Of a stretch of 64,000 bases of DNA, positions 1 to 64,000 are shown piece after piece. Origin of the DNA: Geothrix limicola (GTDB lineage: Bacteria > Acidobacteriota > Holophagae > Holophagales > Holophagaceae); contig NZ_BSDE01000009.1 in the NCBI RefSeq assembly GCF_030268085.1, positions 1 to 64,000 of the forward strand, written 5' to 3'. Position 1 is the stretch's first letter. Each line of letters starts with the position of its first letter. The notes beneath the pieces were generated by a model. That model was given only the letters and a program-made list of their open reading frames with translations. It searched no databases and had not been told where the DNA came from. Both the position numbers and the translations under genes were made by a program.

Positions 1-1
1 C

Positions 2-88
2 GAAGTTGAAAAATATATCGAGTCTTCATCCACCCACAGAATCCATCAATTAGTCTCAGAAGGTTGGAAATACACCGGTAACCTATGA
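2..88 (+). CDS. C-terminal end of an unidentified cassette ORF (partial)
   Basis: An open frame enters from the left edge and ends at TGA (86-88), giving about 28 residues ending in EGWKYTGNL. It stops 12 bases before the first attC site, where a cassette gene should end. Nothing in the fragment identifies a function. Confidence 0.5.
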   Translation, partial: EVEKYIESSSTHRIHQLVSEGWKYTGNL

Positions 89-100
89 ACATCTCAGGCT

Positions 101-224
101 GCCTAACCCTCCGCTCAAGTCGGACCCCGCCTGCATTGCCTTCCGCTCTCTCTCAGCATTTCGCTATCCCGGCTCCGCTCATCGCCTCGGTGCAGGCGCG
201 GCCGCTTAGCTTCATTCGTTAGGC
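101..224 (+). repeat. attC recombination site 1
   Basis: The site opens with GCCTAAC (fits RYYYAAC) and closes with GTTAGGC at 218-224 (fits GTTRRRY). Between them is an imperfect palindrome: GGACCCCGCCTGCATTGCC on the left and CCTCGGTGCAGGCG on the right. The same roughly 124-bp sequence recurs at 524, 1129, 1582 and 2433, each time between unrelated ORFs. That is the signature of an integron cassette array. By family rules an integrase would cut between G218 and T219. Confidence 0.9.
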
Positions 225-231
225 GTTTCAT

Positions 232-522
232 ATGCACTCTTCGCGCATTTGCCCACATTGCGAAAAGCCGGCCAAGTCCTTGTTTGGCAAATTCACAGAC
301 ACTGGCCTACGTCCCACAACTTGCTCTACGTGTGGTGGCCATATCTACCTTCAAATCGGATGGCCTTTCACACTCGTTTCAATGTTCTGGCTTCTTCCTT
401 CGATATTCTTTCATTCGCTTTGGCTCAGACTATTGGTTCTGGCATCTACCCTGATCATCCTTGGCATTTTTCGTACAATTAAATTCAGTTACGCCAAATA
501 CTATCCGCCCATTACCTACTAA
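232..522 (+). CDS. small zinc-ribbon membrane protein (cassette 1)
   Basis: A 96-residue protein. Its N-terminus has a CPHC...CSTC pair about 20 residues apart, which suggests a zinc ribbon. Two hydrophobic stretches follow (about residues 40-60 and 65-82), so it is probably an inner-membrane protein. The ATG lies 8 bases after attC1 and the stop is immediately before attC2, so the gene fills its cassette as is usual. The layout resembles the broken gene of cassette 4. Function unknown. Confidence 0.7.
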   Translation: MHSSRICPHCEKPAKSLFGKFTDTGLRPTTCSTCGGHIYLQIGWPFTLVSMFWLLPSIFFHSLWLRLLVLASTLIILGIFRTIKFSYAKYYPPITY

Positions 523-523
523 C

Positions 524-647
524 GCCTAACCCTCGGCTCAACTCGGACCCCGCCTGCATTGCCTTCCGCTCTCTCTCAGCTTCCAGCTACCTCGGCTTCG
601 TTCAGCGCCTCGGTGCAGGCGGTGCCGGTTAGCCCCATTCGTTAGGT
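524..647 (+). repeat. attC recombination site 2
   Basis: Begins GCCTAAC (524-530) and ends GTTAGGT (641-647), with the same palindromic interior as site 1, including CGCCTCGGTGCAGGCGG. Length is 124 bp, identical to site 1. It closes cassette 1 and opens cassette 2. Confidence 0.9.
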
Positions 648-669
648 TGGCCATGCATCTTGGAGAATC

Positions 670-1101
670 ATGATGCGAACAATACAACTAGCGTTGACGA
701 TTGCATTACTCTCATCGCAGTTCCTCTTCAGTCAGACCTTGGCTCCAAACAAGTGGGTTGCGCCGGAATACCCCATCATTGCAAAACAATTTGAAGAATC
801 CGGCGTGGTGAGTGCTGCTCTTTCAATCAGACCGGATGGGTCGATAGCTAACGTCACCATGTTTGGCAGTCGTCATAACCGGGTGGCTGATCGGTTTCGA
901 CCAGCAGTCCATGAGGCTGTTCTGCAGTGGAAATACCCGCCCGTGCTCAACGATACAATTCGGACTTCAGTGGTGTACTTTGTCTTCCACCTATACCCAC
1001 CCGATTTCCCTGAAAAGGAGCTACAACCAGAGCTCATTGCCCCAAACACGGTAATCATCAAGGCTCGGATCCAAAAATTTGAACCTGAAACTATTTCCTA
1101 A
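670..1101 (+). CDS. secreted TonB C-terminal-like protein (cassette 2)
   Basis: A 143-residue protein with a clear signal peptide (residues 1-21, ALLSSQFLFS then cleavage). The middle resembles the TonB C-terminal fold: YPIIAKQFEESGVV, then an IRPDGSI strand, then AVLQWKYPP. The usual TonB transmembrane anchor and proline-rich spacer are missing, so it is a free periplasmic domain rather than a full energy transducer. GGAG lies six bases before ATGATG; either ATG could be used. What it does in the cassette is unknown. Confidence 0.65.
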   Translation: MMRTIQLALTIALLSSQFLFSQTLAPNKWVAPEYPIIAKQFEESGVVSAALSIRPDGSIANVTMFGSRHNRVADRFRPAVHEAVLQWKYPPVLNDTIRTSVVYFVFHLYPPDFPEKELQPELIAPNTVIIKARIQKFEPETIS

Positions 1102-1128
1102 TTCACTTGTATTTCTCTCGAACTGGCA

Positions 1129-1252
1129 ACCTAACCCTCCGCTGCACTCGGACCCCGCCTGCATTGCATTTCGTTCTCTCTCAACATCTTGCTAACTCGG
1201 CTTCGTTCAGCGCCTCGGTGCAGGCGTGGCCGGTGAGCTTCATTCGTTAGGG
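1129..1252 (+). repeat. attC recombination site 3
   Basis: Opens ACCTAAC (1129-1135) and ends GTTAGGG (1246-1252), whose last base departs from GTTRRRY. The interior palindrome is conserved with small changes (GCATTTCGTTC where others have GCCTTCCGCTC). Length is 124 bp. Confidence 0.88.
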
Positions 1253-1257
1253 CTCCA

Positions 1258-1539
1258 ATGAACTTCCACAATGGAAACATTGCTTTCATTATTCTCGCGG
1301 CGTGCGTGGTTGTCCTGTGCATTGATACCGAAAGAAATCACGAAATCAACACAACGTATAAATTCATTTACACATCAAGCATTTGCGTTCTGGCATTCGC
1401 AATTGGCCGCCTTTTCTTTATGAAAAAGACTGAGATTCTGCACGCTAGCGGTATCTATTTTTACCTTGCTACTGTGCTCGGAATGCTCGGCAGCACGGTT
1501 GAAAAGGTCTATAAAAATCGGACTAGGCCGAAGCAATAA
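1258..1539 (+). CDS. hypothetical membrane protein (cassette 3)
   Basis: A 93-residue protein with three hydrophobic stretches (about residues 8-22, 38-54 and 67-80) and a basic C-terminus ending KNRTRPKQ. The ATG lies five bases after attC3. There is no strong ribosome-binding site, which is common for cassette genes. No family recognised; an integral membrane protein is the only supported statement. Confidence 0.6.
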   Translation: MNFHNGNIAFIILAACVVVLCIDTERNHEINTTYKFIYTSSICVLAFAIGRLFFMKKTEILHASGIYFYLATVLGMLGSTVEKVYKNRTRPKQ

Positions 1540-1581
1540 CTCATTTCATTAGTATAATTTCCCCTTCAAAGTTTTCGATCG

Positions 1582-1704
1582 CCCTAACCTCTCGCTCAAG
1601 TCGGACCCCGCCTGCATTGCCTTCCGCTCTCTCTCAGCATTTCGCTATCTCGGCTCCGCTCGTCGCCTCGGTGCAGGCGTGGCCGCTTAGCTCACTCGTT
1701 AGGC
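1582..1704 (+). repeat. attC recombination site 4
   Basis: Starts CCCTAAC (first base departs from R) and ends GTTAGGC (1698-1704). The interior matches site 1 closely, including GGACCCCGCCTGCATTGCC and CGCCTCGGTGCAGGCG. Confidence 0.88.
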
Positions 1705-1711
1705 CGTTGAT

Positions 1712-2007
1712 ATGAACAGTTGCCCTGCATGTAAACCCCACTCCCGTTGCTCGAAGCCCTGAAGGGTTCTCCGAGGTATGTGTGCATTTCTTGCGGGAGT
1801 GCATCCCGCCCATCGAAGGTAATCGCAAATGCCGGAATCATCACCTCGATTTGCATTGTCTCCTTTGGATCAAAACCCCTTAGGTCACACGTCGGAGTTT
1901 GGTCACTTCCAGTCGCCCTTTTGGCAGCGAGTGTCTGCTTTGTTGCATGGCAGCTTCTTTTGTCTCGGAATATCCCATGTTCAAGTTCTACTTCTCCTCC
2001 AGCCTAA
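1712..2007 (+). pseudogene. frameshifted zinc-ribbon membrane protein (cassette 4)
   Basis: The ATG at 1712 reads MNSCPACKPHS and stops at 1762. From 1747 the next frame stays open to TAA at 2005, with YVCISCG (second half of a zinc ribbon) and two hydrophobic stretches. Adding one A in the AAA run at 1732-1734 would join the halves as CPACKTPLPLLEALKGSPRY. The simplest reading is a one-base deletion, or a sequencing error, in a homopolymer. The layout (CxxC, CxxC, two membrane segments) parallels the cassette 1 protein. The stop overlaps the start of attC5. Confidence 0.6.
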
Positions 2008-2068
2008 CCACTCAATGCGAGCGGACGCTGCCGCTATGCGGCATCGCCAGCGATTTCGAAATTTAGGC
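2002..2068 (+). repeat. short, divergent attC site 5
   Basis: GCCTAAC (2002-2008) and TTTAGGC (2062-2068, lacking the canonical G) frame a 67-bp sequence with its own imperfect palindrome (GAGCGGACGC and nearby GCG/CGC arms). It is unrelated in sequence and length to the 124-bp sites, so this cassette probably had a different origin. It closes cassette 4. Confidence 0.55.
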
Positions 2069-2120
2069 CGTTCCATCAGCTATAGTTCATTCCTACCACA
2101 ACAACCCACCGGAGAAATGA

Positions 2121-2426
2121 ATGGTAAAGGTTGGCCTCCTCCTTCGCTTAGAAGCCAAACCTGGCAAAGAAGCAGATGTTGCCAGTTTCCTCATAAACGC
2201 CCTTCCATTGATTCTCGAAGAAATCGATACAACGACTTGGTTTGCCGTTCAATTTGGTCCCACCACCTTCGGAATTTTTGATGCGTTCCCACATGAAGAA
2301 GGTCGGAACGCTCACATCGCAGGGAAAGTTGCCGACATTTTAAGAGCAACATGGTCAGAAATGCTTTCCTGCCCGCCATCCATTGAAAAGCATTCAATCC
2401 TTGCTGCCAAGTTATCCGGGCAGTAA
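2121..2426 (+). CDS. ABM-type quinol monooxygenase-like protein (cassette 5)
   Basis: A 101-residue single-domain protein resembling the antibiotic biosynthesis monooxygenase superfamily of ferredoxin-like dimers. It begins VGLLLRLEAKPGKEADVASF, carries TTWFAVQFGPTTFGIFDAF in the middle and the helix EEGRNAHIAGKVA. Related proteins are often cofactor-free quinol oxidases, but the substrate cannot be told. GGAG lies before the ATG. The gene sits between attC5 and the interrupted attC6 and is intact. Confidence 0.7.
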   Translation: MVKVGLLLRLEAKPGKEADVASFLINALPLILEEIDTTTWFAVQFGPTTFGIFDAFPHEEGRNAHIAGKVADILRATWSEMLSCPPSIEKHSILAAKLSGQ

Positions 2427-2538
2427 CCAACGGCCTAACCCTCGCTCAAGTCGGCCCCCGCCTGCATTCCCCTTCCGCTCTCTCTCAACTTCTCGCTTCC
2501 TCGACTTCGTTCGTCGTCTCGGTGCAGGCGGGGCCGGT

Positions 2539-2850
2539 AAGTATCCCCCGGCAAAGCCGGAGGCCTTATTAGGTGAGCCGCTCAAAGCGGCTAAGCGGGG
2601 TCGCTAACCGCTTGAACACCTCTCCAAGGTGCTGCCTCAGTTGCTTGTAGATCACCTTCCTTCTTCGTTTAGGTGCGAATATCACGTGGTACTTACACTG
2701 CCACTTTGTGTGGCTTAGACTTTCCATTGGGTCCATCTCAGTTCTCCTCTTGTGTGCTTGGCGGCTCACCTGTAAGAGTTCTGCGGTGGACTTCCGTATC
2801 TGTCAAACGACTACTGTCTCCCCCGCATAGCGGGGGGCCTATCCCACTTG
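2539..2850 (-). mobile_element. internally deleted IS200/IS605-type element
   Basis: About 312 bp. Each end has a short palindrome: CCGGCAAAGCCGG near 2548-2560, and CCCCCGC-ATA-GCGGGGG at 2820-2836. This is the subterminal hairpin arrangement of IS200/IS605 single-strand transposons, which leave no terminal inverted repeats. Between them only the first part of a Y1 transposase remains, read on the minus strand. It is non-autonomous, but the hairpin ends may still be mobilised by a transposase elsewhere. Confidence 0.7.
2569..2736 (-). pseudogene. tnpA: truncated IS200-family transposase TnpA
   Basis: From ATG at 2736 it reads MDPMESLSHTKWQCKYHVIF and then APKRRRKVIYKQLRQHLGEV, which is the start of Y1 (IS200) transposases. 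The HUH histidine pair and the catalytic tyrosine are absent: after about 50 residues the frame runs into the element's end. Y1 transposases are usually about 140-150 aa, so roughly two thirds is deleted. Confidence 0.75.
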
Positions 2851-2993
2851 GTTAGCCACATTCGTTAAGCGCCTCAGTCGGCATTGAGCGATCCATTAGC
2901 TTCGGAACTCCGAAAAATAGTTTGGAGGCCGTGTCGATTTGATGACTCGCCATTCGTCGTCTTAGTGGACGCACCAATCCATAGGAGACTCGA

Positions 2994-3575
2994 ATGAGGA
3001 AGCTCAAAATCATAGAACACATTTCGCTGGACGGCGTGATCCAGCATTCGGCCGATGGGGATGGGTTTCCCTACAGCAACTGGACCGGACCCTATCGAAC
3101 ACCCGCTGGCCTGGAGGCAATCATCGCTGCCCAGGGGGAGAGCTTTGACCTGCTGCTCGGCCGTCGGACCTACGATATCTGGTCGGGCTATTGGCCAAAG
3201 GCGCCGTCCAGCCCGATGGCGGACAGCCTTAATGCAGCTACGAAATATATCGCAACCCACCGACCGGAAAGTCTTGAATGGGGTCCCTTCGAGGGCCTTG
3301 GGCCGAATATCGTCGAGGACATTCGCCGCATCAAGTCGCAGGATGGCCCTGAGCTTATTCTCTGGGGTAGCTCCACACTGACATCGGTCCTGCTCGAACA
3401 GGGGCTCGCCGATGAAGTGTTGTTGATCGTCTATCCGGTCCTGTTGGGCATGGGGAAGCGCCTCTTTGCGGAAGGGACCCCGCCGCGGTCATTCGAACTT
3501 GTCAGCACGAATACCTTCCCGTCCGGCCTCATCTTCATTACGTACAAGGCCGCCGGGCCATTAAGAGAAGGATAG
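2994..3575 (+). CDS. dihydrofolate reductase-like (RibD C-terminal fold) protein
   Basis: A 193-residue protein of the DHFR/RibD-C superfamily, an NADPH-dependent reductase fold. It shows HISLDGVIQ at the start, LLLGRRTYDIWSGYWP (about residues 53-68), LILWGSSTLTSVLLEQGL, and YPVLLGMGKRLF near the end. Substrate unknown; many members are not folate enzymes. GGAG lies before the ATG. The gene is in cassette 6, after the interrupted attC6. A distant relative without attC sites lies at 12,908. Confidence 0.75.
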   Translation: MRKLKIIEHISLDGVIQHSADGDGFPYSNWTGPYRTPAGLEAIIAAQGESFDLLLGRRTYDIWSGYWPKAPSSPMADSLNAATKYIATHRPESLEWGPFEGLGPNIVEDIRRIKSQDGPELILWGSSTLTSVLLEQGLADEVLLIVYPVLLGMGKRLFAEGTPPRSFELVSTNTFPSGLIFITYKAAGPLREG

Positions 3576-3802
3576 ATCCCCGTCCCAGGCCCTGGTGCCC
3601 CCAAGATGGGGCCAGAGCTTGGAGCGCACCAGCTTTCGACATTCACAGATTCGATGGTCATTGGCGGATGAATCAGGCTCGTCATCAGAAAGTAGCCGCT
3701 ATCCTCAAGCCGACAGGCACTCCTGGTCGGGGGTACCCTAGATCTGTAATTCATCCCATCTTGCATTTGGTTTTGTCATTCCTTTGAGGTTCGTCGAAGC
3801 GT

Positions 3803-3930
3803 GCTCTACCCCTCCCTTCTATTCGAACCCTGCCTGCATTTTCTCTCAGTCATCTTCCAGTCTCTTTGTCTTCGCTCATCGCCTCAGCGGAGGCGCGGTC
3901 GGTTTGCCTCATGCCTCATGCGTCACTTTG
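3803..3930 (+). repeat. decayed attC site 7
   Basis: Matches the 124-bp attC family over CCTGCCTGCATT, TCTCTCAG, CTTCGCTCATCGCCTCAG and GGAGGCGCGGTCGG. The outer core boxes (RYYYAAC and GTTRRRY) are not recognisable. It sits between two ORFs where an attC is expected, so it is read as a mutated site that probably no longer recombines. The rest of the 3576-3939 gap shows no gene. Confidence 0.6.
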
Positions 3931-3939
3931 AAAGTAGAG

Positions 3940-4638
3940 ATGATGAATAAGAAAGTAACGGTTGGATTGGTTGGCGACTACAGCCAAGCTGTGCCAGCTC
4001 ATCTTGCTATCCCAACTGCTTTGCTTAATTCCGCAGACGCGCTAAACATTGAAGTCGATATCAAGTGGGTTCCCACTCATGAGATAACTTCGACCTCTCG
4101 TCTTTCCGAGTTTGATGGGCTGTGGTGTGTGCCCGCGAGCCCGTATCGCAGCATGGATGGCGCCTTGCTTGCGATTCGGCATGCTCGTGAAAATGGCATC
4201 CCATTTCTTGGGACTTGTGGCGGATTCCAGCACGCCATTGTTGATTACGCTCGGAATGTGATGGGGTGGGTTGATGCAGAGCATGCCGAAACCTCACCGA
4301 ATACGGGACGCGCAGTGATCTCAGCCCTTCGATGCTCACTGGTCGAAACAACTGGCCTGGTGAAGCTACTTCCCGGCACTCGCATTGCCTCGGCCTATGG
4401 AACGACCGAAACCACCGAGGGATACCGTTGTCGGTACGGGCTAAACCCTGAATTCCAAGCGGCACTCGTCACTGGTCCGCTCCGTGCCTCTGCCATCGAT
4501 GAAAGTGGAGAAGTGCGTGCGGTGGAATTAGACAATCATCGGTTCTACCTTGCGACACTCTTCCAACCAGAACGTAGCGCTCTCAAAGGGGAGTCGGTCC
4601 CATTAGCGCTCGCGTTCCTAAAAGCCTGCGCCTCGTAA
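3940..4638 (+). CDS. CTP synthase-like class I glutamine amidotransferase
   Basis: A 232-residue protein resembling the stand-alone glutaminase domain of CTP synthase. It opens VTVGLVGDYSQAVPAHLAI. It shows FDGLWCVPASPYRSMDGALL, the nucleophile elbow FLGTCGGFQHAIVDYARNV (Cys about residue 92), and a C-terminal HRFYLATLFQPE segment with the second catalytic region. The ammonia-using synthetase domain is absent, so the product is uncertain. Start is at ATGATG (3940); no strong ribosome-binding site. It lies between two decayed attC sites and is probably the last cassette gene of the array. Confidence 0.75.
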   Translation: MMNKKVTVGLVGDYSQAVPAHLAIPTALLNSADALNIEVDIKWVPTHEITSTSRLSEFDGLWCVPASPYRSMDGALLAIRHARENGIPFLGTCGGFQHAIVDYARNVMGWVDAEHAETSPNTGRAVISALRCSLVETTGLVKLLPGTRIASAYGTTETTEGYRCRYGLNPEFQAALVTGPLRASAIDESGEVRAVELDNHRFYLATLFQPERSALKGESVPLALAFLKACAS

Positions 4639-4902
4639 CACTCAGCTTTTCGCTTAAGCCGGACTCCACCGGCATTGCCTTCTGCACCATCTTCTTATCC
4701 CTTAGACAACAGAGTCAGCCTTCGCAGCGATTGGCTGAAGCCCTTCCCTTGACGATCCGGCCGGATTTCCGCCCGACCAGAACCGCGACGGCATCATCAT
4801 TCGCCGGCGAAGCGAATCGGCTTTTCACCCAGCGGCCCAGTGCCGTCCGACCTGATTGCACCCCATGCGAACATGGGGGATACCCATCGAAGGGAGCTCG
4901 CC
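4639..4902. other. end of the cassette array: remnant attC left half, no gene
   Basis: Positions 4644-4692 still resemble the attC left half (CGCTTAAGCCGGACTCC, then GGCATTGCCTTCTGC). The right half with GTGCAGGCG and GTTAGGC is gone. After about 4,700 the sequence becomes typical high-GC chromosome. No convincing ORF lies in this gap. It probably marks the old distal boundary of the array. Confidence 0.5.
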
Positions 4903-5292
4903 ATGAACGGTATTAATGTCAAGCGGGAGATCCAGGCTTCCCTCGATGAAGCCATCGATCGAACCACAACAGCCCTTGGTTCGGAAGGCTTCGGCATCCT
5001 CACCCGCGTGGACATGCATGCCAAGATCAAAGAGAAGCTCGGCAAGGATATGATCCCGACTGTAATTCTTGGCGCCTGCAATCCTCAATTTGCCTTTCAA
5101 GGCTATTCGCTCAACAGCGACATTTCCGCCTTGATTCCCTGCAATGCCGTGGTTCGTGAAATCGCGCCCGGAAGGATTTCGGTCGAGATCGTCAAACCCT
5201 CAGCCATGGTTCAGATCCTTGGCGACTCACGGCTTGTCGAATTGGCCCGGGAAGGTGATGCCGCCATCGAACGGGCCCTCCATAAGGTGTAG
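4903..5292 (+). CDS. DUF302 family protein
   Basis: A 129-residue protein with the DUF302 pattern. IQASLDEAIDRTTTALGSEG leads into GFGILTRVDMHAKIKEKLG, then VILGACNPQFAFQ. The conserved AC-NP turn is present, and ALIPCNAVVREI follows. The family is small and dimeric, without an established reaction. GGGAG eight bases before ATG4903 supports this start. It is the first convincing chromosomal gene after the cassette array. Confidence 0.8.
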   Translation: MNGINVKREIQASLDEAIDRTTTALGSEGFGILTRVDMHAKIKEKLGKDMIPTVILGACNPQFAFQGYSLNSDISALIPCNAVVREIAPGRISVEIVKPSAMVQILGDSRLVELAREGDAAIERALHKV

Positions 5293-5366
5293 CCCGAAGC
5301 GACCCCTCTTACGCGTTCCATGCGAGATGGGCATCCCACTTCACGCCACCCCGCATCGGAGGTCCC

Positions 5367-5753
5367 ATGAAACGAGTCACTGGTATCGGCGGCATCTTCT
5401 TCAAAGCCAAAGACGCGCCTTCCCTGCGGGCTTGGTACAAGCGGCACCTGGGAATCGATGTCCAGGCCTGGGGCGGAGCTGCCTTCGATTGGGTCGACGC
5501 CGAGGGCAAGCCAGCGGCGGGCACGACCGCCTGGATGATCGATTCGCAGAATAGCGACCACTTTGCTCCGAGCTCCTCGCCCTTCATGGTCAACTACCGC
5601 GTCGAGGACCTTCACGCCTTGGTCAAGGCCTTGAAAGAGGAAGGCTGTCATGTGCTCGATAAGATTGACGATTCCGAATATGGCTTGTTCAGCTGGGTCA
5701 TGGATCCCGAGGGAAACAAAGTGGAGTTGTGGCAGCCCCCCGCAGGGCAATGA
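5367..5753 (+). CDS. VOC/glyoxalase-family protein
   Basis: A 128-residue vicinal-oxygen-chelate protein with two paired beta-alpha-beta-beta-beta units. It opens KRVTGIGGIFFKAKDAPSLR, has WYKRHLGIDVQ, NYRVEDLHALVKALKEEG and ends WVMDPEGNKVELWQPP. The E of VELWQ is a typical metal ligand. The family includes glyoxalase I and fosfomycin-resistance enzymes; the substrate here is not predictable. Confidence 0.85.
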   Translation: MKRVTGIGGIFFKAKDAPSLRAWYKRHLGIDVQAWGGAAFDWVDAEGKPAAGTTAWMIDSQNSDHFAPSSSPFMVNYRVEDLHALVKALKEEGCHVLDKIDDSEYGLFSWVMDPEGNKVELWQPPAGQ

Positions 5754-5847
5754 ACGCTCGGCATCGTCAGAAGCACGGCGCAGAGCAGCTCTTCAGGCAG
5801 CCATCTCCTGCATGCGAATCCAACCTTAACGAGATCGAAGGGTGCCC

Positions 5848-6381
5848 ATGAATCCTCATCAGCCCTCCCTTGATGACCTAGTGGCCATTCTGGCGCGCAC
5901 GCCCGGTACCCTGGCTGCCCTGCTCGAAGGCTTGCCCCAGGCCCTGGTGACTGCCACCGAAGGCGAGCAGACCTGGTCCCCCTACGATGTGGTGGGGCAT
6001 CTCATTTATGGCGAGCAAGTCAACTGGGTCCCCCGGATACGGCATATCCTGTCGGGTGAAACCCGCCCCTTCGATCCCTTTGACCGGACGGCTCAGTTCA
6101 GGCAAAGCCAAGGAAAATCGCTGGCGGACCTGCTCAGAACCTTTGAAACCCTCAGGCGGGACAACCTGAGCGTCCTGGCCGGAATGAATCTGACGCGCAC
6201 CGATTTCGAGCGCGTCGGGCTCCATCCAGACCTCGGTGAGGTCCGGTTGGGACAGCTGCTGGCCACCTGGGCCGTTCATGACCTTGACCACCTCAGTCAA
6301 ATCGCTCGAACCATGGCCAAGGTGCATACCAGCGCCGTAGGCCCCTGGAGGCAGTACCTCTCCATCCTGAAGGATCGCTAG
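5848..6381 (+). CDS. DinB-family four-helix protein
   Basis: A 177-residue DinB/YfiT-like protein. The metal-binding histidine pattern is visible in YDVVGHLIYGE (first His) and TWAVHDLDHLSQIARTM (the HxxxH near the C-terminus). Related bacterial proteins include thiol transferases. The function here is unassigned. ATG5848 follows a GAAGG ribosome-binding site; a GTG six bases upstream is possible but less likely. Confidence 0.8.
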   Translation: MNPHQPSLDDLVAILARTPGTLAALLEGLPQALVTATEGEQTWSPYDVVGHLIYGEQVNWVPRIRHILSGETRPFDPFDRTAQFRQSQGKSLADLLRTFETLRRDNLSVLAGMNLTRTDFERVGLHPDLGEVRLGQLLATWAVHDLDHLSQIARTMAKVHTSAVGPWRQYLSILKDR

Positions 6382-6477
6382 CCTGAACCCTTTTCGACCG
6401 GGCCGAGTCGAACCAAACCAGACCTTGCCTTCCTGCTATCCTTCGGCAGCACGCGTTCAACTGCCCTCCAGGAAAGG

Positions 6478-7545
6478 ATGAGGCCTATGAGACACACGCG
6501 TATCGTCGTGAGCCACTATGGCGGGCCTGAGACGCTTCAGGCCGTCGAGGAGGATTGCCCCGAACCGAATCCCGGTGAGGTGCGGGTCAAGGTATTGGCG
6601 GCCGGCGTAGCCTTGCCCGACGTCATGGCGCGGGAGGGCATTCATCCGGAAACCCCCGCCGTGCCCTTCACGCCTGGCTGGGATCTGGTCGGCCTCATCG
6701 ACCGGATGGGCACAGGGGTCTCAGGATTCGAGCCGGGCCAGATGGTGGCTGCCCTGCCGATTCACGGCGCCTACGCGGAATTCATCTGCCTTCCCCATCA
6801 CGAACTGATTCCGGTGCCTTCAGGACTGGATCCCGCCGAAGCGGTCAGTCTCGGATTGAACTACATCACCGCCTACCAGATGCTGCACCATTCCGCCGCG
6901 GCGAAAGCGGGACAAAGGGCCCTGATTCACGGCGCGGCAGGGGGCGTGGGCACGGCCCTCCTGCAGCTCGGGGGCCTGGCGGGCCTGGAGATGTACGGGA
7001 CCTGTTCAGCCCGGGGTGCGCAGGCCGTCACCGATCTGGGCGGCATCCCGATTGATTACCGTGCCCAGGATTTTGTGAAGGAAATTCATCGCCTCACGGG
7101 TCAGGGCGTGGACCTCGTGTTCGATCCCCTCGGAGGTCCCCACCTTTGGGAATCCCGCAAAGCCCTCCGCCCCGGCGGCAAGGTGGTGGGCTACGGACTC
7201 ATCTCGTCCATCCGTGGAGAGGGCCTGGCCTCAAGCCGCCCGGGCCGTCGTCAGCGCTTCCGCGGCACCGCCCGCTTCGCGTGGTACATCCTCGGAGGTT
7301 GGCTTCTCCCGGGCCGGAAACGGATCATCCCCTACAGCATCCAGACGCTGAAGCGCTTGAAACCGGGACTATTCCGCCAGGATTGGATGACCTTGCTGGA
7401 CCTGCTTCAACAGGAAAAGATCAAGCCCCTCATCGCGCGACGCTTTCCACTTGCCGAGGCAAGACAGGCGCAAGAATGGCTCGAGAAGGGCGGTGTGGTC
7501 GGGAAGGTCGTCCTCATGATGAACGAAGCAGCCCGCCCCATCTGA
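6478..7545 (+). CDS. zinc-free medium-chain quinone oxidoreductase-like protein
   Basis: A 355-residue MDR-superfamily protein. The GroES-like N-terminal half has GPETLQAVEEDCPEPNPGEV and GWDLVGLIDRMGTGVSGFEPG. The Rossmann half has ALIHGAAGGVGTALLQLGGL, the NADP-binding glycine motif. It ends QEWLEKGGVVGKVVL. The cysteine cluster of the structural zinc is absent, which points to the quinone-reductase-like (QOR) branch rather than a zinc alcohol dehydrogenase. ATG6478 or ATG6487 could be the start. It stands alone with gaps of about 100-170 bp on both sides. Confidence 0.85.
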   Translation: MRPMRHTRIVVSHYGGPETLQAVEEDCPEPNPGEVRVKVLAAGVALPDVMAREGIHPETPAVPFTPGWDLVGLIDRMGTGVSGFEPGQMVAALPIHGAYAEFICLPHHELIPVPSGLDPAEAVSLGLNYITAYQMLHHSAAAKAGQRALIHGAAGGVGTALLQLGGLAGLEMYGTCSARGAQAVTDLGGIPIDYRAQDFVKEIHRLTGQGVDLVFDPLGGPHLWESRKALRPGGKVVGYGLISSIRGEGLASSRPGRRQRFRGTARFAWYILGGWLLPGRKRIIPYSIQTLKRLKPGLFRQDWMTLLDLLQQEKIKPLIARRFPLAEARQAQEWLEKGGVVGKVVLMMNEAARPI

Positions 7546-7719
7546 CCCCGGATATCCCGGCCCACTTCATTCCGCGGCCCTCCGATCCTTCCGCCCGGCC
7601 ATGACCGTTGGGCACCCGATCAGCCACCGTTCGGCTGTTTCGGTCGATCCGGCCTCACACCCGTAGTTCCATGGGGGATCCCATTCTTCCGTTCGAGCCA
7701 CGACAGGAGAATCATCGCC

Positions 7720-8151
7720 ATGGAGCGGGTCCTATACGACTCCCAGGATTGCCCGATCGCCTACATTGCCGAGGACGGGCAGAGGACGATTTGCCTCTGG
7801 AACGGCCATGCCGTCGCCTACATTGATGACCATCTGAATTGCTTCGGATGGAATGGGCGGCACCTGGGGTGGATGGAAGATGGGATCCTATTCGACACCC
7901 TGGGCCAGGCCATCGGCTTCATGAAATCCAAACACCCGAGCCCTTCCCGGGCCCAGCCTCCCAAATTGTCGAAGATCGTGCGCGACGCCAAGCACCCCAA
8001 GGTCCAGCCCTTCCCCCGTCCGCTGCGAAAAACAGGGAAAGGTGATCGGACCCTGTCGGAGCTTCTAAGGGCAGGTGCCACCGACTCCGACCCCAGCTCA
8101 GCTCATGGTTCAGCTCAGGATCTACCTGAGCCGGACCGGGTCTTCCCATAG
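7720..8151 (+). CDS. four-fold beta-flower domain protein
   Basis: A 143-residue protein whose first 70 residues repeat a short motif: LYDSQDCPIAYIAEDGQRTI, LWNGHAVAYIDD, GWNGRHLGWMEDG, LFDTLGQAIGF. This matches the 4-fold beta flower family, a small repeat fold of unknown role. The remainder is proline- and lysine-rich and probably disordered. Expression and binding partner are unknown. Confidence 0.65.
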   Translation: MERVLYDSQDCPIAYIAEDGQRTICLWNGHAVAYIDDHLNCFGWNGRHLGWMEDGILFDTLGQAIGFMKSKHPSPSRAQPPKLSKIVRDAKHPKVQPFPRPLRKTGKGDRTLSELLRAGATDSDPSSAHGSAQDLPEPDRVFP

Positions 8152-8307
8152 GCTTTGCCGGGCCCCGGCTTGAGCGCAATCGATTCCCTTGGGATCGGTT
8201 GCAGATGCCGCCGTGCCACCGCTTCATCCCAACGTCCCGCCAGATGGTTCGGCGACTTCCGATGGAGTTCCCTCTTTTTGCTAGGCTGTTGCGACAGGAG
8301 CTGCCCA

Positions 8308-8829
8308 TTGCGCTATTGCCCGGCCTGCCGAGAAGAACTGACCCAGCGATCCATCGATGGCGTCGTGCGATTGGCATGTCCATCGACGCCGTGCGGATTC
8401 GTGTTCTGGGGAAACCCCATCCCCGTCGTCGCCGCCCTCGTTCGAATGGACGATGACTATGTCCTGGCCAGGAACGCTCAGTGGCCCGAAGGCATGTTCT
8501 CCCTGATCACCGGCTTCCTCGAGAAGGGCGAATCGCCAGAGGATGCGGTGGCCCGCGAGACCCAGGAAGAGCTGGGTGTGCGGGTGTCCGAGGTTCGATT
8601 CCTGGGTCATTTCACCTTGGCGCAGTTCAACCAGTTGATCATCGCCTATCTCGTTCGTGCATCCGGCGAGATCCATCCCAGTTCTGAAATCAGCGAATTC
8701 AAACGGCTGTCCTCGTCTGAACTCGGGGCCTTTGATTTCGGGCCGCTCGAACTCACGGCCCAGATCGTTCAAGTGGCCCTCCAGCAGGCGAATCCATCGC
8801 CCTCCAAGGTCGCCCCATGCGCAGGATGA
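8308..8829 (+). CDS. NUDIX hydrolase with N-terminal zinc ribbon
   Basis: A 173-residue protein. The N-terminal ribbon is YCPACREELTQ...ACPSTPCGF. A NUDIX box GFLEKGESPEDAVARETQEE LGV (about residues 68-90) fits GX5EX7REUXEEXGU. NUDIX enzymes hydrolyse nucleoside diphosphates linked to another group; zinc-ribbon forms resemble NADH pyrophosphatase (NudC-like). A TTG start at 8308 is chosen because AGGAG lies nine bases upstream and the ribbon starts at once. The last residues run into the remnant cupin gene in another frame, so the native C-terminus may have been altered. Confidence 0.8.
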   Translation: MRYCPACREELTQRSIDGVVRLACPSTPCGFVFWGNPIPVVAALVRMDDDYVLARNAQWPEGMFSLITGFLEKGESPEDAVARETQEELGVRVSEVRFLGHFTLAQFNQLIIAYLVRASGEIHPSSEISEFKRLSSSELGAFDFGPLELTAQIVQVALQQANPSPSKVAPCAG

Positions 8830-9025
8830 GCTCTACTTCGTACATTCCGGAACGGGGGTGTTCGCGGTGGATGGCGAACGGCATCCTTTCGGCCCCGGAG
8901 ACTGCTTCTTCGTGCCGGCGGGCGTGGCGCATCGCTTCGAGACTTTCAGCGAGGATTTCTCCACCTGGGTCGTGTTCTGGGGCCCGCAGGGGGGCGAGCC
9001 GTTGATCGGAAATCCTGCCCCCTGA
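8812..9025 (+). pseudogene. 5'-truncated cupin gene
   Basis: From about 8812 the +2 frame reads SPHAQDELYFVHSGTGVFAV, then HPFGPGDCFFVPAGVAHRFE, and ends WVVFWGPQGGEP before TGA9025. These are the two cupin motifs with metal-ligand histidines. The N-terminal part and any start codon are missing; upstream lies the NUDIX 3' end in a different frame. It looks like the tail of a lost gene joined to the NUDIX gene by deletion. Confidence 0.65.
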
Positions 9026-9124
9026 ACCCAGCCAGCCACGGGTCTTGTCCCCATGACGAAAGGACAGATTCAGGCGACCCGGCTCGACATTCAACCACCT
9101 TCCCTTGTGAAATGACCATCTCCC

Positions 9125-9613
9125 ATGCACATCCAGCGCGACGATTTGTCTGGCCCCGAAATCCACGCCCTGCTCGCCGAACACCTGGAGGACATGCACC
9201 GCATCTCCCCGCCGGAAAGCGTGCATGCCCTGGATCTCGGCGCGCTCCGCAAGCCCGACATCACCTTCTGGACGGCCTGGTCCGGGGGCGACCTGCTGGG
9301 TTGCGGCGCCCTGAAGGAACTCGACCCGACCCACGGCGAGATCAAATCCATGCGGACGGCCAGCTCGCAACGGCGCAAGGGCGTCGCCCAGGCCATGCTC
9401 GAGCACATCCTCCGCGAGGCCGAGGTCCGGGGTTACACGCGGCTCAGCCTGGAAACCGGGGCCCAGCCCGCCTTTGAACCGGCCCGTCGCCTGTACGAAC
9501 GTTTCGGATTCCAGCGCTGTCCCCCCTTCGCGGACTACCGCGAAGACCCGAACAGCGTGTTCATGACCCGGCGGCTCCCGCGCGAGGAGGGCTCAGGCGC
9601 CGGGCCCGCCTGA
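9125..9613 (+). CDS. GNAT-family N-acetyltransferase
   Basis: A 162-residue acetyltransferase. GEIKSMRTASSQRRKGVAQA is the acetyl-CoA-binding motif A (RRKGVA replaces the classical RGxGxG), followed by MLEHILREAEVRGYTRLSLE and ARRLYERFGFQRCPPFADY. The middle is characteristic of YhbS/YafP-type GNATs. The substrate is unknown. The gene lies 17 bases before the next membrane-protein gene and may be co-transcribed with it. Confidence 0.8.
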   Translation: MHIQRDDLSGPEIHALLAEHLEDMHRISPPESVHALDLGALRKPDITFWTAWSGGDLLGCGALKELDPTHGEIKSMRTASSQRRKGVAQAMLEHILREAEVRGYTRLSLETGAQPAFEPARRLYERFGFQRCPPFADYREDPNSVFMTRRLPREEGSGAGPA

Positions 9614-9629
9614 TCGGTTAACATCGGGC

Positions 9630-10172
9630 ATGCTCCCCGTGCTGATGCTCTTCCTTCTTCCAGTCGGGGGCGGCATCCCTGCCGGCGTGCTGCTCGCGCG
9701 CGCCAAAGGCCTGCCCTGGCCCCTGACCGCGGGTCTCTACCTCGTTTCAGACGTGATCCTCGCCCTCGCCTTCGAGCCGATTCTGCGCCTGCTCGTCGCG
9801 TGGTGCCGGAAGGTGCCCCGTCTGGCACGGTTCCGCGAGGCGATGAAGGATGCCATGGCGCGCAGCGTCGCCCATGTGGGCGGCACGGGCGTGGGCCCTT
9901 TCGCGCTTGTCATGATCGCCTTCGGCCTGGATCCCATGACTGGCCGAACCACCGCGCTCGCGGCCGGGCACGGCTTCCTCGCGGGCTGGGCCTTCGCCAT
10001 CACGGGGGACATGCTGTACTACGCCGTCATCGCGCTCAGCACCCTGGGATTGAACGCCTACATCAAAAACCCGAACACGACGGTCCTCATCATCCTCGGG
10101 GCGATGATGGTCGTTCCCATGTGGCTGCGCCGAATCCGGGCTGCGTTCGTTTCCAACAAACAGGGCCGGTGA
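9630..10172 (+). CDS. integral membrane protein, small-multidrug-export-like
   Basis: A 180-residue protein with about five hydrophobic segments (near residues 2-22, 30-52, 87-110, 116-138 and 146-163). The glycine-rich VGGTGVGPFALVMIAFGLDP and GHGFLAGWAFAITGDMLYYA recall families annotated as small multi-drug export proteins. That name carries little experimental meaning, so transport is an inference. Lysines and arginines at both ends fit inner-membrane topology. Confidence 0.6.
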   Translation: MLPVLMLFLLPVGGGIPAGVLLARAKGLPWPLTAGLYLVSDVILALAFEPILRLLVAWCRKVPRLARFREAMKDAMARSVAHVGGTGVGPFALVMIAFGLDPMTGRTTALAAGHGFLAGWAFAITGDMLYYAVIALSTLGLNAYIKNPNTTVLIILGAMMVVPMWLRRIRAAFVSNKQGR

Positions 10173-10218
10173 CACCGAGCCGACCGGCCCCGACCGATGG
10201 ACCCACAGGAGTGAGGAC

Positions 10219-10668
10219 ATGACCTTCACGAACCGCCTTTCTCTCGCAGCCACCCTGCTCCTTCCGGGCGCCTTCACGCTTCTGCACGCCCAGGCACCGG
10301 CGGTCGCCTCGACGACCCTCCTCAGAACCGGCACCGCTTGGACCGGCGCGCCCCTGGTCTATCCCCGGCTGGAACATCCCGAAATCCAAACGGTCCTCGT
10401 CGAGATCGCCCCGGGTGCTGCCACCGCCTGGCACAAGCATCCGATGGACAACATCGCCTACATCCTCGAGGGAAGCCTGCGGCTGGAGCTGGAGGACGGC
10501 ACCACCCGCACCTTTCAGAAAGGCGAGGCCTTCGCCGAAGTGGTGAACACCTGGCATCGCGGCGTGAATGTGGGAACCGCGCCGCTCAAGATCCTCGTGG
10601 TCTACACGGGCGAAAAGGGGACGCCCCTGTCGATCCTGAAGGACGCCTCGAAGCCGGGCGAACACTGA
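10219..10668 (+). CDS. secreted cupin-domain protein
   Basis: A 149-residue protein with a signal peptide (cut near LLHAQA). One cupin domain follows: PGAATAWHKHPMDNIAYILE is motif 1 with HxH and E ligands, and FAEVVNTWHRGVNVG is motif 2. It is a periplasmic cupin of unknown substrate. GAGTGAGGAC precedes the ATG. Confidence 0.8.
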   Translation: MTFTNRLSLAATLLLPGAFTLLHAQAPAVASTTLLRTGTAWTGAPLVYPRLEHPEIQTVLVEIAPGAATAWHKHPMDNIAYILEGSLRLELEDGTTRTFQKGEAFAEVVNTWHRGVNVGTAPLKILVVYTGEKGTPLSILKDASKPGEH

Positions 10669-10751
10669 TCGGCTTTGCCGGGGCCCTTCAATTCCCGTTG
10701 GCCTCCGTTCGAAAAAGCCTGACCATGAGGCCTTCCCGCCAGGAGTCGACC

Positions 10752-11159
10752 ATGGTCATCCGCATCGTGAGGCTTGGAAGTCCGCGCGCCGAAGGCGAGG
10801 GCCTGCGCATCGGCACCGTGCGCCGCCCCCCGCGCGGCGTGCCCAAATCCGAATTCGCATCCCAGAACTGGTACGACGTCTGGTATCCCAACCTGGCGCC
10901 CAGCGTGGACACCATGAAGCTCGGGCAGGAAGCCTCGACCCCGGCCCAGTGGGCGGCCTTCAGCCGGAAGTACCGCGCCGAGATGGGGGCGCCGGAGGCC
11001 AGCCGCAGCCTCGACCTGCTCGCCGCACTGTCGCATCAGACGAATGTGTCCGTCGGGTGCTACTGCGCCTCCGAGGCGCATTGCCACCGCTCGGTGCTGC
11101 GCGCGCTGCTCCTCGAAAGGGGCGCGCAGGTGGAAGGCCAGGGTCCGGTGGGCGAATGA
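10752..11159 (+). CDS. DUF488 family protein
   Basis: A 135-residue protein. It has the DUF488 hallmarks: GTVRRPPRGVPKSEFASQNW, YDVWYPNLAPS, FSRKYRAEM, and the C-terminal VGCYCASEAHCHRSVLRALL, whose Cys-His cluster is conserved in the family. The function is not established. AGGAG precedes ATG10752. The stop overlaps the start of the next small ORF (ATGATG), suggesting coupled translation. Confidence 0.8.
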   Translation: MVIRIVRLGSPRAEGEGLRIGTVRRPPRGVPKSEFASQNWYDVWYPNLAPSVDTMKLGQEASTPAQWAAFSRKYRAEMGAPEASRSLDLLAALSHQTNVSVGCYCASEAHCHRSVLRALLLERGAQVEGQGPVGE

Positions 11160-11332
11160 TGCCTGAGGAAGGCCCCCTGCCAACAAGCACACCCGGCCGC
11201 TTCATCAGGGCCACCTTCGCAGCCGTGGCGTGGACGGGCCTCCTCCTCGCGTTCCTCGTGGTCGGCTTCGGTCTCCTGAGCCTGTCCCGCCTGTCGCGAA
11301 GGGAACTGAATCCAGGCGCGGAACTCCCTTGA
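11156..11332 (+). CDS. small single-pass membrane protein
   Basis: A 58-residue ORF starting within the DUF488 stop codon (ATGATG). One strong hydrophobic segment spans about residues 23-44 (AVAWTGLLLAFLVVGFGLLS). The remainder is short and charged. Overlap with the upstream gene supports real translation. No family recognised. Confidence 0.45.
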   Translation: MMPEEGPLPTSTPGRFIRATFAAVAWTGLLLAFLVVGFGLLSLSRLSRRELNPGAELP

Positions 11333-11392
11333 TGCTCTGGGGTCGGCGGTCCGGTAGCCTGGATCCCGCTGCCCCGACCGACCGGAGGAACC

Positions 11393-11821
11393 ATGGCCGA
11401 CATCCTTCATCGCGTGGGCGTGGATGCTCCCTTGGCCCGGGTCTACTACGCACTTTCCAGCCTGGAGGGCCTGCGGCACTGGTGGATCGGCGACGCCACG
11501 GGCGATCCCAGTCAAGGGCACACCCTCGACTTCGGTTTCTGCCGGATGACCGTGCTGGAATCCGATCCCGCAGGCCTGGTGCACTGGAAATGCAGCGCTG
11601 GCCCAGAAGAATGGGTGGGCACCGAGATGATCTTCAACCTCGTCTGGAAGGAGGGCCAGACCTTCATCCTGTTCACCCACGGGAACTGGCGGGAGCCCGT
11701 CGAATTCATGCACCACTGCAGCACCAAGTGGGCCGCCTTCCTCCTCAGCTTGCGGGATTGGCTGGAGACGGGAGCAGGACGGCCCACGCCTCATGACCTG
11801 AAAATCCACGTGGGCGACTGA
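11393..11821 (+). CDS. SRPBCC (AHSA1-like) protein
   Basis: A 142-residue START-like protein. DILHRVGVDAPLARVYYALS and GLRHWWIGDA form the typical helix and first strands. MTVLESDPAGLVHWKC and GTEMIFNLVWKEGQTFILFT follow, with AAFLLSLRDWLETG as the long C-terminal helix. These proteins bind hydrophobic ligands in a central cavity; the ligand is unknown. GGAGGAACC lies just before the ATG. Confidence 0.8.
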   Translation: MADILHRVGVDAPLARVYYALSSLEGLRHWWIGDATGDPSQGHTLDFGFCRMTVLESDPAGLVHWKCSAGPEEWVGTEMIFNLVWKEGQTFILFTHGNWREPVEFMHHCSTKWAAFLLSLRDWLETGAGRPTPHDLKIHVGD

Positions 11822-11861
11822 AGCCGGACCGCCACCGCTGGAATCGAATCAAAGGGATTCC

Positions 11862-12392
11862 ATGACCATGCCGCTCACCATCCGCGATCTCCAGGAGGCT
11901 GAATCCGAAGCCCTCGGCCGGCTCATGGTCGAGGTGTACTCGGGGCTGGAGGGCTTTCCCACGCCCGAAGAGCAGCCCCGGTACTACGAGCTGCTCACCC
12001 ACATCGGCCGCTTCGCCGAGAAGAAGGATGCCCGCGTGCTCGTGGCCCTCACCCCCGAAGGCGAGCTGGTGGGCGGGGTCGTCTACTTCGGCGACATGGC
12101 CGAATACGGCTCCGGGGGAACCGCCACGACGGTGAAGAACGCCTCGGGCATCCGCCTGCTCGGCATCAGTCCGCGTTTCCGCAAGCTGGGGGCGGGCCGG
12201 GCCCTGACCCTCGCGTGCATCGACCTGGCGCGCGAGCAGGGCCACGCCGAAGTCATCCTCCACACGACCCAGGCCATGCGGGTGGCCTGGCAGCTCTACG
12301 AGCGCCTGGGCTTCCTGCGTTCCGAGGATCTGGATTTCATGCAGCAGGAGCTGCCCGTCTTCGGCTTCAGGCTCAAGCTGTCGCCGCGCTGA
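11862..12392 (+). CDS. GNAT-family N-acetyltransferase
   Basis: A 176-residue acetyltransferase. The acetyl-CoA motif is GISPRFRKLGAGRALTLACI, followed by HTTQAMRVAWQLYERLGFLR. An SGIRLLGISP strand leads into motif A. Start options are ATGACCATG (11,862 or 11,868). The substrate is unpredictable. It is the second GNAT gene in this neighbourhood and is not closely similar to the one at 9,125. Confidence 0.8.
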   Translation: MTMPLTIRDLQEAESEALGRLMVEVYSGLEGFPTPEEQPRYYELLTHIGRFAEKKDARVLVALTPEGELVGGVVYFGDMAEYGSGGTATTVKNASGIRLLGISPRFRKLGAGRALTLACIDLAREQGHAEVILHTTQAMRVAWQLYERLGFLRSEDLDFMQQELPVFGFRLKLSPR

Positions 12393-12439
12393 ACGCGCAA
12401 GCCTCGATCCCCGTTCCCACCCTGTGGAATCCTGATCCC

Positions 12440-12868
12440 ATGCTCCTGCCCCTGCTCTCCGCCACCCTCGTCACGGCCTTCACCGCGCTGGGGATCCTGC
12501 ACGTCTATTGGCTGGGGGGAGGTTCCCTCGGCATCACGGCCGCCGTCCCCGAGAAAGCGGGCAAGCCGCTCTTCCGTCCTTCCAAACAGGCGACCCTTCT
12601 GGTGGCGCTCGGCCTCTTCGGTTGCGCGGCCCTCGTCGCCGTCCTGGTGGGATGGATCCCCTGGCCCCTGTCCATGCGGGCTCTGAGGCTGCTCGGGCTC
12701 GCCGTGGCGGCCCTCTTCCTGCTGCGGGCGATCGGTGATTTCAAATGGGTCGGCTTCTTCAAGCGCGAGCGTGGAACCACCTTCGCGACCCTCGACACCG
12801 GCCTCTATTCGCCCCTCTGCCTCGGCCTCGCGCTGGGCGTGCTCAGCCTCCTTCTCCTTCGCCGTTGA
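12440..12868 (+). CDS. DUF3995 membrane protein
   Basis: A 142-residue protein with four hydrophobic helices. The N-terminal LGILHVYWLGGG resembles the conserved HxxW-G signature of DUF3995. It ends with DFKWVGFFKRERGTTFATLD, TGLYSPLCLGLALGV and basic residues. It is an inner-membrane protein of unknown role. The start follows the GNAT gene by 47 bases. Confidence 0.65.
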   Translation: MLLPLLSATLVTAFTALGILHVYWLGGGSLGITAAVPEKAGKPLFRPSKQATLLVALGLFGCAALVAVLVGWIPWPLSMRALRLLGLAVAALFLLRAIGDFKWVGFFKRERGTTFATLDTGLYSPLCLGLALGVLSLLLLRR

Positions 12869-12907
12869 AGCCCTCGAACGTCCCCTGACCCCGCGCCAAG
12901 GCCTCCC

Positions 12908-13435
12908 ATGAAGCTGCTCCGCTACAACGTCGCCATGAGTCTCGACGGCTTCATCGCCGGTCCGAATGGGGAGTACGACTGGATTCCAGAGGATCCCGGC
13001 GTGGATTTCGAGGCCCTGTTCGCGGAATTCGACGCCTTCGTCATGGGCCGGAAGACCTTCGAGGTGGTCCTGGCCCAAGGCGAGGCGAACCCCACCCGGG
13101 GCCGCCCCGTGCTGGTGGTCTCGCGCACCCTTCCCCCGACGGATCTCCCCGGCGTCCAGATCGTGCGTGAGGCCATTCCCGAACGGGTGCGGGCCCTGAA
13201 ATCGGCCGTCCAGAAGGATGTCTGGCTGTTTGGCGGCGCCCAGCTCTTCCGCCTCCTCCTCGATGAAGGGCTCGTGGATCGCGTGGAGGTTTCCGTCATC
13301 CCGATCCTGCTGGGCGGCGGCATCCGCCTGCTGCCCGAGGGACGGGCCCAGGTCCTGAACCTGCTCAGCAGCCAGGCCCTGCCCAACGGCATCCTGCAAC
13401 TGGTCTACGCCGTGGCTCCGAAGGTTCCGGAGTGA
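12908..13435 (+). CDS. DHFR-like (RibD C-terminal fold) protein
   Basis: A 175-residue protein of the same superfamily as the cassette protein at 2,994. It has NVAMSLDGFIAGPNGEYDWI, FVMGRKTFEVVL, WLFGGAQLFRLLLDEGLVD and VIPILLGGGIRLLPEG. These are the cofactor and substrate strands of the RibD-C domain. Many chromosomal members are annotated as dihydrofolate reductase without proof. GC content matches the chromosome, so it is native rather than a cassette. Confidence 0.8.
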   Translation: MKLLRYNVAMSLDGFIAGPNGEYDWIPEDPGVDFEALFAEFDAFVMGRKTFEVVLAQGEANPTRGRPVLVVSRTLPPTDLPGVQIVREAIPERVRALKSAVQKDVWLFGGAQLFRLLLDEGLVDRVEVSVIPILLGGGIRLLPEGRAQVLNLLSSQALPNGILQLVYAVAPKVPE

Positions 13436-13561
13436 TCATGAACCTCGCCCCCGTCCCGGCCGCATAAACGCGGGGGATCGGGGGCCGTAGCCCTGGCTTC
13501 GGCGCCGCCTGCCCTGAACCTTTCCTGGGGCCGCCTCATCCCTGAATACACCGGAGTCCCC

Positions 13562-14302
13562 ATGAACCTTCGCTGGATGCCCTGCCTGCTCGTCTGCGCC
13601 GTGATGCACGCCGACGCCCTGTCGGACCTGCGCGGGGCGCTGGCCCGCCTCAACGGCCAGGAGCCCGTGAAGGCGAACCTCGTCTACCAGTTCTGGAGCC
13701 AGCAGGGCGACGACAAGCAGCCCGTCGTCACCGAGGGCCGCGCCAACAGCCAGGTGGAGGATGGCCCCCAGGGCCTGAAGATCTGCTGGAACCGCAGCCT
13801 CATCCAGACCGCCGCCCAGGAGGCCCGGGCCAAGGCCCTCGACCCCGAGAAGAAGACGCCGACGCGCCGCGCCATCGAAGGCGTCAAGGCCATCGACGTC
13901 GCCGAGTACCTCAATGGCAGCGATGAGCTGCTGCGCACCCTGGACCAGGCCCAGCTCATCGAGGAGAAGGCCGAGACCTGGCAGGGCCGGCCCGCCCGCC
14001 TGCTCAGCCTGAAGGTGACGCCGCGCCTGGGCCAGCGGGACAAGAAATACGTCAAAGAACTCGAAGCCACGGCCAAGATCTGGATCGGCGCCGATGGCCT
14101 GCCCCTCGCGAGCGAAACCCAGGTCCACATGAAGGGACGCGCCCTCCTCGTCATCAGCTTCGAGCAGAACCAGAAGCAGGAATACCGCTATGTCCGCGCC
14201 GGGAACCGGCTCGTCGTCGTGCACCACGTCGACGAAAGCAGCGGCTCCGGCGGCGGCGAAAAGGGACAGACCAAGACCGTGGTGGATCTCAGCCTGATCT
14301 GA
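13562..14302 (+). CDS. secreted hypothetical protein
   Basis: A 246-residue protein with a signal peptide (residues 1-19, CAVMHADALS). The body is polar and beta-rich (ATAKIWIGADGLPLASETQV) and resembles periplasmic carrier folds in a general way only. The C-terminus has SSGSGGGEKGQTKTVVDLSL, which may be a flexible tail. No specific family is recognised. A periplasmic location is the only supported statement. Confidence 0.65.
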   Translation: MNLRWMPCLLVCAVMHADALSDLRGALARLNGQEPVKANLVYQFWSQQGDDKQPVVTEGRANSQVEDGPQGLKICWNRSLIQTAAQEARAKALDPEKKTPTRRAIEGVKAIDVAEYLNGSDELLRTLDQAQLIEEKAETWQGRPARLLSLKVTPRLGQRDKKYVKELEATAKIWIGADGLPLASETQVHMKGRALLVISFEQNQKQEYRYVRAGNRLVVVHHVDESSGSGGGEKGQTKTVVDLSLI

Positions 14303-14370
14303 AGACGGCCCGCGGGAAGCCTTGTGGCGGGGACCCGCTTGCGCGACGCTTCTGGGAGTCCGCGGGGCCC

Positions 14371-14589
14371 ATGCAGCGTTTCGAATTCCACCTCAGCCTG
14401 TCTTCCGAACATTACCTCGACTACTACCGGGGGGCCGTGACCAGCGTCGTCGCCCGCTGCGCCGACGGCCAGACGGTCCAATTTCCCGCCGCCCTGCTGC
14501 AACCCTTCGTGACCACCACCGGCATCCACGGCGACTTCGTGCTGACCTGCGACGACGCGAACAAGGGTGCGCGCCTGCAGCGGCGCTGA
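14371..14589 (+). CDS. DUF2835 family protein
   Basis: A 72-residue protein with FEFHLSLSSEHYLDYYRGAV, QTVQFPAALLQPFVTTTGIH and GDFVLTCDDANKGARL. The family pattern (YYxG, tryptophan- or aromatic-rich start, FxLxxD.N) fits DUF2835, a small single-domain family without a known role. It is complete, and the gap to the next gene is short (45 bp). Confidence 0.75.
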   Translation: MQRFEFHLSLSSEHYLDYYRGAVTSVVARCADGQTVQFPAALLQPFVTTTGIHGDFVLTCDDANKGARLQRR

Positions 14590-14633
14590 AGGAGCCCTGA
14601 ACTCAATTACACCCGGCCGGGAAAGGTTCCACC

Positions 14634-15158
14634 ATGCGCATCGCCATCCTCGGCAACTCTGGCTCAGGCAAGTCCACCTTGGCGCGCCGCATCGCAGCCC
14701 GTTACGGCGTAGAGCCCCTCGACCTGGACGGCTTCGCCTGGGAACCGGGAAAGATCGCCGTTCCCCGCGACCCCGCCGCCGCACTGAACGATGTCGAGAC
14801 CTTCTGCACGCATCATCCAGAATGGGTGATCGAGGGCTGCTACGCGAACCTCATCGCAGCCACACTCAAGGCCTCACCCCTGCTCTTGTTTCTCGAACCT
14901 GGCGTAGAAGTCTGCCTGTCGCATTGCCGCAACCGGCCCTGGGAACCGCACAAATATGCGTCCAAAGCCGACCAGGACGAAAAGCTGGCCTTCCTGCTCG
15001 ATTGGGTACGGGATTACTACGTGCGGGAAGGTGATCTGTCGCTCGACGCGCATCAGACGTTGTTCAAGAATTACGGTGGACCGAAGCAGATGGTCCGGGA
15101 GCCCGTCGGGCCGAGTTTCATCGAGGCTTTGGCGGCCCACAGAACAGAGCCTTCATGA
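14634..15158 (+). CDS. P-loop kinase-like ATPase (adenylate-kinase-like)
   Basis: A 174-residue protein that starts directly with a Walker A motif ILGNSGSGKSTLARRIAARY. DLDGFAWEPG and HHPEWVIEGCYANLIA fit the topology-modulation/adenylate-kinase-like group. An RPWEPHKYASKADQD lid follows. It is probably a nucleoside/nucleotide-type kinase of unknown substrate. The stop overlaps the next gene's ATG by 4 bases. Confidence 0.75.
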   Translation: MRIAILGNSGSGKSTLARRIAARYGVEPLDLDGFAWEPGKIAVPRDPAAALNDVETFCTHHPEWVIEGCYANLIAATLKASPLLLFLEPGVEVCLSHCRNRPWEPHKYASKADQDEKLAFLLDWVRDYYVREGDLSLDAHQTLFKNYGGPKQMVREPVGPSFIEALAAHRTEPS

Positions 15159-15736
15159 CTGATACCTTCCATTCGCGCCTCCTTGGCCTTTCCGACGCCG
15201 ATCTGCGCACCTACCTTGAGCAACCCCTGCACTACCGAACCGAGGTGGTGGAAGCGGCCCTGCTCGAATTGGCCCGTCGCGGCCTGGCACCCGCGCCCGA
15301 GGACCTGGCTCGGATCCGCCACGACCTCGCCCAGCGGGACGCCGCCGCCCACGCGAACCTGGATCAAACCTTCGTCACCCGCCTCGGCAGCGACCCCGCA
15401 ACGCGCCTGCGCCGTGTCCGCCAGATCACCCTGGGCATCCTCGCGACGGGCCTCGGCGCCGCGACGATCGTCTACCTGAGAACCATGCCGAAGGGCGCCA
15501 ACCCCCTGGGCTATGAGCCCGAGGACACGAAGAAATACCTGCGCGATCTGGAGCTCTACGGCGGCAAGGTCAACGTGCTGGCCACCGAATTCACGCGCTG
15601 GTGGGAGGGCCTCTGGCAGGGGCGCAACCTCGCCTACACCCTCGCCTGGCTGACGTTCTTCGCGGCCCTGGGCTTCTGGCTCGTGGCCCGCCGCCGCGCC
15701 CTGGCGGATCTGCGGGCCACGACGACGAAGGACTGA
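15155..15736 (+). CDS. hypothetical membrane protein
   Basis: A 193-residue protein whose ATG overlaps the preceding stop, so the two genes are probably co-translated. The N-terminal 85 residues are soluble and helical. Hydrophobic segments lie at about 90-107 (ITLGILATGLGAATIVYL) and 157-177 (TLAWLTFFAALGFWLV). It has a periplasmic loop between them and a basic C-terminus. No family recognised. Confidence 0.6.
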   Translation: MTDTFHSRLLGLSDADLRTYLEQPLHYRTEVVEAALLELARRGLAPAPEDLARIRHDLAQRDAAAHANLDQTFVTRLGSDPATRLRRVRQITLGILATGLGAATIVYLRTMPKGANPLGYEPEDTKKYLRDLELYGGKVNVLATEFTRWWEGLWQGRNLAYTLAWLTFFAALGFWLVARRRALADLRATTTKD

Positions 15737-15757
15737 CGACCCTCCGCATCGAGAAAG

Positions 15758-16819
15758 ATGAACCCGCGAAAGGAAGGCCATTCATCGGACACTGGAGGCA
15801 TGTCCGCGCCTTCCAGGGGTCCCCGCCCCAACCAACCCACCAAGCCTGGCCGTCCCGCCAAGCCGGGTCTGCATCCGCGCAACCGGCACGCCGGAGGCTA
15901 CGATTTCCCGGCCTTGGTGAAGGCCAGCGCGGATCTCGCCCCCTTCGTGCGGAAGGCCCCCCACGGCGGGCTCAGCATCGACTTCGCCGATCCCGCGGCG
16001 GTGAAGGCCCTCAACCGCGCCCTGCTGGCCGAGGCCTACGGCATCCGGGGCTGGGACATCCCGCCCGGCTACCTCTGCCCGCCCATCCCCGGCCGGGCCG
16101 ACTACCTGCACCACCTCGCGGACCTGCTGGCGGCGGATGCGGACGGCGCGATCCCGCGGGGTCCCGCGATCCGCGTGCTGGACGTGGGCGTGGGCGCCAA
16201 CGCCATCTACCCGATCCTCGGGCACTGCGAATACGGATGGTCCTTCGTGGGTTCCGAGCTGGACGAGGCCGCCCTCGCCGCGGCGGCGCGCATCCTCGCG
16301 GCGAATCCCGGGCTGGCCGAGGCCATCCAGCTGCGACGGCAGCGGGATGCGAAGGCCATCTTTACGGGCGTGATCAAACCCGGCGAGCGCTTCGACCTGA
16401 GCCTCTGCAATCCGCCCTTCCACGCTTCGGCCCACGAAGCCCGGGAGGCCGCCCAGCAGAAATGGCGCAAGCTCGGCCGTGAGGCCGCGTGGCCCGTGCG
16501 CAACCCCGCGCGTAATTTCGGCGGACAGGGTGCCGAGCTCTGGTGCGAGGGCGGCGAGGCGGGCTTCATCCGCCGCATGATCACTGAAAGCGCGACGCTC
16601 GGCGATCGCGTGACCTGGTTCACCAGCCTCGTCTCCAGCTCCGCCTCGTTGCCTGCCATCCACCGCGCCTTGCGCCAAGCCGAGGCCCGGGAGATCCGCA
16701 CCGTGGCCATGGTCCAGGGCCAGAAGCAGAGCCGCTTCGTGGCCTGGACTTTCCTTGATGCCGAAGCGCGGCACAGCCTCCGCGCGGCCGGCGCCGCCCT
16801 CCCGAAGGAGCGTTCATGA
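15758..16819 (+). CDS. rlmF: 23S rRNA (adenine-1618 N6)-methyltransferase
   Basis: A 353-residue protein. The N-terminus is basic ([20 protein letters not shown]) as in RlmF. The catalytic Rossmann region has [20 protein letters not shown] (AdoMet motif I), [11 protein letters not shown] and [13 protein letters not shown], in which NPPF marks N6-adenine methylation. [15 protein letters not shown] and FVAWTF are RlmF-typical. It methylates A1618 of 23S rRNA. Starts at ATG15758; ATG15800 is an alternative. Its stop overlaps the next gene (ATGA). Confidence 0.88.
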
Positions 16820-17277
16820 AGCCCCTGCTCTTCGCGTTGGCCCTGGCCACGGTGGGTTCGGTGATCTACCACCTGGGCCAGAAGCTCGTGCCCCCCACGG
16901 CCCATCCCATGGCCGTGCTCATGGCGGCCTACGCCGTGGCCTTCACCCTGTCGGCCCTGGCCCTGCCCCTGCTGCAACCCGCGGGCGCGTCGCAGGCCGC
17001 GGGCCCCTGGCGCCAGGCCTTTGCGGCCATGGCCACAGGCCCGGGCCTGCGCGTGGCCCTGGTGCTGGGCGTGGGCGTGCTGCTCATCGAGATGGGCTTC
17101 CTGCTGACCTACCGCGCCGGGGGCTCGCTGCAGACCTCCAGCGTGGCCGTCAACGGCGCCGGCGCCGTCTTCCTCATCCCCCTGGCGGTCTACCTGTTCC
17201 GGGAGACCTTTTCCATCTCGAAGGTCCTGGGCATCCTGTTGGTGCTGGCGGGACTCGCGCTCATGGCGCGGAAGTAG
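16816..17277 (+). CDS. EamA-like DMT transporter (half-length)
   Basis: A 153-residue membrane protein with about five transmembrane helices. [20 protein letters not shown] opens the first; [21 protein letters not shown] and [19 protein letters not shown] close it, matching EamA repeats. Length is about half that of a full DMT transporter, so it probably works as a dimer. The ATGA overlap with rlmF suggests an operon. Confidence 0.7.
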
Positions 17278-17316
17278 CCGCCCGAACCACCGACTCCGAA
17301 CCGTCACCGAGGCCCC

Positions 17317-17661
17317 ATGTTCGTGCTGCGCCGCCTGCCCGCCTTCTTCGCCCTGCTGATGCTCGCCGCCCTCTCCCTCCGCCTGGGGCTGAGCCTCCTC
17401 GTGACCGGGCCGCTGACGCTGGCCCTGCTCGTGCTGCTGTTCATCCCGAAGCGCTTCATGCAGACGCTCCTCGGCGCCGTGCTCTGGGGCGGCGTCCTCG
17501 CCTGGCTGGGCATGGCCTGGCTGCGCGCCAACGAGCGCCTGGCCGGCGGACAGCCCTGGAGACGGCTCGTCCTCATCTTCGGGGCCGTGACCCTCTTCAC
17601 CGCCTGGGCCGCCTGGCTGCTGCGTGCGAAGGGCTCGACGCCTGCCGACGAACAGCCTTAG
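17317..17661 (+). CDS. hypothetical membrane protein
   Basis: A 114-residue protein with four hydrophobic segments at about residues 7-24, 27-42, 51-68 and 84-102. Arginine-rich loops (FVLRRLP, AWLRANERLAGGQPWRRL) and the ending RAKGSTPADEQP leave the topology open. It is in the same direction as the transporter, 39 bases downstream, and convergent with glsA. No family recognised. Confidence 0.6.
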   Translation: MFVLRRLPAFFALLMLAALSLRLGLSLLVTGPLTLALLVLLFIPKRFMQTLLGAVLWGGVLAWLGMAWLRANERLAGGQPWRRLVLIFGAVTLFTAWAAWLLRAKGSTPADEQP

Positions 17662-17677
17662 CGGTGATCCCCGGAGA

Positions 17678-18589
17678 TCAGAAGACGGACCAGCCCGTGC
17701 GCGTGGTGAAGCGGTCGAGGGCTTCGACGCCGGCCACGCTGTTGCCGTGGCGGTCCAGGGCGGGACTCCACACGCAAAGCACGCCCCGCTCGGGCAGCAC
17801 GGCGAGGATGCCGCCGCCCACGCCGCTCTTGCCCGGCAGGCCCACGCGGTAGGCGAAGTCGCCCGCGGCGTCGTAGGTGCCGCAGGTGAGCATGATCGAA
17901 TTGATGCGCTTGGCCTCGCTGCGGCTGAGCAGGCGCGAACCGTCGGCCCGCAGGCCGTGGTTGGCCAGGAAGAGCCCCGCCTTCGCCAGGTCCGCGCAGC
18001 TCATGCGCAGGCTGCACTGCCTGAAGTAGTGGTCGAGCACGCGCTCCACCGGGTTCTCCAGATTGCCGCAGCTGGCCATGAAGTGGGCGAGGGCGGCGTT
18101 TCGGTGGCCGTGGGCGGCTTCGGAGGCGGCGACCTCGGCATCCAGGTCCACCGCGGCCTGACCGCTTTCCGCCCGCAGGAAATCCCGCAGCGTGCCCAGC
18201 GAATCGCCCGTCAGGGAGAGCAGGCGGTCGATGAGGATGAGGGCGCCGGCATTGATGAAGGGGTTCCGCGGGATGCCCTTTTCGTATTCCAGCTGCACCA
18301 GCGAGTTGAAGGGATTGCCCGAAGGTTCGCGTCCCACGCGGGTCCACAGGGCCTCGCCGTCCCGCGCCAGCACCAGGGCCAGCGAGAAGGCCTTGGACAC
18401 GCTCTGGATGGAGAAGGGCATCCGCCAGTCGCCGCTGCCGTAGGTGCCCCCGTCCATGGTGGCGAGGGCGATGCCGAAGTGCGTGGCGGGCACCGCCGCC
18501 AGGGCCGGGATGTAGTCGGCCACCTTCCCCTGCGCCGCGAAGGGCGCGGATTCCGAGGCGATGTCGTCAAGGAGCGCTTGAAGGTCCAT
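17678..18589 (-). CDS. glsA: glutaminase
   Basis: A 303-residue GlsA/YbaS-type glutaminase, which hydrolyses glutamine to glutamate and ammonia. It has the serine-dependent fold: MPFSIQSVSKAFSLALVLAR contains the nucleophile S-x-x-K (SVSK). GREPSGNPFNSLVQLEYEKG, NPFINAGALILIDRL, ASCGNLENPVERVLDHYFRQ and YRVGLPGKSGVGGGILAVLP are further conserved blocks. Length is close to the usual 305-310. The start at 18,589 is chosen over an upstream ATG that would add a non-conserved extension. Confidence 0.88.
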   Translation of the reverse strand: MDLQALLDDIASESAPFAAQGKVADYIPALAAVPATHFGIALATMDGGTYGSGDWRMPFSIQSVSKAFSLALVLARDGEALWTRVGREPSGNPFNSLVQLEYEKGIPRNPFINAGALILIDRLLSLTGDSLGTLRDFLRAESGQAAVDLDAEVAASEAAHGHRNAALAHFMASCGNLENPVERVLDHYFRQCSLRMSCADLAKAGLFLANHGLRADGSRLLSRSEAKRINSIMLTCGTYDAAGDFAYRVGLPGKSGVGGGILAVLPERGVLCVWSPALDRHGNSVAGVEALDRFTTRTGWSVF

Positions 18590-18700
18590 GCAAGGAGCAT
18601 AAGCCACGGATCGGCGCGGATGAACCAGATGAAGACGCCCCTTGCCCATCCGTGTTCATCGGTGTTCATCTGGGGCTGATTGTGTCCACCCGGAGTGAAT

Positions 18701-19198
18701 ATGACCCCCTTCGCCGCCGACCTCTTCATCCTGCTCCGCCGCGATCTGCGCTGCTTCGTCCGCGAGGTCGAGAGCTTCCCCGATGACGCGACGCTCTGGC
18801 GCACGCTGCCGGGCATCAGCAACAGCGCCGGAAACCTCGCCCTGCACGTCGTGGGCAACCTGCGCCACTTCCTGGGCGCCGTGCTCGGCGGCACGGATTA
18901 CGCGCGCCACCGCGACCAGGAGTTCGCCCAGCGGGCGGGCACCCGCGCCGAGGTTGTCAGCCTGCTGGAAGCCGCCCTCAGCGACGTGGAAACCGGCCTC
19001 AAGGCGCTCACGGACGAGACCCTGGCCCAACCCTACCCCCAGGTACTCATGGGCCTCCAGCCGCCCACGGCGCGCTTCCTGATGCACGTCTCGACGCACC
19101 TGGCCTTCCACCTGGGCCAGGCGGGCTACCTGCGCCGCGCGCTGACAGGGGAGGCCGGGGCCACCGGAGGCATGGGCATCCAGGAACTGGCGGACTGA
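18701..19198 (+). CDS. DinB-family protein (DUF1572-like)
   Basis: A 165-residue four-helix protein. SNSAGNLALHVVGNLRHFLG holds the first metal-ligand histidine and FLMHVSTHLAFHLGQAGYLR the H-xxx-H pair. GGTDYARHRDQEF lies between. CGGAGTG before ATG18701 supports the start. It is divergent from glsA. The function is unassigned. Confidence 0.78.
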   Translation: MTPFAADLFILLRRDLRCFVREVESFPDDATLWRTLPGISNSAGNLALHVVGNLRHFLGAVLGGTDYARHRDQEFAQRAGTRAEVVSLLEAALSDVETGLKALTDETLAQPYPQVLMGLQPPTARFLMHVSTHLAFHLGQAGYLRRALTGEAGATGGMGIQELAD

Positions 19199-19283
19199 TC
19201 AGGCGACGCCGCCGGCCCTTGAGGCGCTCCCACGGCGGGCGCAGAATCGGAGACATTCGTCGGATCAGCTCCGGGGAGGACCC

Positions 19284-20027
19284 ATGCCGCTTCAAGGAAA
19301 CGTCGCCCTCGTCACCGGAGCCAGCCGCGGCATCGGTGCGGCCGTCGCCAAGGCCCTCGCGGCCCAGGGTGCCGCAGTGGCCGTGAACTATTTCGGATCC
19401 GAGGACGCGGCGCTCGGCGTCGTCAGCGACATCCAGGCCGCCGGAGGCCGGGCCATGGCCGTGAAGGCCGACGCCCGCGATCAGGCCCAGGTTGAGGCCA
19501 TGGCCGCCACCGTGAAGGCGCAGCTGGGGCCCATCGGCATCCTGGTGCTCAACGCGGCCATCGGCTTTCCCATGGCCGCCTTCCAGCATTACCCCTGGGA
19601 GGCCTTCGAATCCAAGATCCTCGGCGAACTGGGCGCCGCCTTCCACGGCTGCCGCGCGGTCCTGCCCCAGATGCTGGAGCGGAAGGACGGCGATATCGTC
19701 GCCATCACCAGCGGCCTGGCCCGCGATCCCGGCTGGGGCTTCTGCGCCCACAGCGCCGCCAAGGCGGGCCTGGAGGGCTTCGTGCGGGCCCTGGCCTTCG
19801 AGCTGGGCCCCATGGGCATCCGCGTGAACGCCGTCGCGCCTGGCCTCACACTGACTGACGCCACCGCCAGCCTGCCCGCCAAGCACAAGCAGGCCGCCGC
19901 CGAACACACGCCCCTGCGCCGCAACGGCCAGGCCGAGGATGTGGCCGAAGCGGTGCTCGGTCTCCTGCGGGCCCGCTTCGTCACCGGCGCCACCCTGCCC
20001 GTGAATGGCGGCAGCAGCGTCTTCTGA
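19284..20027 (+). CDS. short-chain dehydrogenase/reductase (catalytic Tyr replaced by His)
   Basis: A 247-residue SDR. The cofactor motif VALVTGASRGIGAAVAKAL and the NAG-like VLNAAIG are present. The active-site serine is in AITSGLARDPGWGF, but the usual YxxxK reads HSAAK (in AHSAAKAGLEGFVRALA), so the catalytic Tyr is a His at about residue 156. The ending FVTGATLPVNGGSSVF is classical. It resembles 3-oxoacyl-ACP reductases in sequence, but activity is doubtful unless another residue serves as the acid. Confidence 0.8.
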   Translation: MPLQGNVALVTGASRGIGAAVAKALAAQGAAVAVNYFGSEDAALGVVSDIQAAGGRAMAVKADARDQAQVEAMAATVKAQLGPIGILVLNAAIGFPMAAFQHYPWEAFESKILGELGAAFHGCRAVLPQMLERKDGDIVAITSGLARDPGWGFCAHSAAKAGLEGFVRALAFELGPMGIRVNAVAPGLTLTDATASLPAKHKQAAAEHTPLRRNGQAEDVAEAVLGLLRARFVTGATLPVNGGSSVF

Positions 20028-20102
20028 AACGGGGTGGACCGATTCACGCCCTCCGAATATGGAACGAAGCGACGATTGAATCACCCCTCTTTTCATCACT
20101 GT

Positions 20103-20158
20103 CCATCATCGTCCATCACCGGTTGATTTCTTCTTTTGCCAGTGATGGACGGTGATGG
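20103..20158. terminator. long inverted repeat downstream of the SDR gene
   Basis: CCATCATCGTCCATCACC (20,103-20,120) pairs with AGTGATGGACGGTGATGG (20,141-20,158) with few mismatches, enclosing a 20-base pyrimidine-rich loop. It follows the SDR stop by 75 bases. It could be a terminator or a repeat-type palindrome; there is no long T run. Confidence 0.45.
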
Positions 20159-20284
20159 AAAGGCCGAGCCCCACCCAATCCACAAATATGATGCGGTTCC
20201 AGGCCACCCGGCTCACTGGATCATGCCGAGGGATTGCTCCGAGGCCCCGAGGGGCAGCACACTGAACGTCCCTTCGAGGTGCCC

Positions 20285-20770
20285 ATGCCCCCCACCCTTC
20301 GCGCCGGCCTGATCCTCGGCCTCTCCGTGGCCGCCTGGACCTTCGTCATGGGCCTCACGGGCTGGTACAAGCATCCGGCGCTCCACAGCCTCTTCTTCCT
20401 CGTCATCCCTTTGGAGATTGGCATCCTGCTCTGGACCCTGCGCGGCACGGCCCCGGGCGCGGGCTACGGCCGCCAGGTCTGGAACGGGGTGAGCACTTCG
20501 CTGCTGGCCTCGATGATCATCTACGGCGCCAGCCTGCTCTTCACCACCGTCGTCTTCCCCCACTACTTCCAGGAACTCGAAACCCTGGGCCGCCAGATGA
20601 TGGCCAGGCAGGGCCTGAGCCCCGATCAGATCGAAGCCGCCGTGCGCGCCAGCGCACCCATGCAGACCCCCCGCGCCAGCGCCATGGCCGGCGCCATCGG
20701 CACCGTCGTGACCGGCGCCCTCACCTCCATCCTCGCGGCGGTGTGGCTGCGAAAAAAAGGAACTCGTTAA
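20285..20770 (+). CDS. DUF4199-like membrane protein
   Basis: A 161-residue protein with four hydrophobic segments. It starts TLRAGLILGLSVAAWTFVMG, has LHSLFFLVIPLEIGILLWTL and a soluble helix QELETLGRQMMARQGLSPDQ before the last membrane segment VVTGALTSILAAVWLRKKG. This order fits the DUF4199 family. The function is unknown. The start at 20,285 is the only ATG directly before the first helix. Confidence 0.6.
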   Translation: MPPTLRAGLILGLSVAAWTFVMGLTGWYKHPALHSLFFLVIPLEIGILLWTLRGTAPGAGYGRQVWNGVSTSLLASMIIYGASLLFTTVVFPHYFQELETLGRQMMARQGLSPDQIEAAVRASAPMQTPRASAMAGAIGTVVTGALTSILAAVWLRKKGTR

Positions 20771-20801
20771 CCGCAGAAGGCGCGGAGACCGTAGAGAGGC
20801 C

Positions 20802-21245
20802 TCACCGCTCTACGCGGATATCGGCCACGAGATCGAGCGGGAAGCTTCGGCCCGCGAGGGCGTCCTCCAGGCAGCGCAGCACCCAGCCGGAACGCAGGGG
20901 CGCCGCGCCCAGTTCCTCGGGTGTGAGCCAGTGGCAGCGGAGGATGTCGGGATCCTCGGGCACGGCGTCCAAGCCCTCGGGCACGGTGCCCCGGTAGCAC
21001 ACGCGGAAGTAGTCGCTGCCGTTGGCGGCCTTCAGGGGATAGAGCCCCACGATGGACTGAGGGGTGAAGGCGAGGCCCGTCTCCTCGCGCACCTCGCGGC
21101 GCACGGCATCCAGCAGCGATTCGCCGGGTTCGACGTGGCCCGCGGGCTGATTGATGACGGGCCGCCCCGTCACCTTGTCAGGTTCTTCCACAACGAGGAA
21201 GCGGCCCCGGCGTTCGATGATCGCGGCAACCGTGAGGGCCCACAT
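20802..21245 (-). CDS. NUDIX hydrolase (NudJ-like)
   Basis: A 147-residue protein. The NUDIX box GHVEPGESLLDAVRREVREE TGL is at about residues 35-57. FLVVEEPDKVTGRPVINQPA before it and FTPQSIVGLYPLKAANGSDY after it resemble phosphatase NudJ/NUDIX members acting on nucleotides or thiamin precursors. Its ATG overlaps the TGA of the preceding DUF4337 gene, so the two are translated together. Confidence 0.82.
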   Translation of the reverse strand: MWALTVAAIIERRGRFLVVEEPDKVTGRPVINQPAGHVEPGESLLDAVRREVREETGLAFTPQSIVGLYPLKAANGSDYFRVCYRGTVPEGLDAVPEDPDILRCHWLTPEELGAAPLRSGWVLRCLEDALAGRSFPLDLVADIRVER

Positions 21246-21775
21246 CAGACGCGGAAGAAGAGGAAGAAGCCGTTGGCGAAATAGACCATCCCGACCACGC
21301 CCACCACGAGGCCCGCCCAGTAGACGGGCTGCTTCTTCATCAGGGCCGCGATGGACGACAGCAGGATGGCGATCTGCAGGAAGATCACGGCCAGTCCGAA
21401 GGGCGCGCCGTGCTTCTGGGCATCGGTCTTGGCGTCTTCGAAGCCCCGGGCCTTCTTGTCGATGTCGGCCTTCTCGCCCTCGTACTTGGCGACCTTCTTC
21501 TCCACGTCGGCGAGGCTCTTCTCCAGCACGGGCAGCGCGGTCTTCGGCGCCAGTTCGATCTCCCGCTTCAGGCGCAGGGCCTCCACTTCGTAGAGGTTCC
21601 CCTTGATGCCCTTGGCCTGGTAGTGGGCCCATTCATCCGAGGCCATGGCCTGGTTCAGCACGGTCTTCGTCGAATAGCCGCCCCCCTTGAAGGTGGCCAG
21701 CGTCGCGCACACCGCGAGGATGACCGTCGTGAGGGCCAGCAGGTTCAGCCAGGGTTCCTTCTTGTCGTCAGCCAT
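21245..21775 (-). CDS. DUF4337 membrane protein
   Basis: A 176-residue protein: MADDKKEPWLNLLALTTVIL is the N-terminal membrane helix. NQAMASDEWAHYQAKGIKGN is the DUF4337 signature. A long coiled-coil (EKSLADVEKKVAKYEGEKAD) spans about residues 80-115, and two C-terminal membrane helices follow. It is upstream of and overlapping the NUDIX gene. Confidence 0.8.
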   Translation of the reverse strand: MADDKKEPWLNLLALTTVILAVCATLATFKGGGYSTKTVLNQAMASDEWAHYQAKGIKGNLYEVEALRLKREIELAPKTALPVLEKSLADVEKKVAKYEGEKADIDKKARGFEDAKTDAQKHGAPFGLAVIFLQIAILLSSIAALMKKQPVYWAGLVVGVVGMVYFANGFFLFFRV

Positions 21776-21823
21776 GGGCCTTGTCCTCCGAACCCATGAT
21801 CATACAAAAGGCGGCCTGGCCGT

Positions 21824-23014
21824 TCACTCCCAGCCACGGTCGTCCAGGTGGTAGCGCTGGCGGAGGTCGCGGCGTGTGCCGGGGAAGACATCGGCGCGCC
21901 GGGCCTCGTCCTCGATGTCCCGCGAGCGGCTGCGCAGATTCTCCAGGGCCTGGCGCAGGTCGGTCAGTTTGGATTCGTGTCCCTTCACCGGGATGCCTTG
22001 GAGAGCCCCCTTCTCCCACAGCGCATAGAAATTCCGATCGAAGGTGCCCACCACCTTCCCGTCCCAGTAGTAGGTGAGGAAGCGGGCGAAGGCCCCTTCC
22101 ATCTGATCGGCGGAGCGGGCGAGCGCGGCCACCTGAGCCGCGTAGCGCCGCGTGCCCTCCTCCCGTGTCTGGTCGGATTCGCTCGGGCCCTTCCCCTTCC
22201 AAAGGCCCGTCGTTTCCTCGTTCGAGGCCGGCGCCACGAAGGCCAGCTGCAGGGGGCGGCCTTCCAGCAGCGCCTTGGCATGGTCGATGGCCACGGCGAA
22301 GTTCAGGCCCTGACTGCCTCGGAATCCCATGGTGTTGATGCCCACCACCCGGCCTGCGCGATTGAGGAGGGGGCCGCCGCTGTTACCGGGATTGAGGGCG
22401 GTGTCGGTCTGCAGCACGACGACCTTGTCCAGCTGCCGCAGGCTGCTGACGATGCCGCGGGTCGCGGTGTTCTGGAAGACGCCGAGGGGCGTGCCGATGG
22501 CGAGCACCTCCTGCCCCTGACGAACCTCCTGAACGGTGCCGAGCTCGAGGAAGGAGCGGTCGGCAGCCGGTGCGGCACCCGAGGCCATGAGGCCCAGCAC
22601 GGCGAGGTCGTAGTCCGGAGAGGTGGCGAGAATCCGCGCATCCAGCAGGCTGTTGTCGGAGAGCCGCAGCTTCACGTAGCTCTGGCCGGCGATGACGTGA
22701 TGGTTAGTGAGGAGGCGATCCCGGCTGATGAAGAAGGCGCTGCCCCGACCCGCCGAAGTCTCCACCACCACCACGGCGGGCATGGCCTTGGCGAGGATGT
22801 CTTCGGTCGATGGGGCCGAAGCCAAGTTGGCGACAGGGGCGGGTCCGGGGACCGGCTCGCTGGCCATGGGCGCCGGGACCGCCACAGGGGCCTGCGGCGG
22901 AGGCGCGGCCCTGCGCCCCTGCATCCACAGCACAAGGCCCGCACCGCCCGCGCCTGCGAGAGCCACGCCCGCGAGGAGGATCAGGGTGTTCAAGGTCGTG
23001 CGTGATTCGGCCAT
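21824..23014 (-). CDS. membrane-anchored trypsin-like (HtrA-type) serine protease
   Basis: A 396-residue protein. One N-terminal membrane anchor (LILLAGVALAGAGGAGLVLW) and a proline/alanine spacer lead to an S1C protease domain. The triad is visible: His in LLTNHHVIAG (about residue 105), Asp in DYDLAVLGL (about 137) and Ser in NPGNSGGPLL (about 213). No PDZ domain follows; a coiled C-terminal region (RQALENLRSRSRDIEDEARR) takes its place. It is probably a periplasmic quality-control protease. Confidence 0.82.
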   Translation of the reverse strand: MAESRTTLNTLILLAGVALAGAGGAGLVLWMQGRRAAPPPQAPVAVPAPMASEPVPGPAPVANLASAPSTEDILAKAMPAVVVVETSAGRGSAFFISRDRLLTNHHVIAGQSYVKLRLSDNSLLDARILATSPDYDLAVLGLMASGAAPAADRSFLELGTVQEVRQGQEVLAIGTPLGVFQNTATRGIVSSLRQLDKVVVLQTDTALNPGNSGGPLLNRAGRVVGINTMGFRGSQGLNFAVAIDHAKALLEGRPLQLAFVAPASNEETTGLWKGKGPSESDQTREEGTRRYAAQVAALARSADQMEGAFARFLTYYWDGKVVGTFDRNFYALWEKGALQGIPVKGHESKLTDLRQALENLRSRSRDIEDEARRADVFPGTRRDLRQRYHLDDRGWE

Positions 23015-23065
23015 GGGGCCCTCGAAGATGCCCCCATCCTGAGGTCAATGCCCGCCCAGATACAA

Positions 23066-23089
23066 GCAGGGCGCCTCGCGGCGCCCTGC
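23066..23089 (-). terminator. terminator hairpin of ahcY
   Basis: GCAGGGCGCC-tcgc-GGCGCCCTGC forms a perfect 10-bp stem with a 4-base loop, 20 bases after the ahcY stop. The T run is weak (TTGTAT on the minus strand), so it may act with a factor or serve both strands. Confidence 0.6.
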
Positions 23090-23109
23090 CTTCAAGACAT
23101 GATGGGTTT

Positions 23110-24525
<1,416 letters not shown>

Positions 24526-24587
24526 GGGACCTCCTCGAAGGGCCGGGCGACGGATGGGGAGCCACCTCATCGACCCGATTCAGGGTT

Positions 24588-24672
24588 GAGGTGAGCGCCG
24601 TTCCTGGTCGATGCGCCCGAGCCTGAGATCCCAAACAGCCCATCTGCCGGGTCCTGCAGCGCTCCTCGGACG
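24588..24672 (-). promoter_or_regulatory. SAH riboswitch upstream of ahcY
   Basis: Read on the minus strand, the leader contains CGAGGAGCGCTGC, then CAGGCTCGG, then AACGGCGCTCACC in order. These are the hallmark segments of the SAH riboswitch: CGAGG pairs with CTCGG, and GAGCGC/GGCGCTC form the pseudoknot helix. Known members sense S-adenosylhomocysteine and turn on ahcY. The element ends about 60 bases before the ahcY start. Confidence 0.92.
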
Positions 24673-24727
24673 CCATCAGATTAATCGGTTCCGACAGGGA
24701 TTCGAAGGCGGGATTTTTCAAGTTCAC

Positions 24728-24890
24728 ATATCTGTCATGTTTAATAAATAATTTAAAATTAAATTACATTTTTTAATTATTAAAATAATTATAATTATTA
24801 TAAATTTTGAAAATTTTGTCACTTAATTATGACTTATTTTTATTTATTAAAATTATAAGACAAACCATAATAGAACTTACAAATCGGCAC
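24728..24890. other. extremely AT-rich intergenic stretch
   Basis: About 160 bp, nearly all A and T, with runs such as AATAATTATAATTATTATAA and TTTTTAATTATTAAAATAA. It lies between the divergent ahcY and comEA genes in a chromosome that is otherwise GC-rich. No gene or hairpin terminator is convincing. It probably contains the comEA promoter. A nucleoid-protein binding site is possible. Confidence 0.6.
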
Positions 24891-24929
24891 AACTCTCGAT
24901 TGGATTGGTTTGCCTGAAAGGAGGCAACC

Positions 24930-25115
24930 ATGTCCAACCCCTTCACCACCATGGCCTTGGCGCTCGCCCTGGCCCTCCCCCTCGCCGCGGCTCCCGCGGG
25001 CACCACCCGGGCTCCCCAGCGCCCCATCAATTTGAACAGCGCCGGCGTGACCGAGCTCATGCAGCTGCCTCGCATCGGGCAGAAGACGGCGGAACGGATC
25101 ATCGCCTTCCGCAAG
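24930..25115 (+). pseudogene. comEA: comEA-like gene, 5' half (interrupted by the transposon)
   Basis: AAAGGAGGC lies just before the ATG. The 62 codons encode a signal peptide (TMALALALALPLAAAPAG) followed by the first helix-hairpin-helix: PINLNSAGVTELMQLPRIGQ and KTAERIIAFRK. ComEA-type proteins bind incoming DNA in the periplasm during natural transformation. The element enters after codon 62 (AAG). The truncated frame runs on 53 codons into transposon DNA, to 25,274. The other half is at 63,499; joined, the protein is 104 aa. Confidence 0.93.
25111..25115. repeat. left copy of the 5-bp target duplication GCAAG
   Basis: GCAAG precedes the left end TGTCGGATCC. The same five bases follow the right end at 63,494-63,498. 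A 5-bp duplication is the normal outcome of Tn7-like transposition. Confidence 0.93.
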
Positions 25116-25190
25116 TGTCGGATCCAAGATTCTTTGCGAATGATCAGTAATGGATGCGACTCTCCATTACGTTATGCAAATATCCAACAT
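25116..25190 (+). repeat. left transposon end with TnsB-site-like repeats
   Basis: After TGTCGGATCCAAGATTCT, copies of a TGCRA core start at element positions 20 (TGCGAATGATC), 40 (TGCGACTCTCC) and 60 (TGCAAATATCC), i.e. every 20 bp. Tn7-type TnsB binds such spaced repeats. The first two also occur at the right end. Confidence 0.7.
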
Positions 25191-25233
25191 CACCCAATAG
25201 ATCCACCTCTGCATAAACAACTATTAATCACAC

Positions 25234-25268
25234 AATTGGACCAGTCACATTTTGTGACCAGTCCAATT
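25234..25268. promoter_or_regulatory. imperfect palindrome near the left end
   Basis: AATTGGACCAGTCACA and TGTGACCAGTCCAATT face each other around a 3-base loop, with two central mismatches. It could be an operator or a weak terminator for reading out of comEA. No gene is adjacent on the plus strand. Confidence 0.4.
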
Positions 25269-25298
25269 CCTTGAACTCTGCATGTCGACAAATAGCCG

Positions 25299-25457
25299 TT
25301 AAGGCTCCCTCAGGCACCAGTCCGGGATGCGTTCCTCCTGTGCCTCCAGGCTCAAGCCGAAGCCTGCTTGGTCGAGGTAGACCATGCCCCTGACCTTGGT
25401 AGCCTTAAGACCAACCCAGATCAATTTGTTGCCTTTTACAATGCAGTCAACACCCAT
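25299..25457 (-). CDS. small hypothetical protein or gene fragment
   Basis: A 52-residue frame beginning MGVDCIVKGNKLIWVGLKAT and ending RIPDWCLREP. It has normal codon use and a hydrophobic-strand pattern but no clear ribosome-binding site. A stop codon lies three codons before the ATG. It may be the end of a broken gene. No family recognised. Confidence 0.35.
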   Translation of the reverse strand: MGVDCIVKGNKLIWVGLKATKVRGMVYLDQAGFGLSLEAQEERIPDWCLREP

Positions 25458-25541
25458 ACATTGCTAGGTGTCGTCGCCAACAGGGCTGTTCAGCCTTGAG
25501 GCTATGGGTCGCCGAACGGTAGGAGGTCTCTACAACACACA

Positions 25542-25574
25542 AAGCAAAGCCCACCATCGCTGTGGGCTTTGCTT
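25542..25574. terminator. strong bidirectional hairpin
   Basis: AAGCAAAGCCCAC and GTGGGCTTTGCTT form a perfect 13-bp stem with a 7-base loop. It lies downstream of the RHS-tip/immunity pair (minus strand) at 25,634 and probably ends that transcript. Confidence 0.75.
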
Positions 25575-25633
25575 GCATCAACAACCTGGATGAAGCTTTG
25601 AAAAGCAAGAATTGCGGCTAGTAGAAAGCCTTA

Positions 25634-26029
25634 TTATCGTTCATATTTTTCTATTATTTTTTCAAATTTTAATTTATCCACCTTCCCATGAGAAAACTCT
25701 GAACTTAAAAAATTACCTTCAGAATCAATATAATACACAACAGAGTTATAGATAATTTTTGCCCGAACTCGACCCTCATTAAAAATGATTTTGTTATTAT
25801 TTTTAGATTCCCTTAAGATCGATTCGATTCTATTTATATCTCTAGTGTCGCTTATGACAATCATGTCAGCTCCACACTTTTCCATATTTTCCATCATCAC
25901 GGCAGTAATAGTTTCAATTCTAAAAGGCAGATACCATATTTTCATAGTCGCCTCTCCTGCTTGCAGAGTTAAAGGTATCGCCCATATTAATAATATTTTT
26001 TTAAGCTGATGAACATTCAACATAACCAT
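25634..26029 (-). CDS. candidate immunity protein for the orphan RHS tip
   Basis: A 131-residue AT-rich ORF starting three bases after the RHS-tip stop. It has a signal peptide (KKILLIWAIPLTLQAGEA), so it is exported. The mature part begins with WYLPFRIETIT. It later reads AKIIYNSVVYYIDSEGNFL and KLKFEKIIEKY. Genes just downstream of RHS tips usually encode immunity. It shares a loose pattern (PF-R/H at the start, strand pair, helical end) with the protein at 38,038. Starts possible at 26,029 or 26,023. Confidence 0.55.
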   Translation of the reverse strand: MVMLNVHQLKKILLIWAIPLTLQAGEATMKIWYLPFRIETITAVMMENMEKCGADMIVISDTRDINRIESILRESKNNNKIIFNEGRVRAKIIYNSVVYYIDSEGNFLSSEFSHGKVDKLKFEKIIEKYER

Positions 26030-26032
26030 CCT

Positions 26033-26764
26033 TTATTGAGCTGTTACAACGACAGTTGCTGAGGCTTCTGAAACAAAACCACCCCCTTTATAAGAAGTGC
26101 GCGGTTTTATCCCCATTACTTGCCTATAAGGATTTTCTGTTTTGTTAACATTATCCATTAGATTTGGACCTCCAACATCTCGTGTTCCATCTTCATGTCC
26201 GATTTCGTGAGCTGCAACAACATCTAAAGGCGTAGCTGCTGGGCCGTTAGCAGTCATCAAATAGAATGTTCCATTTGGGTTAATGTTCACGCTGTTGTCC
26301 TTTGGATCCCAGTATGCAGCTCTATCACCAGTTTTATCAGTGGCTCTTACAATTAACGGGCGACCATTCTGTGCTTTTTGGCCGCGATTATGTGCTTTCT
26401 CCACAACTTTTGTATTCATAGCTTTTTTAACTGCAGCTTTTACCTTGTTTTCATTGCGGATACCTGTTTTTTCAAATTTTATATTATTTCCTAGATCTTC
26501 TTTTTTAGTTTGCGCGTCCTTTTGGGCTTTCGAAGCAGCCTTATCGGCTTCGTTTCTAAATGCATGCTCGGTGATCGGATTATCAGTAGGAACGGGGTCT
26601 GGTGCCATTCCAGTCGGGTCAATCTTCATCACCGGGTTGTTCTGGCAGTAGCTATAAATATTCCAGCTCTGCGTCTCTTCAAAATGCTGGTCCCGTGCTG
26701 GGTCGGGGCTTAGGAACCTGCCGTATTGCGGCGCGTAGAAACGAGCCTGCATGTATGGCATCAA
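26033..26764 (-). pseudogene. orphan RHS C-terminal tip with metallopeptidase-like toxin domain
   Basis: The first 40 residues are the conserved end of an RHS core: MQARFYAPQYGRFLSPDP, then ARDQHFEETQSWNIYSYCQN and NPVMKIDPTGM. These match the full-length protein at 38,568. After about residue 50 it is unrelated until a zinc-protease signature AAHEIGHEDG near residue 185. DNA similarity to the other copy starts abruptly at TACATGCAGGCTCG, and the body of the RHS gene is missing. It is a displaced or stored tip cassette, about 243 aa, without a good start signal. Confidence 0.7.
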
Positions 26765-26943
26765 CTGGCTATCTACGCGAATAGCCCTGATTCATCGATG
26801 CCGCATGGATTTTCAATGATCTAGACCGAAGTCCTACGAAGAGACCCCCTGAGGTGCGACTTCCAAGGGTTTGCTCACCTCAACCATCTCCCCTCATGCG
26901 GGCTCAGATGGCAGGAGAGCCTGAACAGAATTGGCGCTTGTAG

Positions 26944-27192
26944 CTATCGCTTCTTGTTTGACTGAGACAGGACAGAACCAGCAAGGGACTTGGTGGCATC
27001 ACTAAATTTGTCACTCTGGAGCACCTTAGAAGCCTTGGCTTCCATCTCCTTTCCGGTTTCCTTGCCGGTGTGCGCCTGAGAAACAACAGAGGCAGCAAGT
27101 GACTTTGCAGTCGCTGAGGCGTTGGGATCGGAAAGAGTCTTGGCGGCTTGGTGAGTGACCTTCGCCCCGGACTGTTTATTGTTCTTCGTCAT
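26944..27192 (-). CDS. small protein with two direct repeats
   Basis: An 82-residue basic protein. Two copies of a motif are visible: AAKTLSDPNASATAKSLAAS and ASKVLQSDKFSDATKSLAGS. Each is followed by VxSQ and separated by HTGKETGKEMEA. Both would form helical hairpins. AAGGGAG lies before ATG27192. Similar short repeat proteins occur in many bacteria without a known role. It stands alone. Confidence 0.6.
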   Translation of the reverse strand: MTKNNKQSGAKVTHQAAKTLSDPNASATAKSLAASVVSQAHTGKETGKEMEAKASKVLQSDKFSDATKSLAGSVLSQSNKKR

Positions 27193-27339
27193 CTTTGACT
27201 CCCTTGGAGAATTGAGGTTGTTAATGAGTTGATCTGGGCTAAGACTTACTGCGTGAATCTAAATATCTAGTTTTTGAATGACCTTCACTTCTGACTCTGA
27301 ACGACATTGCACAACGGCTTGAGGGGTCTGCTCGAAAAT

Positions 27340-27906
27340 TCAATTCCCCTTCTTTTTTGCCCCCGTGCCCTTCTTGTCCTTCTCGTCCTTTTCATCCTTC
27401 AAGAAGTCTTTCGACCCCATTTCCATACCCCGCTTCAGGATTTGAGCGTAGAGGCTCGGATTCTCCTTCTGAATTCTCGCCTTCAGCTTCTTGATTACCC
27501 GATGGGGGTTGAGCAACAACACGAACTGGTAGTCATGGGTTCCTTTGCTGCACTTAATGAATCCCAACTCTTCCAGTGACTTCATCCGTTTCCGCCAGGT
27601 ATACACGCTCCTGCCGCCAGAAAACCCGGCTTCAGTAGCCAGCTCTAAAGGTGTGGAGATCTCTACCACCTGTTCTGCAAGGCTCCGGGACCACAAGCAA
27701 AAGAATGTGTAGCCTGCAGAAGCCTCCTTCGTCATCGCATCGATGATGTTGATGATGAGAGGCATTGTCCTGGGGGAGACAACCCAACCATGCTCCGTCC
27801 GGTGCCATAGATCCTCCTCGTTGACCTCGGACCAAAGCTCCTCACGATACTGAGCAGCCCTGTCTTCCATCTTGTTTCGCCGTGCTGCCCTCTGCTTCAC
27901 ATTCAT
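27340..27906 (-). CDS. winged-helix-type DNA-binding protein
   Basis: A 188-residue protein. The middle has a helix-turn-helix-like order, LELATEAGFSGGRSVYTWRK then MKSLEELGFIKCSKGTHDY, typical of a winged helix; the tail is very lysine-rich (KDEKDEKDKKGTGAKKK). GGAG sits before ATG27906; an upstream ATG at 27,930 lacks one. It lies beside the integrase/primase block and may control replication of that block. The target site is unknown. Confidence 0.55.
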   Translation of the reverse strand: MNVKQRAARRNKMEDRAAQYREELWSEVNEEDLWHRTEHGWVVSPRTMPLIINIIDAMTKEASAGYTFFCLWSRSLAEQVVEISTPLELATEAGFSGGRSVYTWRKRMKSLEELGFIKCSKGTHDYQFVLLLNPHRVIKKLKARIQKENPSLYAQILKRGMEMGSKDFLKDEKDEKDKKGTGAKKKGN

Positions 27907-28270
27907 AGGTTCTCCAGAAAGGGGGCTCATGGCTCAAAGCTTGGAGGTCTGAGCCGCACGGGTCGCGCAAATCCCATGTTGAGCCCCACCACAATGCTCG
28001 TGTCGCAAGTGTTGTAATTCAATGACCTAGATTATTATTCCTGGCGACTCCCTGAACTTGCCCATGCATCTTGCCCTTTTGAAATGTATGGATTTCGGCA
28101 AGTGAAACAAGTCAAATGCACGAAATCGTGTAATACATTTTTCACATCATCTGCAATAAATAAACTTACGCCAAGCGCCCCTTGTATTCCCGTATATCTG
28201 TCTTCCTGGGTTGTCGCTGGTTATCCCGGTAGTCCTGGGTGCAGGGGCTGAGACCCCCCCCCCTAAGGCA
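27907..28270. other. intergenic region with nested inverted repeats
   Basis: There is no gene. AAATGTAT (28,082-28,089) and ATACATTT (28,133-28,140) enclose CACGAAATCGTG (28,119-28,130). These are candidate operator or origin palindromes 175-235 bases upstream of the winged-helix gene. A run of ten C (28,254-28,263) precedes the integrase stop. No attachment site could be identified. Confidence 0.4.
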
Positions 28271-29311
28271 TTAGGTTCTGCCCGCTCCTGGCTCTAGCTC
28301 CTCTCCGTCAAGAGAGTGTTTGCCAGCTACGGGCATCCTCCCCGGATGGGTCGCAGTGTGGATGGCTTTCAACGCCCGGATGCTGACCTTCGTATAGACC
28401 TGGGTTGTCTCCAAGCTGGCATGACCCAGCATGTCCTGGATGTAGCGGATGTCTGCCCCGTTCTCCAGCATCAGCGTTGCCATCGTGTGCCGGAACAGAT
28501 GGCAGGCACCATCCTTCCCGATGGCTGCCTTGGTGACATGCTTCTTCACGAGCATGGTCAGGTGGAACGGCTTGAGAGGATTCCCGAGGTTGTTCAGGAA
28601 GAGGGTTCCGTCATCGGGCTTGTCTCCCAGCAGCTCAGGACGGGCACGGTCCCGATAGGCTGCGATCCACGCCAGCGCCCTTTCCCCGATGGGGATCATT
28701 CGATCCTTCTTCCCCTTGCCCTCCCGGATGAAGAGCGTTCCCCGCTCCCGGTCTACATCCGAGATGGACAGCTTGGTCATCTCCATGCGCCGGATGCCCG
28801 TGCTGTAGAAGGTCTCCAGGATTGCCCGGTCTCTGAGCCCTACGGCTGTCCTGATGTCAGGCACGGCTAGAACGGCTTCCGTTTCCTTGGCGGTGAGGAT
28901 GGCTTTCGGAAGCCGCCGCGCCACCTTGGGCAGCTCAAGCTCAGCGGCGGGGCTATGCTCCAGCACCCCCTGCTTCACAAGCCAACTGAACCACTGCCTC
29001 AAGGGGATCAGTAGGAATTGCTGACTCCGGGCGGTCAGGGGCTCTCCGTTCTTCTTGCGGTGATGGAAGAGGAAGCGCTGAAATCGCTCCACCAGGGCAC
29101 GGTCAATCTGGCTGGGCTTGGTCAGGCTGCGTTCCTCACACCAGCGGATGAACCGGATGAGCCCCGCCTTGCTGGAGGACACCGAATGCGGAGACTGCCC
29201 CTTCACGCCCATGTGCGTCAGGTAGCGCTGCATGTGGTGGTAGAGGCTGTCTGGGTCATCCATGCCGCTGAGGGGAGGCAGAACCGACTTCCTTCCTCCA
29301 TGAGCCTTCAT
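28271..29311 (-). CDS. tyrosine recombinase (XerC/D-like integrase)
   Basis: A 346-residue protein. The N-terminal SAM-like domain reads SLYHHMQRYLTHMGVKGQSP. The catalytic domain has R in STGIRRMEMTKLSISDVD, the beta-hairpin lysine KGKKDRMIPIG, HLFRHTMATLMLENGADIRY and GHASLETTQVYTKVS with the nucleophile Tyr. All catalytic residues are present. Its ATG overlaps the primase stop (ATGA), so it is last in the recombinase-primase-integrase operon. The attachment site is unknown. Confidence 0.88.
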   Translation of the reverse strand: MKAHGGRKSVLPPLSGMDDPDSLYHHMQRYLTHMGVKGQSPHSVSSSKAGLIRFIRWCEERSLTKPSQIDRALVERFQRFLFHHRKKNGEPLTARSQQFLLIPLRQWFSWLVKQGVLEHSPAAELELPKVARRLPKAILTAKETEAVLAVPDIRTAVGLRDRAILETFYSTGIRRMEMTKLSISDVDRERGTLFIREGKGKKDRMIPIGERALAWIAAYRDRARPELLGDKPDDGTLFLNNLGNPLKPFHLTMLVKKHVTKAAIGKDGACHLFRHTMATLMLENGADIRYIQDMLGHASLETTQVYTKVSIRALKAIHTATHPGRMPVAGKHSLDGEELEPGAGRT

Positions 29312-32037
29312 CGAACCACCCCGGCGAGATTTGACGGTTCCGCGAGGGAGACCCCATGAGGTGCCTTTTCAGCCTCAGCGAAGGAAAAACCAACTAGATG
29401 CCCGTCAGAACTGGCTTTCTTCACCTCAGCCGCACCCTGACCATCCCCCGACTGATCCCCGACCACACCCCGACCAGTGACCGCCTGAATCCGCCCGCAA
29501 TCAATCAGACCCAGGAGCTTCGCCCGCCCGTCCGCGTCCTCTCCCTCAAACACCAGCTCATAGGCATAGCTCTTTCCCTGCCTGCCTCGATGAATCAGCA
29601 GCAATTCCATCTCGACCAACCGCGCCAGATGAACCTTGAGCTGGGTGTCTCCCCATCCGAGGGACTCACGGATCTGCCTGCGGGTGAAGCGGAAGTCAGC
29701 CTGAGGAAGGGAGAGCCGCCCACATTCACCCTGAACCCATCCATACAGCAGCCCCAGGAGCTTCCGGGTCTGCGGCAGCAGCTCATCCAGGGTTCTCCCC
29801 AGCACCTCCTGAGCAAGGTCATTCGCCAGGGCGATGTCTTCGGGGGTGACCTCGATGTAGCGAAGGGGTTTGCCCTGATGGGTGAGGGTTCTGACTTCGC
29901 GCTGGAACTGATGCAGCAGGGCGATGGACCGGATGAGGGTCAGATACTTCACATGATCCCGCCTAGATCGGGTCTGATCGTCCCTGAAGCTCAGTTGATC
30001 GGCGTAGGGGTTCACGACCGCCAGGGGCTCCAGGAGCCTTTGTGCGTTGCGATGAAGGGCGATGAGGCTATCCCTGCTTGTCTTTGCCAGAAGCCCTTCC
30101 AGGGTCTCTCTGGAGCGCTGGCTTCCGTGAATGGCTCGTGTCTGCTCCCGGCTCTCATCCACAGTCAGGACAAGGCAACGGTTCAATAGTTCCTCATCCA
30201 GTTCAGCCGCCGTGGTGGTCAGGAACAGCATCACCGGACCCTCTACCGTGTAGTCGTGGGTCTCCAGCATCCCCGTGGTGGCGTTCTTGCCGGTGGAAGC
30301 CATGGTGACCCTACCTTCGGACTGGAGGAGTTTCAGGGCATAGCTGGCTTGTCTCGCCCCTTCCTCTTCCGCAATTGCCAGCACCTTATGGGTCAGATTG
30401 CGGTCTCCCATGTAGAAGATGGACTGCCCGCTCATGGCGGAATACCGAACCAGATCCTCATCGGGCATGAAGTCGAGCACGGCATCCATCAGGCTCGTTT
30501 TACCGGCAGCACTCGCGGATTGAATGAGCAGGGCTAAAGGACGATCCAGAAGCCGAGACACTGCCGCCAGATAGCCCGTGAGCTTGTTCGACTCCTCGCC
30601 CACCACGCCCAAGGCTTCAAAGTCATGCAGCACCCGGCGCATGAGGTCTGGCGATTTCAGAAGGGATAGAGCTTCCGCCCGCTCCTCCTCGCTGACTTCA
30701 GGGCGCTGATCCTTCTTTCGCAGGGCTTCCGCGAGAAGGTCAGCCTGCATCCCCTCCACCTTCCGAAGCACCTTCCCCAGCTCCAGTTTCAGGGCATCCT
30801 CACTGGCTCCCAGCTCCGAGCTTGCCTGCCGGATGAAGGCGGTTCGAGCCTTGGCGTGGTAGAGATCCAGGGAATCAATGTGGAAGCGGTCTTCCATGGA
30901 GACCATGAGGTTGACCTTGAGGAACTCGGGATTGAGCGCCTTCTGCCAGCCCCGGACGCGATAGGTTCGACCCGACATGGGCAGCAGCAAGTCCTGACCT
31001 TGGATCTCGTGGGGGAGGTCATCACCAGGGGTATAAGCCGCGTGAGGCGTGGTTGGCTTGGGGGGCTGGGTGGGTGCAATTGTGGTCGCCTGGGTAGTCG
31101 CCTGGGCGGGTGCCTGGGTGGGCGAGTGAGTGGGTGCCTTGGTTCCTGGTTTGATGGTTTCCCGGGAATCCGGCTTCCTGGTTTCCTGGGAAGAAGGGTG
31201 GGAATACGCCTGGGAGGGAAACCGGGGAACCGCTTGAGTGCCTGAACTAGGGCAATCCATCTCCTCTGCGGCACGAATGACCTTCCCCAAGGCTTGAGCC
31301 GCTGGAGGAGTCTTCAGGGCAAGAGAATTGGCGTCCATGCCCTCGGGAAACCGGATGCGATGGCAGGCGATGCCATGGACTGAAAGCTGGGCTGCCACCT
31401 TCAGAGCGGCTTGCTCCCCTGCCTCATCCGACTCATACGCGATCAGCACCCGCTGGGTTCCATGCCGCTGGAACGCCCTCAGGTGGTCTTCGGTGAATCC
31501 GTCCACGCCATAGGCGGCGGTGACATGGCGATACCCCGCACACCAGTAGGTCAGAGCATCCATGACGGACTTCGCCAGGATCACTTCCTCAGCGCCTTTG
31601 AGCCCGTCTAGGTTCCACACCCCGCGATGAGGTCCAGGCAGGTAGGTATGCAGCGGAGTCCCCTTCCGCAGGTTGTCCAAGAGCTTCCGCCCATAGACCT
31701 GGACCACCTTCCCCGCCTCATCGAGGATCGGAATCACGAGGCTGCCATTGAAATGCTCATGCCCGCTTTCACGGTAAAGCCCGACCTCAGCCAGCCGCCC
31801 GCGAATCTCAGCCCCCGCCTTGAGTTGCTTGACGGGCAAGGTCAGCCCAAGAGACCGATTGGCGTAGCCGAGGCGGAAGCGCTCAATAGCCTCTGGATGG
31901 TGGATGCCACGGGCTTTCAGGTAGTCCATGGCTTCAGGTGAGGTCTTCAGGGTCTCGTGGTAGTACTCCACGACTTGCCTTAGAAGGGTCTGTCCTTCTG
32001 CCTGTAAGGAGATGGGGGCTTCAGTCGTGCGCGGCAT
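29308..32037 (-). CDS. TOPRIM primase-like protein with C-terminal P-loop ATPase
   Basis: About 909 residues from ATG32037 (GGAG before it). The N-terminal half is DnaG-like: YLKARGIHHPEAIERFRLGY, GSLVIPILDEAGKVVQVYGR, and a TOPRIM stretch LIAYESDEAGEQAALKVAAQ. No zinc-finger CHC2 domain is visible. A proline/threonine-rich linker follows. The C-terminal part has a Walker A ALLIQSASAAGKTSLMDAVL and an LTTTAAELDEELLNRCLVL sensor region, plus a winged-helix-like end. It resembles the primase-helicase of small integrative elements. Confidence 0.8.
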   Translation of the reverse strand: MPRTTEAPISLQAEGQTLLRQVVEYYHETLKTSPEAMDYLKARGIHHPEAIERFRLGYANRSLGLTLPVKQLKAGAEIRGRLAEVGLYRESGHEHFNGSLVIPILDEAGKVVQVYGRKLLDNLRKGTPLHTYLPGPHRGVWNLDGLKGAEEVILAKSVMDALTYWCAGYRHVTAAYGVDGFTEDHLRAFQRHGTQRVLIAYESDEAGEQAALKVAAQLSVHGIACHRIRFPEGMDANSLALKTPPAAQALGKVIRAAEEMDCPSSGTQAVPRFPSQAYSHPSSQETRKPDSRETIKPGTKAPTHSPTQAPAQATTQATTIAPTQPPKPTTPHAAYTPGDDLPHEIQGQDLLLPMSGRTYRVRGWQKALNPEFLKVNLMVSMEDRFHIDSLDLYHAKARTAFIRQASSELGASEDALKLELGKVLRKVEGMQADLLAEALRKKDQRPEVSEEERAEALSLLKSPDLMRRVLHDFEALGVVGEESNKLTGYLAAVSRLLDRPLALLIQSASAAGKTSLMDAVLDFMPDEDLVRYSAMSGQSIFYMGDRNLTHKVLAIAEEEGARQASYALKLLQSEGRVTMASTGKNATTGMLETHDYTVEGPVMLFLTTTAAELDEELLNRCLVLTVDESREQTRAIHGSQRSRETLEGLLAKTSRDSLIALHRNAQRLLEPLAVVNPYADQLSFRDDQTRSRRDHVKYLTLIRSIALLHQFQREVRTLTHQGKPLRYIEVTPEDIALANDLAQEVLGRTLDELLPQTRKLLGLLYGWVQGECGRLSLPQADFRFTRRQIRESLGWGDTQLKVHLARLVEMELLLIHRGRQGKSYAYELVFEGEDADGRAKLLGLIDCGRIQAVTGRGVVGDQSGDGQGAAEVKKASSDGHLVGFSFAEAEKAPHGVSLAEPSNLAGVVR

Positions 32038-32800
32038 GGGCTTCTCCTTCAGCCGTAGAGGGGTCAGTAAGGCTCGTGGGGATGTCTGTGCTGGCATCCA
32101 TGCAGGGATTACCTCCCTTGAGAATTCGAGCGATCTGGACGGGCAGGAACGCCTTCCCCGTGCGCGTGGTGATGCCACTTTCGGATAGCCGTTTGCCTAT
32201 GGCGCGAAGGGATACACCTTCCTTCCTGAGTTGGTGGATGAGGCTCACCGTCTGCATCTCCTCAGGCACCACCTGGAGCAAGCCATCCACACATCGGAAG
32301 CCGTAGGGCTCAAAGCCGCCTGTATATCTACCCGATGACTTCATGTGCGCCATCGCCATGGAAGTGCGCTCGGAGATGACATCCCGCTCGAACTCACTCA
32401 GGACCGCCAGCATCCGAAAGACCATCTTCCCCGTGCTGGAAGTGGTGTCGATCCGCTCAGATAGGGACACCAGATCCGCGCCCTTCCGCTCCAAGGTCTC
32501 CGCAATCATCAGCGTGTCCCTTGTAGAGCGTGCAAGGCGGCTCAGGCTGTAGACAACGAGCGAGTCACCACGGCTTACAGCCTTGAGGGCTTCCTGAAGC
32601 GCAGGACGGTTATCGCAACGCCCACCACTGAGCCCACGATCCACCAGGACTTCCACCAGTTCATAGGTGTTTGCGAGGCACCATCCACGGATCTTCTCCG
32701 TCTGTGCATCCAGGCTCACGCCGAAGTCAGCCTGATCCGTGGTGCTGACACGGCAGTAGCCGATGGCTCGAAGGTGTTGTCTGATCCGTTTTGCGTTCAT
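32021..32800 (-). CDS. serine recombinase (resolvase/invertase family)
   Basis: A 259-residue protein. The catalytic domain begins RAIGYCRVSTTDQADFGVSL (nucleophile Ser), with VYSLSRLARSTRDTL, then TSSTGKMVFRMLAVLSEFER. The C-terminal DNA-binding helix-turn-helix is VSLRAIGKRLSESGITTRTG. AGGAG precedes ATG32800. It overlaps the primase start by 17 bases. It could be a resolvase of cointegrates or an inverter; no res site was recognised. Confidence 0.85.
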   Translation of the reverse strand: MNAKRIRQHLRAIGYCRVSTTDQADFGVSLDAQTEKIRGWCLANTYELVEVLVDRGLSGGRCDNRPALQEALKAVSRGDSLVVYSLSRLARSTRDTLMIAETLERKGADLVSLSERIDTTSSTGKMVFRMLAVLSEFERDVISERTSMAMAHMKSSGRYTGGFEPYGFRCVDGLLQVVPEEMQTVSLIHQLRKEGVSLRAIGKRLSESGITTRTGKAFLPVQIARILKGGNPCMDASTDIPTSLTDPSTAEGEAHAAHD

Positions 32801-33173
32801 TGATGCTCTCCTGACTGACCACAGCGGGGTCCCTTGGTGACGGGAGCGACCCGCCGTAACGGGGATGCAGCCCACTTTTCAGCCCCATTTCTCACTCAAG
32901 GCACAGAGCATCCGCCGCAGTCCCAATGGACCGCTACCCCTGCCTCTCTCTTCTGAAGTCCTACATGGAGCCTTCTAAGCCCCTGTGTTGGATTACCACC
33001 CTTCAGCCATCTCCACCCCGCAAGGTCGAAGACACTTCTAGTATCCCAGTCGCACGAATGTAATCCGGGGTGACGGGAAGGATGTGGAAGAGATGCCATC
33101 ACCCGCAAACCTGCATGGGGCGGGTGTTTGCCGCTGTTGTCTTCTGAATTCTGTAGGACAGGGGGCACTCTGC

Positions 33174-33201
33174 ATTGATTCCGAGGTCACGCGGAATCAA
33201 T
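33174..33201. promoter_or_regulatory. palindromic operator candidate upstream of the RHH gene
   Basis: ATTGATTCCG-aggtcacg-CGGAATCAAT is a perfect 10-bp inverted repeat with an 8-base spacer, 61 bases before the start of the ribbon-helix-helix gene. RHH repressors typically bind such dyads. The rest of the 32,801-33,261 gap shows no other feature. Confidence 0.5.
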
Positions 33202-33261
33202 ACCAATGCGCCTTCATCTCAGACACGAGATCATGAGGGATCGGCTTCGCGGAGACATGAA

Positions 33262-33633
33262 ATGGGACGCCCACGCATTCACGGAAAAGAGCAGCAGACC
33301 TTCAGACTGTCCAAACCCCTCATCGAAGCGTTAGAAGTCAGGTGCAGGGAAGAGGGGATGGAGAAGGGTGAAGTGGTGGAAGCCCTACTTAGAAGCGCCA
33401 TGGGGATGCCACCACCGCCTGACCAGGAGGCGCTGGTTGAGTGCCTTCAGAAGTGCCGCAAGGACCACTTCGGAAGCGACTATCGATTGAGTCAGGCGCT
33501 GTCCATCGTGATGGGCGAAACGATTCCGGCAACTCGTTTGAGGGGATGGGCTGCTGATCGCTGCATACCCAGTCATGTCGTCCCATACATTGAACGGCTC
33601 GCGTCCGTTGCCGCAATCGTTCAGAAAACTTGA
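33262..33633 (+). CDS. ribbon-helix-helix DNA-binding protein
   Basis: A 123-residue protein. It starts MGRPRIHGKEQQTFRLSKPL; the QTFRLSKPLIEALEVRCREE block matches the RHH strand and helix, followed by KGEVVEALLRSAMGM. A second part (DYRLSQALSIVMGETIPATR and LRGWAADRCIPSHVVPYIER) looks like a separate helical domain. GGAG precedes ATG33262. It is in the replication block, near the palindrome at 33,174. Confidence 0.65.
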   Translation: MGRPRIHGKEQQTFRLSKPLIEALEVRCREEGMEKGEVVEALLRSAMGMPPPPDQEALVECLQKCRKDHFGSDYRLSQALSIVMGETIPATRLRGWAADRCIPSHVVPYIERLASVAAIVQKT

Positions 33634-33839
33634 TTCATTCATGACGAATATCCAACTTTGCAAAGTAGGCTATTCGATCAAATCAAGCATCCATTCGTTA
33701 CGAAATTAGCCTTCCGGCGTGTCCCAGCGCACCAGGGGTAGCTCCAACGCCGTTTTCGGGCGCAAAAGTGCTTCGAAAATGAGGCGTAGATTGCCCTAGC
33801 GGAGCCCAGTGAGGGTGGTATTGAAATGATTGGTTTTAT

Positions 33840-34440
33840 CTTTGAACGCACATAGTAGTAAGCCTACCCCACTGCCCATGCAGCTTGGTTGTCCACGCGA
33901 TTCCCAGGTGAAAAGAGACGGTGGTAATAGGTAAAGAGGCAGCACGCTGAGGAGACAGCAGCAAACTGAGGGGACTTCTCATCCCTCCCGGCGGCTAGCA
34001 CCTGATCGGGACCTCGGAGAGTCAAGGAGCAAACGATTGAGGGAATCAGACCCGAAACTTGTGGGTGTCGAAAGGCTAACCACAGGGAGAGCGTTGGACG
34101 CCGGTAAGGCGTGGGACTCCGCTTTGAGCTAGGTATCGGCAAACCGCCTAGCGCAGTAAAACGATGCGGAACTCCTCTCGGGGCTATAAGTGTATCGACT
34201 CATACACATCTGACCTCGAACACTACTTACCACCTGAGCGACGAGCGGGCGCTAGCAGGAGCGAGGAGGCGGCTTCAAAACTACCTTCAATCTCCCATCC
34301 GCAACAAGCGACTAGCGACTAGACGCATCCACTGCATGAGGGTCATGAGTTGAAGGCTGGTGGTAAGCAATAAGGAAGGGAGGAACAAGGGTTCTAGGGG
34401 GAATGAAATTGCAAGCCGCTGCAAGCATTCTCAACGGTAA
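33840..34440 (+). ncRNA. candidate structured RNA or origin region upstream of Rep
   Basis: There is no gene over 33,634-34,661, but stems are dense. Examples are GCTAGG-TAT-CGG-CAAA-CCG-CCTAGC (about 34,130-34,154), GTGTAT-CGACTC-ATACAC (about 34,189-34,206), ACGCC-GGTAA-GGCGT, and GAGGGGA/TCCCTC near 33,976. A long-range pair CTTACCACC (34,226-34,234) with GGTGGTAAG (34,359-34,367) encloses more helices. I do not recognise a known RNA family or group II intron core. Alternatives are a replication origin or chance. Confidence 0.4.
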
Positions 34441-34661
34441 TCCTCAGCAGGAAGCAGTCGCTAAACATTGATTTTGTGTGAATTTCACACAGATCAGAAG
34501 CCAGGCTACTGCTGCATTTAAGATCAATCGAGCAAACAGCCCACTGGATCGGCTGATTGCACAACGCTGCTCACAAGGGTGATGCGGTGAGGCATCGCCG
34601 TGGGCAACAACCACTACCATGACCATCCGCCTTCGGAAGGGTCATCAACTGGAGTTAGGTC

Positions 34662-35846
34662 TTGAGCTACAAGAAGAAGACCCGAAGGAAAGCAGTCAGG
34701 GACCAATTCGATATTCACCTTCAGGCTGAGCGCCTGATCGTGGACTTGGAAATCGAGTCCTCCGACCCCAATCAGGCAGAGGCTCTAGCGATCATCCGAC
34801 GATGCGGTTCGCTCGCTACAGCACAGGTAAGAGCCCTGCGATGGAAGAACAGCTATGGGAGGGAGGTCGGCACTATTGATGGGATCAACAAGTGCGGGGT
34901 CTCAGTCTGCCCCTTTTGCAACGGGGACCTTGTAGAGGCTGAGCAAGACCGCCTCTATGCGCGGTTCCAGGAGCTAAAGCAGTCGGGGCAATTGGAGAAC
35001 ACCACCACCTACTTTGGGATGTTCACTTGTGGGCATGGGAAAGGCGACAGCATTGCCGAGCTGGTAGCGCTTCTCAAAGGAGCCCACAAGAAATTCCATA
35101 TGATGCCAGGAGTAAGCCAAGCGATTGCTGGAGGGTTCTTTGCAATCGAATGCACAACGGGGATGGGTAAGAAGTATGGACCTCATCCGCACATTCAGTT
35201 CGTCTACACCTTTCGGGGGACGGACAGGAAGGCACATCAGAGGTTGCTTGAGCTGATGGAATCCGTGTTCCGAGCCTACATTGAAGCTCACAGCCTTGCG
35301 GTCCTTGGGGCACAGCGAACCGTCTCTTGGCGATGGAACTGGGTTAAGAATGAGGGCGAAGGAGATGTAGGGTTTTATGGAGTCACTGGTTCGAACTGGG
35401 ATCTTTTCCAGGAGATCACGAACGGCTTTGCAAAAGACGATGGGCTCTGCAGCGCCCTGGCTCCAGATGAGTTCGCGGAATTCTTCCTTTCGATGAAGGG
35501 AACGGGGTGGTTCGGCGCGTGCGGCTTCTGGAACTGCGATGCCGTAGAGCCTAACGAAAGCCGCCTGGAGGTTGTAGCGACCTTCACTCCCGAGCAGTGG
35601 AACCTGATGCCCCTTGAGGTGAAGCGGATTCTCCGCACCGTCGCCATGGACACGAAGCACTGGAGCGCCGAAGAAGTCGGCGAATACGCTGAGTTGGCAG
35701 TCCAGCAGCCACAGGGTAAGCCGATGGGTTCAGGTGTTCACTCTCGGTTCTTCAAGGACTTCCTGAAGATCAAGGGATGCGTTATCGGCGGCTTCTCCAG
35801 TCCATCCGGGCACGATCCCGAGACGGGGGCTTCGGGCGCAGCCTGA
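34662..35846 (+). CDS. rep: rolling-circle replication initiator (Rep_1-like)
   Basis: A 394-residue protein starting at TTG (GGAG eight bases before). Features of the pC194/pUB110 Rep_1 family are CGVSVCPFCNGDLVEAEQ, LKGAHKKFHMMPGVSQAIAG, and the HUH motif GPHPHIQFVYTF. The catalytic Tyr could be in YAELAVQQPQG but is not certain. It nicks the double-strand origin of a small plasmid. Its presence in a Tn7-like element points to a captured plasmid-type replicon. Confidence 0.7.
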   Translation: MSYKKKTRRKAVRDQFDIHLQAERLIVDLEIESSDPNQAEALAIIRRCGSLATAQVRALRWKNSYGREVGTIDGINKCGVSVCPFCNGDLVEAEQDRLYARFQELKQSGQLENTTTYFGMFTCGHGKGDSIAELVALLKGAHKKFHMMPGVSQAIAGGFFAIECTTGMGKKYGPHPHIQFVYTFRGTDRKAHQRLLELMESVFRAYIEAHSLAVLGAQRTVSWRWNWVKNEGEGDVGFYGVTGSNWDLFQEITNGFAKDDGLCSALAPDEFAEFFLSMKGTGWFGACGFWNCDAVEPNESRLEVVATFTPEQWNLMPLEVKRILRTVAMDTKHWSAEEVGEYAELAVQQPQGKPMGSGVHSRFFKDFLKIKGCVIGGFSSPSGHDPETGASGAA

Positions 35847-35883
35847 TACGAGGCATGAGGGCTATGCCTCAGGAAGACCACGA

Positions 35884-35909
35884 CCCCAGGGGACACCAAG
35901 CCTCTGGGG
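35884..35909 (+). terminator. terminator hairpin after rep
   Basis: CCCCAGGGG pairs with CCTCTGGGG (one mismatch) and TTGTTAG follows. A smaller hairpin GAGGCAT/ATGCCTC lies just before, at 35,850-35,870. It separates rep from the convergent GHKL gene. Confidence 0.6.
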
Positions 35910-35912
35910 TTG

Positions 35913-37964
35913 TTAGGTCGTCGGCAGTCCAAGCTTGTCGAAGAAGGCGCGGTTCCTTTCCTTCGCCGCGTTCACGAGCCGGTCAAAGGAGATGACTTCG
36001 ATGTAGGCGTTGTAGTTATCGTTGTAACCGAAGTATCCCATTTTATCGCTCGTGACCTTCAAGCCCTTCATCTTGCAGCGAGTTTGCATCGTCTGCGTCA
36101 GATCGGCGATCACATAGCAGAAGCCGGGAATCAGTTCAGAATTCGGGATTGGTCTACCCTTCACTGTCGTCACTTCTCCGCGCCGCACCCGTTCCAGGTA
36201 GCCCAACGCCTGTTCGATAGGATCCTTGTCTTCGCCTTCGCGGGCATCGTTCCGGAATGGTCTCTTCAACTCGATGACAGTGATGGTTGCGAGTGGGACG
36301 CTTGCACCTTCTGCAACTAGGAGCGGGTTGTCATACACATTCAATGCAAGGATGTCGGGCTCCTTTGTTGCCTCAGATCCCGTGACCGGCATGGAGCTTA
36401 TGGTTTTGTCAGACGCGAGGTAGTTATGGAAGGTCAGCCTCTCATCAATCAGCCAAAGGTTGCACTGATTGGGGTCCATCTCAGTCGAATCGAGCCCCAT
36501 CGGGACAATGAGCTTATGAATGAGTTCTTCACGAGCCACACTTCCGTCTTCCTTGCGGGCAATCGCCTTCTCCAGCAGGTCGAGAATCACCTTCCTGTGG
36601 GAGACATAGCTTGCTAGGTCGGATTTCTTGATGTCCTCTATCGTGCTTAGGTAGCTATCAACTCGCCGCTGGTAGTCGCCCAGGCTCTCGATGTCCTTCG
36701 GGATCATGATGTCGTGCCCGTCGGCGAGCATTTTGTTCTCGATCTCAGTCAGGCACTTGTGCAAGTGGACATCAAGATCCTTGTTGGGCATCTCAGGGTC
36801 GATGTTCAGCTTGTCGGCGGACAATCTCGGAATGATTGACTTATACCTCGGGGCACTGGTGTTGACGAACTCATCAACCCTTTCTCTTACAAGGCGCTTG
36901 TTCTCTTGAAGCAACGGGGACAGGTGCGATTCCACCGCGCCAAGGATCGCCTTCCGAATATCACCCATCGATATTTCGACATCAGCGAACATTCCATCAC
37001 GGACCTCATCGATGGTCAGATCCGTGCGATCAGCTCGGACATTGGCATCAAGGAACTCGGACCGCACATAGCAGCCATAGATGAAGGTGCCATTTTCGTC
37101 AGTGATCTTGCCGTAAAGCCCATTGATCTTGCCGTTGATCGGCTCTTCCTTCACTACCCGGTTGGCAGCACAGTAGGCGATTTTGTGGGTCTGAGCTGAA
37201 CTGACATGCAGTTTCACATGGGTCAACTCGAAGTCGATCCCCTTGATCTGGATGTCCTCTACCTTCGTCGAATCCGCCATGTGGGCTTCATACACTTCTT
37301 CGAGTCCAATAGACTCATCACCATCGATGATTCGAATCGATGGGGCACCACCGGGGCGAACGAAATACCAAAGGCAATGCTCGAAGAGCGCCCGTGCAAT
37401 GGTGTCGATGGTCTTGAAGGAAGCTTCTCTATAAGTCTTCTCGAACCCGTGGAGGTGAACTGCGGTCTTCCGTTCGTCAGCATCCCCTGCCGGATTGTCG
37501 GAATGCGCGAAAATCGCGTTCTTATCATCGAAGCTGAACTTCTTTCGTCGCTTCTTCGATTCCCCGTCCAGGTAGACGCTATCGACATAAACCTTATCGA
37601 AGGCTTTCAGCCATAGCAGGCGTCCAACGCCCCTGCATCCCTGTGCTGCTTTGTGTTCACTATCCAAGGTTTCGAAGGACACATAGTTCTTTGAATCGAA
37701 CCCAACGCCGTTATCGACCACCCGGAAACCGAGGATTTTCGCGGTGGCATCAGGACCGCGCTTCTTTGGCTTTCCATCGTATGGCAAAGATGGTGGGTCA
37801 TCCCGGATGATCTCAACCGTGATCTCTCCCTTATCAGTCGGGATCTCTGCCTCTTCGAGAGCCTGGATGGAGTTCACGACCGCCTCGAAGAGCGGCATCA
37901 AGCCATGGCTCTTAGGTAGGTCTGTGTTACGAAGCCGACCTTTGAGGTTCGTTTCAAGAGCCAT
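35913..37964 (-). CDS. GHKL (HSP90-like) ATPase with nuclease-like C-terminus
   Basis: A 683-residue protein. The GHKL ATP pocket is complete: FEAVVNSIQALEE (N-box, about residues 26-38), FRVVDNGVGFDS (G1, about 80-90) and GCRGVGRLLWLKAFDKVYVD (lid/G2, about 107-125). A conserved ADRTDLTIDE follows. The C-terminus has TVIELKRPFRNDAREGE at about residue 563, a PD-(D/E)xK-type E-x-K, then DPIEQALGYLERVRRGE. MutL/HSP90-type ATPases with nucleases occur in several defence systems, but I match no named one. It is solitary; the neighbours are convergent or separate. Confidence 0.75.
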   Translation of the reverse strand: MALETNLKGRLRNTDLPKSHGLMPLFEAVVNSIQALEEAEIPTDKGEITVEIIRDDPPSLPYDGKPKKRGPDATAKILGFRVVDNGVGFDSKNYVSFETLDSEHKAAQGCRGVGRLLWLKAFDKVYVDSVYLDGESKKRRKKFSFDDKNAIFAHSDNPAGDADERKTAVHLHGFEKTYREASFKTIDTIARALFEHCLWYFVRPGGAPSIRIIDGDESIGLEEVYEAHMADSTKVEDIQIKGIDFELTHVKLHVSSAQTHKIAYCAANRVVKEEPINGKINGLYGKITDENGTFIYGCYVRSEFLDANVRADRTDLTIDEVRDGMFADVEISMGDIRKAILGAVESHLSPLLQENKRLVRERVDEFVNTSAPRYKSIIPRLSADKLNIDPEMPNKDLDVHLHKCLTEIENKMLADGHDIMIPKDIESLGDYQRRVDSYLSTIEDIKKSDLASYVSHRKVILDLLEKAIARKEDGSVAREELIHKLIVPMGLDSTEMDPNQCNLWLIDERLTFHNYLASDKTISSMPVTGSEATKEPDILALNVYDNPLLVAEGASVPLATITVIELKRPFRNDAREGEDKDPIEQALGYLERVRRGEVTTVKGRPIPNSELIPGFCYVIADLTQTMQTRCKMKGLKVTSDKMGYFGYNDNYNAYIEVISFDRLVNAAKERNRAFFDKLGLPTT

Positions 37965-38037
37965 GGTGGGACCTCATCGAAGGGACCGAATGCTCAGGCA
38001 GTATGCAGTGCTTTGTTCATGCAAAGGACATGAAGCC

Positions 38038-38544
38038 CTATTCTTCCTTTGGAGTCGGATACGCTTTTTTCTGAAAAGCCGCTTCTATCGCGTCTTTTTG
38101 TAACTCCAAAATGTTTTTAATAGCATCCGAAAAAGCATGACGCTTTAGCTTAAAAATTCTTCCGCCAACCGAAACCCGGTCCAGTGGTCTATCCATCATA
38201 ATGAGAATTTTTGATTTATTTTTTACCCCAATAATCACCAATCGACCATCCATAGAAGCGTTAGAAACGCTTTGGAAATCCGACTCATTATATAGCGTCA
38301 GGAGCCTTTCTCTTTCTTCGGATGCAACCTCAACCACAACGCCCATTTTTTCTATTTTTTCAGGACTTGGAGAGTGACTGAACATTACATGAAATGGAAC
38401 AACAATCACTTTTTCAAACGAATCGACTTTTACTTTGCTAGAGGCGGTTAAGTCCCCTCCCCCAAAAACCAAAATCAATCCAAATATGAACCCAGCTCGA
38501 AACGGTGAACAGAGATTGAGTTTTTTCACTTTCCCCTCCCTCAA
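38038..38544 (-). CDS. candidate immunity protein of the split RHS system
   Basis: A 168-residue exported protein. Signal peptide LCSPFRAGFIFGLILVFGGG; the mature part runs KVIVVPFHVMFSHSPSPEKI, RLVIIGVKNKSKILIMMDRP and GGRIFKLKRHAFSDAIKNIL. The gene starts 23 bases after the RHS-tip stop, the usual immunity position. Its order (a PF-H/R strand, paired strands, closing amphipathic helix) loosely parallels the protein at 25,634. Export fits a toxin that acts outside the cytoplasm. Confidence 0.6.
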   Translation of the reverse strand: MREGKVKKLNLCSPFRAGFIFGLILVFGGGDLTASSKVKVDSFEKVIVVPFHVMFSHSPSPEKIEKMGVVVEVASEERERLLTLYNESDFQSVSNASMDGRLVIIGVKNKSKILIMMDRPLDRVSVGGRIFKLKRHAFSDAIKNILELQKDAIEAAFQKKAYPTPKEE

Positions 38545-38567
38545 GGATTGAGACTATAGAGCGATTA

Positions 38568-41500
38568 CTACCTGCCCTTGTCCTCCAGCTTTTTCTTGCT
38601 TGTGGCATCAACCTGCTCTTTTCCGCGAACAGGCGTTCGACTAGTCGGTCCTTTAACCTTTACATCACGACCGAGATGATTGGTTCGAGTTGGCTCACCA
38701 AGCTGTTTATTACCGGGTGTTTCTACCTGAGTGATATTACGCTTCTCCTCTGCCCTTTGATAAGCATTGGGCAGGTCTGTTTGCGCGTTCTTATCATACT
38801 CTTTTGGGTGCTCTAATTCTTCAGCTCGATGACCTAATTCATGCCCTAAGGTGACAGCTGGAGACTGAATCTGACCTGTATCTTGCCCACGATCATTCTG
38901 GAGCATGGTCCCATTAGTAGGGTCCCAGGCAATGCTCTTTCCACCTTGGTCACCGCGCGTAGATCCCTCTTCGATAAAAACCCAGGTGACTTGCTTCGAA
39001 GATTCGACAGTTTGAATTGCCTTCGCATAGACATCAGATTTATTCAGATAGTTAATCGCCGCGCCAGCTGTTCTTTGGACAAGAGGGTCATTCTTTGCTA
39101 AGGCAACGGAATTTCCGTTAATAACAGTCGCGTATTTAATTTCCATTCCATTCGGATCAAAGTTCATAGTCGGGTTGTTCTGAACATACGAGTAAATATT
39201 CCAGCTCTGCGTCTCTTCAAAATGCTGGTCTCGCGCCGGGTCAGGGCTTAGGAACCTGCCATACCAGGGGGCGTAGAAGCGAGCCTGCATGTAGATGAGC
39301 CCAGAGGGATCCGTCTGTTCGTGATTGGTGAAGCCCTTCGCGAACTTGGAAGCATCCGCAGGAGACATGAGTGATTCCCCAAAAGGAAGGTACTTCTGCT
39401 CGCCTTCGAGGGCCCCGGTTGGTCCAACAAGGTACCTGGGGCTTCCCAGGTGATCAACCATGGTGACGTGTGTCCCCTGGGTGTCAACTTCCGCCACCTC
39501 CTTGGCACCGACGTAGAGGATGTCCTTTTTCCATTTCAACACCCAGGCTTTCACTGTCACGCGAGCGCTGGCCGATTCCTGATAGGCCCCGTTCGTCACG
39601 GTTAAAGTGTAATCCGTGGTGGTCGTGACGGGGCCTACGACAACACCTACGCCGTTTCTCACGATGATATTTCCAGGGTTCAGCACACCCGTACCAGCCG
39701 CAAAGGACGGAGTAAGGGTCGCCATGTGCCCCGAAGGCACCGTGGTTGCACCCGCCAAGCTCACGCTAAGGCCTACCACGGTCACCTGAGTACTCGCTTG
39801 GGCCTGAGGGAACGCCGCGCTGGTGGCTGTCACAGTGTAGGGACCACCAATCGTCGTAGCGGTGAAAAGGCCATTGCCATCGATCGTTCCACCACCTGAA
39901 ACATACCAAGTCACAGCCGAGTTCCCCGCCCCATTCGCCGTCGCGCTGAATTGGAGCTGACCTCCGTTATTTACGGTAGAACCTTGAGGACCCGGAGTAG
40001 AAACACTGACGACGGTTACCGTGGCACTCTTTGTCGGCTCGGTATACCCACCATTCGTAACCGTCAGGGTGTAAGTTGTGGTGCTGCTCAAGGGACCTAC
40101 AGTCACTCCTACTCCGCTCGTCACGGGGCGGTTACCCGGATTCAAGACGGCATTACCCGCAGAAAAACTCGGGGTGAGGGTGGCTGAGCCACCGCTGACA
40201 ACCGTAGTGGCACCCGCCAGATTCCCACTCAGACTAAGTACTGTTACTTGGGTGCTCGAACTGACCAGGGGATTGGCCACACTGGCAGCAGTCACCGTAT
40301 ATGGACCACCTACAGTCGTAGCCGTGAAAAGACCATTGCCATCGATCGTTCCACCACCCGAAACAGACCATGTCACCGAGGTATTCGCGGCTCCGGTCAC
40401 GCTCGTGGAGAACAGAAGGTTATTGCCAGCATAAACCGGTCCACTCGGAGCGGTCGGGGTTGCAACTGTGATTGGAGATACGACCACGGTGGCGCTGGCG
40501 GATTTGCTTTGGTCCTGTTGACTGGTGGCCGTCACGGTGTAATTCCCATCCACAACAGGGGCGGTGTAGATCCCATTGCTGTAAGTCCCACCCGTGGTGC
40601 TCCACGTCACGCTCGGATTCACACCACCAAGCCCGACAGCCGTGGCGGTCAGAGGGGTTGACTCTCCCGCCTTCAGGTTCAGGGTGGTCTTAGAGAGGTT
40701 TACCCCTGTGACGACTGAATTAACCGTCACCTGCGTGCTCGCACTCTTTGTCGGGTCCGCCGCACTGGTGGCAGTCACCGTGTATGTTCCTGCGGTTGTG
40801 GCAGAGAATAAACCGCTTCCGTTGATGGTTTGGCCGCCTGAGACGGACCAGGTCACGGCCCCATTGGCCGCTCCACTCACTGAGGAGGTGTATTGCAGGG
40901 AACTCCCAGCGTTCACGCTGCCGTTTACCGGTGTCGGGGTCCCGACTGCGATGGTGGCAACGGTCACGCTGGCTGTTGCCGACTTGCTCGCGTCCTGCGC
41001 GCTCGTCGCAGTGACGTTGTAGGTCCCTGCAGCAATGGGCGCCGTGTACGTGCCATTGCTGATGCTTCCACCCGTCGTGCTCCAAGTTACGGCGGGGTTG
41101 ACGCCCCCAATTCCTGTGGCCGACGCGGTAAAGGTGTAACTACCACCTGCCAAGGCATTCACCGTGGTTGGGGAGAGGTTCACGCCCGTGACAACGGAAT
41201 TGACCGTCACTTGGGTACTGGCGCTCTTTGAGGGATCCGCCACGCTGGTGGCCGTCACGGTGAAAGTGCCTCCGGAGTTCGCACTAAACAACCCGCTTCC
41301 GTTGATGGTGCACCCTGCGTTCGTGGACCAAGTCACACCTGTGTTGACGGCTCCGGTTACCACCGCGGAGAACTGAAGGGTGTTGCCGGCATTCACGGAT
41401 CCATTTGTGGGAGTGGGGGTCGCGACGACAATCGGAGAAACGGTCACGGTCGCCCTTGTTGACTTGCTCGAATCCTGCACGCTCGTGGCGGTGACGTAGT

Positions 41501-42716
41501 ATGTTCCCGCAGCAATTGGCGCAGTGTAAGCTCCGTTGCTGACGCTGCCCCCAGTGGCACTCCAGGTCACAGAGGTATTGTTCCCTCCGAGCCCATTGGC
41601 GGAAGCCGTGAAGGTGGTTCCTTCACCAGCCCTAAGCGCCACAGTGGTCGGGTTGATGGATACCCCTGTCACCACGGAATTGACAGTCACCGACGTGCTC
41701 GCGCTTTTCGAAGCATCCGCCACGCTGGTGGCCGTCACGGTGTATGTGCCTGCCGTGGCCGCGGTGAATAGTCCGCTGCCACTGATGCTTCCACCACCCG
41801 AAACAGACCAGTACACGCCCGAATTCACCGCACCACTCGCAGTGGATGTGAACTGAAGAGCATTTCCGGCATTCACAGATGCGTTGACCGGCGTCGGTGT
41901 TGCCACGGATACGGAAGCAACAGTGATCGAGGCCGCGGCTGTTTTAGTTGGGTCCTCAATGCTTTGTGCAGATACGGTAAAATTCCCAGAGGATGTTGCC
42001 GTGTAAGATCCACCGCTATTTATGGATCCTCCAGACGCAGACCAGGTCACTCCTTGATTTGCAGGCGTCACATTTGCGCTGAAGGTTCTCGTTTCCCCTA
42101 GCAACAAGCTCGCTGATGTGGGGCTGACGGAGACACTCACCGTGTAGACATTGACCGTCACGGAGCCTGTCACGCTTCCACCAGCATTTGAGGCCGTCAG
42201 CACATACTGAGCTGTTGTGGTCGGGCTGACCACCTTCGACGTGGCACCAGTGACGGAACCAACGCCTTGGGAAATACTCAAACTTGTGGCGTTCGTCGTG
42301 GACCAAGCAAGCGTCGTTGAGGTTCCATTTCTGATCGAATTTGGGGTTGCAGTGAAGGTCCCAATGGTCGGGGGCGCGACAATATACAGAGTGATCTGAG
42401 CAGTCGAAGTGGAGTACCCAGTACCGCTGGCTTTAAAGGTCACCAGATATGTCCCAGGTGATGAGTAAGCATGGGCGGGGTTTTGCAAAGACGAAGAAAC
42501 ACCATCACCAAAGGTCCAGGTGAAAGATGTCCCCATGTCCGTGTTGCCGGTGAAATTAATCGTTTGGCCCGTCCAGTAGGTTTGGTTGGTCCATGGGTAT
42601 CCAATAGACGCCCCTGCTGGTGGGGAATTGATTGGCCTCGCCCATAGCGACCCAGTGATGAGACTCACCACACACACAAGATTCCGGAGCGCCTTGATCA
42701 TTGAATGCATGGTCAT
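38568..42716 (-). CDS. RHS tip subunit: signal peptide, PKD and Ig-like repeats, RHS core end, HExxH toxin
   Basis: A 1,382-residue protein. It starts with a signal peptide (LVCVVSLITGSLWARP). A PKD-type domain (FTWTFGDGVSSSLQNPAHAY) follows. Then come many Ig-like (Big) domains in alternating pairs up to about residue 1,050, such as VTATSVADPSKSASTQVTVN. The RHS core end begins at ILYVGAKEVAEVDTQG (DHLGSPRYLVG, YLPFGES, FYAPWYGRFLSPDP). The tip has LGHELGHRAEE at about residue 1,294, a zinc-protease motif. Its ATG lies three bases after the body gene's TAG. Confidence 0.82.
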   Translation of the reverse strand: MTMHSMIKALRNLVCVVSLITGSLWARPINSPPAGASIGYPWTNQTYWTGQTINFTGNTDMGTSFTWTFGDGVSSSLQNPAHAYSSPGTYLVTFKASGTGYSTSTAQITLYIVAPPTIGTFTATPNSIRNGTSTTLAWSTTNATSLSISQGVGSVTGATSKVVSPTTTAQYVLTASNAGGSVTGSVTVNVYTVSVSVSPTSASLLLGETRTFSANVTPANQGVTWSASGGSINSGGSYTATSSGNFTVSAQSIEDPTKTAAASITVASVSVATPTPVNASVNAGNALQFTSTASGAVNSGVYWSVSGGGSISGSGLFTAATAGTYTVTATSVADASKSASTSVTVNSVVTGVSINPTTVALRAGEGTTFTASANGLGGNNTSVTWSATGGSVSNGAYTAPIAAGTYYVTATSVQDSSKSTRATVTVSPIVVATPTPTNGSVNAGNTLQFSAVVTGAVNTGVTWSTNAGCTINGSGLFSANSGGTFTVTATSVADPSKSASTQVTVNSVVTGVNLSPTTVNALAGGSYTFTASATGIGGVNPAVTWSTTGGSISNGTYTAPIAAGTYNVTATSAQDASKSATASVTVATIAVGTPTPVNGSVNAGSSLQYTSSVSGAANGAVTWSVSGGQTINGSGLFSATTAGTYTVTATSAADPTKSASTQVTVNSVVTGVNLSKTTLNLKAGESTPLTATAVGLGGVNPSVTWSTTGGTYSNGIYTAPVVDGNYTVTATSQQDQSKSASATVVVSPITVATPTAPSGPVYAGNNLLFSTSVTGAANTSVTWSVSGGGTIDGNGLFTATTVGGPYTVTAASVANPLVSSSTQVTVLSLSGNLAGATTVVSGGSATLTPSFSAGNAVLNPGNRPVTSGVGVTVGPLSSTTTYTLTVTNGGYTEPTKSATVTVVSVSTPGPQGSTVNNGGQLQFSATANGAGNSAVTWYVSGGGTIDGNGLFTATTIGGPYTVTATSAAFPQAQASTQVTVVGLSVSLAGATTVPSGHMATLTPSFAAGTGVLNPGNIIVRNGVGVVVGPVTTTTDYTLTVTNGAYQESASARVTVKAWVLKWKKDILYVGAKEVAEVDTQGTHVTMVDHLGSPRYLVGPTGALEGEQKYLPFGESLMSPADASKFAKGFTNHEQTDPSGLIYMQARFYAPWYGRFLSPDPARDQHFEETQSWNIYSYVQNNPTMNFDPNGMEIKYATVINGNSVALAKNDPLVQRTAGAAINYLNKSDVYAKAIQTVESSKQVTWVFIEEGSTRGDQGGKSIAWDPTNGTMLQNDRGQDTGQIQSPAVTLGHELGHRAEELEHPKEYDKNAQTDLPNAYQRAEEKRNITQVETPGNKQLGEPTRTNHLGRDVKVKGPTSRTPVRGKEQVDATSKKKLEDKGR

Positions 42717-42719
42717 GGT

Positions 42720-45700
42720 CTACTCCGCCTCCAGCTCGTATTCGGACGTGAGTTGCCGTGCCTCGTTATATATTTGGTACTTCTTTTTCTGCAGATTCTG
42801 AATGGCCACTGGTCCTTGGTAGACTTCCACCATGACCCGAAGCCCCTGATCGTCGTATGTGTAGACTTCCGTCGTATTCAGAATGGAATCCGACATCGTC
42901 TTCACTCGCCCAAGGGCGTCGTAAGTCATACTCAGTGCCTGGGTGCTATCTCCGATTAATTTGTATAAACCGGTAAGATTCCCTTGGAGATCGTACTGCG
43001 CACCCGTCGCTGCGCCGTTGCTTGCATACGCGGGAAGTTGATTATTTCCGCTTAAAGCGGCATCCAACGGATTAAAAGTATAGGTCTGAGCTTTCGACGT
43101 AGTATCCGTCGTGGCCTGATTCACATCTGGAGGAGTTGCACCCGCCGCCCAATTAAGAACCATCTTTGAGTTCAGGCCGGTTCGATTCCCAAACGAGTCA
43201 TATGCAAATTGCTGCATGACTCCGTGATTTTCATGGCCACTGGATGTATCCCATGGATCGCGCACGTACGCAGTTGTGAGTCTCCCGAGAGCGTCATAGA
43301 AGAACCAATCTTCTGTGTCATTCGTCATTCGTCCGGCAGAATCGTAGGTGTAGGTCCACGTTTTTGTAAATGCAGAAGGAATGACATGAGACATGGTCTT
43401 CAGGCGCACCTGATCACTATCGTAACCATAGGTACTGAATGCATTGTTTGCGTACGTAATATTGGTAAGGCCCCAGTGGATTGGGTCGTAAAATAGTGAG
43501 GCCAGATTACTGCCTCCAAACCCCGTCCAGTTTGGGAGTCCTTTCGCTTCATCGTAGGTAAATGATTGCGTGCTGCCGTCTGGATAAGTACGACTCGCGA
43601 TAAAACCATAGTTATTTGCGTCGTACCCAATTCCTTGTGTGAATGGTGGCAGTCCATCGATGGTGTAGTTGAGATCCGAAAGGCGTCCATTGAGACCCCG
43701 ATAGTGCAGGGATCTCGTTACGCCGCGTATCATTTCCGTCGCCGTCGTCAGTTTTCCATTAGAGGATCCGTGCCCTAATTCATCGTAGGCAAGACCGAAA
43801 TTTACCGTCCCATCTGCGCTGATGATGCTTGTGGCACGCCCAAGAGAGTCATAGTTCGTCGTTACAGATCGACCGTTGTAATCCGTGGTCTGGGCTTTCC
43901 CGTGAATCGTGAAATCGGAATAGGTCGTCGTACCGCTTTCTGGTTGAGTCAGCTGGTACAACCAACCCATACCGTTATAGGCCCAATTACGAACCTGTGT
44001 TCCAGAGGTTCCCGCTTGTGTCACCTTGGTGACGCGCCCGGCTTGGTCATAGTAATAGCTTGTACCTTGACCTAGCGCATCTGTTACACCAGCTAGCTGA
44101 CCCAATCCATCATAAATAAACTGGGTTTCGATACCGCCATGGACTACACGTTTCTTGGGCCCCTCATAATAGTAATGCACCACTTCGCCGTTTGGATCTG
44201 TTACGGTGCCAACGCGGCCCTGATTATCGTACTGGTATTGAGTGCCACTCGTTCCTCCCCATACGGATTCGAGGAGTTTTCTACCTTCGTAGTCATACTG
44301 GAATGTTTGACTGCCCCCCTGCCGATCCGTCTTAACCAACTCACCAAACCCGTTGTAGTGGTACGTCATCTGTTGCGCACCATGTGTAACCACAGCCGTG
44401 AGTAAATCCGGATAAGTTATTTCCGTCGACACCTCTGGAACCACCTGGACAGAGGAAAGCCTTCCGACGGCGTCCCACTGAATGGACGTGGTTTCCGAGT
44501 TGGCGCCGGTTTGTTGAGTAGGGCGACCAAACGAATCATGGATTTCTTCCACTGACCAATTCACCCCCAGAGGAGTGATTTTATTAACAAGCCCGTAAGT
44601 ATCAAACTCGTGAGATATTCCATATTGGCCAGATAGTGCCAAGTTCGAACTGGTCTGGGTGACACTTGTAGGATCTGGAAGACCTCCCGTATAGACATAA
44701 GAGGTGTCTACTTCTGGTGTTCCTCCTTGATTCACAGTTGCCTGATGGAGGCTGTTGTCAGCATTGTATGTGAAATTCACTGCAGGCTGTCCAGGCTTCT
44801 GCTCGCTAAGCTTGCGGCCCAGGAACCAATTCGCCCAATCGGATTCATAGGACCGGCTGATAGTCCTAATTAACGGTGAATCACCGAAATCAGCAGTAAG
44901 AGTTTGAGTCTTCCATCCACCGCCGCTCGCATCCCAATCTCCGCGAGATTCAATTCGATGGCGCACCGCCCAATTAGGGCCATCTTTCTCCCAGGTCTCT
45001 TGCCTAGTTGAATAAGGAGCATTCCCCAAAGTGGCAGCTGGACTATAAGCAGTCACAAAATTCCAATAAGGGTTGACCCAGTTTGATCCTACGGCAAAGC
45101 GACTAGCCTCCCCATCAGGGGTTCCAGGAGTTCCAACCAAGGGGGCTCCAAACTGAGTCACCCTGTAGGCCGTGCTCTGCCCTGGAACAGCGGTAAGATC
45201 CGATCTCCAATCCATACCCGGAGAATAGGTACGTTCATCCACTGGTTGATGCTTCAAGTGGGCGAGGGATTGATAATTATTCGAAGGGGTCGAGAGACTA
45301 ATCTGAGTTCCATTAATTGGTTCCGCAAACCGTGTCGTGATCACGTGTCCATCCGGATGTGTAACCGCCACCCAAAATGCCGTGCTGGTCCAGAACGGGC
45401 CGCTTGGACGGCTCGAATCAGGAATAGGTACCACCCGCTCATATGAGGTGGTTCGTGTCTGCCCACCCATCGTCAAGTCCTGATCGGCCACCAGAGAGAC
45501 GCCACCAGCCGTATAGATGTCCGTTAAGACAGGATCGATAAGGTATGCCATCACCGCTGGAGGTCGCCGATACTTGTATGGCTGCCAAGTGAAAGTCTGC
45601 TTGCGATTCGGAAAAGTTAGGGATTTCAGCGTGACCGGTATGAACATATTGATTGGGTCTGAGCATGCCACTGCGTAGTCGAATTGGACGTACTCACCCG

Positions 45701-46979
45701 TGTTATCCACTGTGAGTCGGTACGGTTGAAGATGCCGTCTGAATGCATCCCAAGGCTTGGTCCACACGCCTCCCCAACCACAAATTCCTGTCATATCTAC
45801 GTAGGTTCCGTACGTCACATATGAATCAAGGGAATAAGTGCTCGTCGTGGTACCTGGATAGCTAACCTGGATTCGACCCCCAGGATTGGCTTGCGAGTTT
45901 ACCCCTCCGCCGGTGTTGAGCGCTGGAACGGCTGAGACAGCAGGCATCCCCTGCAGCCGAACCTGGATGGACGCCAACGGAGATCCGCCGTTTCGCGTCC
46001 AGGTAGCATCGTAGTCTACACCGTTACCTGAACCACCATTCGGCTTGTGGTTGAAGGCAATCACATCTCCAAAACGATTTCGCCAGGAGAAAGGCAAATA
46101 GTGAATGGCCGTCAGATTAATTTGTGGAGGAGGAGCAATTGGTAAGGCCAATGTCATTGCACAAAGTACCGGACGTTCGTAATCCGTTCTTCCCGCTGAT
46201 GGCGATTTCGACCGATACGCCACATAGCCACTGCCAGCCGGTGACGGTGATCCACTCCAGTACGCACTATACTGGGGGTTCAAATAACGGAATTCCGTAC
46301 ACGTCAAGCCATCCCCGCTCACGACCAACATCCCGCCTGGTACGGTCTGAAGATCCGGATCAGGGTAATCAGAGGTTGGCCTCCAAGTGTACAGAGTGAT
46401 CGGTGCATAGGGGGTCCCTGCAGCTCCATATAGATCGATCAACAATTCTCCGTGAGTTCCGATGCCCATTAATTGCGCAGAAGTCACACCTGTGATTCCA
46501 AATTGATTCACCATCCTCATGGCGCGATCAGGATCCACAGGTGCCCCTGCTGCCACCCCAAACCCCAAACCACCAGAGGATCCATCTGGGAGCAGGAACT
46601 CGTTTTGATCCGAGAGAGAGTCGACCGCAATGGAAGCCCGAACAAAATAGCCTGGAGTGCAAACGCAAGAAGACCCACCGGTAGCAATCTGAGTCGGAGG
46701 CTCAGTACCGAATGCCATCGCTGGAGTTGTTTGAGGCGCGAACCTAGTCGCCAATCGGGGGGTAAACCGTACACCTCGCGCCCCAATGCCGGGCCCCATA
46801 GGGACATCAAAACTGATAGCCCCTGAGGGGACATCAATAGATGCCCCTCCATGAATCACGGAGGGTGTTTTGGCACGATCGAACTTCACCTCTGTGAAGG
46901 CCGAGTTGAAGCTCTGAGCAAAAGCCCCAACCCCGATTAGGCTCGCAGTCAATGAGATCCGAAGATGGTGCCAAAACAT
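42720..46979 (-). CDS. RHS/YD-repeat body protein
   Basis: A 1,419-residue secreted protein with a signal peptide (LTASLIGVGAFAQ). The first 700 residues are beta-rich and unlike the repeat part. From about residue 750 come YD repeats: IQWDAVGRLSSVQV, YHYNGFGELVKTDRQGG, YQYDNQGRVGTVTDPNGE, FIYDGLGQLAGVTDALGQG. It ends YQIYNEARQLTSEYELEAE, exactly where a normal RHS protein would continue into its core end. That end is encoded by the next gene. The coding DNA is lower in GC than the chromosome. Confidence 0.85.
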   Translation of the reverse strand: MFWHHLRISLTASLIGVGAFAQSFNSAFTEVKFDRAKTPSVIHGGASIDVPSGAISFDVPMGPGIGARGVRFTPRLATRFAPQTTPAMAFGTEPPTQIATGGSSCVCTPGYFVRASIAVDSLSDQNEFLLPDGSSGGLGFGVAAGAPVDPDRAMRMVNQFGITGVTSAQLMGIGTHGELLIDLYGAAGTPYAPITLYTWRPTSDYPDPDLQTVPGGMLVVSGDGLTCTEFRYLNPQYSAYWSGSPSPAGSGYVAYRSKSPSAGRTDYERPVLCAMTLALPIAPPPQINLTAIHYLPFSWRNRFGDVIAFNHKPNGGSGNGVDYDATWTRNGGSPLASIQVRLQGMPAVSAVPALNTGGGVNSQANPGGRIQVSYPGTTTSTYSLDSYVTYGTYVDMTGICGWGGVWTKPWDAFRRHLQPYRLTVDNTGEYVQFDYAVACSDPINMFIPVTLKSLTFPNRKQTFTWQPYKYRRPPAVMAYLIDPVLTDIYTAGGVSLVADQDLTMGGQTRTTSYERVVPIPDSSRPSGPFWTSTAFWVAVTHPDGHVITTRFAEPINGTQISLSTPSNNYQSLAHLKHQPVDERTYSPGMDWRSDLTAVPGQSTAYRVTQFGAPLVGTPGTPDGEASRFAVGSNWVNPYWNFVTAYSPAATLGNAPYSTRQETWEKDGPNWAVRHRIESRGDWDASGGGWKTQTLTADFGDSPLIRTISRSYESDWANWFLGRKLSEQKPGQPAVNFTYNADNSLHQATVNQGGTPEVDTSYVYTGGLPDPTSVTQTSSNLALSGQYGISHEFDTYGLVNKITPLGVNWSVEEIHDSFGRPTQQTGANSETTSIQWDAVGRLSSVQVVPEVSTEITYPDLLTAVVTHGAQQMTYHYNGFGELVKTDRQGGSQTFQYDYEGRKLLESVWGGTSGTQYQYDNQGRVGTVTDPNGEVVHYYYEGPKKRVVHGGIETQFIYDGLGQLAGVTDALGQGTSYYYDQAGRVTKVTQAGTSGTQVRNWAYNGMGWLYQLTQPESGTTTYSDFTIHGKAQTTDYNGRSVTTNYDSLGRATSIISADGTVNFGLAYDELGHGSSNGKLTTATEMIRGVTRSLHYRGLNGRLSDLNYTIDGLPPFTQGIGYDANNYGFIASRTYPDGSTQSFTYDEAKGLPNWTGFGGSNLASLFYDPIHWGLTNITYANNAFSTYGYDSDQVRLKTMSHVIPSAFTKTWTYTYDSAGRMTNDTEDWFFYDALGRLTTAYVRDPWDTSSGHENHGVMQQFAYDSFGNRTGLNSKMVLNWAAGATPPDVNQATTDTTSKAQTYTFNPLDAALSGNNQLPAYASNGAATGAQYDLQGNLTGLYKLIGDSTQALSMTYDALGRVKTMSDSILNTTEVYTYDDQGLRVMVEVYQGPVAIQNLQKKKYQIYNEARQLTSEYELEAE

Positions 46980-47482
46980 ACTCTCTCCAAGGGGAATTGA
47001 TCGTGGGTTAACGTATTCAGGGCTCGCTTCAATAATCGTATTTATCCTTCTAGAACCTTGATTTTTTCAACCAATATATGTATTTCACCAATACACCCAC
47101 TATTCGAATAAGCGATTTTTCAATATAAACATGAGCATGTTGGTCTTCCGAAATTGAGCTACGCGGAAATTATCCTCCCATAAGGTCCCCATTAATCACA
47201 TTTCATCAGATCAATGAAAAGCCTGAATCCACATCTTGTCCAACAAAACCACCCGAACGGTAACGAATGGCCGCCGAACGGTAGGATCCCAATGTAACTT
47301 GCCTGGCATGTACTCGTTGCGGATGTGTGGTCGGTGCACCTTAACCCCTAGCGCAATTCGGCACCGTCGTCCTCGAACAAAATGGCACCGCCCACCACCG
47401 CGTACCCTAAAATGGATCCTCGAGCCTCCCAATTCCTCAGATCTAGAAGGCTCTCCAAGGAAGCTGAATCCCCTTCAAACGA
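46980..47482. other. intergenic region upstream of the RHS operon
   Basis: It is AT-rich near 47,030-47,150 and probably holds the RHS promoter on the minus strand. The short direct repeat CGAACGGTA occurs twice near 47,255-47,282. Nothing else is recognised and no gene is convincing. Confidence 0.4.
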
Positions 47483-47710
47483 TCACCACAGATCGTCTGG
47501 AAGGGGCTCATCAAATCCCTCAGAAATGTGAACTTCATGTTTAAGTAATCCGAATCGGACCTCCCTCTTCAGGGGCTTGAGCGCGGTGATTCGCACCCAT
47601 GGCTGTCCATGCCGAGTGATCACGACATCACATCCATCCGCCGCCAGTTGGCAGAATTTGGATAGTCGGGCCTTCGCTTCATATAAAGTCGCTTGTTCCG
47701 ATTTGGTCAT
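47483..47710 (-). CDS. Phd/YefM-type antitoxin-like protein
   Basis: A 75-residue protein. LYEAKARLSKFCQLAADGCD and VVITRHGQPWVRITALKPLK are the N-terminal DNA-binding fold of Phd/YefM antitoxins. The C-terminal tail (EVHISEGFDEPLPDDLW) resembles a partner-binding segment. Its ATG overlaps the stop of the RhuM gene (ATGA). The usual small toxin partner (PIN, RelE or Doc) is not next to it. RhuM is the only neighbour and may be the partner. Confidence 0.75.
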   Translation of the reverse strand: MTKSEQATLYEAKARLSKFCQLAADGCDVVITRHGQPWVRITALKPLKREVRFGLLKHEVHISEGFDEPLPDDLW

Positions 47711-48573
47711 AGATCACCTACTGCGTGGACCTTAGCCTCGATGGTCACCACTTGCTCTTGGTCGAGCATCTCTGGATGGTTTGCACATTCGAGAAATTCC
47801 TCCAGGAATCCTGCCCAGTCCTCCATCGTCGAATAGACCGCCCCTCTGGCCCTCCTTTCGACTAGATCCAAATAGGCTGAGACAAGTCGGTGCAAGGCTT
47901 GAACGCTCAGATCGCTCAAAAATCCCAGGTACTTACTTTTGATCGCCCAAGCTAACTTGGCCCTGACGGCCGTATAGAAATCCGTGGTTATCTGAGCGTC
48001 GTTCCTATAGTCCACGGAGAGAGCGTAGATGTCCGGGATCTTCTGAAAGAAGTTCCGCTCGCTGAGTCGTATCTCCTGGATTTGCTCCAGCAAATCGTCG
48101 AAGTAGTTCTGCCCTATTACATCTGAGTCCTGCTTCAGTCTTTCGACGTCCAGGGCAAAGCCATTTACGACTAGGCTCACCAACGTCTTTGTGGCCCATG
48201 ATCGGAACAGTATGACCTGGGGTGTGTTCAATCGAAGGCCGACAGCCATGATGGCGTCTAGGCTGTAAGACTCCCCTATTAGTTCTTCGAAATGAAGATC
48301 CATTTCCGCTCTGGAAATCGTTGTCTTTCGGTCCAGTTCACCGGAATCGAAGAGGTCCTTCAGGTACGTGGCAATGACTGGAATTTCAACTCCGAACAGG
48401 TTCGCCATGGCCCTCTGCGTCATCCACGTCGTTTCTCCCTGCAATTTGACATGGATATTTTTCGCGCCGCTGGGAGTGGTATAGAACAGAAGCCCCCCTC
48501 GGTGCTCGGGGAGCGTGTCCTTGGGTGTTCCGAGGTTGGTCCTGATCATGTGCGCCATCTTGGCAACTCCCAT
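47707..48573 (-). CDS. RhuM-family protein
   Basis: A 288-residue protein with the RhuM signature: VKLQGETTWMTQRAMANLFG (helix-turn-helix-like), SLDAIMAVGLRLNTPQVILF, RSWATKTLVSLVVNGFALD and VDYRNDAQITTDFYTAVRAK. The family is named after a Salmonella virulence gene and often sits in islands. Its action is unclear. GGGAG supports ATG48558, while the longest frame starts at 48,573. It is co-translated with the Phd-like gene. An 8-bp tandem repeat lies just upstream. Confidence 0.78.
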   Translation of the reverse strand: MGVAKMAHMIRTNLGTPKDTLPEHRGGLLFYTTPSGAKNIHVKLQGETTWMTQRAMANLFGVEIPVIATYLKDLFDSGELDRKTTISRAEMDLHFEELIGESYSLDAIMAVGLRLNTPQVILFRSWATKTLVSLVVNGFALDVERLKQDSDVIGQNYFDDLLEQIQEIRLSERNFFQKIPDIYALSVDYRNDAQITTDFYTAVRAKLAWAIKSKYLGFLSDLSVQALHRLVSAYLDLVERRARGAVYSTMEDWAGFLEEFLECANHPEMLDQEQVVTIEAKVHAVGDL

Positions 48574-48612
48574 GATCGCCGAGAGATCAATTACTGAAGG
48601 ATATTCCTGATC

Positions 48613-48668
48613 ATTGGGCCATTGGGACAGTGGGACATTGGGATAGTGGGATAGTGGGATAGTGGGGC
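48613..48668. repeat. tandem repeat, seven 8-bp units
   Basis: The units are ATTGGGCC, ATTGGGAC, AGTGGGAC, ATTGGGAT, AGTGGGAT, AGTGGGAT and AGTGGGGC. They lie between the stop of the phosphoesterase gene and the RhuM start, 40-95 bases upstream of RhuM. Unit number could change by slippage and alter promoter spacing. Confidence 0.7.
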
Positions 48669-49610
48669 CTATTCCTCGGCGCGAACATCCCCTAGTTTGG
48701 TGAAGGGGATTGCTCGTTTACTTGGTTTGCTCTCGGAGCGAATCTGCTTCGCCAGATCCGATTGCAGCCCACGCGACAAGTAATCTTGGAGGAGGTCATC
48801 CGCGCTGGTTCCTCTGATCTCTGCCATGTCCCGCATCCCGGCATTCAAAGCCGACATGATTTGGTACACCGCCTCCTCTCGGGGGTCATCCTTTGAGCGA
48901 TTGAGGAACGCCTGGATACGCTCTAGGCGTTCAAGACGGAGATTTGGTTCGATCCCGTGAATCTTAATGGACGCGGGATATATGTCGAGCACAATTGGGC
49001 GTTGCGTGGGGCGATAGTCCTCATCACAGCTACATCCGTTTATGTAGGTCGTGGCGCTGGACTGGGCTACGCCATAGGAATCGTGGATATGGCCAAAAAT
49101 GTGGATGCGAGGCCGAACGGTGGCAAGTCGAGCCTTCAACTCCTCGCACCCCAGGTGAGTGCCACCACGGACCTGGTCGAGCACCCCGTGGGGTGGCCCA
49201 TGGGTAATGAGAACATCCGTATCCAAAGGGATTTTGCTCCACACCTCCCTGAGGCCTACTCCCAGACGTGGCAGGTTGAAGGCCCAATCGAGGAACCAGG
49301 GTTGCCAGGGAGATCCCCAGAATTTGACGCCATCAATCTCGATAGCAGAATCTTGGAGGTAGGTGATGCCAGGGTGTGCAGCAAGAAGCTGAGCGGCCAT
49401 TTCGGGATGCTTCTGAAAGAGCCAGTCATGGTTCCCGGCGATGAGAATCTTGTGCTGATGGGGTTGGGAACCAAACCATGTGAGGAAACGATCCACCTCC
49501 TGGCTGAGTCCCTGCCCAGTGGCGTCGCCTGCATGAATGAGGACGTCCCCATCTGGGATTTGCATCCCTTTGTGCGCGTTGTGCGTGTCGGAGATGCAGA
49601 TCAAACGCAT
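48669..49610 (-). CDS. calcineurin-like metallophosphoesterase
   Basis: A 313-residue protein. All metal-binding motifs are present: CISDTHNAHKG, DVLIHAGDATGQG, LIAGNHDWLFQKHP, VLITHGPPHGVLDQ and HIFGHIHDSYGV. The family hydrolyses phosphodiesters or phosphomonoesters; the substrate is unknown. A C-terminal extension of about 100 residues (NAGMRDMAEIRGTSADDLLQ) looks helical and may bind a partner. The start at 49,610 has GGGAG upstream. Confidence 0.85.
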   Translation of the reverse strand: MRLICISDTHNAHKGMQIPDGDVLIHAGDATGQGLSQEVDRFLTWFGSQPHQHKILIAGNHDWLFQKHPEMAAQLLAAHPGITYLQDSAIEIDGVKFWGSPWQPWFLDWAFNLPRLGVGLREVWSKIPLDTDVLITHGPPHGVLDQVRGGTHLGCEELKARLATVRPRIHIFGHIHDSYGVAQSSATTYINGCSCDEDYRPTQRPIVLDIYPASIKIHGIEPNLRLERLERIQAFLNRSKDDPREEAVYQIMSALNAGMRDMAEIRGTSADDLLQDYLSRGLQSDLAKQIRSESKPSKRAIPFTKLGDVRAEE

Positions 49611-49766
49611 GGATGATCTCCCTCGTGAAGTCTGGATCACCATCATCGAGCGACTGAGGCGTCAGTAATTGTCCATTTCAGACCAAGAGTGGCGAGGAAT
49701 TGCTCAAACCTCGAACAACATCCTTTACACACGACCAACAACAGGATGATACCTTAATTTTCAACA

Positions 49767-49780
49767 GCAATTTAAATTGC
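49767..49780. promoter_or_regulatory. perfect 14-bp palindrome, operator candidate
   Basis: GCAATTTAAATTGC is a perfect dyad 131 bases upstream of the Ner-like start and just before the predicted promoter. Ner-type repressors bind operators in transposon control regions, so it may be the self-regulatory site. It is also consistent with chance in AT-rich DNA. Confidence 0.4.
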
Positions 49781-49796
49781 ATCTACATTTATCGAT

Positions 49797-49824
49797 TTGT
49801 TTTCTCAGGTGGTAAAATTATAAA
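49797..49824 (+). promoter_or_regulatory. possible promoter of the transposition genes
   Basis: TTGTTT (49,797-49,802) and TATAAA (49,819-49,824) are separated by 16 bases and lie 88 bases before the Ner-like ATG. The rest of 49,611-49,911 is AT-rich without a gene. Confidence 0.35.
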
Positions 49825-49911
49825 TGAAAAATCACTGAAAATAATACAGTTGAGGCATTGATTCAGACCATTATTCGGAATATCTTGTGTTTATCGCCTG
49901 GAGACCACAGG

Positions 49912-50187
49912 ATGCGCTTCCCCATGCACCCAGACCGTCTGAACTGCGAGCTTCGCATTCGGGGGTACTCCCATCGGCGTATAGCCGAGGAACTTGGCTT
50001 AACCCGTGGCGCAGTCTCGACCGCATTACGCACCGGATCCTCTCCGGCCCTCAGGGAGCTAGTCGGTAGACTCCTCACCTGCGACCCGCGTGATATCTGG
50101 CCTTATCGGTACCCACCGACTGGCACTGAACTGGAAGGCAAGCCTGACATCTCGAAGGTGCCAGACACTTCAATAGCCGAAAGCTAA
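49912..50187 (+). CDS. Ner/Nlp-like transcriptional regulator
   Basis: A 91-residue protein. The helix-turn-helix reads CELRIRGYSHRRIAEELGLT and RGAVSTALRTGSSPALRELV, and the WPYRY end resembles the Ner/SfsB family (WPSRY). Phage Mu Ner represses early transposition genes. Here it precedes tnsA in the same direction, so control of transposase expression is a fair inference. GGAG lies before ATG49912. A terminator-like hairpin separates it from tnsA. Confidence 0.72.
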   Translation: MRFPMHPDRLNCELRIRGYSHRRIAEELGLTRGAVSTALRTGSSPALRELVGRLLTCDPRDIWPYRYPPTGTELEGKPDISKVPDTSIAES

Positions 50188-50272
50188 CGCCACACTGGAT
50201 TTCAATACAGGAGGTGCAACAAAAGCATTCCCCAACTTCTCCGGACCTCGAACCGGCGACCTAACAAAACAT

Positions 50273-50296
50273 AAGGCGGACCCGAGGATCCGCCTT
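50273..50296 (+). terminator. hairpin between the Ner-like gene and tnsA
   Basis: AAGGCGGA and TCCGCCTT form an 8-bp stem with an 8-base loop. It follows the Ner-like gene by 86 bases. It may terminate or attenuate readthrough into tnsA. Confidence 0.5.
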
Positions 50297-50367
50297 GCCA
50301 TTCACCTCAGCCAACGCGATAGGTTTCGACTCCACCCGCAATGGCTTTGGACACACAGAGAGGCTCT

Positions 50368-51117
50368 ATGCGTAGAAAAAAGAATAAGCCCCGACCCAGG
50401 GCCAAGCAAGGCTTTCCTGAAAATTCTGGAAACCCTGTCCCCAGGAGACCTGTCCGCAAAATCCGACCGACCTACCGAAGTGTGACTGGACAGATGTGGT
50501 CAGCAAAGAACCAGCGCCACGTTGGATTCGAGAGTTTCGGCGAGAAGCGAGTATTCCTGGCTCTGGAGATGGATCCACTGGTGCTGAACTATTGTGAGCA
50601 GCCTGTCTCCATCAGTTATACCGACGCGGAAGGGATCGAGCGCAGCTACACCCCAGACGTACTCGTAACCTACGACCAAGAACTCTGCAGCCTCCCTCCA
50701 CTTCTTGCGGAATTCAAATACAGCAGGGAACTCATGGATGAAAGGAAGTGGAGACGCCTCCAGCCAAAGCTTCAAGCGGGTCTGGAGTTCGCGAAGGCCA
50801 ACGACCTCTATTTCACCCTCTGGACTGAGCAGAACCTAGATCCGGATCACCACCACCATGTGAACGCCCTTCGCGCACTCCTTCGAGGGCCCGTCGACCC
50901 AGCAATGGAAACACTCATTCTCAGCCGCCTCCAGAGCATGGGGCAGACGACTGTCGAAGCGTTAGTAACTGCACTCCAAGAGGAGGCGGCCCCTGAGTCC
51001 GTGAGGCGTGCGACCTGGGGACTAATAGCGTCAGCCAAGATCCACGCGGATTTCATCGCAGCCGGACATCCCAGCACCCGGATCTGGCCCCTGAATGAAG
51101 GAGCTGCCCATGTCTAG
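50368..51117 (+). CDS. tnsA: TnsA-type transposon endonuclease
   Basis: A 249-residue protein. The nuclease residues of TnsA are in order: E in VGFESFGEKRVFLALE (about residue 58), D in SYTPDVLVTY (about 95) and E-x-K in LAEFKYS (about 115). The C-terminal half is the DNA-binding TnsA_C-like helical part. TnsA cuts the 5' ends, so the element should move by cut and paste. Start at 50,368 (GAGAGG); the stop overlaps tnsB by 8 bases. Confidence 0.87.
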   Translation: MRRKKNKPRPRAKQGFPENSGNPVPRRPVRKIRPTYRSVTGQMWSAKNQRHVGFESFGEKRVFLALEMDPLVLNYCEQPVSISYTDAEGIERSYTPDVLVTYDQELCSLPPLLAEFKYSRELMDERKWRRLQPKLQAGLEFAKANDLYFTLWTEQNLDPDHHHHVNALRALLRGPVDPAMETLILSRLQSMGQTTVEALVTALQEEAAPESVRRATWGLIASAKIHADFIAAGHPSTRIWPLNEGAAHV

Positions 51118-52987
51118 GCTGAGAGAGCATCTTCAATCGATTCCAGTAGACCCAAGGGATCTGCTCAGACCCGATATCACTAGCTCACCCTCAGCGCCGT
51201 TGATGCGAGTGACGAGGCGGGAATCCAGATCAATACGCGACATTTTAGCAGCGGCTACCCCTGCTGCCCCTGAGCCCCCGATCAGTGCTCTCAAAGAAAG
51301 AGCCTGGGAGGAGGCTGTTCTTCGCGGACAGGCCATTCGTGACATGGTCGCAGCACCAGCAAGAAAGGACGCTGTTGAGGAAGTCGCAGCAAGGTACAGA
51401 GTTGATGTGTCAACCCTGTACCGATGGCTCTCAAGATTCCAGGAGGGAGGTGGACGTTTATCAGCGCTCGCACCTAAAAAGTGCGGGGGCAAAAGCTATT
51501 CCCGACTCGATCCGAGGGTTGAAGATCTCGTAACTAAGGCCGTTGACGAGTACTTCTTGGAACAACCGAGAAGGCAAGTCACCAGTGTGTGGGACGACCT
51601 GGATGACGCATGTCAGGCTGCAGGTCTAGAGCCGCCCAGCATTAATACACTTTGGAATCGTATTAAACGTCTGGATGATCATCTCATACTGGAACGTCGT
51701 TACAGTGCAAGAGTCGCGAGAGAAAAGCTCGGGGATCTTCCCAGTTCCTTCAAGGGGGCCAGCGCTCCACATGCATTGGTCCAGATCGACCACACCAAAG
51801 CTGACGTTCTTTTACTCGACGAGGAGTTGCGACTTCCAATCGGGCGTCCCTGGATCACAGTAGTTGAGGATATTTACTCACGGATGATTCTGGGTTTTTA
51901 TGTCAGCCTCGACCCACCCAGTGCACTCTCCGTGGGCCTAGCTATCGCACATGCGGTGCTTCCGAAGGAGTCCTGGTTGGCCGAGCGCGGCATCGACCTC
52001 GCTTGGGCATGCCAAGGGCTCCTCGGATGCGCATACGTTGACTCGGGTCTCGATTTGAATGGGTCACTGATGAAAAGGGGCTGCCAAGAATACGGGATCG
52101 ATCTTCAGAACCGCCCACTCGGCCAGCCCGATTTCGGCGGACACGTCGAGCGGCTAATCGGAACGCTCATGCGAAAGACGCACGAGCTTCCAGGAACGAC
52201 CTACTCAAATGTCGCCGAAAAGGGTGACTACGACTCTACGGCTCAGGCCTGCATGACCCTGCAAGAATTCGAGATCTGGATCGCTCAGTACATCCTCGGT
52301 GTGTACCACAATCGCCCCCACCGCGGTATTGGTCGGCAATCCCCCAGGCAGCGGTACGAGTCCTGGTTCCAGGAACACGGAAAAAACCTCGGAATTACTG
52401 GCGCTCCATTGCCACATGACCAGCATCGATTCCGCCTCGATTTCCTTCCATTCGAAGAAAGGACCATCCAGCGGTCCGGAGTGGAGATGCACCACGGAAT
52501 TTCCTATTTCGCTGACGTTCTCCGTCCATTCATAAAGGAGAAGGACCCGGAGAATCCCAAAAAGGGGCGTAAATTTCGTTTTGCGTATGACCCCAGAGAT
52601 ATTTCGATCATCTACTTCTGGCATCCGGTATCTGAGGAATACGTACCTATCCCCTGGAAAGATAGTTCCAAGAGGCCATTGAGCCTGTGGGAACGCCGTC
52701 GCGAAACTCAAGAAAGGCCATCCGAAGACCCGCTCGCCAAAGCGACCATACGCAAGAGCAGAACCGCTATGCGCAATACCCAAGAAGGGGCTAAGGCAGC
52801 GACACAAAAGATCCGTCGCGATTTTGCTCGTGCCAAGCAACATAGCACCAAGAATATCCACCGACAAATTGAGCAAGACACATCCCGGTTTCCACTACCA
52901 ACTCGTCCCAACACAGGACTAGGTGAGCCGAATCTGCAGGACGAAGCGGCCTGGATCCCAGTCGCCCCATACAGCGTCATCGAATAG
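51110..52987 (+). CDS. tnsB: TnsB-type DDE transposase
   Basis: A 625-residue protein. A helix-turn-helix (VAARYRVDVSTLYRWLSRFQ) binds the ends. The Mu/retroviral integrase core has D in LVQIDHTKADVLL (about 226), D in CAYVDSGLDLNG (about 309) and E in GGHVERLIGTL (about 346). HNRPHRGIGRQSPRQRYESW follows. It joins the 3' ends to target DNA. GGAG precedes ATG51110. It is nine bases upstream of tnsC and in the same operon. Confidence 0.92.
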   Translation: MSRLREHLQSIPVDPRDLLRPDITSSPSAPLMRVTRRESRSIRDILAAATPAAPEPPISALKERAWEEAVLRGQAIRDMVAAPARKDAVEEVAARYRVDVSTLYRWLSRFQEGGGRLSALAPKKCGGKSYSRLDPRVEDLVTKAVDEYFLEQPRRQVTSVWDDLDDACQAAGLEPPSINTLWNRIKRLDDHLILERRYSARVAREKLGDLPSSFKGASAPHALVQIDHTKADVLLLDEELRLPIGRPWITVVEDIYSRMILGFYVSLDPPSALSVGLAIAHAVLPKESWLAERGIDLAWACQGLLGCAYVDSGLDLNGSLMKRGCQEYGIDLQNRPLGQPDFGGHVERLIGTLMRKTHELPGTTYSNVAEKGDYDSTAQACMTLQEFEIWIAQYILGVYHNRPHRGIGRQSPRQRYESWFQEHGKNLGITGAPLPHDQHRFRLDFLPFEERTIQRSGVEMHHGISYFADVLRPFIKEKDPENPKKGRKFRFAYDPRDISIIYFWHPVSEEYVPIPWKDSSKRPLSLWERRRETQERPSEDPLAKATIRKSRTAMRNTQEGAKAATQKIRRDFARAKQHSTKNIHRQIEQDTSRFPLPTRPNTGLGEPNLQDEAAWIPVAPYSVIE

Positions 52988-52995
52988 GACCTCCC

Positions 52996-53922
52996 ATGAC
53001 CATGACTCAGGATCCAGACGAATCCAGGCTTTATCCCCACCTCGGCGATGCCGCACGAGCGGTGATCGATGCAGGGCTTGAAGCTCGAATCCGCTTCATC
53101 AAGGAAACTCATTGGATCGGTTATGCACAAGCAGACCTCATCCTTGCCCGGATGAAAGAGTTACTGGACGCACCACGCGTTGACCGACCCGAATGTCTCG
53201 TCATTTTAGGCGACACCAATAATGGCAAGACCAGTATTCTTCAACGCTTCGCGAACTCCCAAGTACGGATTGAACGTGGAGATGGAAGTGGGTCCGAATG
53301 GCCCGTTGTTACTATCCAAGCCCCTCCAGTCGCAGATGAGAAGCGCCTGTATACCGCGATCCTCCACAGAGTAGGGGGCCTCGGAGCCAGTCTGCGAACC
53401 CGCTCTGCACTCTTCACTGCGACGATTACGACGCTTTCCGGCATCGGAACCCGGATGCTTGTAATCGACGAAATCCATCACCTCATTTCGGGAAGCACCA
53501 ACCAGCATCGAATTTGCCTCAACGCCCTCAAATACCTGGCAAACGAGCTTCGCCTCTCAATCGTGGTCGCAGGTATCAGCGACGCTCATTATTCGCTCGG
53601 CGTCATCGATCCCCAGCTTGAAAACCGCTTCAAGCCGATGCAGTTGCCACGCTGGATAGATGGGGTCAACTTCCGCCGTCTGTTAGCCAGTATCGAGATG
53701 ATTCTTCCCCTGAAGAAGCCGTCAATTCTTCAGAGGCCCGTGATGGCAAAGCGCCTCGCCATCCTCTCTGACGGCAAGATCGGTGAGCTCCTGACCATTC
53801 TCGTTGCCGCAACGGTCGAGGCCATTCGCTCTGGAAAGGAGTGCATCGACGAAGGTGTCATTACGCAGATCCAGGATATCGCTCCGGCATATCGTCGGCG
53901 CACCCTACGAGATGATCTCTGA
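52996..53922 (+). CDS. tnsC: TnsC/TniB-type AAA+ ATPase
   Basis: A 308-residue protein. Walker A is LGDTNNGKTSILQRFAN (about residues 72-88) and Walker B TRMLVIDEIHHLISG (about 152-166). The arginine-finger region LENRFKPMQLPRW is typical of TniB. The ATPase matches target DNA and the TniQ selector to the transposase. It follows tnsB by 8 bases and overlaps the first tniQ gene. Confidence 0.9.
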   Translation: MTMTQDPDESRLYPHLGDAARAVIDAGLEARIRFIKETHWIGYAQADLILARMKELLDAPRVDRPECLVILGDTNNGKTSILQRFANSQVRIERGDGSGSEWPVVTIQAPPVADEKRLYTAILHRVGGLGASLRTRSALFTATITTLSGIGTRMLVIDEIHHLISGSTNQHRICLNALKYLANELRLSIVVAGISDAHYSLGVIDPQLENRFKPMQLPRWIDGVNFRRLLASIEMILPLKKPSILQRPVMAKRLAILSDGKIGELLTILVAATVEAIRSGKECIDEGVITQIQDIAPAYRRRTLRDDL

Positions 53923-54916
53923 AATGGGACTTGGAACTCTTTACCAGTCCGCGGCAGCGGCCAACCTTTGGCCCCTTCGTCCCCATCCCTATCCCGATGA
54001 GCTTCTTTCTTCTTGGATAGCTAGAATTGCTCAAGCCAATGGAGTGGATTTCAAGTGCGTCCTTAGTGAGATATGGCCAAGACAGAAAACCCCAGGGCCA
54101 CTCCTCGAGGTTGATCCTCCTTCTGAGATCCTTTCAGTTCTCGCTCAGCGGTCAGGGTTACCACCGGAACACGTACACCACCTGGTGCTCTCAGAACTCA
54201 TTGACCCAATCTACAAAAGTAACCCTAGAAAAATTCAAGAGCGCCTCGATTACGTACCTAGAGCACTTCGAAGCGTCCTCTCTCATCGAAACCAGTTTTG
54301 CCCGGATTGTCTTGCTACTGATCCTATTCCCTACTTCCGACGAAGCTGGCGGCTGAGCGCAGTAACGGCTTGCAGTTGTCATGGGCGATTACTGATCGAA
54401 TGGTGTTGGAACTGCCACAGAGAATCTCGCTGGCGGCTTCCAGTATGGCTTCGATGCAAGGAAGCCCAGGTTTCTAGGAGTAGAAAAGGTTCGTGCACTT
54501 GCACTTTAGAGCCAGCAGAAAAGGCCTCCCCATTGGCAATCCGCTTACAGGATCGGCTTCTCACCATCCTCAGGCGTAAATCATTCCGACCCGATCCCGT
54601 GATGGCAGAAGCCAACCTTAGTCCGGTAGATCTCCACTTCTTGGTCGAGCATCTGCTCTCCAAGCGCACTGTGGCTTTGCAATTCCAGGACCGACTAAAA
54701 ACACTAGCGGGCGACGGCCCAAACCGTGAGTGGTCACCCACGGGCCACCCCCGTCAGGCACTCGGGCACCTCACTGTACGAAAACGTCATGCATTCATGG
54801 ATGCAGCAGCTTGGGCGTTGGAGTTAGGGCCTCATCGGACAGGGATGCCCATCCATAAAGCGACCCTCGCCGGAAAGCTTCGTTATCGCATTGAATTAGA
54901 TCGGAGGAATCGATGA
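53912..54916 (+). CDS. tniQ: TniQ/TnsD-type target selector 1
   Basis: About 334 residues. The TniQ start is WPLRPHPYPDELLSSWIARI AQANG. A zinc-binding region has FCPDCLATDPIPYFRRSWRL and ACSCHGRLLIEWCWNCHRES (a C-C-H-C-C pattern near residue 125-165). The C-terminal domain is shorter than in TnsD. Start is ATG53912 or ATG53924; the former overlaps tnsC. It may be a TniQ-like helper rather than the site selector. Confidence 0.82.
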   Translation: MISEMGLGTLYQSAAAANLWPLRPHPYPDELLSSWIARIAQANGVDFKCVLSEIWPRQKTPGPLLEVDPPSEILSVLAQRSGLPPEHVHHLVLSELIDPIYKSNPRKIQERLDYVPRALRSVLSHRNQFCPDCLATDPIPYFRRSWRLSAVTACSCHGRLLIEWCWNCHRESRWRLPVWLRCKEAQVSRSRKGSCTCTLEPAEKASPLAIRLQDRLLTILRRKSFRPDPVMAEANLSPVDLHFLVEHLLSKRTVALQFQDRLKTLAGDGPNREWSPTGHPRQALGHLTVRKRHAFMDAAAWALELGPHRTGMPIHKATLAGKLRYRIELDRRNR

Positions 54917-56307
54917 GCGGAGCATGCTGGCCAATTCGCCCACCTCCACTGGGTGGAGAGCTTCTCTCCTCATGGATGACCCGGATCGCCAAAGCCAATG
55001 GGGTGAGCCTCCAATGCCTCTGCTGGGAAACATGGCCGGGCTCGGACCTGCTCATGCGCGATATCGATCGCCATCCACCTCCCGGATTCATTGAGGAACT
55101 CGCCAAACACTCGGGACACCCAGCCGCAAGTATTCAGCGGTTGGTGCTTCGTTCATTGGTCGGGCGGCTTCTAGTAAACCTTCCACCTGGCTCTGGATGG
55201 GTCCAATGGATTCTACCAATCCTTCTGCGGACACGAGCCGCCTATGGCATCCAATACTGCCCCGAATGCCTCGCGAAGGATATCGAGCCTCACTGGCGTC
55301 TGAATTGGCGCCTAGCCTTCGTCACGACCTGCCCTCAACACTTTAGGGTTCTATCCGACACCTGTTCATCATGTGGTGTAGCACCAAACCCATTAGCCCT
55401 CTTCAAGGGGAAACGACCTGCTACAGAGCCAGTACCCGTGCATTTGTGCCGTTGGTGCGGACAGGACTTCCGGGTCATATGTAACGACCCTAGTAACTCA
55501 AATTCTCCGTCCAAGGGGGTGGTCCATTTCGAGACGACCCTGCTTCAAGCCCTCCAGGAAAATTGGATGGATGTGCCTGGACATGGCCTCGTTCATAGCA
55601 TCCCGTACTTTCGAGGGCTTCACCTTATCGTGACCATCCTCGCCTCAAAGGGGCAGTCAGGACGGTTTCGGGCTGCTGTTTGCCAAGAATTGGGCATTGA
55701 TCAACCCCCGAAACTCATTCCAGGACGAGGCGGGCGCGTTCTATTTGAGCTCCAAAACGTCAGCACCCGGCATCAACTGGTGGCAATGGCAGCATGGCTA
55801 ATGGAGGATTGGCCTCATCGATTCACACAAGCCTGCCGAGAGGCTTCGCTGAGTGGGACTCGCCTTACACTCGAACTTCAGCGAGATGCCCCGTACTGGT
55901 ATTGGAAATCAACGGGTGAACAATTAGGTTCGAAGCGAGCCCAGTGGCGGCGCGCGGCGCTGCCGGACGGCCTGAGCCTATCCTATGACGACGTCAGCCG
56001 CAGACTTCAGAGCAGGAAGCTTTTGTCACAGGAGCGTCGCATCCGGTTCGTCCGTGATCATCCCGAGCTATGGGGGGATCCCTTACGGCTCACAAATGCC
56101 CTGCGGAGCGCAGGACTCTATAGTCCGAACTCTGCTCCGTCGCTCTTGGTTCCGTACTGCACGGTGCTGATTGCATTGGCCAAAGGCGAGGGATTACTCC
56201 ACTGTTTTACCAAGTCTCTGGCCGTGTGCTGCGTTAGGGGAAGAAGACAGATGGTCCTATTACCTTCCGTCAGTCCATCAACTGAGACTTCAGGCACTTC
56301 AGGGTGA
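54913..56307 (+). CDS. tniQ: TniQ/TnsD-type target selector 2 (longer)
   Basis: A 464-residue paralogue. It starts WPIRPPPLGGELLSSWMTRI AKANG like the first. Zinc ligands are in YCPECLAKDIEPHWRLNWRL, TCPQHFRVLSDTCSSCGVAP and LCRWCGQDF. A long C-terminal part (from about residue 280) is unique to this protein and could read the attachment site. ATGA overlaps the previous stop. It ends 30 bases before the convergent gajB. Confidence 0.82.
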   Translation: MSGACWPIRPPPLGGELLSSWMTRIAKANGVSLQCLCWETWPGSDLLMRDIDRHPPPGFIEELAKHSGHPAASIQRLVLRSLVGRLLVNLPPGSGWVQWILPILLRTRAAYGIQYCPECLAKDIEPHWRLNWRLAFVTTCPQHFRVLSDTCSSCGVAPNPLALFKGKRPATEPVPVHLCRWCGQDFRVICNDPSNSNSPSKGVVHFETTLLQALQENWMDVPGHGLVHSIPYFRGLHLIVTILASKGQSGRFRAAVCQELGIDQPPKLIPGRGGRVLFELQNVSTRHQLVAMAAWLMEDWPHRFTQACREASLSGTRLTLELQRDAPYWYWKSTGEQLGSKRAQWRRAALPDGLSLSYDDVSRRLQSRKLLSQERRIRFVRDHPELWGDPLRLTNALRSAGLYSPNSAPSLLVPYCTVLIALAKGEGLLHCFTKSLAVCCVRGRRQMVLLPSVSPSTETSGTSG

Positions 56308-56337
56308 CTCGGCCCAAAACCGCCCCAGTAAACCCTG

Positions 56338-58107
56338 TTACCGAATTGAAGGCCCGGCGGGAAAAATTTCCTTCAGGAACCGGGATGGTTTCGTTCTAAT
56401 ATCTGGGTTCTTAAGCGTGAACAACATTAAGAGTTTTTTGGCTCGGGTGATGGCTACATATAGGAGCCTCCGACCCTCTGCTTCAATTTCATCACCAGGT
56501 TTGCATTTGTAGAATGGGACATGCCCATCGAACACATCGATAAGAGCAACAGCCTCGAATTCTCTCCCCTTCGAGCTATGCATTGTTAAGAGCCTTACTG
56601 CCTCACTACCTCGAGCGAATAGTCCAAGGTCCTGCACAGTAGTTCCTCTGGATCCATGGCTCCGCTCGTGATTCTGTATTTCAGTAATCATTTGATCGGA
56701 CGCGGCCTTCAACTTACAAATATCCGTCTCCAGGATTAACTCGGATTCGATAAGAGTCTCAGCCAGGTGGGTGGTGAATTCTGCTATGAACTCAATTGCG
56801 GATTTCTTGGAGCCAGCTATCGCCTTCGCGTGACGAAGAATTCTGACTACAGTCACGTCGCCTTGAAATCCAAGATCTGACTGGCGCGAAACAGGGAGTT
56901 CACGCAACAGAGTGCTAACTTCCCTCCGAACAGTCGAAAAACTACCGATTGTCGGTGAGAGCGCACAAGCCGAAACTTCTTCTAGAAGTTTTGCAATTAA
57001 GGATGATCCACGCCTGTAGGGACGCGCGCCCGGGCCAATCACGGGAGTCTTATTTTCACGAAGAGCACGAGCCAGTGGCGGGTGACTTGTCCACCTATTG
57101 GCCAGAATCCCAACCTGAGACAGAGATATTCCATGCTCCTGCACCGCGGGAAGGAAAATATTTAAAATCCCGAAAGACATATCTGGAACTGCGTACCACT
57201 CTGGCCGCCTTGAGAATCCCGCATATTCACCAGAGGCTTTCATTCGTTCTGACCGAGGGCATAATTTGTCGGCGAGTTTGAGTATTTTCTCCGAGGACCG
57301 AAAGTTCTCTAGAAGCTCTATGTCAGTTCGAGCAGAGACCTCAGCACCGAATTCATTCATTAGATCTGGTCTAGCACCAAAGCCAGACATGATTGATTGA
57401 AATGGATCCCCGACAATAAAAAACTTGGTTCGCTTGTATCGATTGATTGCACGTAGGATTTCCACCTGCATTACTGTAGTGTCTTGGAATTCGTCAACAA
57501 GTAACCACTGGTACCGACTCGCCAAACCCCGTGCAATATGGCCAATTTTTAACACAAGACGAGCAGACCAGTAGATGATCCCATTAAGGTCAACAAGATT
57601 ATTTTTATCTAGTACAGCCCAGTATTCCTTTGCAGCTTCTTCGCTAATGTCTTCTGGGAGCTGGCCGCTGCCTCGATATAGGTTTTCGAATTGACCACGC
57701 GCTCGACCAGGCAGCTTATATTTTTTTAAAATATGGGTAACTATACCTTCAAATCTTTGGTCATCACAGGCTAAGATCTCAAACCCATTCGAAAAGGCTT
57801 TAATGTGCCATGCGTATGGGACAAGAATGTGCTTCAAACAAAAACTGTGAATTGTCTCAACTTCGCAGCTGTACCCTTCCCTGAACCCAAGTCCGGAAAG
57901 GCGAGATTCAATCTCGTTAACAGCAGCGTTCGTGTACGTAATACATCCCACGAGGCGAGTGGATGATGTCACTTCCGGCAAAATCTCTACAATTTTAGCA
58001 ATCAGAGTACGCGTCTTCCCACTTCCTGGGCACGAAACTAGCGATAGATGTGTCGGATGTGAAACAGCGCTCTGCTGATCTTGTGTAAGTTTCAACCTCG
58101 CACCCAA
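56338..58107 (-). CDS. gajB: Gabija GajB, UvrD-like helicase
   Basis: A 589-residue SF1 helicase. Motif I is VSCPGSGKTRTLIAKI (about residues 25-40). Motif II is LLVDEFQDTTVMQ (about 203). Motifs V and VI are TMHSSKGREFEAVALID and RRLLYVAITRAKKLL. Its start overlaps the end of gajA by 16 bases, as in Gabija operons. GajB joins the GajA complex and is activated by DNA ends or by nucleotide depletion during phage infection. Confidence 0.88.
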   Translation of the reverse strand: MGARLKLTQDQQSAVSHPTHLSLVSCPGSGKTRTLIAKIVEILPEVTSSTRLVGCITYTNAAVNEIESRLSGLGFREGYSCEVETIHSFCLKHILVPYAWHIKAFSNGFEILACDDQRFEGIVTHILKKYKLPGRARGQFENLYRGSGQLPEDISEEAAKEYWAVLDKNNLVDLNGIIYWSARLVLKIGHIARGLASRYQWLLVDEFQDTTVMQVEILRAINRYKRTKFFIVGDPFQSIMSGFGARPDLMNEFGAEVSARTDIELLENFRSSEKILKLADKLCPRSERMKASGEYAGFSRRPEWYAVPDMSFGILNIFLPAVQEHGISLSQVGILANRWTSHPPLARALRENKTPVIGPGARPYRRGSSLIAKLLEEVSACALSPTIGSFSTVRREVSTLLRELPVSRQSDLGFQGDVTVVRILRHAKAIAGSKKSAIEFIAEFTTHLAETLIESELILETDICKLKAASDQMITEIQNHERSHGSRGTTVQDLGLFARGSEAVRLLTMHSSKGREFEAVALIDVFDGHVPFYKCKPGDEIEAEGRRLLYVAITRAKKLLMLFTLKNPDIRTKPSRFLKEIFPAGPSIR

Positions 58108-59891
58108 GCAACAGCTTCCTCGATGTAGGCAGGCAAATCGTTCGCCTGGTTTGCAAACTCAGAGGCCACTTGAGCGAATCTGGCTTTGCCAAACCTTCTC
58201 GCAGTTCGCAGAACTGCCTGGCCCACTGAATTCAGTTCAGTTTGGCTGAGAGACTTCTTTTTATCGGCCCCTTGTAACAGTGCAGCGGTTTTGGCGGCCC
58301 CAAGCCTAGTGGCTGTGCTTCGAAGCATCGTGAGGTTCCCCTTACTCGCAAGCTCAAGTTCAAAAGTGGTACGCGAAGCGATAACCTTGAAAAAAGGTCC
58401 CTCCAGCTTTTTTAGTCCCTCGATTGAAGGATTCCCACCATCCTCATTACCTCCGCCACACTCATCTTCAGCCTCAGTCTCTGGTGATAGATCTCCATCG
58501 GTAATCACCACGCACCGCTTTTCAATACCACCTTTTTTAAAGAGATTCCCATATGCAGCGAAATGAGTTCCATGTATCGCAATGACAGCTATACCTTCCA
58601 TCTGAAGGTCTATTCCAAGTCGTTCCTTGACCAAAGGCGGAATCAAGAACACCTCTGACATCCCTTCAACAAGAATGACTCGCCGGGCGAAAAGGAGAGT
58701 TGATCGTGTTGCATCAAGATATCGTTCCAGGTCCTTCTCTTCCTCTGAATTCAAGCCACATCCAATGGAAGGCACCACGCAGGTAGAGTGGGAACTCCTA
58801 TTTGCAGTCAGTATTACTGTGTTTTTCAAAGGAGAAATGGAAGTTACATGGGTACTGTGCGTTGTCGCAATCACCTGGCATCCACTTGTCTGCAGGCTCG
58901 AAAATACAATTCGTTGAAGCTCGGGATGAAGGTGTGATTCTGGTTCTTCAACGAGGAGCAGCTGACCAGCAATATTTGATCGCGATGTCCGCTGCCTAAA
59001 TACCTCCATTAGCATGCTGATATAGAGTGCATTATTAAGCCCAAGTCCATTTCTAGATGGATCAGCTTCAGCGAGACCATTTGATGAGATCAACAAAACC
59101 AAGGATCGCGCCAAGGAATTAAATGAAGGATCGGAGATTCCGACCTCAACTCCGAAGTTGAAGCTATCTCCCACAGTTTGCAGCAGGGATGATCGGATGC
59201 TCTCACCTAGATTTGTGACAACCGCTTCTTTCTTGAGTTCATCATTCGCTGATCGGAGGCGGTCAAGAAGCTTCTCTTTTTCTATCTCGGAGAGATTAGC
59301 TTCATCGAGCAGTTTGGTAAGAGGAGAAAACCTGGAACGCCGAAGGTCTTCTTCCACATCCCGTAACGCCTGGAGAAAAGTGATATGAAAAGCGCAAAGC
59401 CGATCAAAACGAGCAGGAGCACCTAACTCGTCATCCCACTGAATCAAAGTTGGGTCTTTCCCTCCGATACCTGCCAGTTGCCACTCGTAGTCTTCGATTT
59501 TTAGCGACTTGGGCGATCTGGATCCATCCTTCACTCCCTGACGGGCGGACCTTCCGGGTCTGAACCTGTAACAAAGCGCGGCTACGTCATCAGATGTGGC
59601 CCACTCGCTTACTAGGGCTTCTTCTTCTGGCCGCGCTGCGAACCCTGTTAGTTCAACTGCAATCAGAATTTGTTGGGGTTCGTCACAATTGACTCCCCTT
59701 GAAAAGTCATCACGTGAAAGCTGTCGGGTATAATTTGAGAGATTGGCATCAAGTACTAATCTCAGTGCATGAAGAAGAGTTGTCTTCCCTGAATTGTTTT
59801 CACCGATCAGGCAGGTAAGGCCGGGTTGGAGTTGAATATCTAGATTCTTTAGGGCGCGGAAATTCCGAATTACTAATCGGCGGATGTACAT
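58092..59891 (-). CDS. gajA: Gabija GajA, OLD-family ATPase-nuclease
   Basis: A 599-residue protein. The N-terminal ATPase has LIGENNSGKTTLLHALRLVL (Walker A), an LVEEPESHLHPELQRIVFSS Walker B and signature, and ATTHSTH. The C-terminal TOPRIM nuclease is marked by VILVEGMSEVFLIPPLVKE (about residue 405) and CVVITDGDLSPETEAE (about 463). Next to gajB it makes the two-gene Gabija defence system, which nicks phage DNA. The start follows the membrane gene by 45 bases. Confidence 0.9.
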   Translation of the reverse strand: MYIRRLVIRNFRALKNLDIQLQPGLTCLIGENNSGKTTLLHALRLVLDANLSNYTRQLSRDDFSRGVNCDEPQQILIAVELTGFAARPEEEALVSEWATSDDVAALCYRFRPGRSARQGVKDGSRSPKSLKIEDYEWQLAGIGGKDPTLIQWDDELGAPARFDRLCAFHITFLQALRDVEEDLRRSRFSPLTKLLDEANLSEIEKEKLLDRLRSANDELKKEAVVTNLGESIRSSLLQTVGDSFNFGVEVGISDPSFNSLARSLVLLISSNGLAEADPSRNGLGLNNALYISMLMEVFRQRTSRSNIAGQLLLVEEPESHLHPELQRIVFSSLQTSGCQVIATTHSTHVTSISPLKNTVILTANRSSHSTCVVPSIGCGLNSEEEKDLERYLDATRSTLLFARRVILVEGMSEVFLIPPLVKERLGIDLQMEGIAVIAIHGTHFAAYGNLFKKGGIEKRCVVITDGDLSPETEAEDECGGGNEDGGNPSIEGLKKLEGPFFKVIASRTTFELELASKGNLTMLRSTATRLGAAKTAALLQGADKKKSLSQTELNSVGQAVLRTARRFGKARFAQVASEFANQANDLPAYIEEAVAWVRG

Positions 59892-59936
59892 CCTTGATTC
59901 CCTCCAAGCTCTGATCAGTAAAGAATAACTAAAATA

Positions 59937-60866
59937 TCATCGAGATGCAGCCTCACCATCATTTAAACGCATATGTGGAGGAAGGCTTTGATTTAATTTC
60001 GGGTTCTTTTTCAGAGCGTCCACAATAAATTTATTCATGACCTGGAGTTTTCGATAGAAAGCTGTGTCCCGACTAAGCGTCGACTGATCGTGGCTAAGAT
60101 ATTCAGGATCAGTATATGCTCGCACTCGCGCAATGACAAAAGATGCTTCGGATGCCTTAAATCGATATGCCTTGGCCTTAGTCATTAGCACTTGTCGCCG
60201 AGCGTACTGCTCATACATCGATGGAACGGGCGCGAGTGAAAGGGCCTCCTTAAAAGAAATATTGACCCCCTGTTCAACGGCACCTAGTGCCTCAAGATCA
60301 AAATCCCTGAGAGAGAAGTAGAGTTCATTCTCACTACGGATTAATTCTTCGATGTTGTCGTTTAGCTCTCGTTGAAGTCTGGAGTAGAAAGCCCCTTCAC
60401 GCTTTTGACAGGAAACAAGCTCAGTTGTGGCCTTTTCTACGGATTCGATCCGTTGACGGTGAAGACTGGCCTTAACAAGCATTACCTGGGCCCACGAATA
60501 GACCTCTTCTCCTGCTTGGACTTTCCGTTGATCAGTGAGGCGGGCGAGATCCTGATTGAACTCTCCAAGTTTGAAAGTTGCTTCTCCAATCTTTTGATAG
60601 GCAGGATCGTAGATACTCGTTGGAACCCCAAAATCTGGATTTGCGAGGATACTTAGAAGCTCCCCATATGCTTGGTGAATACTCTTAAGCGCCTCGGCAC
60701 CCCTGTCATAGAGCAATTTATCATTTTGGCGGACAAATTCTCGATGTGAAGCTCCTAACTGGTAAAGATTGATACAGATTGGGATGAACGTCAAAATGGC
60801 GCCAATTCCTCCCACCCAAAGGGTGATTTTTTGTGAATTCGTGAATTTTCGAAATGGAATCATCAA
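59937..60866 (-). CDS. membrane-anchored coiled-coil protein upstream of Gabija
   Basis: A 309-residue protein with one N-terminal membrane helix (ITLWVGGIGAILTFIPICIN). The rest is highly charged and helical (RAEALKSIHQAYGELL-like and LQRELNDNIEELIRSENELY), likely a coiled coil facing the cytoplasm. No enzyme motif is seen. It is the first gene of the run into gajA and gajB, 45 bases upstream. It could be an accessory or a separate cargo gene. Confidence 0.6.
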   Translation of the reverse strand: MMIPFRKFTNSQKITLWVGGIGAILTFIPICINLYQLGASHREFVRQNDKLLYDRGAEALKSIHQAYGELLSILANPDFGVPTSIYDPAYQKIGEATFKLGEFNQDLARLTDQRKVQAGEEVYSWAQVMLVKASLHRQRIESVEKATTELVSCQKREGAFYSRLQRELNDNIEELIRSENELYFSLRDFDLEALGAVEQGVNISFKEALSLAPVPSMYEQYARRQVLMTKAKAYRFKASEASFVIARVRAYTDPEYLSHDQSTLSRDTAFYRKLQVMNKFIVDALKKNPKLNQSLPPHMRLNDGEAASR

Positions 60867-61410
60867 CGCCTCACAATGATCCGATGTGTTTATCTGACCC
60901 GCGGATCTGAAGAACTCTTTTATCCAATCTAGTTTTCCCCAACCAATCTGCCCCCTACCCCCTAACGTCAGCTAGATTGTACGCAAATAGCTCAATGGCA
61001 TTTTGGGCAATGTATTCGTTCTTGAAAACCCGCTTTCCCCATGACCCCTGGTTTTCGCGCGAGATTTGAGGAAGGTCCCAATGACCACACCAATCCATCA
61101 GTGGTTCCAATCCCCTTGGAAGATGAGTCGTACTGAGAATTCTCAAGGGGAGAGACTTCGACAGTCGGAAGTGGAATTGAGCAAGCTATGAATGTGCAAT
61201 GGCAATTTCTTCTGGTCCAACATGACCGAAAATAGGGAACACCTCGTCCTCATTCCCCCTGGAATCCTCGTAGGAAGCTCACTTCGAGCCGATACCACAG
61301 AATCTCTGATGTAATTTTTAGATAATGAGTCCGTATCACACCTCAAGATTCTCCCTTGACCTACCTGGCTATTTATTTCAACCTGCTGCACAGATTGGCC
61401 GGAGAAACTT
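60867..61410. other. intergenic region between the Gabija block and the Ubl operon
   Basis: It holds the divergent promoters of both blocks. Weak minus-strand frames at 60,955-61,146 (63 aa) and 61,143-61,448 do not look like a convincing gene; a decayed gene cannot be excluded. No clear hairpin. Confidence 0.4.
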
Positions 61411-61650
61411 ATGTCGGATAGCAAGACAGTCACGATCTCAGTGAACACAGTTGATCATGTGGTACCTCACCAAAAGATTTCGTATGCGGCACTAGTGGCG
61501 CTGGCATTCCCCGGTGCGACTGGAACGAATTTCATAGTTAAATACTACAAAGGGAATTCCGACAACTTGACAGGCACTCTGCCTCCCGGCGGAGAAGTTA
61601 TGGTGAGAGATGGCATGGACTTCCGAATTACAGGCACTGGCGAGTCGTAA
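61411..61650 (+). CDS. single-domain bacterial ubiquitin-like protein (multiubiquitin family)
   Basis: A 79-residue protein. It has the beta-grasp order of multiubiquitin domains: TISVNTVDHVVPHQKISYAA, LVALAFPGATGTNFIVKYYK, GGEVMVRDGMDFRITGTGES. The pattern ISYxxLVALAFP and the VMVRDGMDFRIT end are typical of that family. Usually several copies are fused; here there is one. The end is Gly-Glu-Ser rather than Gly-Gly, so conjugation would need trimming or another chemistry. CCGGAG precedes the ATG. It overlaps the E1 gene by 41 bases. Confidence 0.8.
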   Translation: MSDSKTVTISVNTVDHVVPHQKISYAALVALAFPGATGTNFIVKYYKGNSDNLTGTLPPGGEVMVRDGMDFRITGTGES

Positions 61651-62797
61651 TCCGTTCATCGAAACTCTCGTCAAACAGGGCTACGACATCGGGTTTATTA
61701 ACGCCCATCTCATCATTTTCGGCGTGCCTTATCTCAACGCCTCGGGTGAGTTGAAGTATCTCGACATGATCAGTCCAATAGATCTGCGCGAGGGATACCT
61801 GATTGGCAGTCCATCGGACCATAAGGTCTATTTTGCCGGTGAGATCCCTTGCAACCTTGATGGACAAAGAGTCTACGCAGGTACGATCGAAGAGCGACGT
61901 ATAGTGTCGGATCAAATTGTCGGCACCCGGATGCTCTCCAGCAAGCCGGAAGGCTTGAGGCCGTACCACTCTATCGAGGAAAAAATCAACCAGTACCTTG
62001 CCCTGATTGCTTCGCCTGCCATTCATAAGTTTCCCGGCGTTACCCCTCGACGGGTCCTGACAAAACACATTGAGTCAGCAATAAGCCCGTTGAAATTCCC
62101 TGACACGCTGTCTGCCCGTGAAGGCGTGGTGGAGCTGTCACATAAACTACGACAGCAGAAAGTGGCCATCATTGGATGTGGCGGCACCGGCGCGTACGTG
62201 TTGGACTACCTCGCCAAGACCCATCTTGAGGAGATCCATCTCTTCGATGACGACATTGTCCACGTGCACACGCTCTTTCGACTCCCTGGGGTGCATGGAG
62301 AGAGGCAACTGGGTCTGCCCAAGGTCGAGGCATTGGCCGAGGCCTATGGAAACTTTCATGGCGGCATCAAGCCACATGTTGAACGCGTTGATCAAACCAA
62401 TGTCGCGTGCTTGGCTGATTTCCACTTCATCTTCGTCTGTGTTGATGATGCTCCGTCTCGACAAATGATTGTTCAGGCATGCCACAGCGCTTCAGTGCCA
62501 TTTGTGGACGTGGGCATGGGTTTGAATAAGGGCACAAATGGCTTGTATGGATTCGTTCGTACCGCTGGCGGCGCGCCTGGCGATTTTGACAAGCTCAATG
62601 GCACGCCTTACTTGCCCGCACAAAATGCCCATGATGAAGAATATAGAAATCAACCTCAGATTGCGGAACTCAACGCACTCAATGCTGCGATGGCGGTGAT
62701 CCGGTTCAAGCAGTACATGGGATTCTTCGACCGCCTAACAGATTCACATGCCGTTGTGTTTGATGTTGCCGCAATGACAATTGATGAAACAACATGA
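61610..62797 (+). CDS. E1-like ThiF adenylyltransferase with N-terminal DUF6791-like domain
   Basis: A 395-residue protein. Residues 1-150 resemble DUF6791: NPFIETLVKQGYDIGFINAH, HLIIFGVPYLNASGELKYLD, HKVYFAGEIPCNLDGQRVYA, with a conserved Cys at about 81. From about 180 it is an E1: KVAIIGCGGTGAYVLDYLAK binds ATP. HLFDDDIVHVHTLFR, FIFVCVDDAPSRQMIV and VPFVDVGMGL follow. No CxxC zinc knuckle is visible. It would adenylate the Ubl tail. The start at 61,610 (GGTGAG before it) overlaps the Ubl gene. Confidence 0.85.
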   Translation: MAWTSELQALASRNPFIETLVKQGYDIGFINAHLIIFGVPYLNASGELKYLDMISPIDLREGYLIGSPSDHKVYFAGEIPCNLDGQRVYAGTIEERRIVSDQIVGTRMLSSKPEGLRPYHSIEEKINQYLALIASPAIHKFPGVTPRRVLTKHIESAISPLKFPDTLSAREGVVELSHKLRQQKVAIIGCGGTGAYVLDYLAKTHLEEIHLFDDDIVHVHTLFRLPGVHGERQLGLPKVEALAEAYGNFHGGIKPHVERVDQTNVACLADFHFIFVCVDDAPSRQMIVQACHSASVPFVDVGMGLNKGTNGLYGFVRTAGGAPGDFDKLNGTPYLPAQNAHDEEYRNQPQIAELNALNAAMAVIRFKQYMGFFDRLTDSHAVVFDVAAMTIDETT

Positions 62798-63198
62798 GCG
62801 ACAGATTATATCGCATAATCGAGAGTGATCGGCTTCCGCCCCAGGTAGGGCCATATGAGTTTTATTACAGCCGTCGCTTCGAGATGGCCGCCTTGGCCTG
62901 CGCCTGTGGTTGCGGTCATCGAGTCATGCTGAATTTACTTGATCAGCATCACCTCGTTATAGAAGGGGGATTTCCCACTGTCACCCCTTCTATCCTGGTT
63001 TCAGACGCTCCTTGTTTATCTCACTTCTTCATCCGACGGGGCCAGGTGGAATGGGCTCAACAATGGTCTAAGAAGACAGTCGATAGGGTCATGCGGTCTC
63101 AGGTACGTCGACACGTCGAACAAGACAAGAAGCGAAAGTTAAAACCTTCTCTCCTACGCCGCTGCGTAGATTGGTTCACATCGTGGTTTGAACGCTAA
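62794..63198 (+). CDS. DUF6527-family zinc protein
   Basis: A 134-residue protein. The family hallmark is ACACGCGHRVMLNLLDQHHL (Cys36, Cys38, Cys40 and His42) followed by VTPSILVSDAPCLSHFFIRR and GQVEWA. The cysteines likely hold zinc. The role is not established; such genes recur beside multiubiquitin and ThiF genes. The ATGA overlap with the E1 gene ties it to the operon. The basic C-terminus (RHVEQDKKRKLKPSLLRR) may bind nucleic acid. Confidence 0.82.
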   Translation: MSDRLYRIIESDRLPPQVGPYEFYYSRRFEMAALACACGCGHRVMLNLLDQHHLVIEGGFPTVTPSILVSDAPCLSHFFIRRGQVEWAQQWSKKTVDRVMRSQVRRHVEQDKKRKLKPSLLRRCVDWFTSWFER

Positions 63199-63439
63199 TT
63201 CGCCACTGAAAACTCCACTCTGAGTACGTGCTATGTGGATCCGCTGATGGGTTGCTCTAACCTAAATTCGGGGTTGCCATGGTCAACAAGTTGGACAGGC
63301 CCTCGAGATCTCCAACTTTCTTGACAGCAAGCCTCCTGCGCAATCCTTCCATTTGAAGTATCGCGCACTAACCAAGCGACATAACCCCTGACCCCTGTGC
63401 CTTCAGATATTCATATTCTCCAAAGAATATGGGAACTCT
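63199..63439. other. right-end noncoding region
   Basis: There is no gene. A hairpin CATATTCT-CCAA-AGAATATG (63,412-63,431) lies about 60 bases inside the right end and could stop transcripts leaving the Ubl operon. Confidence 0.45.
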
Positions 63440-63493
63440 GAATCGAGCATTCGCAAGGTTTGTTGGAAGTCGCAGGAATTCTTGGATCCGACA
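63440..63493 (-). repeat. right transposon end with TnsB-site-like repeats
   Basis: Read inwards from 63,493 it starts TGTCGGATCCAAGAATTC. Repeats TGCGACTTCC (element position 20 from this end) and TTGCGAATGCTC (position 39) follow. Both motifs occur at the left end in the opposite order. The spacing is about 20 bp. Confidence 0.7.
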
Positions 63494-63498
63494 GCAAG
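63494..63498. repeat. right copy of the 5-bp target duplication GCAAG
   Basis: It is identical to 25,111-25,115. After it the comEA frame resumes with CAGCACGGC. Confidence 0.93.
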
Positions 63499-63627
63499 CA
63501 GCACGGCGGCTTCCAGCGCCCCGAAGAGCTGATGAACGTGAAGGGGATCGGCGAGAAGTCCTACGCCAAGCTCAAACCCTTTCTCGCCACCACGCCCGCG
63601 CCGCATCCCGCGGCCCCCAAGAAGTAG
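63499..63627 (+). pseudogene. comEA: comEA-like gene, 3' half
   Basis: In frame with codon 62 on the left, it reads QHGGFQRPEELMNVKGIGEK SYAKLKPFL and ends APKK. The second helix-hairpin-helix GIGEKSYAKL completes the DNA-binding unit. It has 42 codons before TAG63625. Without a start codon it is not made in the present state unless the element excises. Confidence 0.93.
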
Positions 63628-63636
63628 GAGGCGGCC

Positions 63637-64000
63637 ATGGCTTCGGGCTGCCGACGATCCGCCCAGCGGGGGGTGTCCCTGCTGGAACTGACCATCGCTC
63701 TGGGCATGGCGGCCTTCCTCGCGGCCGTGCTCCCGCTCTGCTGGGACAACGGAAACGCCGAGCTGGCCGCCGCGCACCAGGAGATCGTCGGCAGCCTGGA
63801 TCAGGCCTTCACCCTGGCCCGGGCCCGGGGTACCGATGTCAAGGTGGCCCTGGGCAAGGCCACCGGCGCCGGAGAGCACCTCTCGGTGCAGCTGGGCCGC
63901 CGCATCCGGTGGGGCAAACCCGCCGCCATCCCCCTGCCGCCGGGCATGGATCCCGATCCCCTGGCCGCCCGCACCGGCGAATCCCACCCCATCATCACCG
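63637..64000 (+). CDS. type IV pilin/GspH-like pseudopilin (partial)
   Basis: The ATG at 63,637 follows AGGAGG and comEA by 9 bases. The N-terminus has a class III prepilin site: SAQRGVSLLELTIALGMAAF, cleaved after Gly with the Glu at position 5. A GspH-like domain follows (AAAHQEIVGSLDQAFTLARA). The frame is open to the edge of the window. It is probably a competence or secretion pseudopilin in an operon with comEA. Transcription from the comEA promoter is cut off by the transposon, so polar loss is likely. Confidence 0.85.
   Translation, partial: MASGCRRSAQRGVSLLELTIALGMAAFLAAVLPLCWDNGNAELAAAHQEIVGSLDQAFTLARARGTDVKVALGKATGAGEHLSVQLGRRIRWGKPAAIPLPPGMDPDPLAARTGESHPIIT

Follow-up and report, generated by a model that had tools for sequence, protein, structure and literature searches.

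We find that three overlapping genes near the right end of a 64,000-nucleotide stretch of Geothrix limicola DNA (the window) form a genuine, intact and mobile representative of a known family of ubiquitin-like (Ubl) operons, in which the modifier ends family-wide in Ser and the E1-like enzyme carries an invariant Tyr instead of a Cys. Taken as a whole, the operon is best explained, and on balance we think probably so, as a mobile, DUF6791-type module for Ubl conjugation that is related to Bub.

The first gene (61411–61650, + strand) encodes a 79-aa Ubl modifier with a single Multi_ubiq beta-grasp domain (PF14452, E=3.5e-9) and the C-terminus TGTGES. Its 3′ part overlaps by 41 bp the gene of a 395-aa E1-like enzyme (61610–62797, +), which consists of a DUF6791 domain at residues 17–166 (PF20590, E=2.8e-26) and a ThiF adenylation domain from residue 177 (PF00899, E=1.3e-21), and this gene in turn overlaps by 4 bp that of a 134-aa zinc-type DUF6527 protein (62794–63198, +; PF20137, E=8.8e-18). 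The Pfam matches of all three proteins are well above the curated cut-offs. No E2 or JAB gene was found in the operon from the ORF list and Pfam, and the overlapping ORFs leave no room for one. A preliminary description of the window had recognized three overlapping genes, a one-domain Ubl ending in Gly-Glu-Ser and the absence of a separate E2 and JAB, and on all of these points it was correct. In a PADLOC search, the Ubl and DUF6527 proteins had no match and the E1 matched an E1-E2 model weakly, via the ThiF region only. The operon genes are under purifying selection, with dN/dS of 0.07–0.15 in comparisons with a genome of the same genus (G065, E1 84% identical) and a proteobacterial MAG (L066).

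The operon is the rightmost cargo of a Tn7-like transposon of 38,378 bp (25116–63493), and its end lies ∼295 bp from the right end of the element. The element encodes TnsA, TnsB, TnsC and two TniQ proteins (50341–56307, +), the two TniQ genes being adjacent to each other, and has TGT..ACA ends. Its terminal inverted repeats, TGTCGGATCCAAGA, lie at 25116–25139 (+) and 63470–63493 (−), and the 5-bp duplication GCAAG precedes the left repeat at 25111–25115 and follows the right one at 63494–63498. Nine congeneric genomes hold the empty site, in which window position 25115 is joined straight to 63494. A Gabija system (56338–59891, −; GajB 56338–58107 and GajA 58092–59891, E=1.8e-168 and 2.6e-197) adjoins the Ubl operon. 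The exact ends, duplication, empty sites and cargo bear out the earlier placement of the three genes at the right-hand edge of a transposon with defence genes. Between GajA and the Ubl operon is the gene of a 309-aa protein (59937–60866, −) whose N-terminus resembles a membrane segment by eye and which has no Pfam or PADLOC match. The cargo additionally includes two very large adjacent ORFs (38568–42716 and 42720–46979, −; 1382 and 1419 aa) with no PADLOC match, the former containing 480-bp repeats, as well as a 956-aa ORF (29308–32178, −) that weakly matched a DRT-associated PADLOC model (E=1.1e-11). A short helix-hairpin-helix ORF, ComEA-like by eye, is found in the right flank of the element. 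A second Tn7-like association was seen in Marivirga sericea (L108, 8–3210), where TnsB, TnsC and TniQ homologues lie upstream of a related Ubl-E1-DUF6527 operon.

A scan of genome contigs returned at least 499 relatives, and the 80 loci kept span many bacterial phyla as well as archaea of the Nitrososphaerota. The E1 was also matched by 160 plasmid records, 108 of them across most of its length, and viral contigs gave one marginal locus. The Ubl gene is beside E1 in 86 of 87 operons and the DUF6527 gene in 84 of 87, with some of the operons that lack one or the other sitting at contig ends. Since the E1 and DUF6527 genes of relatives touch or overlap, there is no space for an E2 or JAB gene there either. 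About half of the relatives have a Ubl of 106 aa or less, so a single-domain Ubl is ordinary in the DUF6791-type family. In the E1 tree, changes of phylum label exceed the minimum, and one genus can hold distant copies of the operon; both are in keeping with mobility.

One family-wide feature is the end of the modifier. In all 83 distinct operons the terminal residue of the Ubl is Ser, and in none is it Gly, with the usual tail reading F-x-V-x-x-T-[GD]-x-S. The E1 start lies inside the Ubl gene in identical phase in 83 of 83 operons, and in the window the TCG codon of the terminal Ser (61645–61647, +) contributes bases to the E1 codons of both Ser12 and Arg13. We considered whether the Ser is merely imposed by this overlap, and rejected the idea because the E1 codon that lies over it varies between Arg, His and Leu (CGT in 46 operons, CAT in 31, CTT in 6) whereas the Ubl frame has TCG, TCA or TCT there, Ser every time. 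Furthermore, the Ser codon begins with a base that also serves as third base of an E1 codon, and this base is always T, while at comparable codons elsewhere in these genes C is about as common as T or commoner (AGC 407 versus AGT 232; AAC 775 versus AAT 750). Together, the varied E1 codon, the fixed Ser and the invariant T indicate that selection on the tail operates through the Ubl reading frame. The absence of both a JAB and an extended Ubl from the DUF6791 family fits a modifier that is made already mature. The modifiers known to us that are conjugated by E1-type enzymes all expose a C-terminal Gly, and we know of no precedent for a C-terminal Ser as the conjugated residue.

In the E1, the nucleotide-binding loop GCGGTG (62174–62191, +; residues 189–194) belongs to a set of ATP-binding residues that is invariant across 83 E1s: GxGGTG at 189–194, D213, R224, K238 and D279. 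An AF2 model of the protein (pLDDT 89.5) had BubCD as its best PDB matches, and the nearest solved structure both in sequence (6e-12) and in fold (3.9e-15) is the Citrobacter BubCD. Tyr345 (62642–62644, +), which we propose as the E1 nucleophile, is invariant in 83 of 83 sequences and lies in the crossover loop, directly ahead of the same helix as Tyr370 of BubCD, itself invariant in 14 of 14 Bub E1s; the equivalence of the two is by loop position in the sequence alignment, where the loop varies in length and MAFFT puts them in separate columns. One PDB entry is a Y370F mutant of BubCD in complex with BubB and BubA, and from its title and from what is reported for Bub we take Tyr370 to have this role; Bub, in the 2026 work of Ye and colleagues, is reported to operate through oxyesters. 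The invariance of Tyr345 and its match with Tyr370 suggest a Tyr oxyester route in the E1.

DUF6791 occupies the place that JAB has in BubCD. Six of its positions are invariant or nearly so among the 83 E1s, namely His71 (61820–61822, +; 83 of 83), Gly77, Pro80, Ser110 (61937–61939, +; 82 of 83), Lys125 and Tyr129, and Ser110 is a possible nucleophile. A similar order of residues led us to compare DUF6791 and the E2 of Bub (Prok-E2_E), and we claim no homology, as profile-profile scores fell within the shuffled range with both 6 and 16 E2 sequences. The DUF6527 protein has its core at 62899–63024 (+), with C36/C38/C40, P65-S66 and C74/H77. Pro15, Cys36, Cys38, Gly39, Cys40, Pro65, Ser66, Cys74 and His77 are invariant in 84 DUF6527 members and mostly also in Bub, and Ser66 and His77 are kept in every aligned DUF6527, Bub and two prophage copies included. 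Despite a confident AF2 model (pLDDT 93), a fold search of the protein against the PDB gave no match. In phages, weak tblastn matches to DUF6527 were found in two phage records. Two relatives of DUF6527 (L063 and L064) sit in prophage-like gene clusters, match phrog_3362 and retain the equivalents of Ser66 and His77.

In the mechanism that we propose, the ThiF domain would adenylate the carboxylate of the C-terminal Ser of the Ubl, its ATP-binding residues being intact, and Tyr345 of the crossover loop would then receive the Ubl in an oxyester rather than a thioester bond, as the counterpart of this Tyr in BubCD suggests. The fused DUF6791 would stand in for E2 and JAB and help to hand the Ubl to its target through His71 and Ser110; this E2-like role is proposed from position and residues and is the weakest step. 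Precursor trimming would be needless, as translation already leaves the final residue of the Ubl exposed. DUF6527, which is common to Bub, would play an accessory part, probably as a zinc protein that binds targets or deconjugates the Ubl. The wider proposition, that Ser-terminal modifiers are widespread in bacteria and archaea and are activated and conjugated via their Ser by a two-domain Tyr-oxyester E1 with no separate E2 or JAB, we advance tentatively, as possible but doubtful.

The E1 could instead form a thioester at Cys81 of its N-terminal domain and thereby act as combined E1 and E2, which is how the preliminary description had read a Cys that it took to be conserved. The window protein has this Cys, as do 49 of 83 relatives, but position 81 is His in 21, Tyr in 8, Phe in 3 and Ser in 2, so that 34 E1s have another residue in operons that are otherwise complete, and the position changes 12 times on the tree. 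Cys277, the only other common Cys aligned to one in the window E1, is replaced in 25 of 83 sequences, and the 83-sequence alignment contains no invariant E1 Cys. Cys81 was therefore rejected as a conserved nucleophile, and we regard the thioester reading as highly unlikely. A serine protease is another candidate: DUF6791 and/or DUF6527 might trim or remove the Ubl, a reading that is compatible with conjugation and that we judge to fall a little short of probable. It would account for the conserved Ser-His pairs (S66/H77 in DUF6527, S110/H71 in DUF6791) and for the location of DUF6791 where BubCD has JAB, and the Bub paper reportedly describes serine proteases of a new family, with a Ser-His dyad, in Bub operons. 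However, all Ubls of the family end at the same residue, which makes trimming unneeded, and H77 is equally a possible zinc ligand in a protein for which there was no fold match.

Two further readings do without a protein conjugate or give the Ubl a different task. MccB, which acts on the C-terminal Asn of the MccA peptide, is among the best fold matches of the E1 (E=5e-13), and given that the last residue of the Ubl is invariant and not Gly, the E1 might modify the Ubl tail in the same style. We consider this unlikely, as the E1 is nearer to BubCD than to MccB, and DUF6527 and the type of upstream regulator are common to Bub conjugation operons. The adenylation domain, being of the ThiF family, would likewise suit the activator of a metabolic sulphur carrier of the ThiS/MoaD kind, but a C-terminal Gly is found in 0 of 83 Ubls, the distribution is sporadic and mobile, and the best structural neighbour is a Bub E1. 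The preliminary description had named a metabolic neighbour in all relatives as the sign of such a role, and among 125 downstream ORFs no metabolic gene recurs. A sulphur carrier is for these reasons very improbable, the least credible of the readings, and a conjugation module related to Bub remains our preferred one.

As for the function that such a module would serve, the neighbouring genes of relatives are informative. The 139 ORFs upstream of 75 operons include 40 HTH_3, 37 Peptidase_M78 (ImmA/IrrE) and 3 WYL proteins by Pfam, none of which is among the listed families of the 125 downstream ORFs, where no family occurs more than four times. By motif search, an HExxH protein lies upstream at 35 of 75 loci versus downstream at 2 of 69, and in about half of the 75 operons HTH and ImmA/IrrE genes are found just upstream. 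These HTH/ImmA and WYL genes are similar to CapH+CapP and CapW, which regulate immune operons once DNA has been damaged (PMC13373217). In the window, no CapH-, CapP- or CapW-like gene adjoins the operon. The downstream genes of relatives are varied, several of them being defence genes in a tally that has no random control. For Bub, phage protection has not been demonstrated, as its authors state (PMC13373217). We infer that the operon most likely serves a stress- or phage-induced defence.

Should the Ser-ended Ubls prove to be conjugated, ubiquitin-like tagging would follow wider chemical rules than has been supposed, and the three small genes would offer a minimal setting for direct tests of the need for an E2 and a deubiquitinase. 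The residues that make the mechanism testable are the terminal Ser, Tyr345, Ser110, His71 and, in DUF6527, Ser66 and His77.

Several known systems bear comparison with the operon. Bil (BilABCD), to which the preliminary description had compared it, is also a bacterial Ubl conjugation system, with four genes that include an E2 and a JAB (PMC11354881), both absent here, and no DUF6791 or DUF6527 is described for it; Bub is closer through its Multi_ubiq modifier, the nearest E1 structure and its DUF6527 gene. With the Cap2 E1-E2 fusion of CBASS, the window operon has in common a single polypeptide that could bear E1 and transfer functions, whereas the CD-NTase and effector of CBASS are absent from the window operon and the N-terminus of its E1 is DUF6791 and not the Cap2 E2. 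In a Nostoc sp. C052 plasmid (L164, 2117–6829), a Bub operon adjoins a nucleotidyltransferase and a SAVED-domain gene, an arrangement that is CBASS-like. The ZDHYS365 multi-ubiquitin domain protein of PDB 9cd2 is a member of the same modifier family, as its C-terminus ...GMIFYVTQTDKS is the signature of DUF6791-associated Ubls, although it has 222 aa versus the 79 aa of the single-domain window Ubl.

The gene arrangement itself was listed in 2006 by Iyer et al. as operon class 6e (polyUbl) (PMC1779556, Table 1), and with this class, the sister structures of Bub and the family Ubl in PDB 9cd2 on record, the earlier suggestion that the system may not yet have been described in detail is not supported. 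Like class 6e, the window operon has a polyUbl-type (Multi_ubiq) Ubl, an E1 with a non-JAB N-terminal domain, comparable to the ‘domain X’ that replaces JAB, and the metal-binding protein Y, here DUF6527 (PMC1779556). DUF6791 would be domain X by its position. The class as listed includes an E2/RWD protein that is inactive, and its Ubls mostly have two to three domains, whereas the window operon has no E2 and one Ubl domain; a solo Ubl is mentioned for one species, and the table gives the E2/RWD protein for class 6e overall without stating that every variant has it (PMC1779556), which is why we file the operon as a variant. The class 6e operon of Synechocystis plasmid pSYSX contains a DUF6527 gene, and the Zn-finger example of the class, sll6052, is from Synechocystis (PMC1779556), a tie to the pSYSX operon by species.

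Bub differs in having a Prok-E2_E (BubB) and a Prok-JAB (BubC), where the window operon has no E2 gene and DUF6791 in the place of JAB, and its Ubl ends at Gly whereas DUF6791-type Ubls end at Ser. The Ubls of Bub finish with TTEG or continue past the Gly in a fusion or extension, some of these extensions needing a protease, and in the solved structure the last residue of the BubA construct is Gly229. A Citrobacter plasmid operon illustrates the Bub layout, with CapS (WP_001567865.1), a fused BubA-BubB, an E1 that matches PDB 9ea4 at 1e-252, and DUF6527; the same CapS is the E. roggenkampii one named beside a Bub operon (PMC13373217). In a Rhizobium Bub operon (L149, 6870–7478), a ClpP-like protease subunit gene directly follows DUF6527, a possible link to degradation. 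Bub and the window operon nevertheless share a Multi_ubiq modifier, the closest E1 in sequence and fold, an invariant Tyr in the crossover loop and a DUF6527 gene after E1, which stands fourth in Bub operons, and in both families HTH/ImmA or WYL regulators lie upstream of many operons. We place the window operon as the domain-X variant of Iyer class 6e and a sister to Bub.
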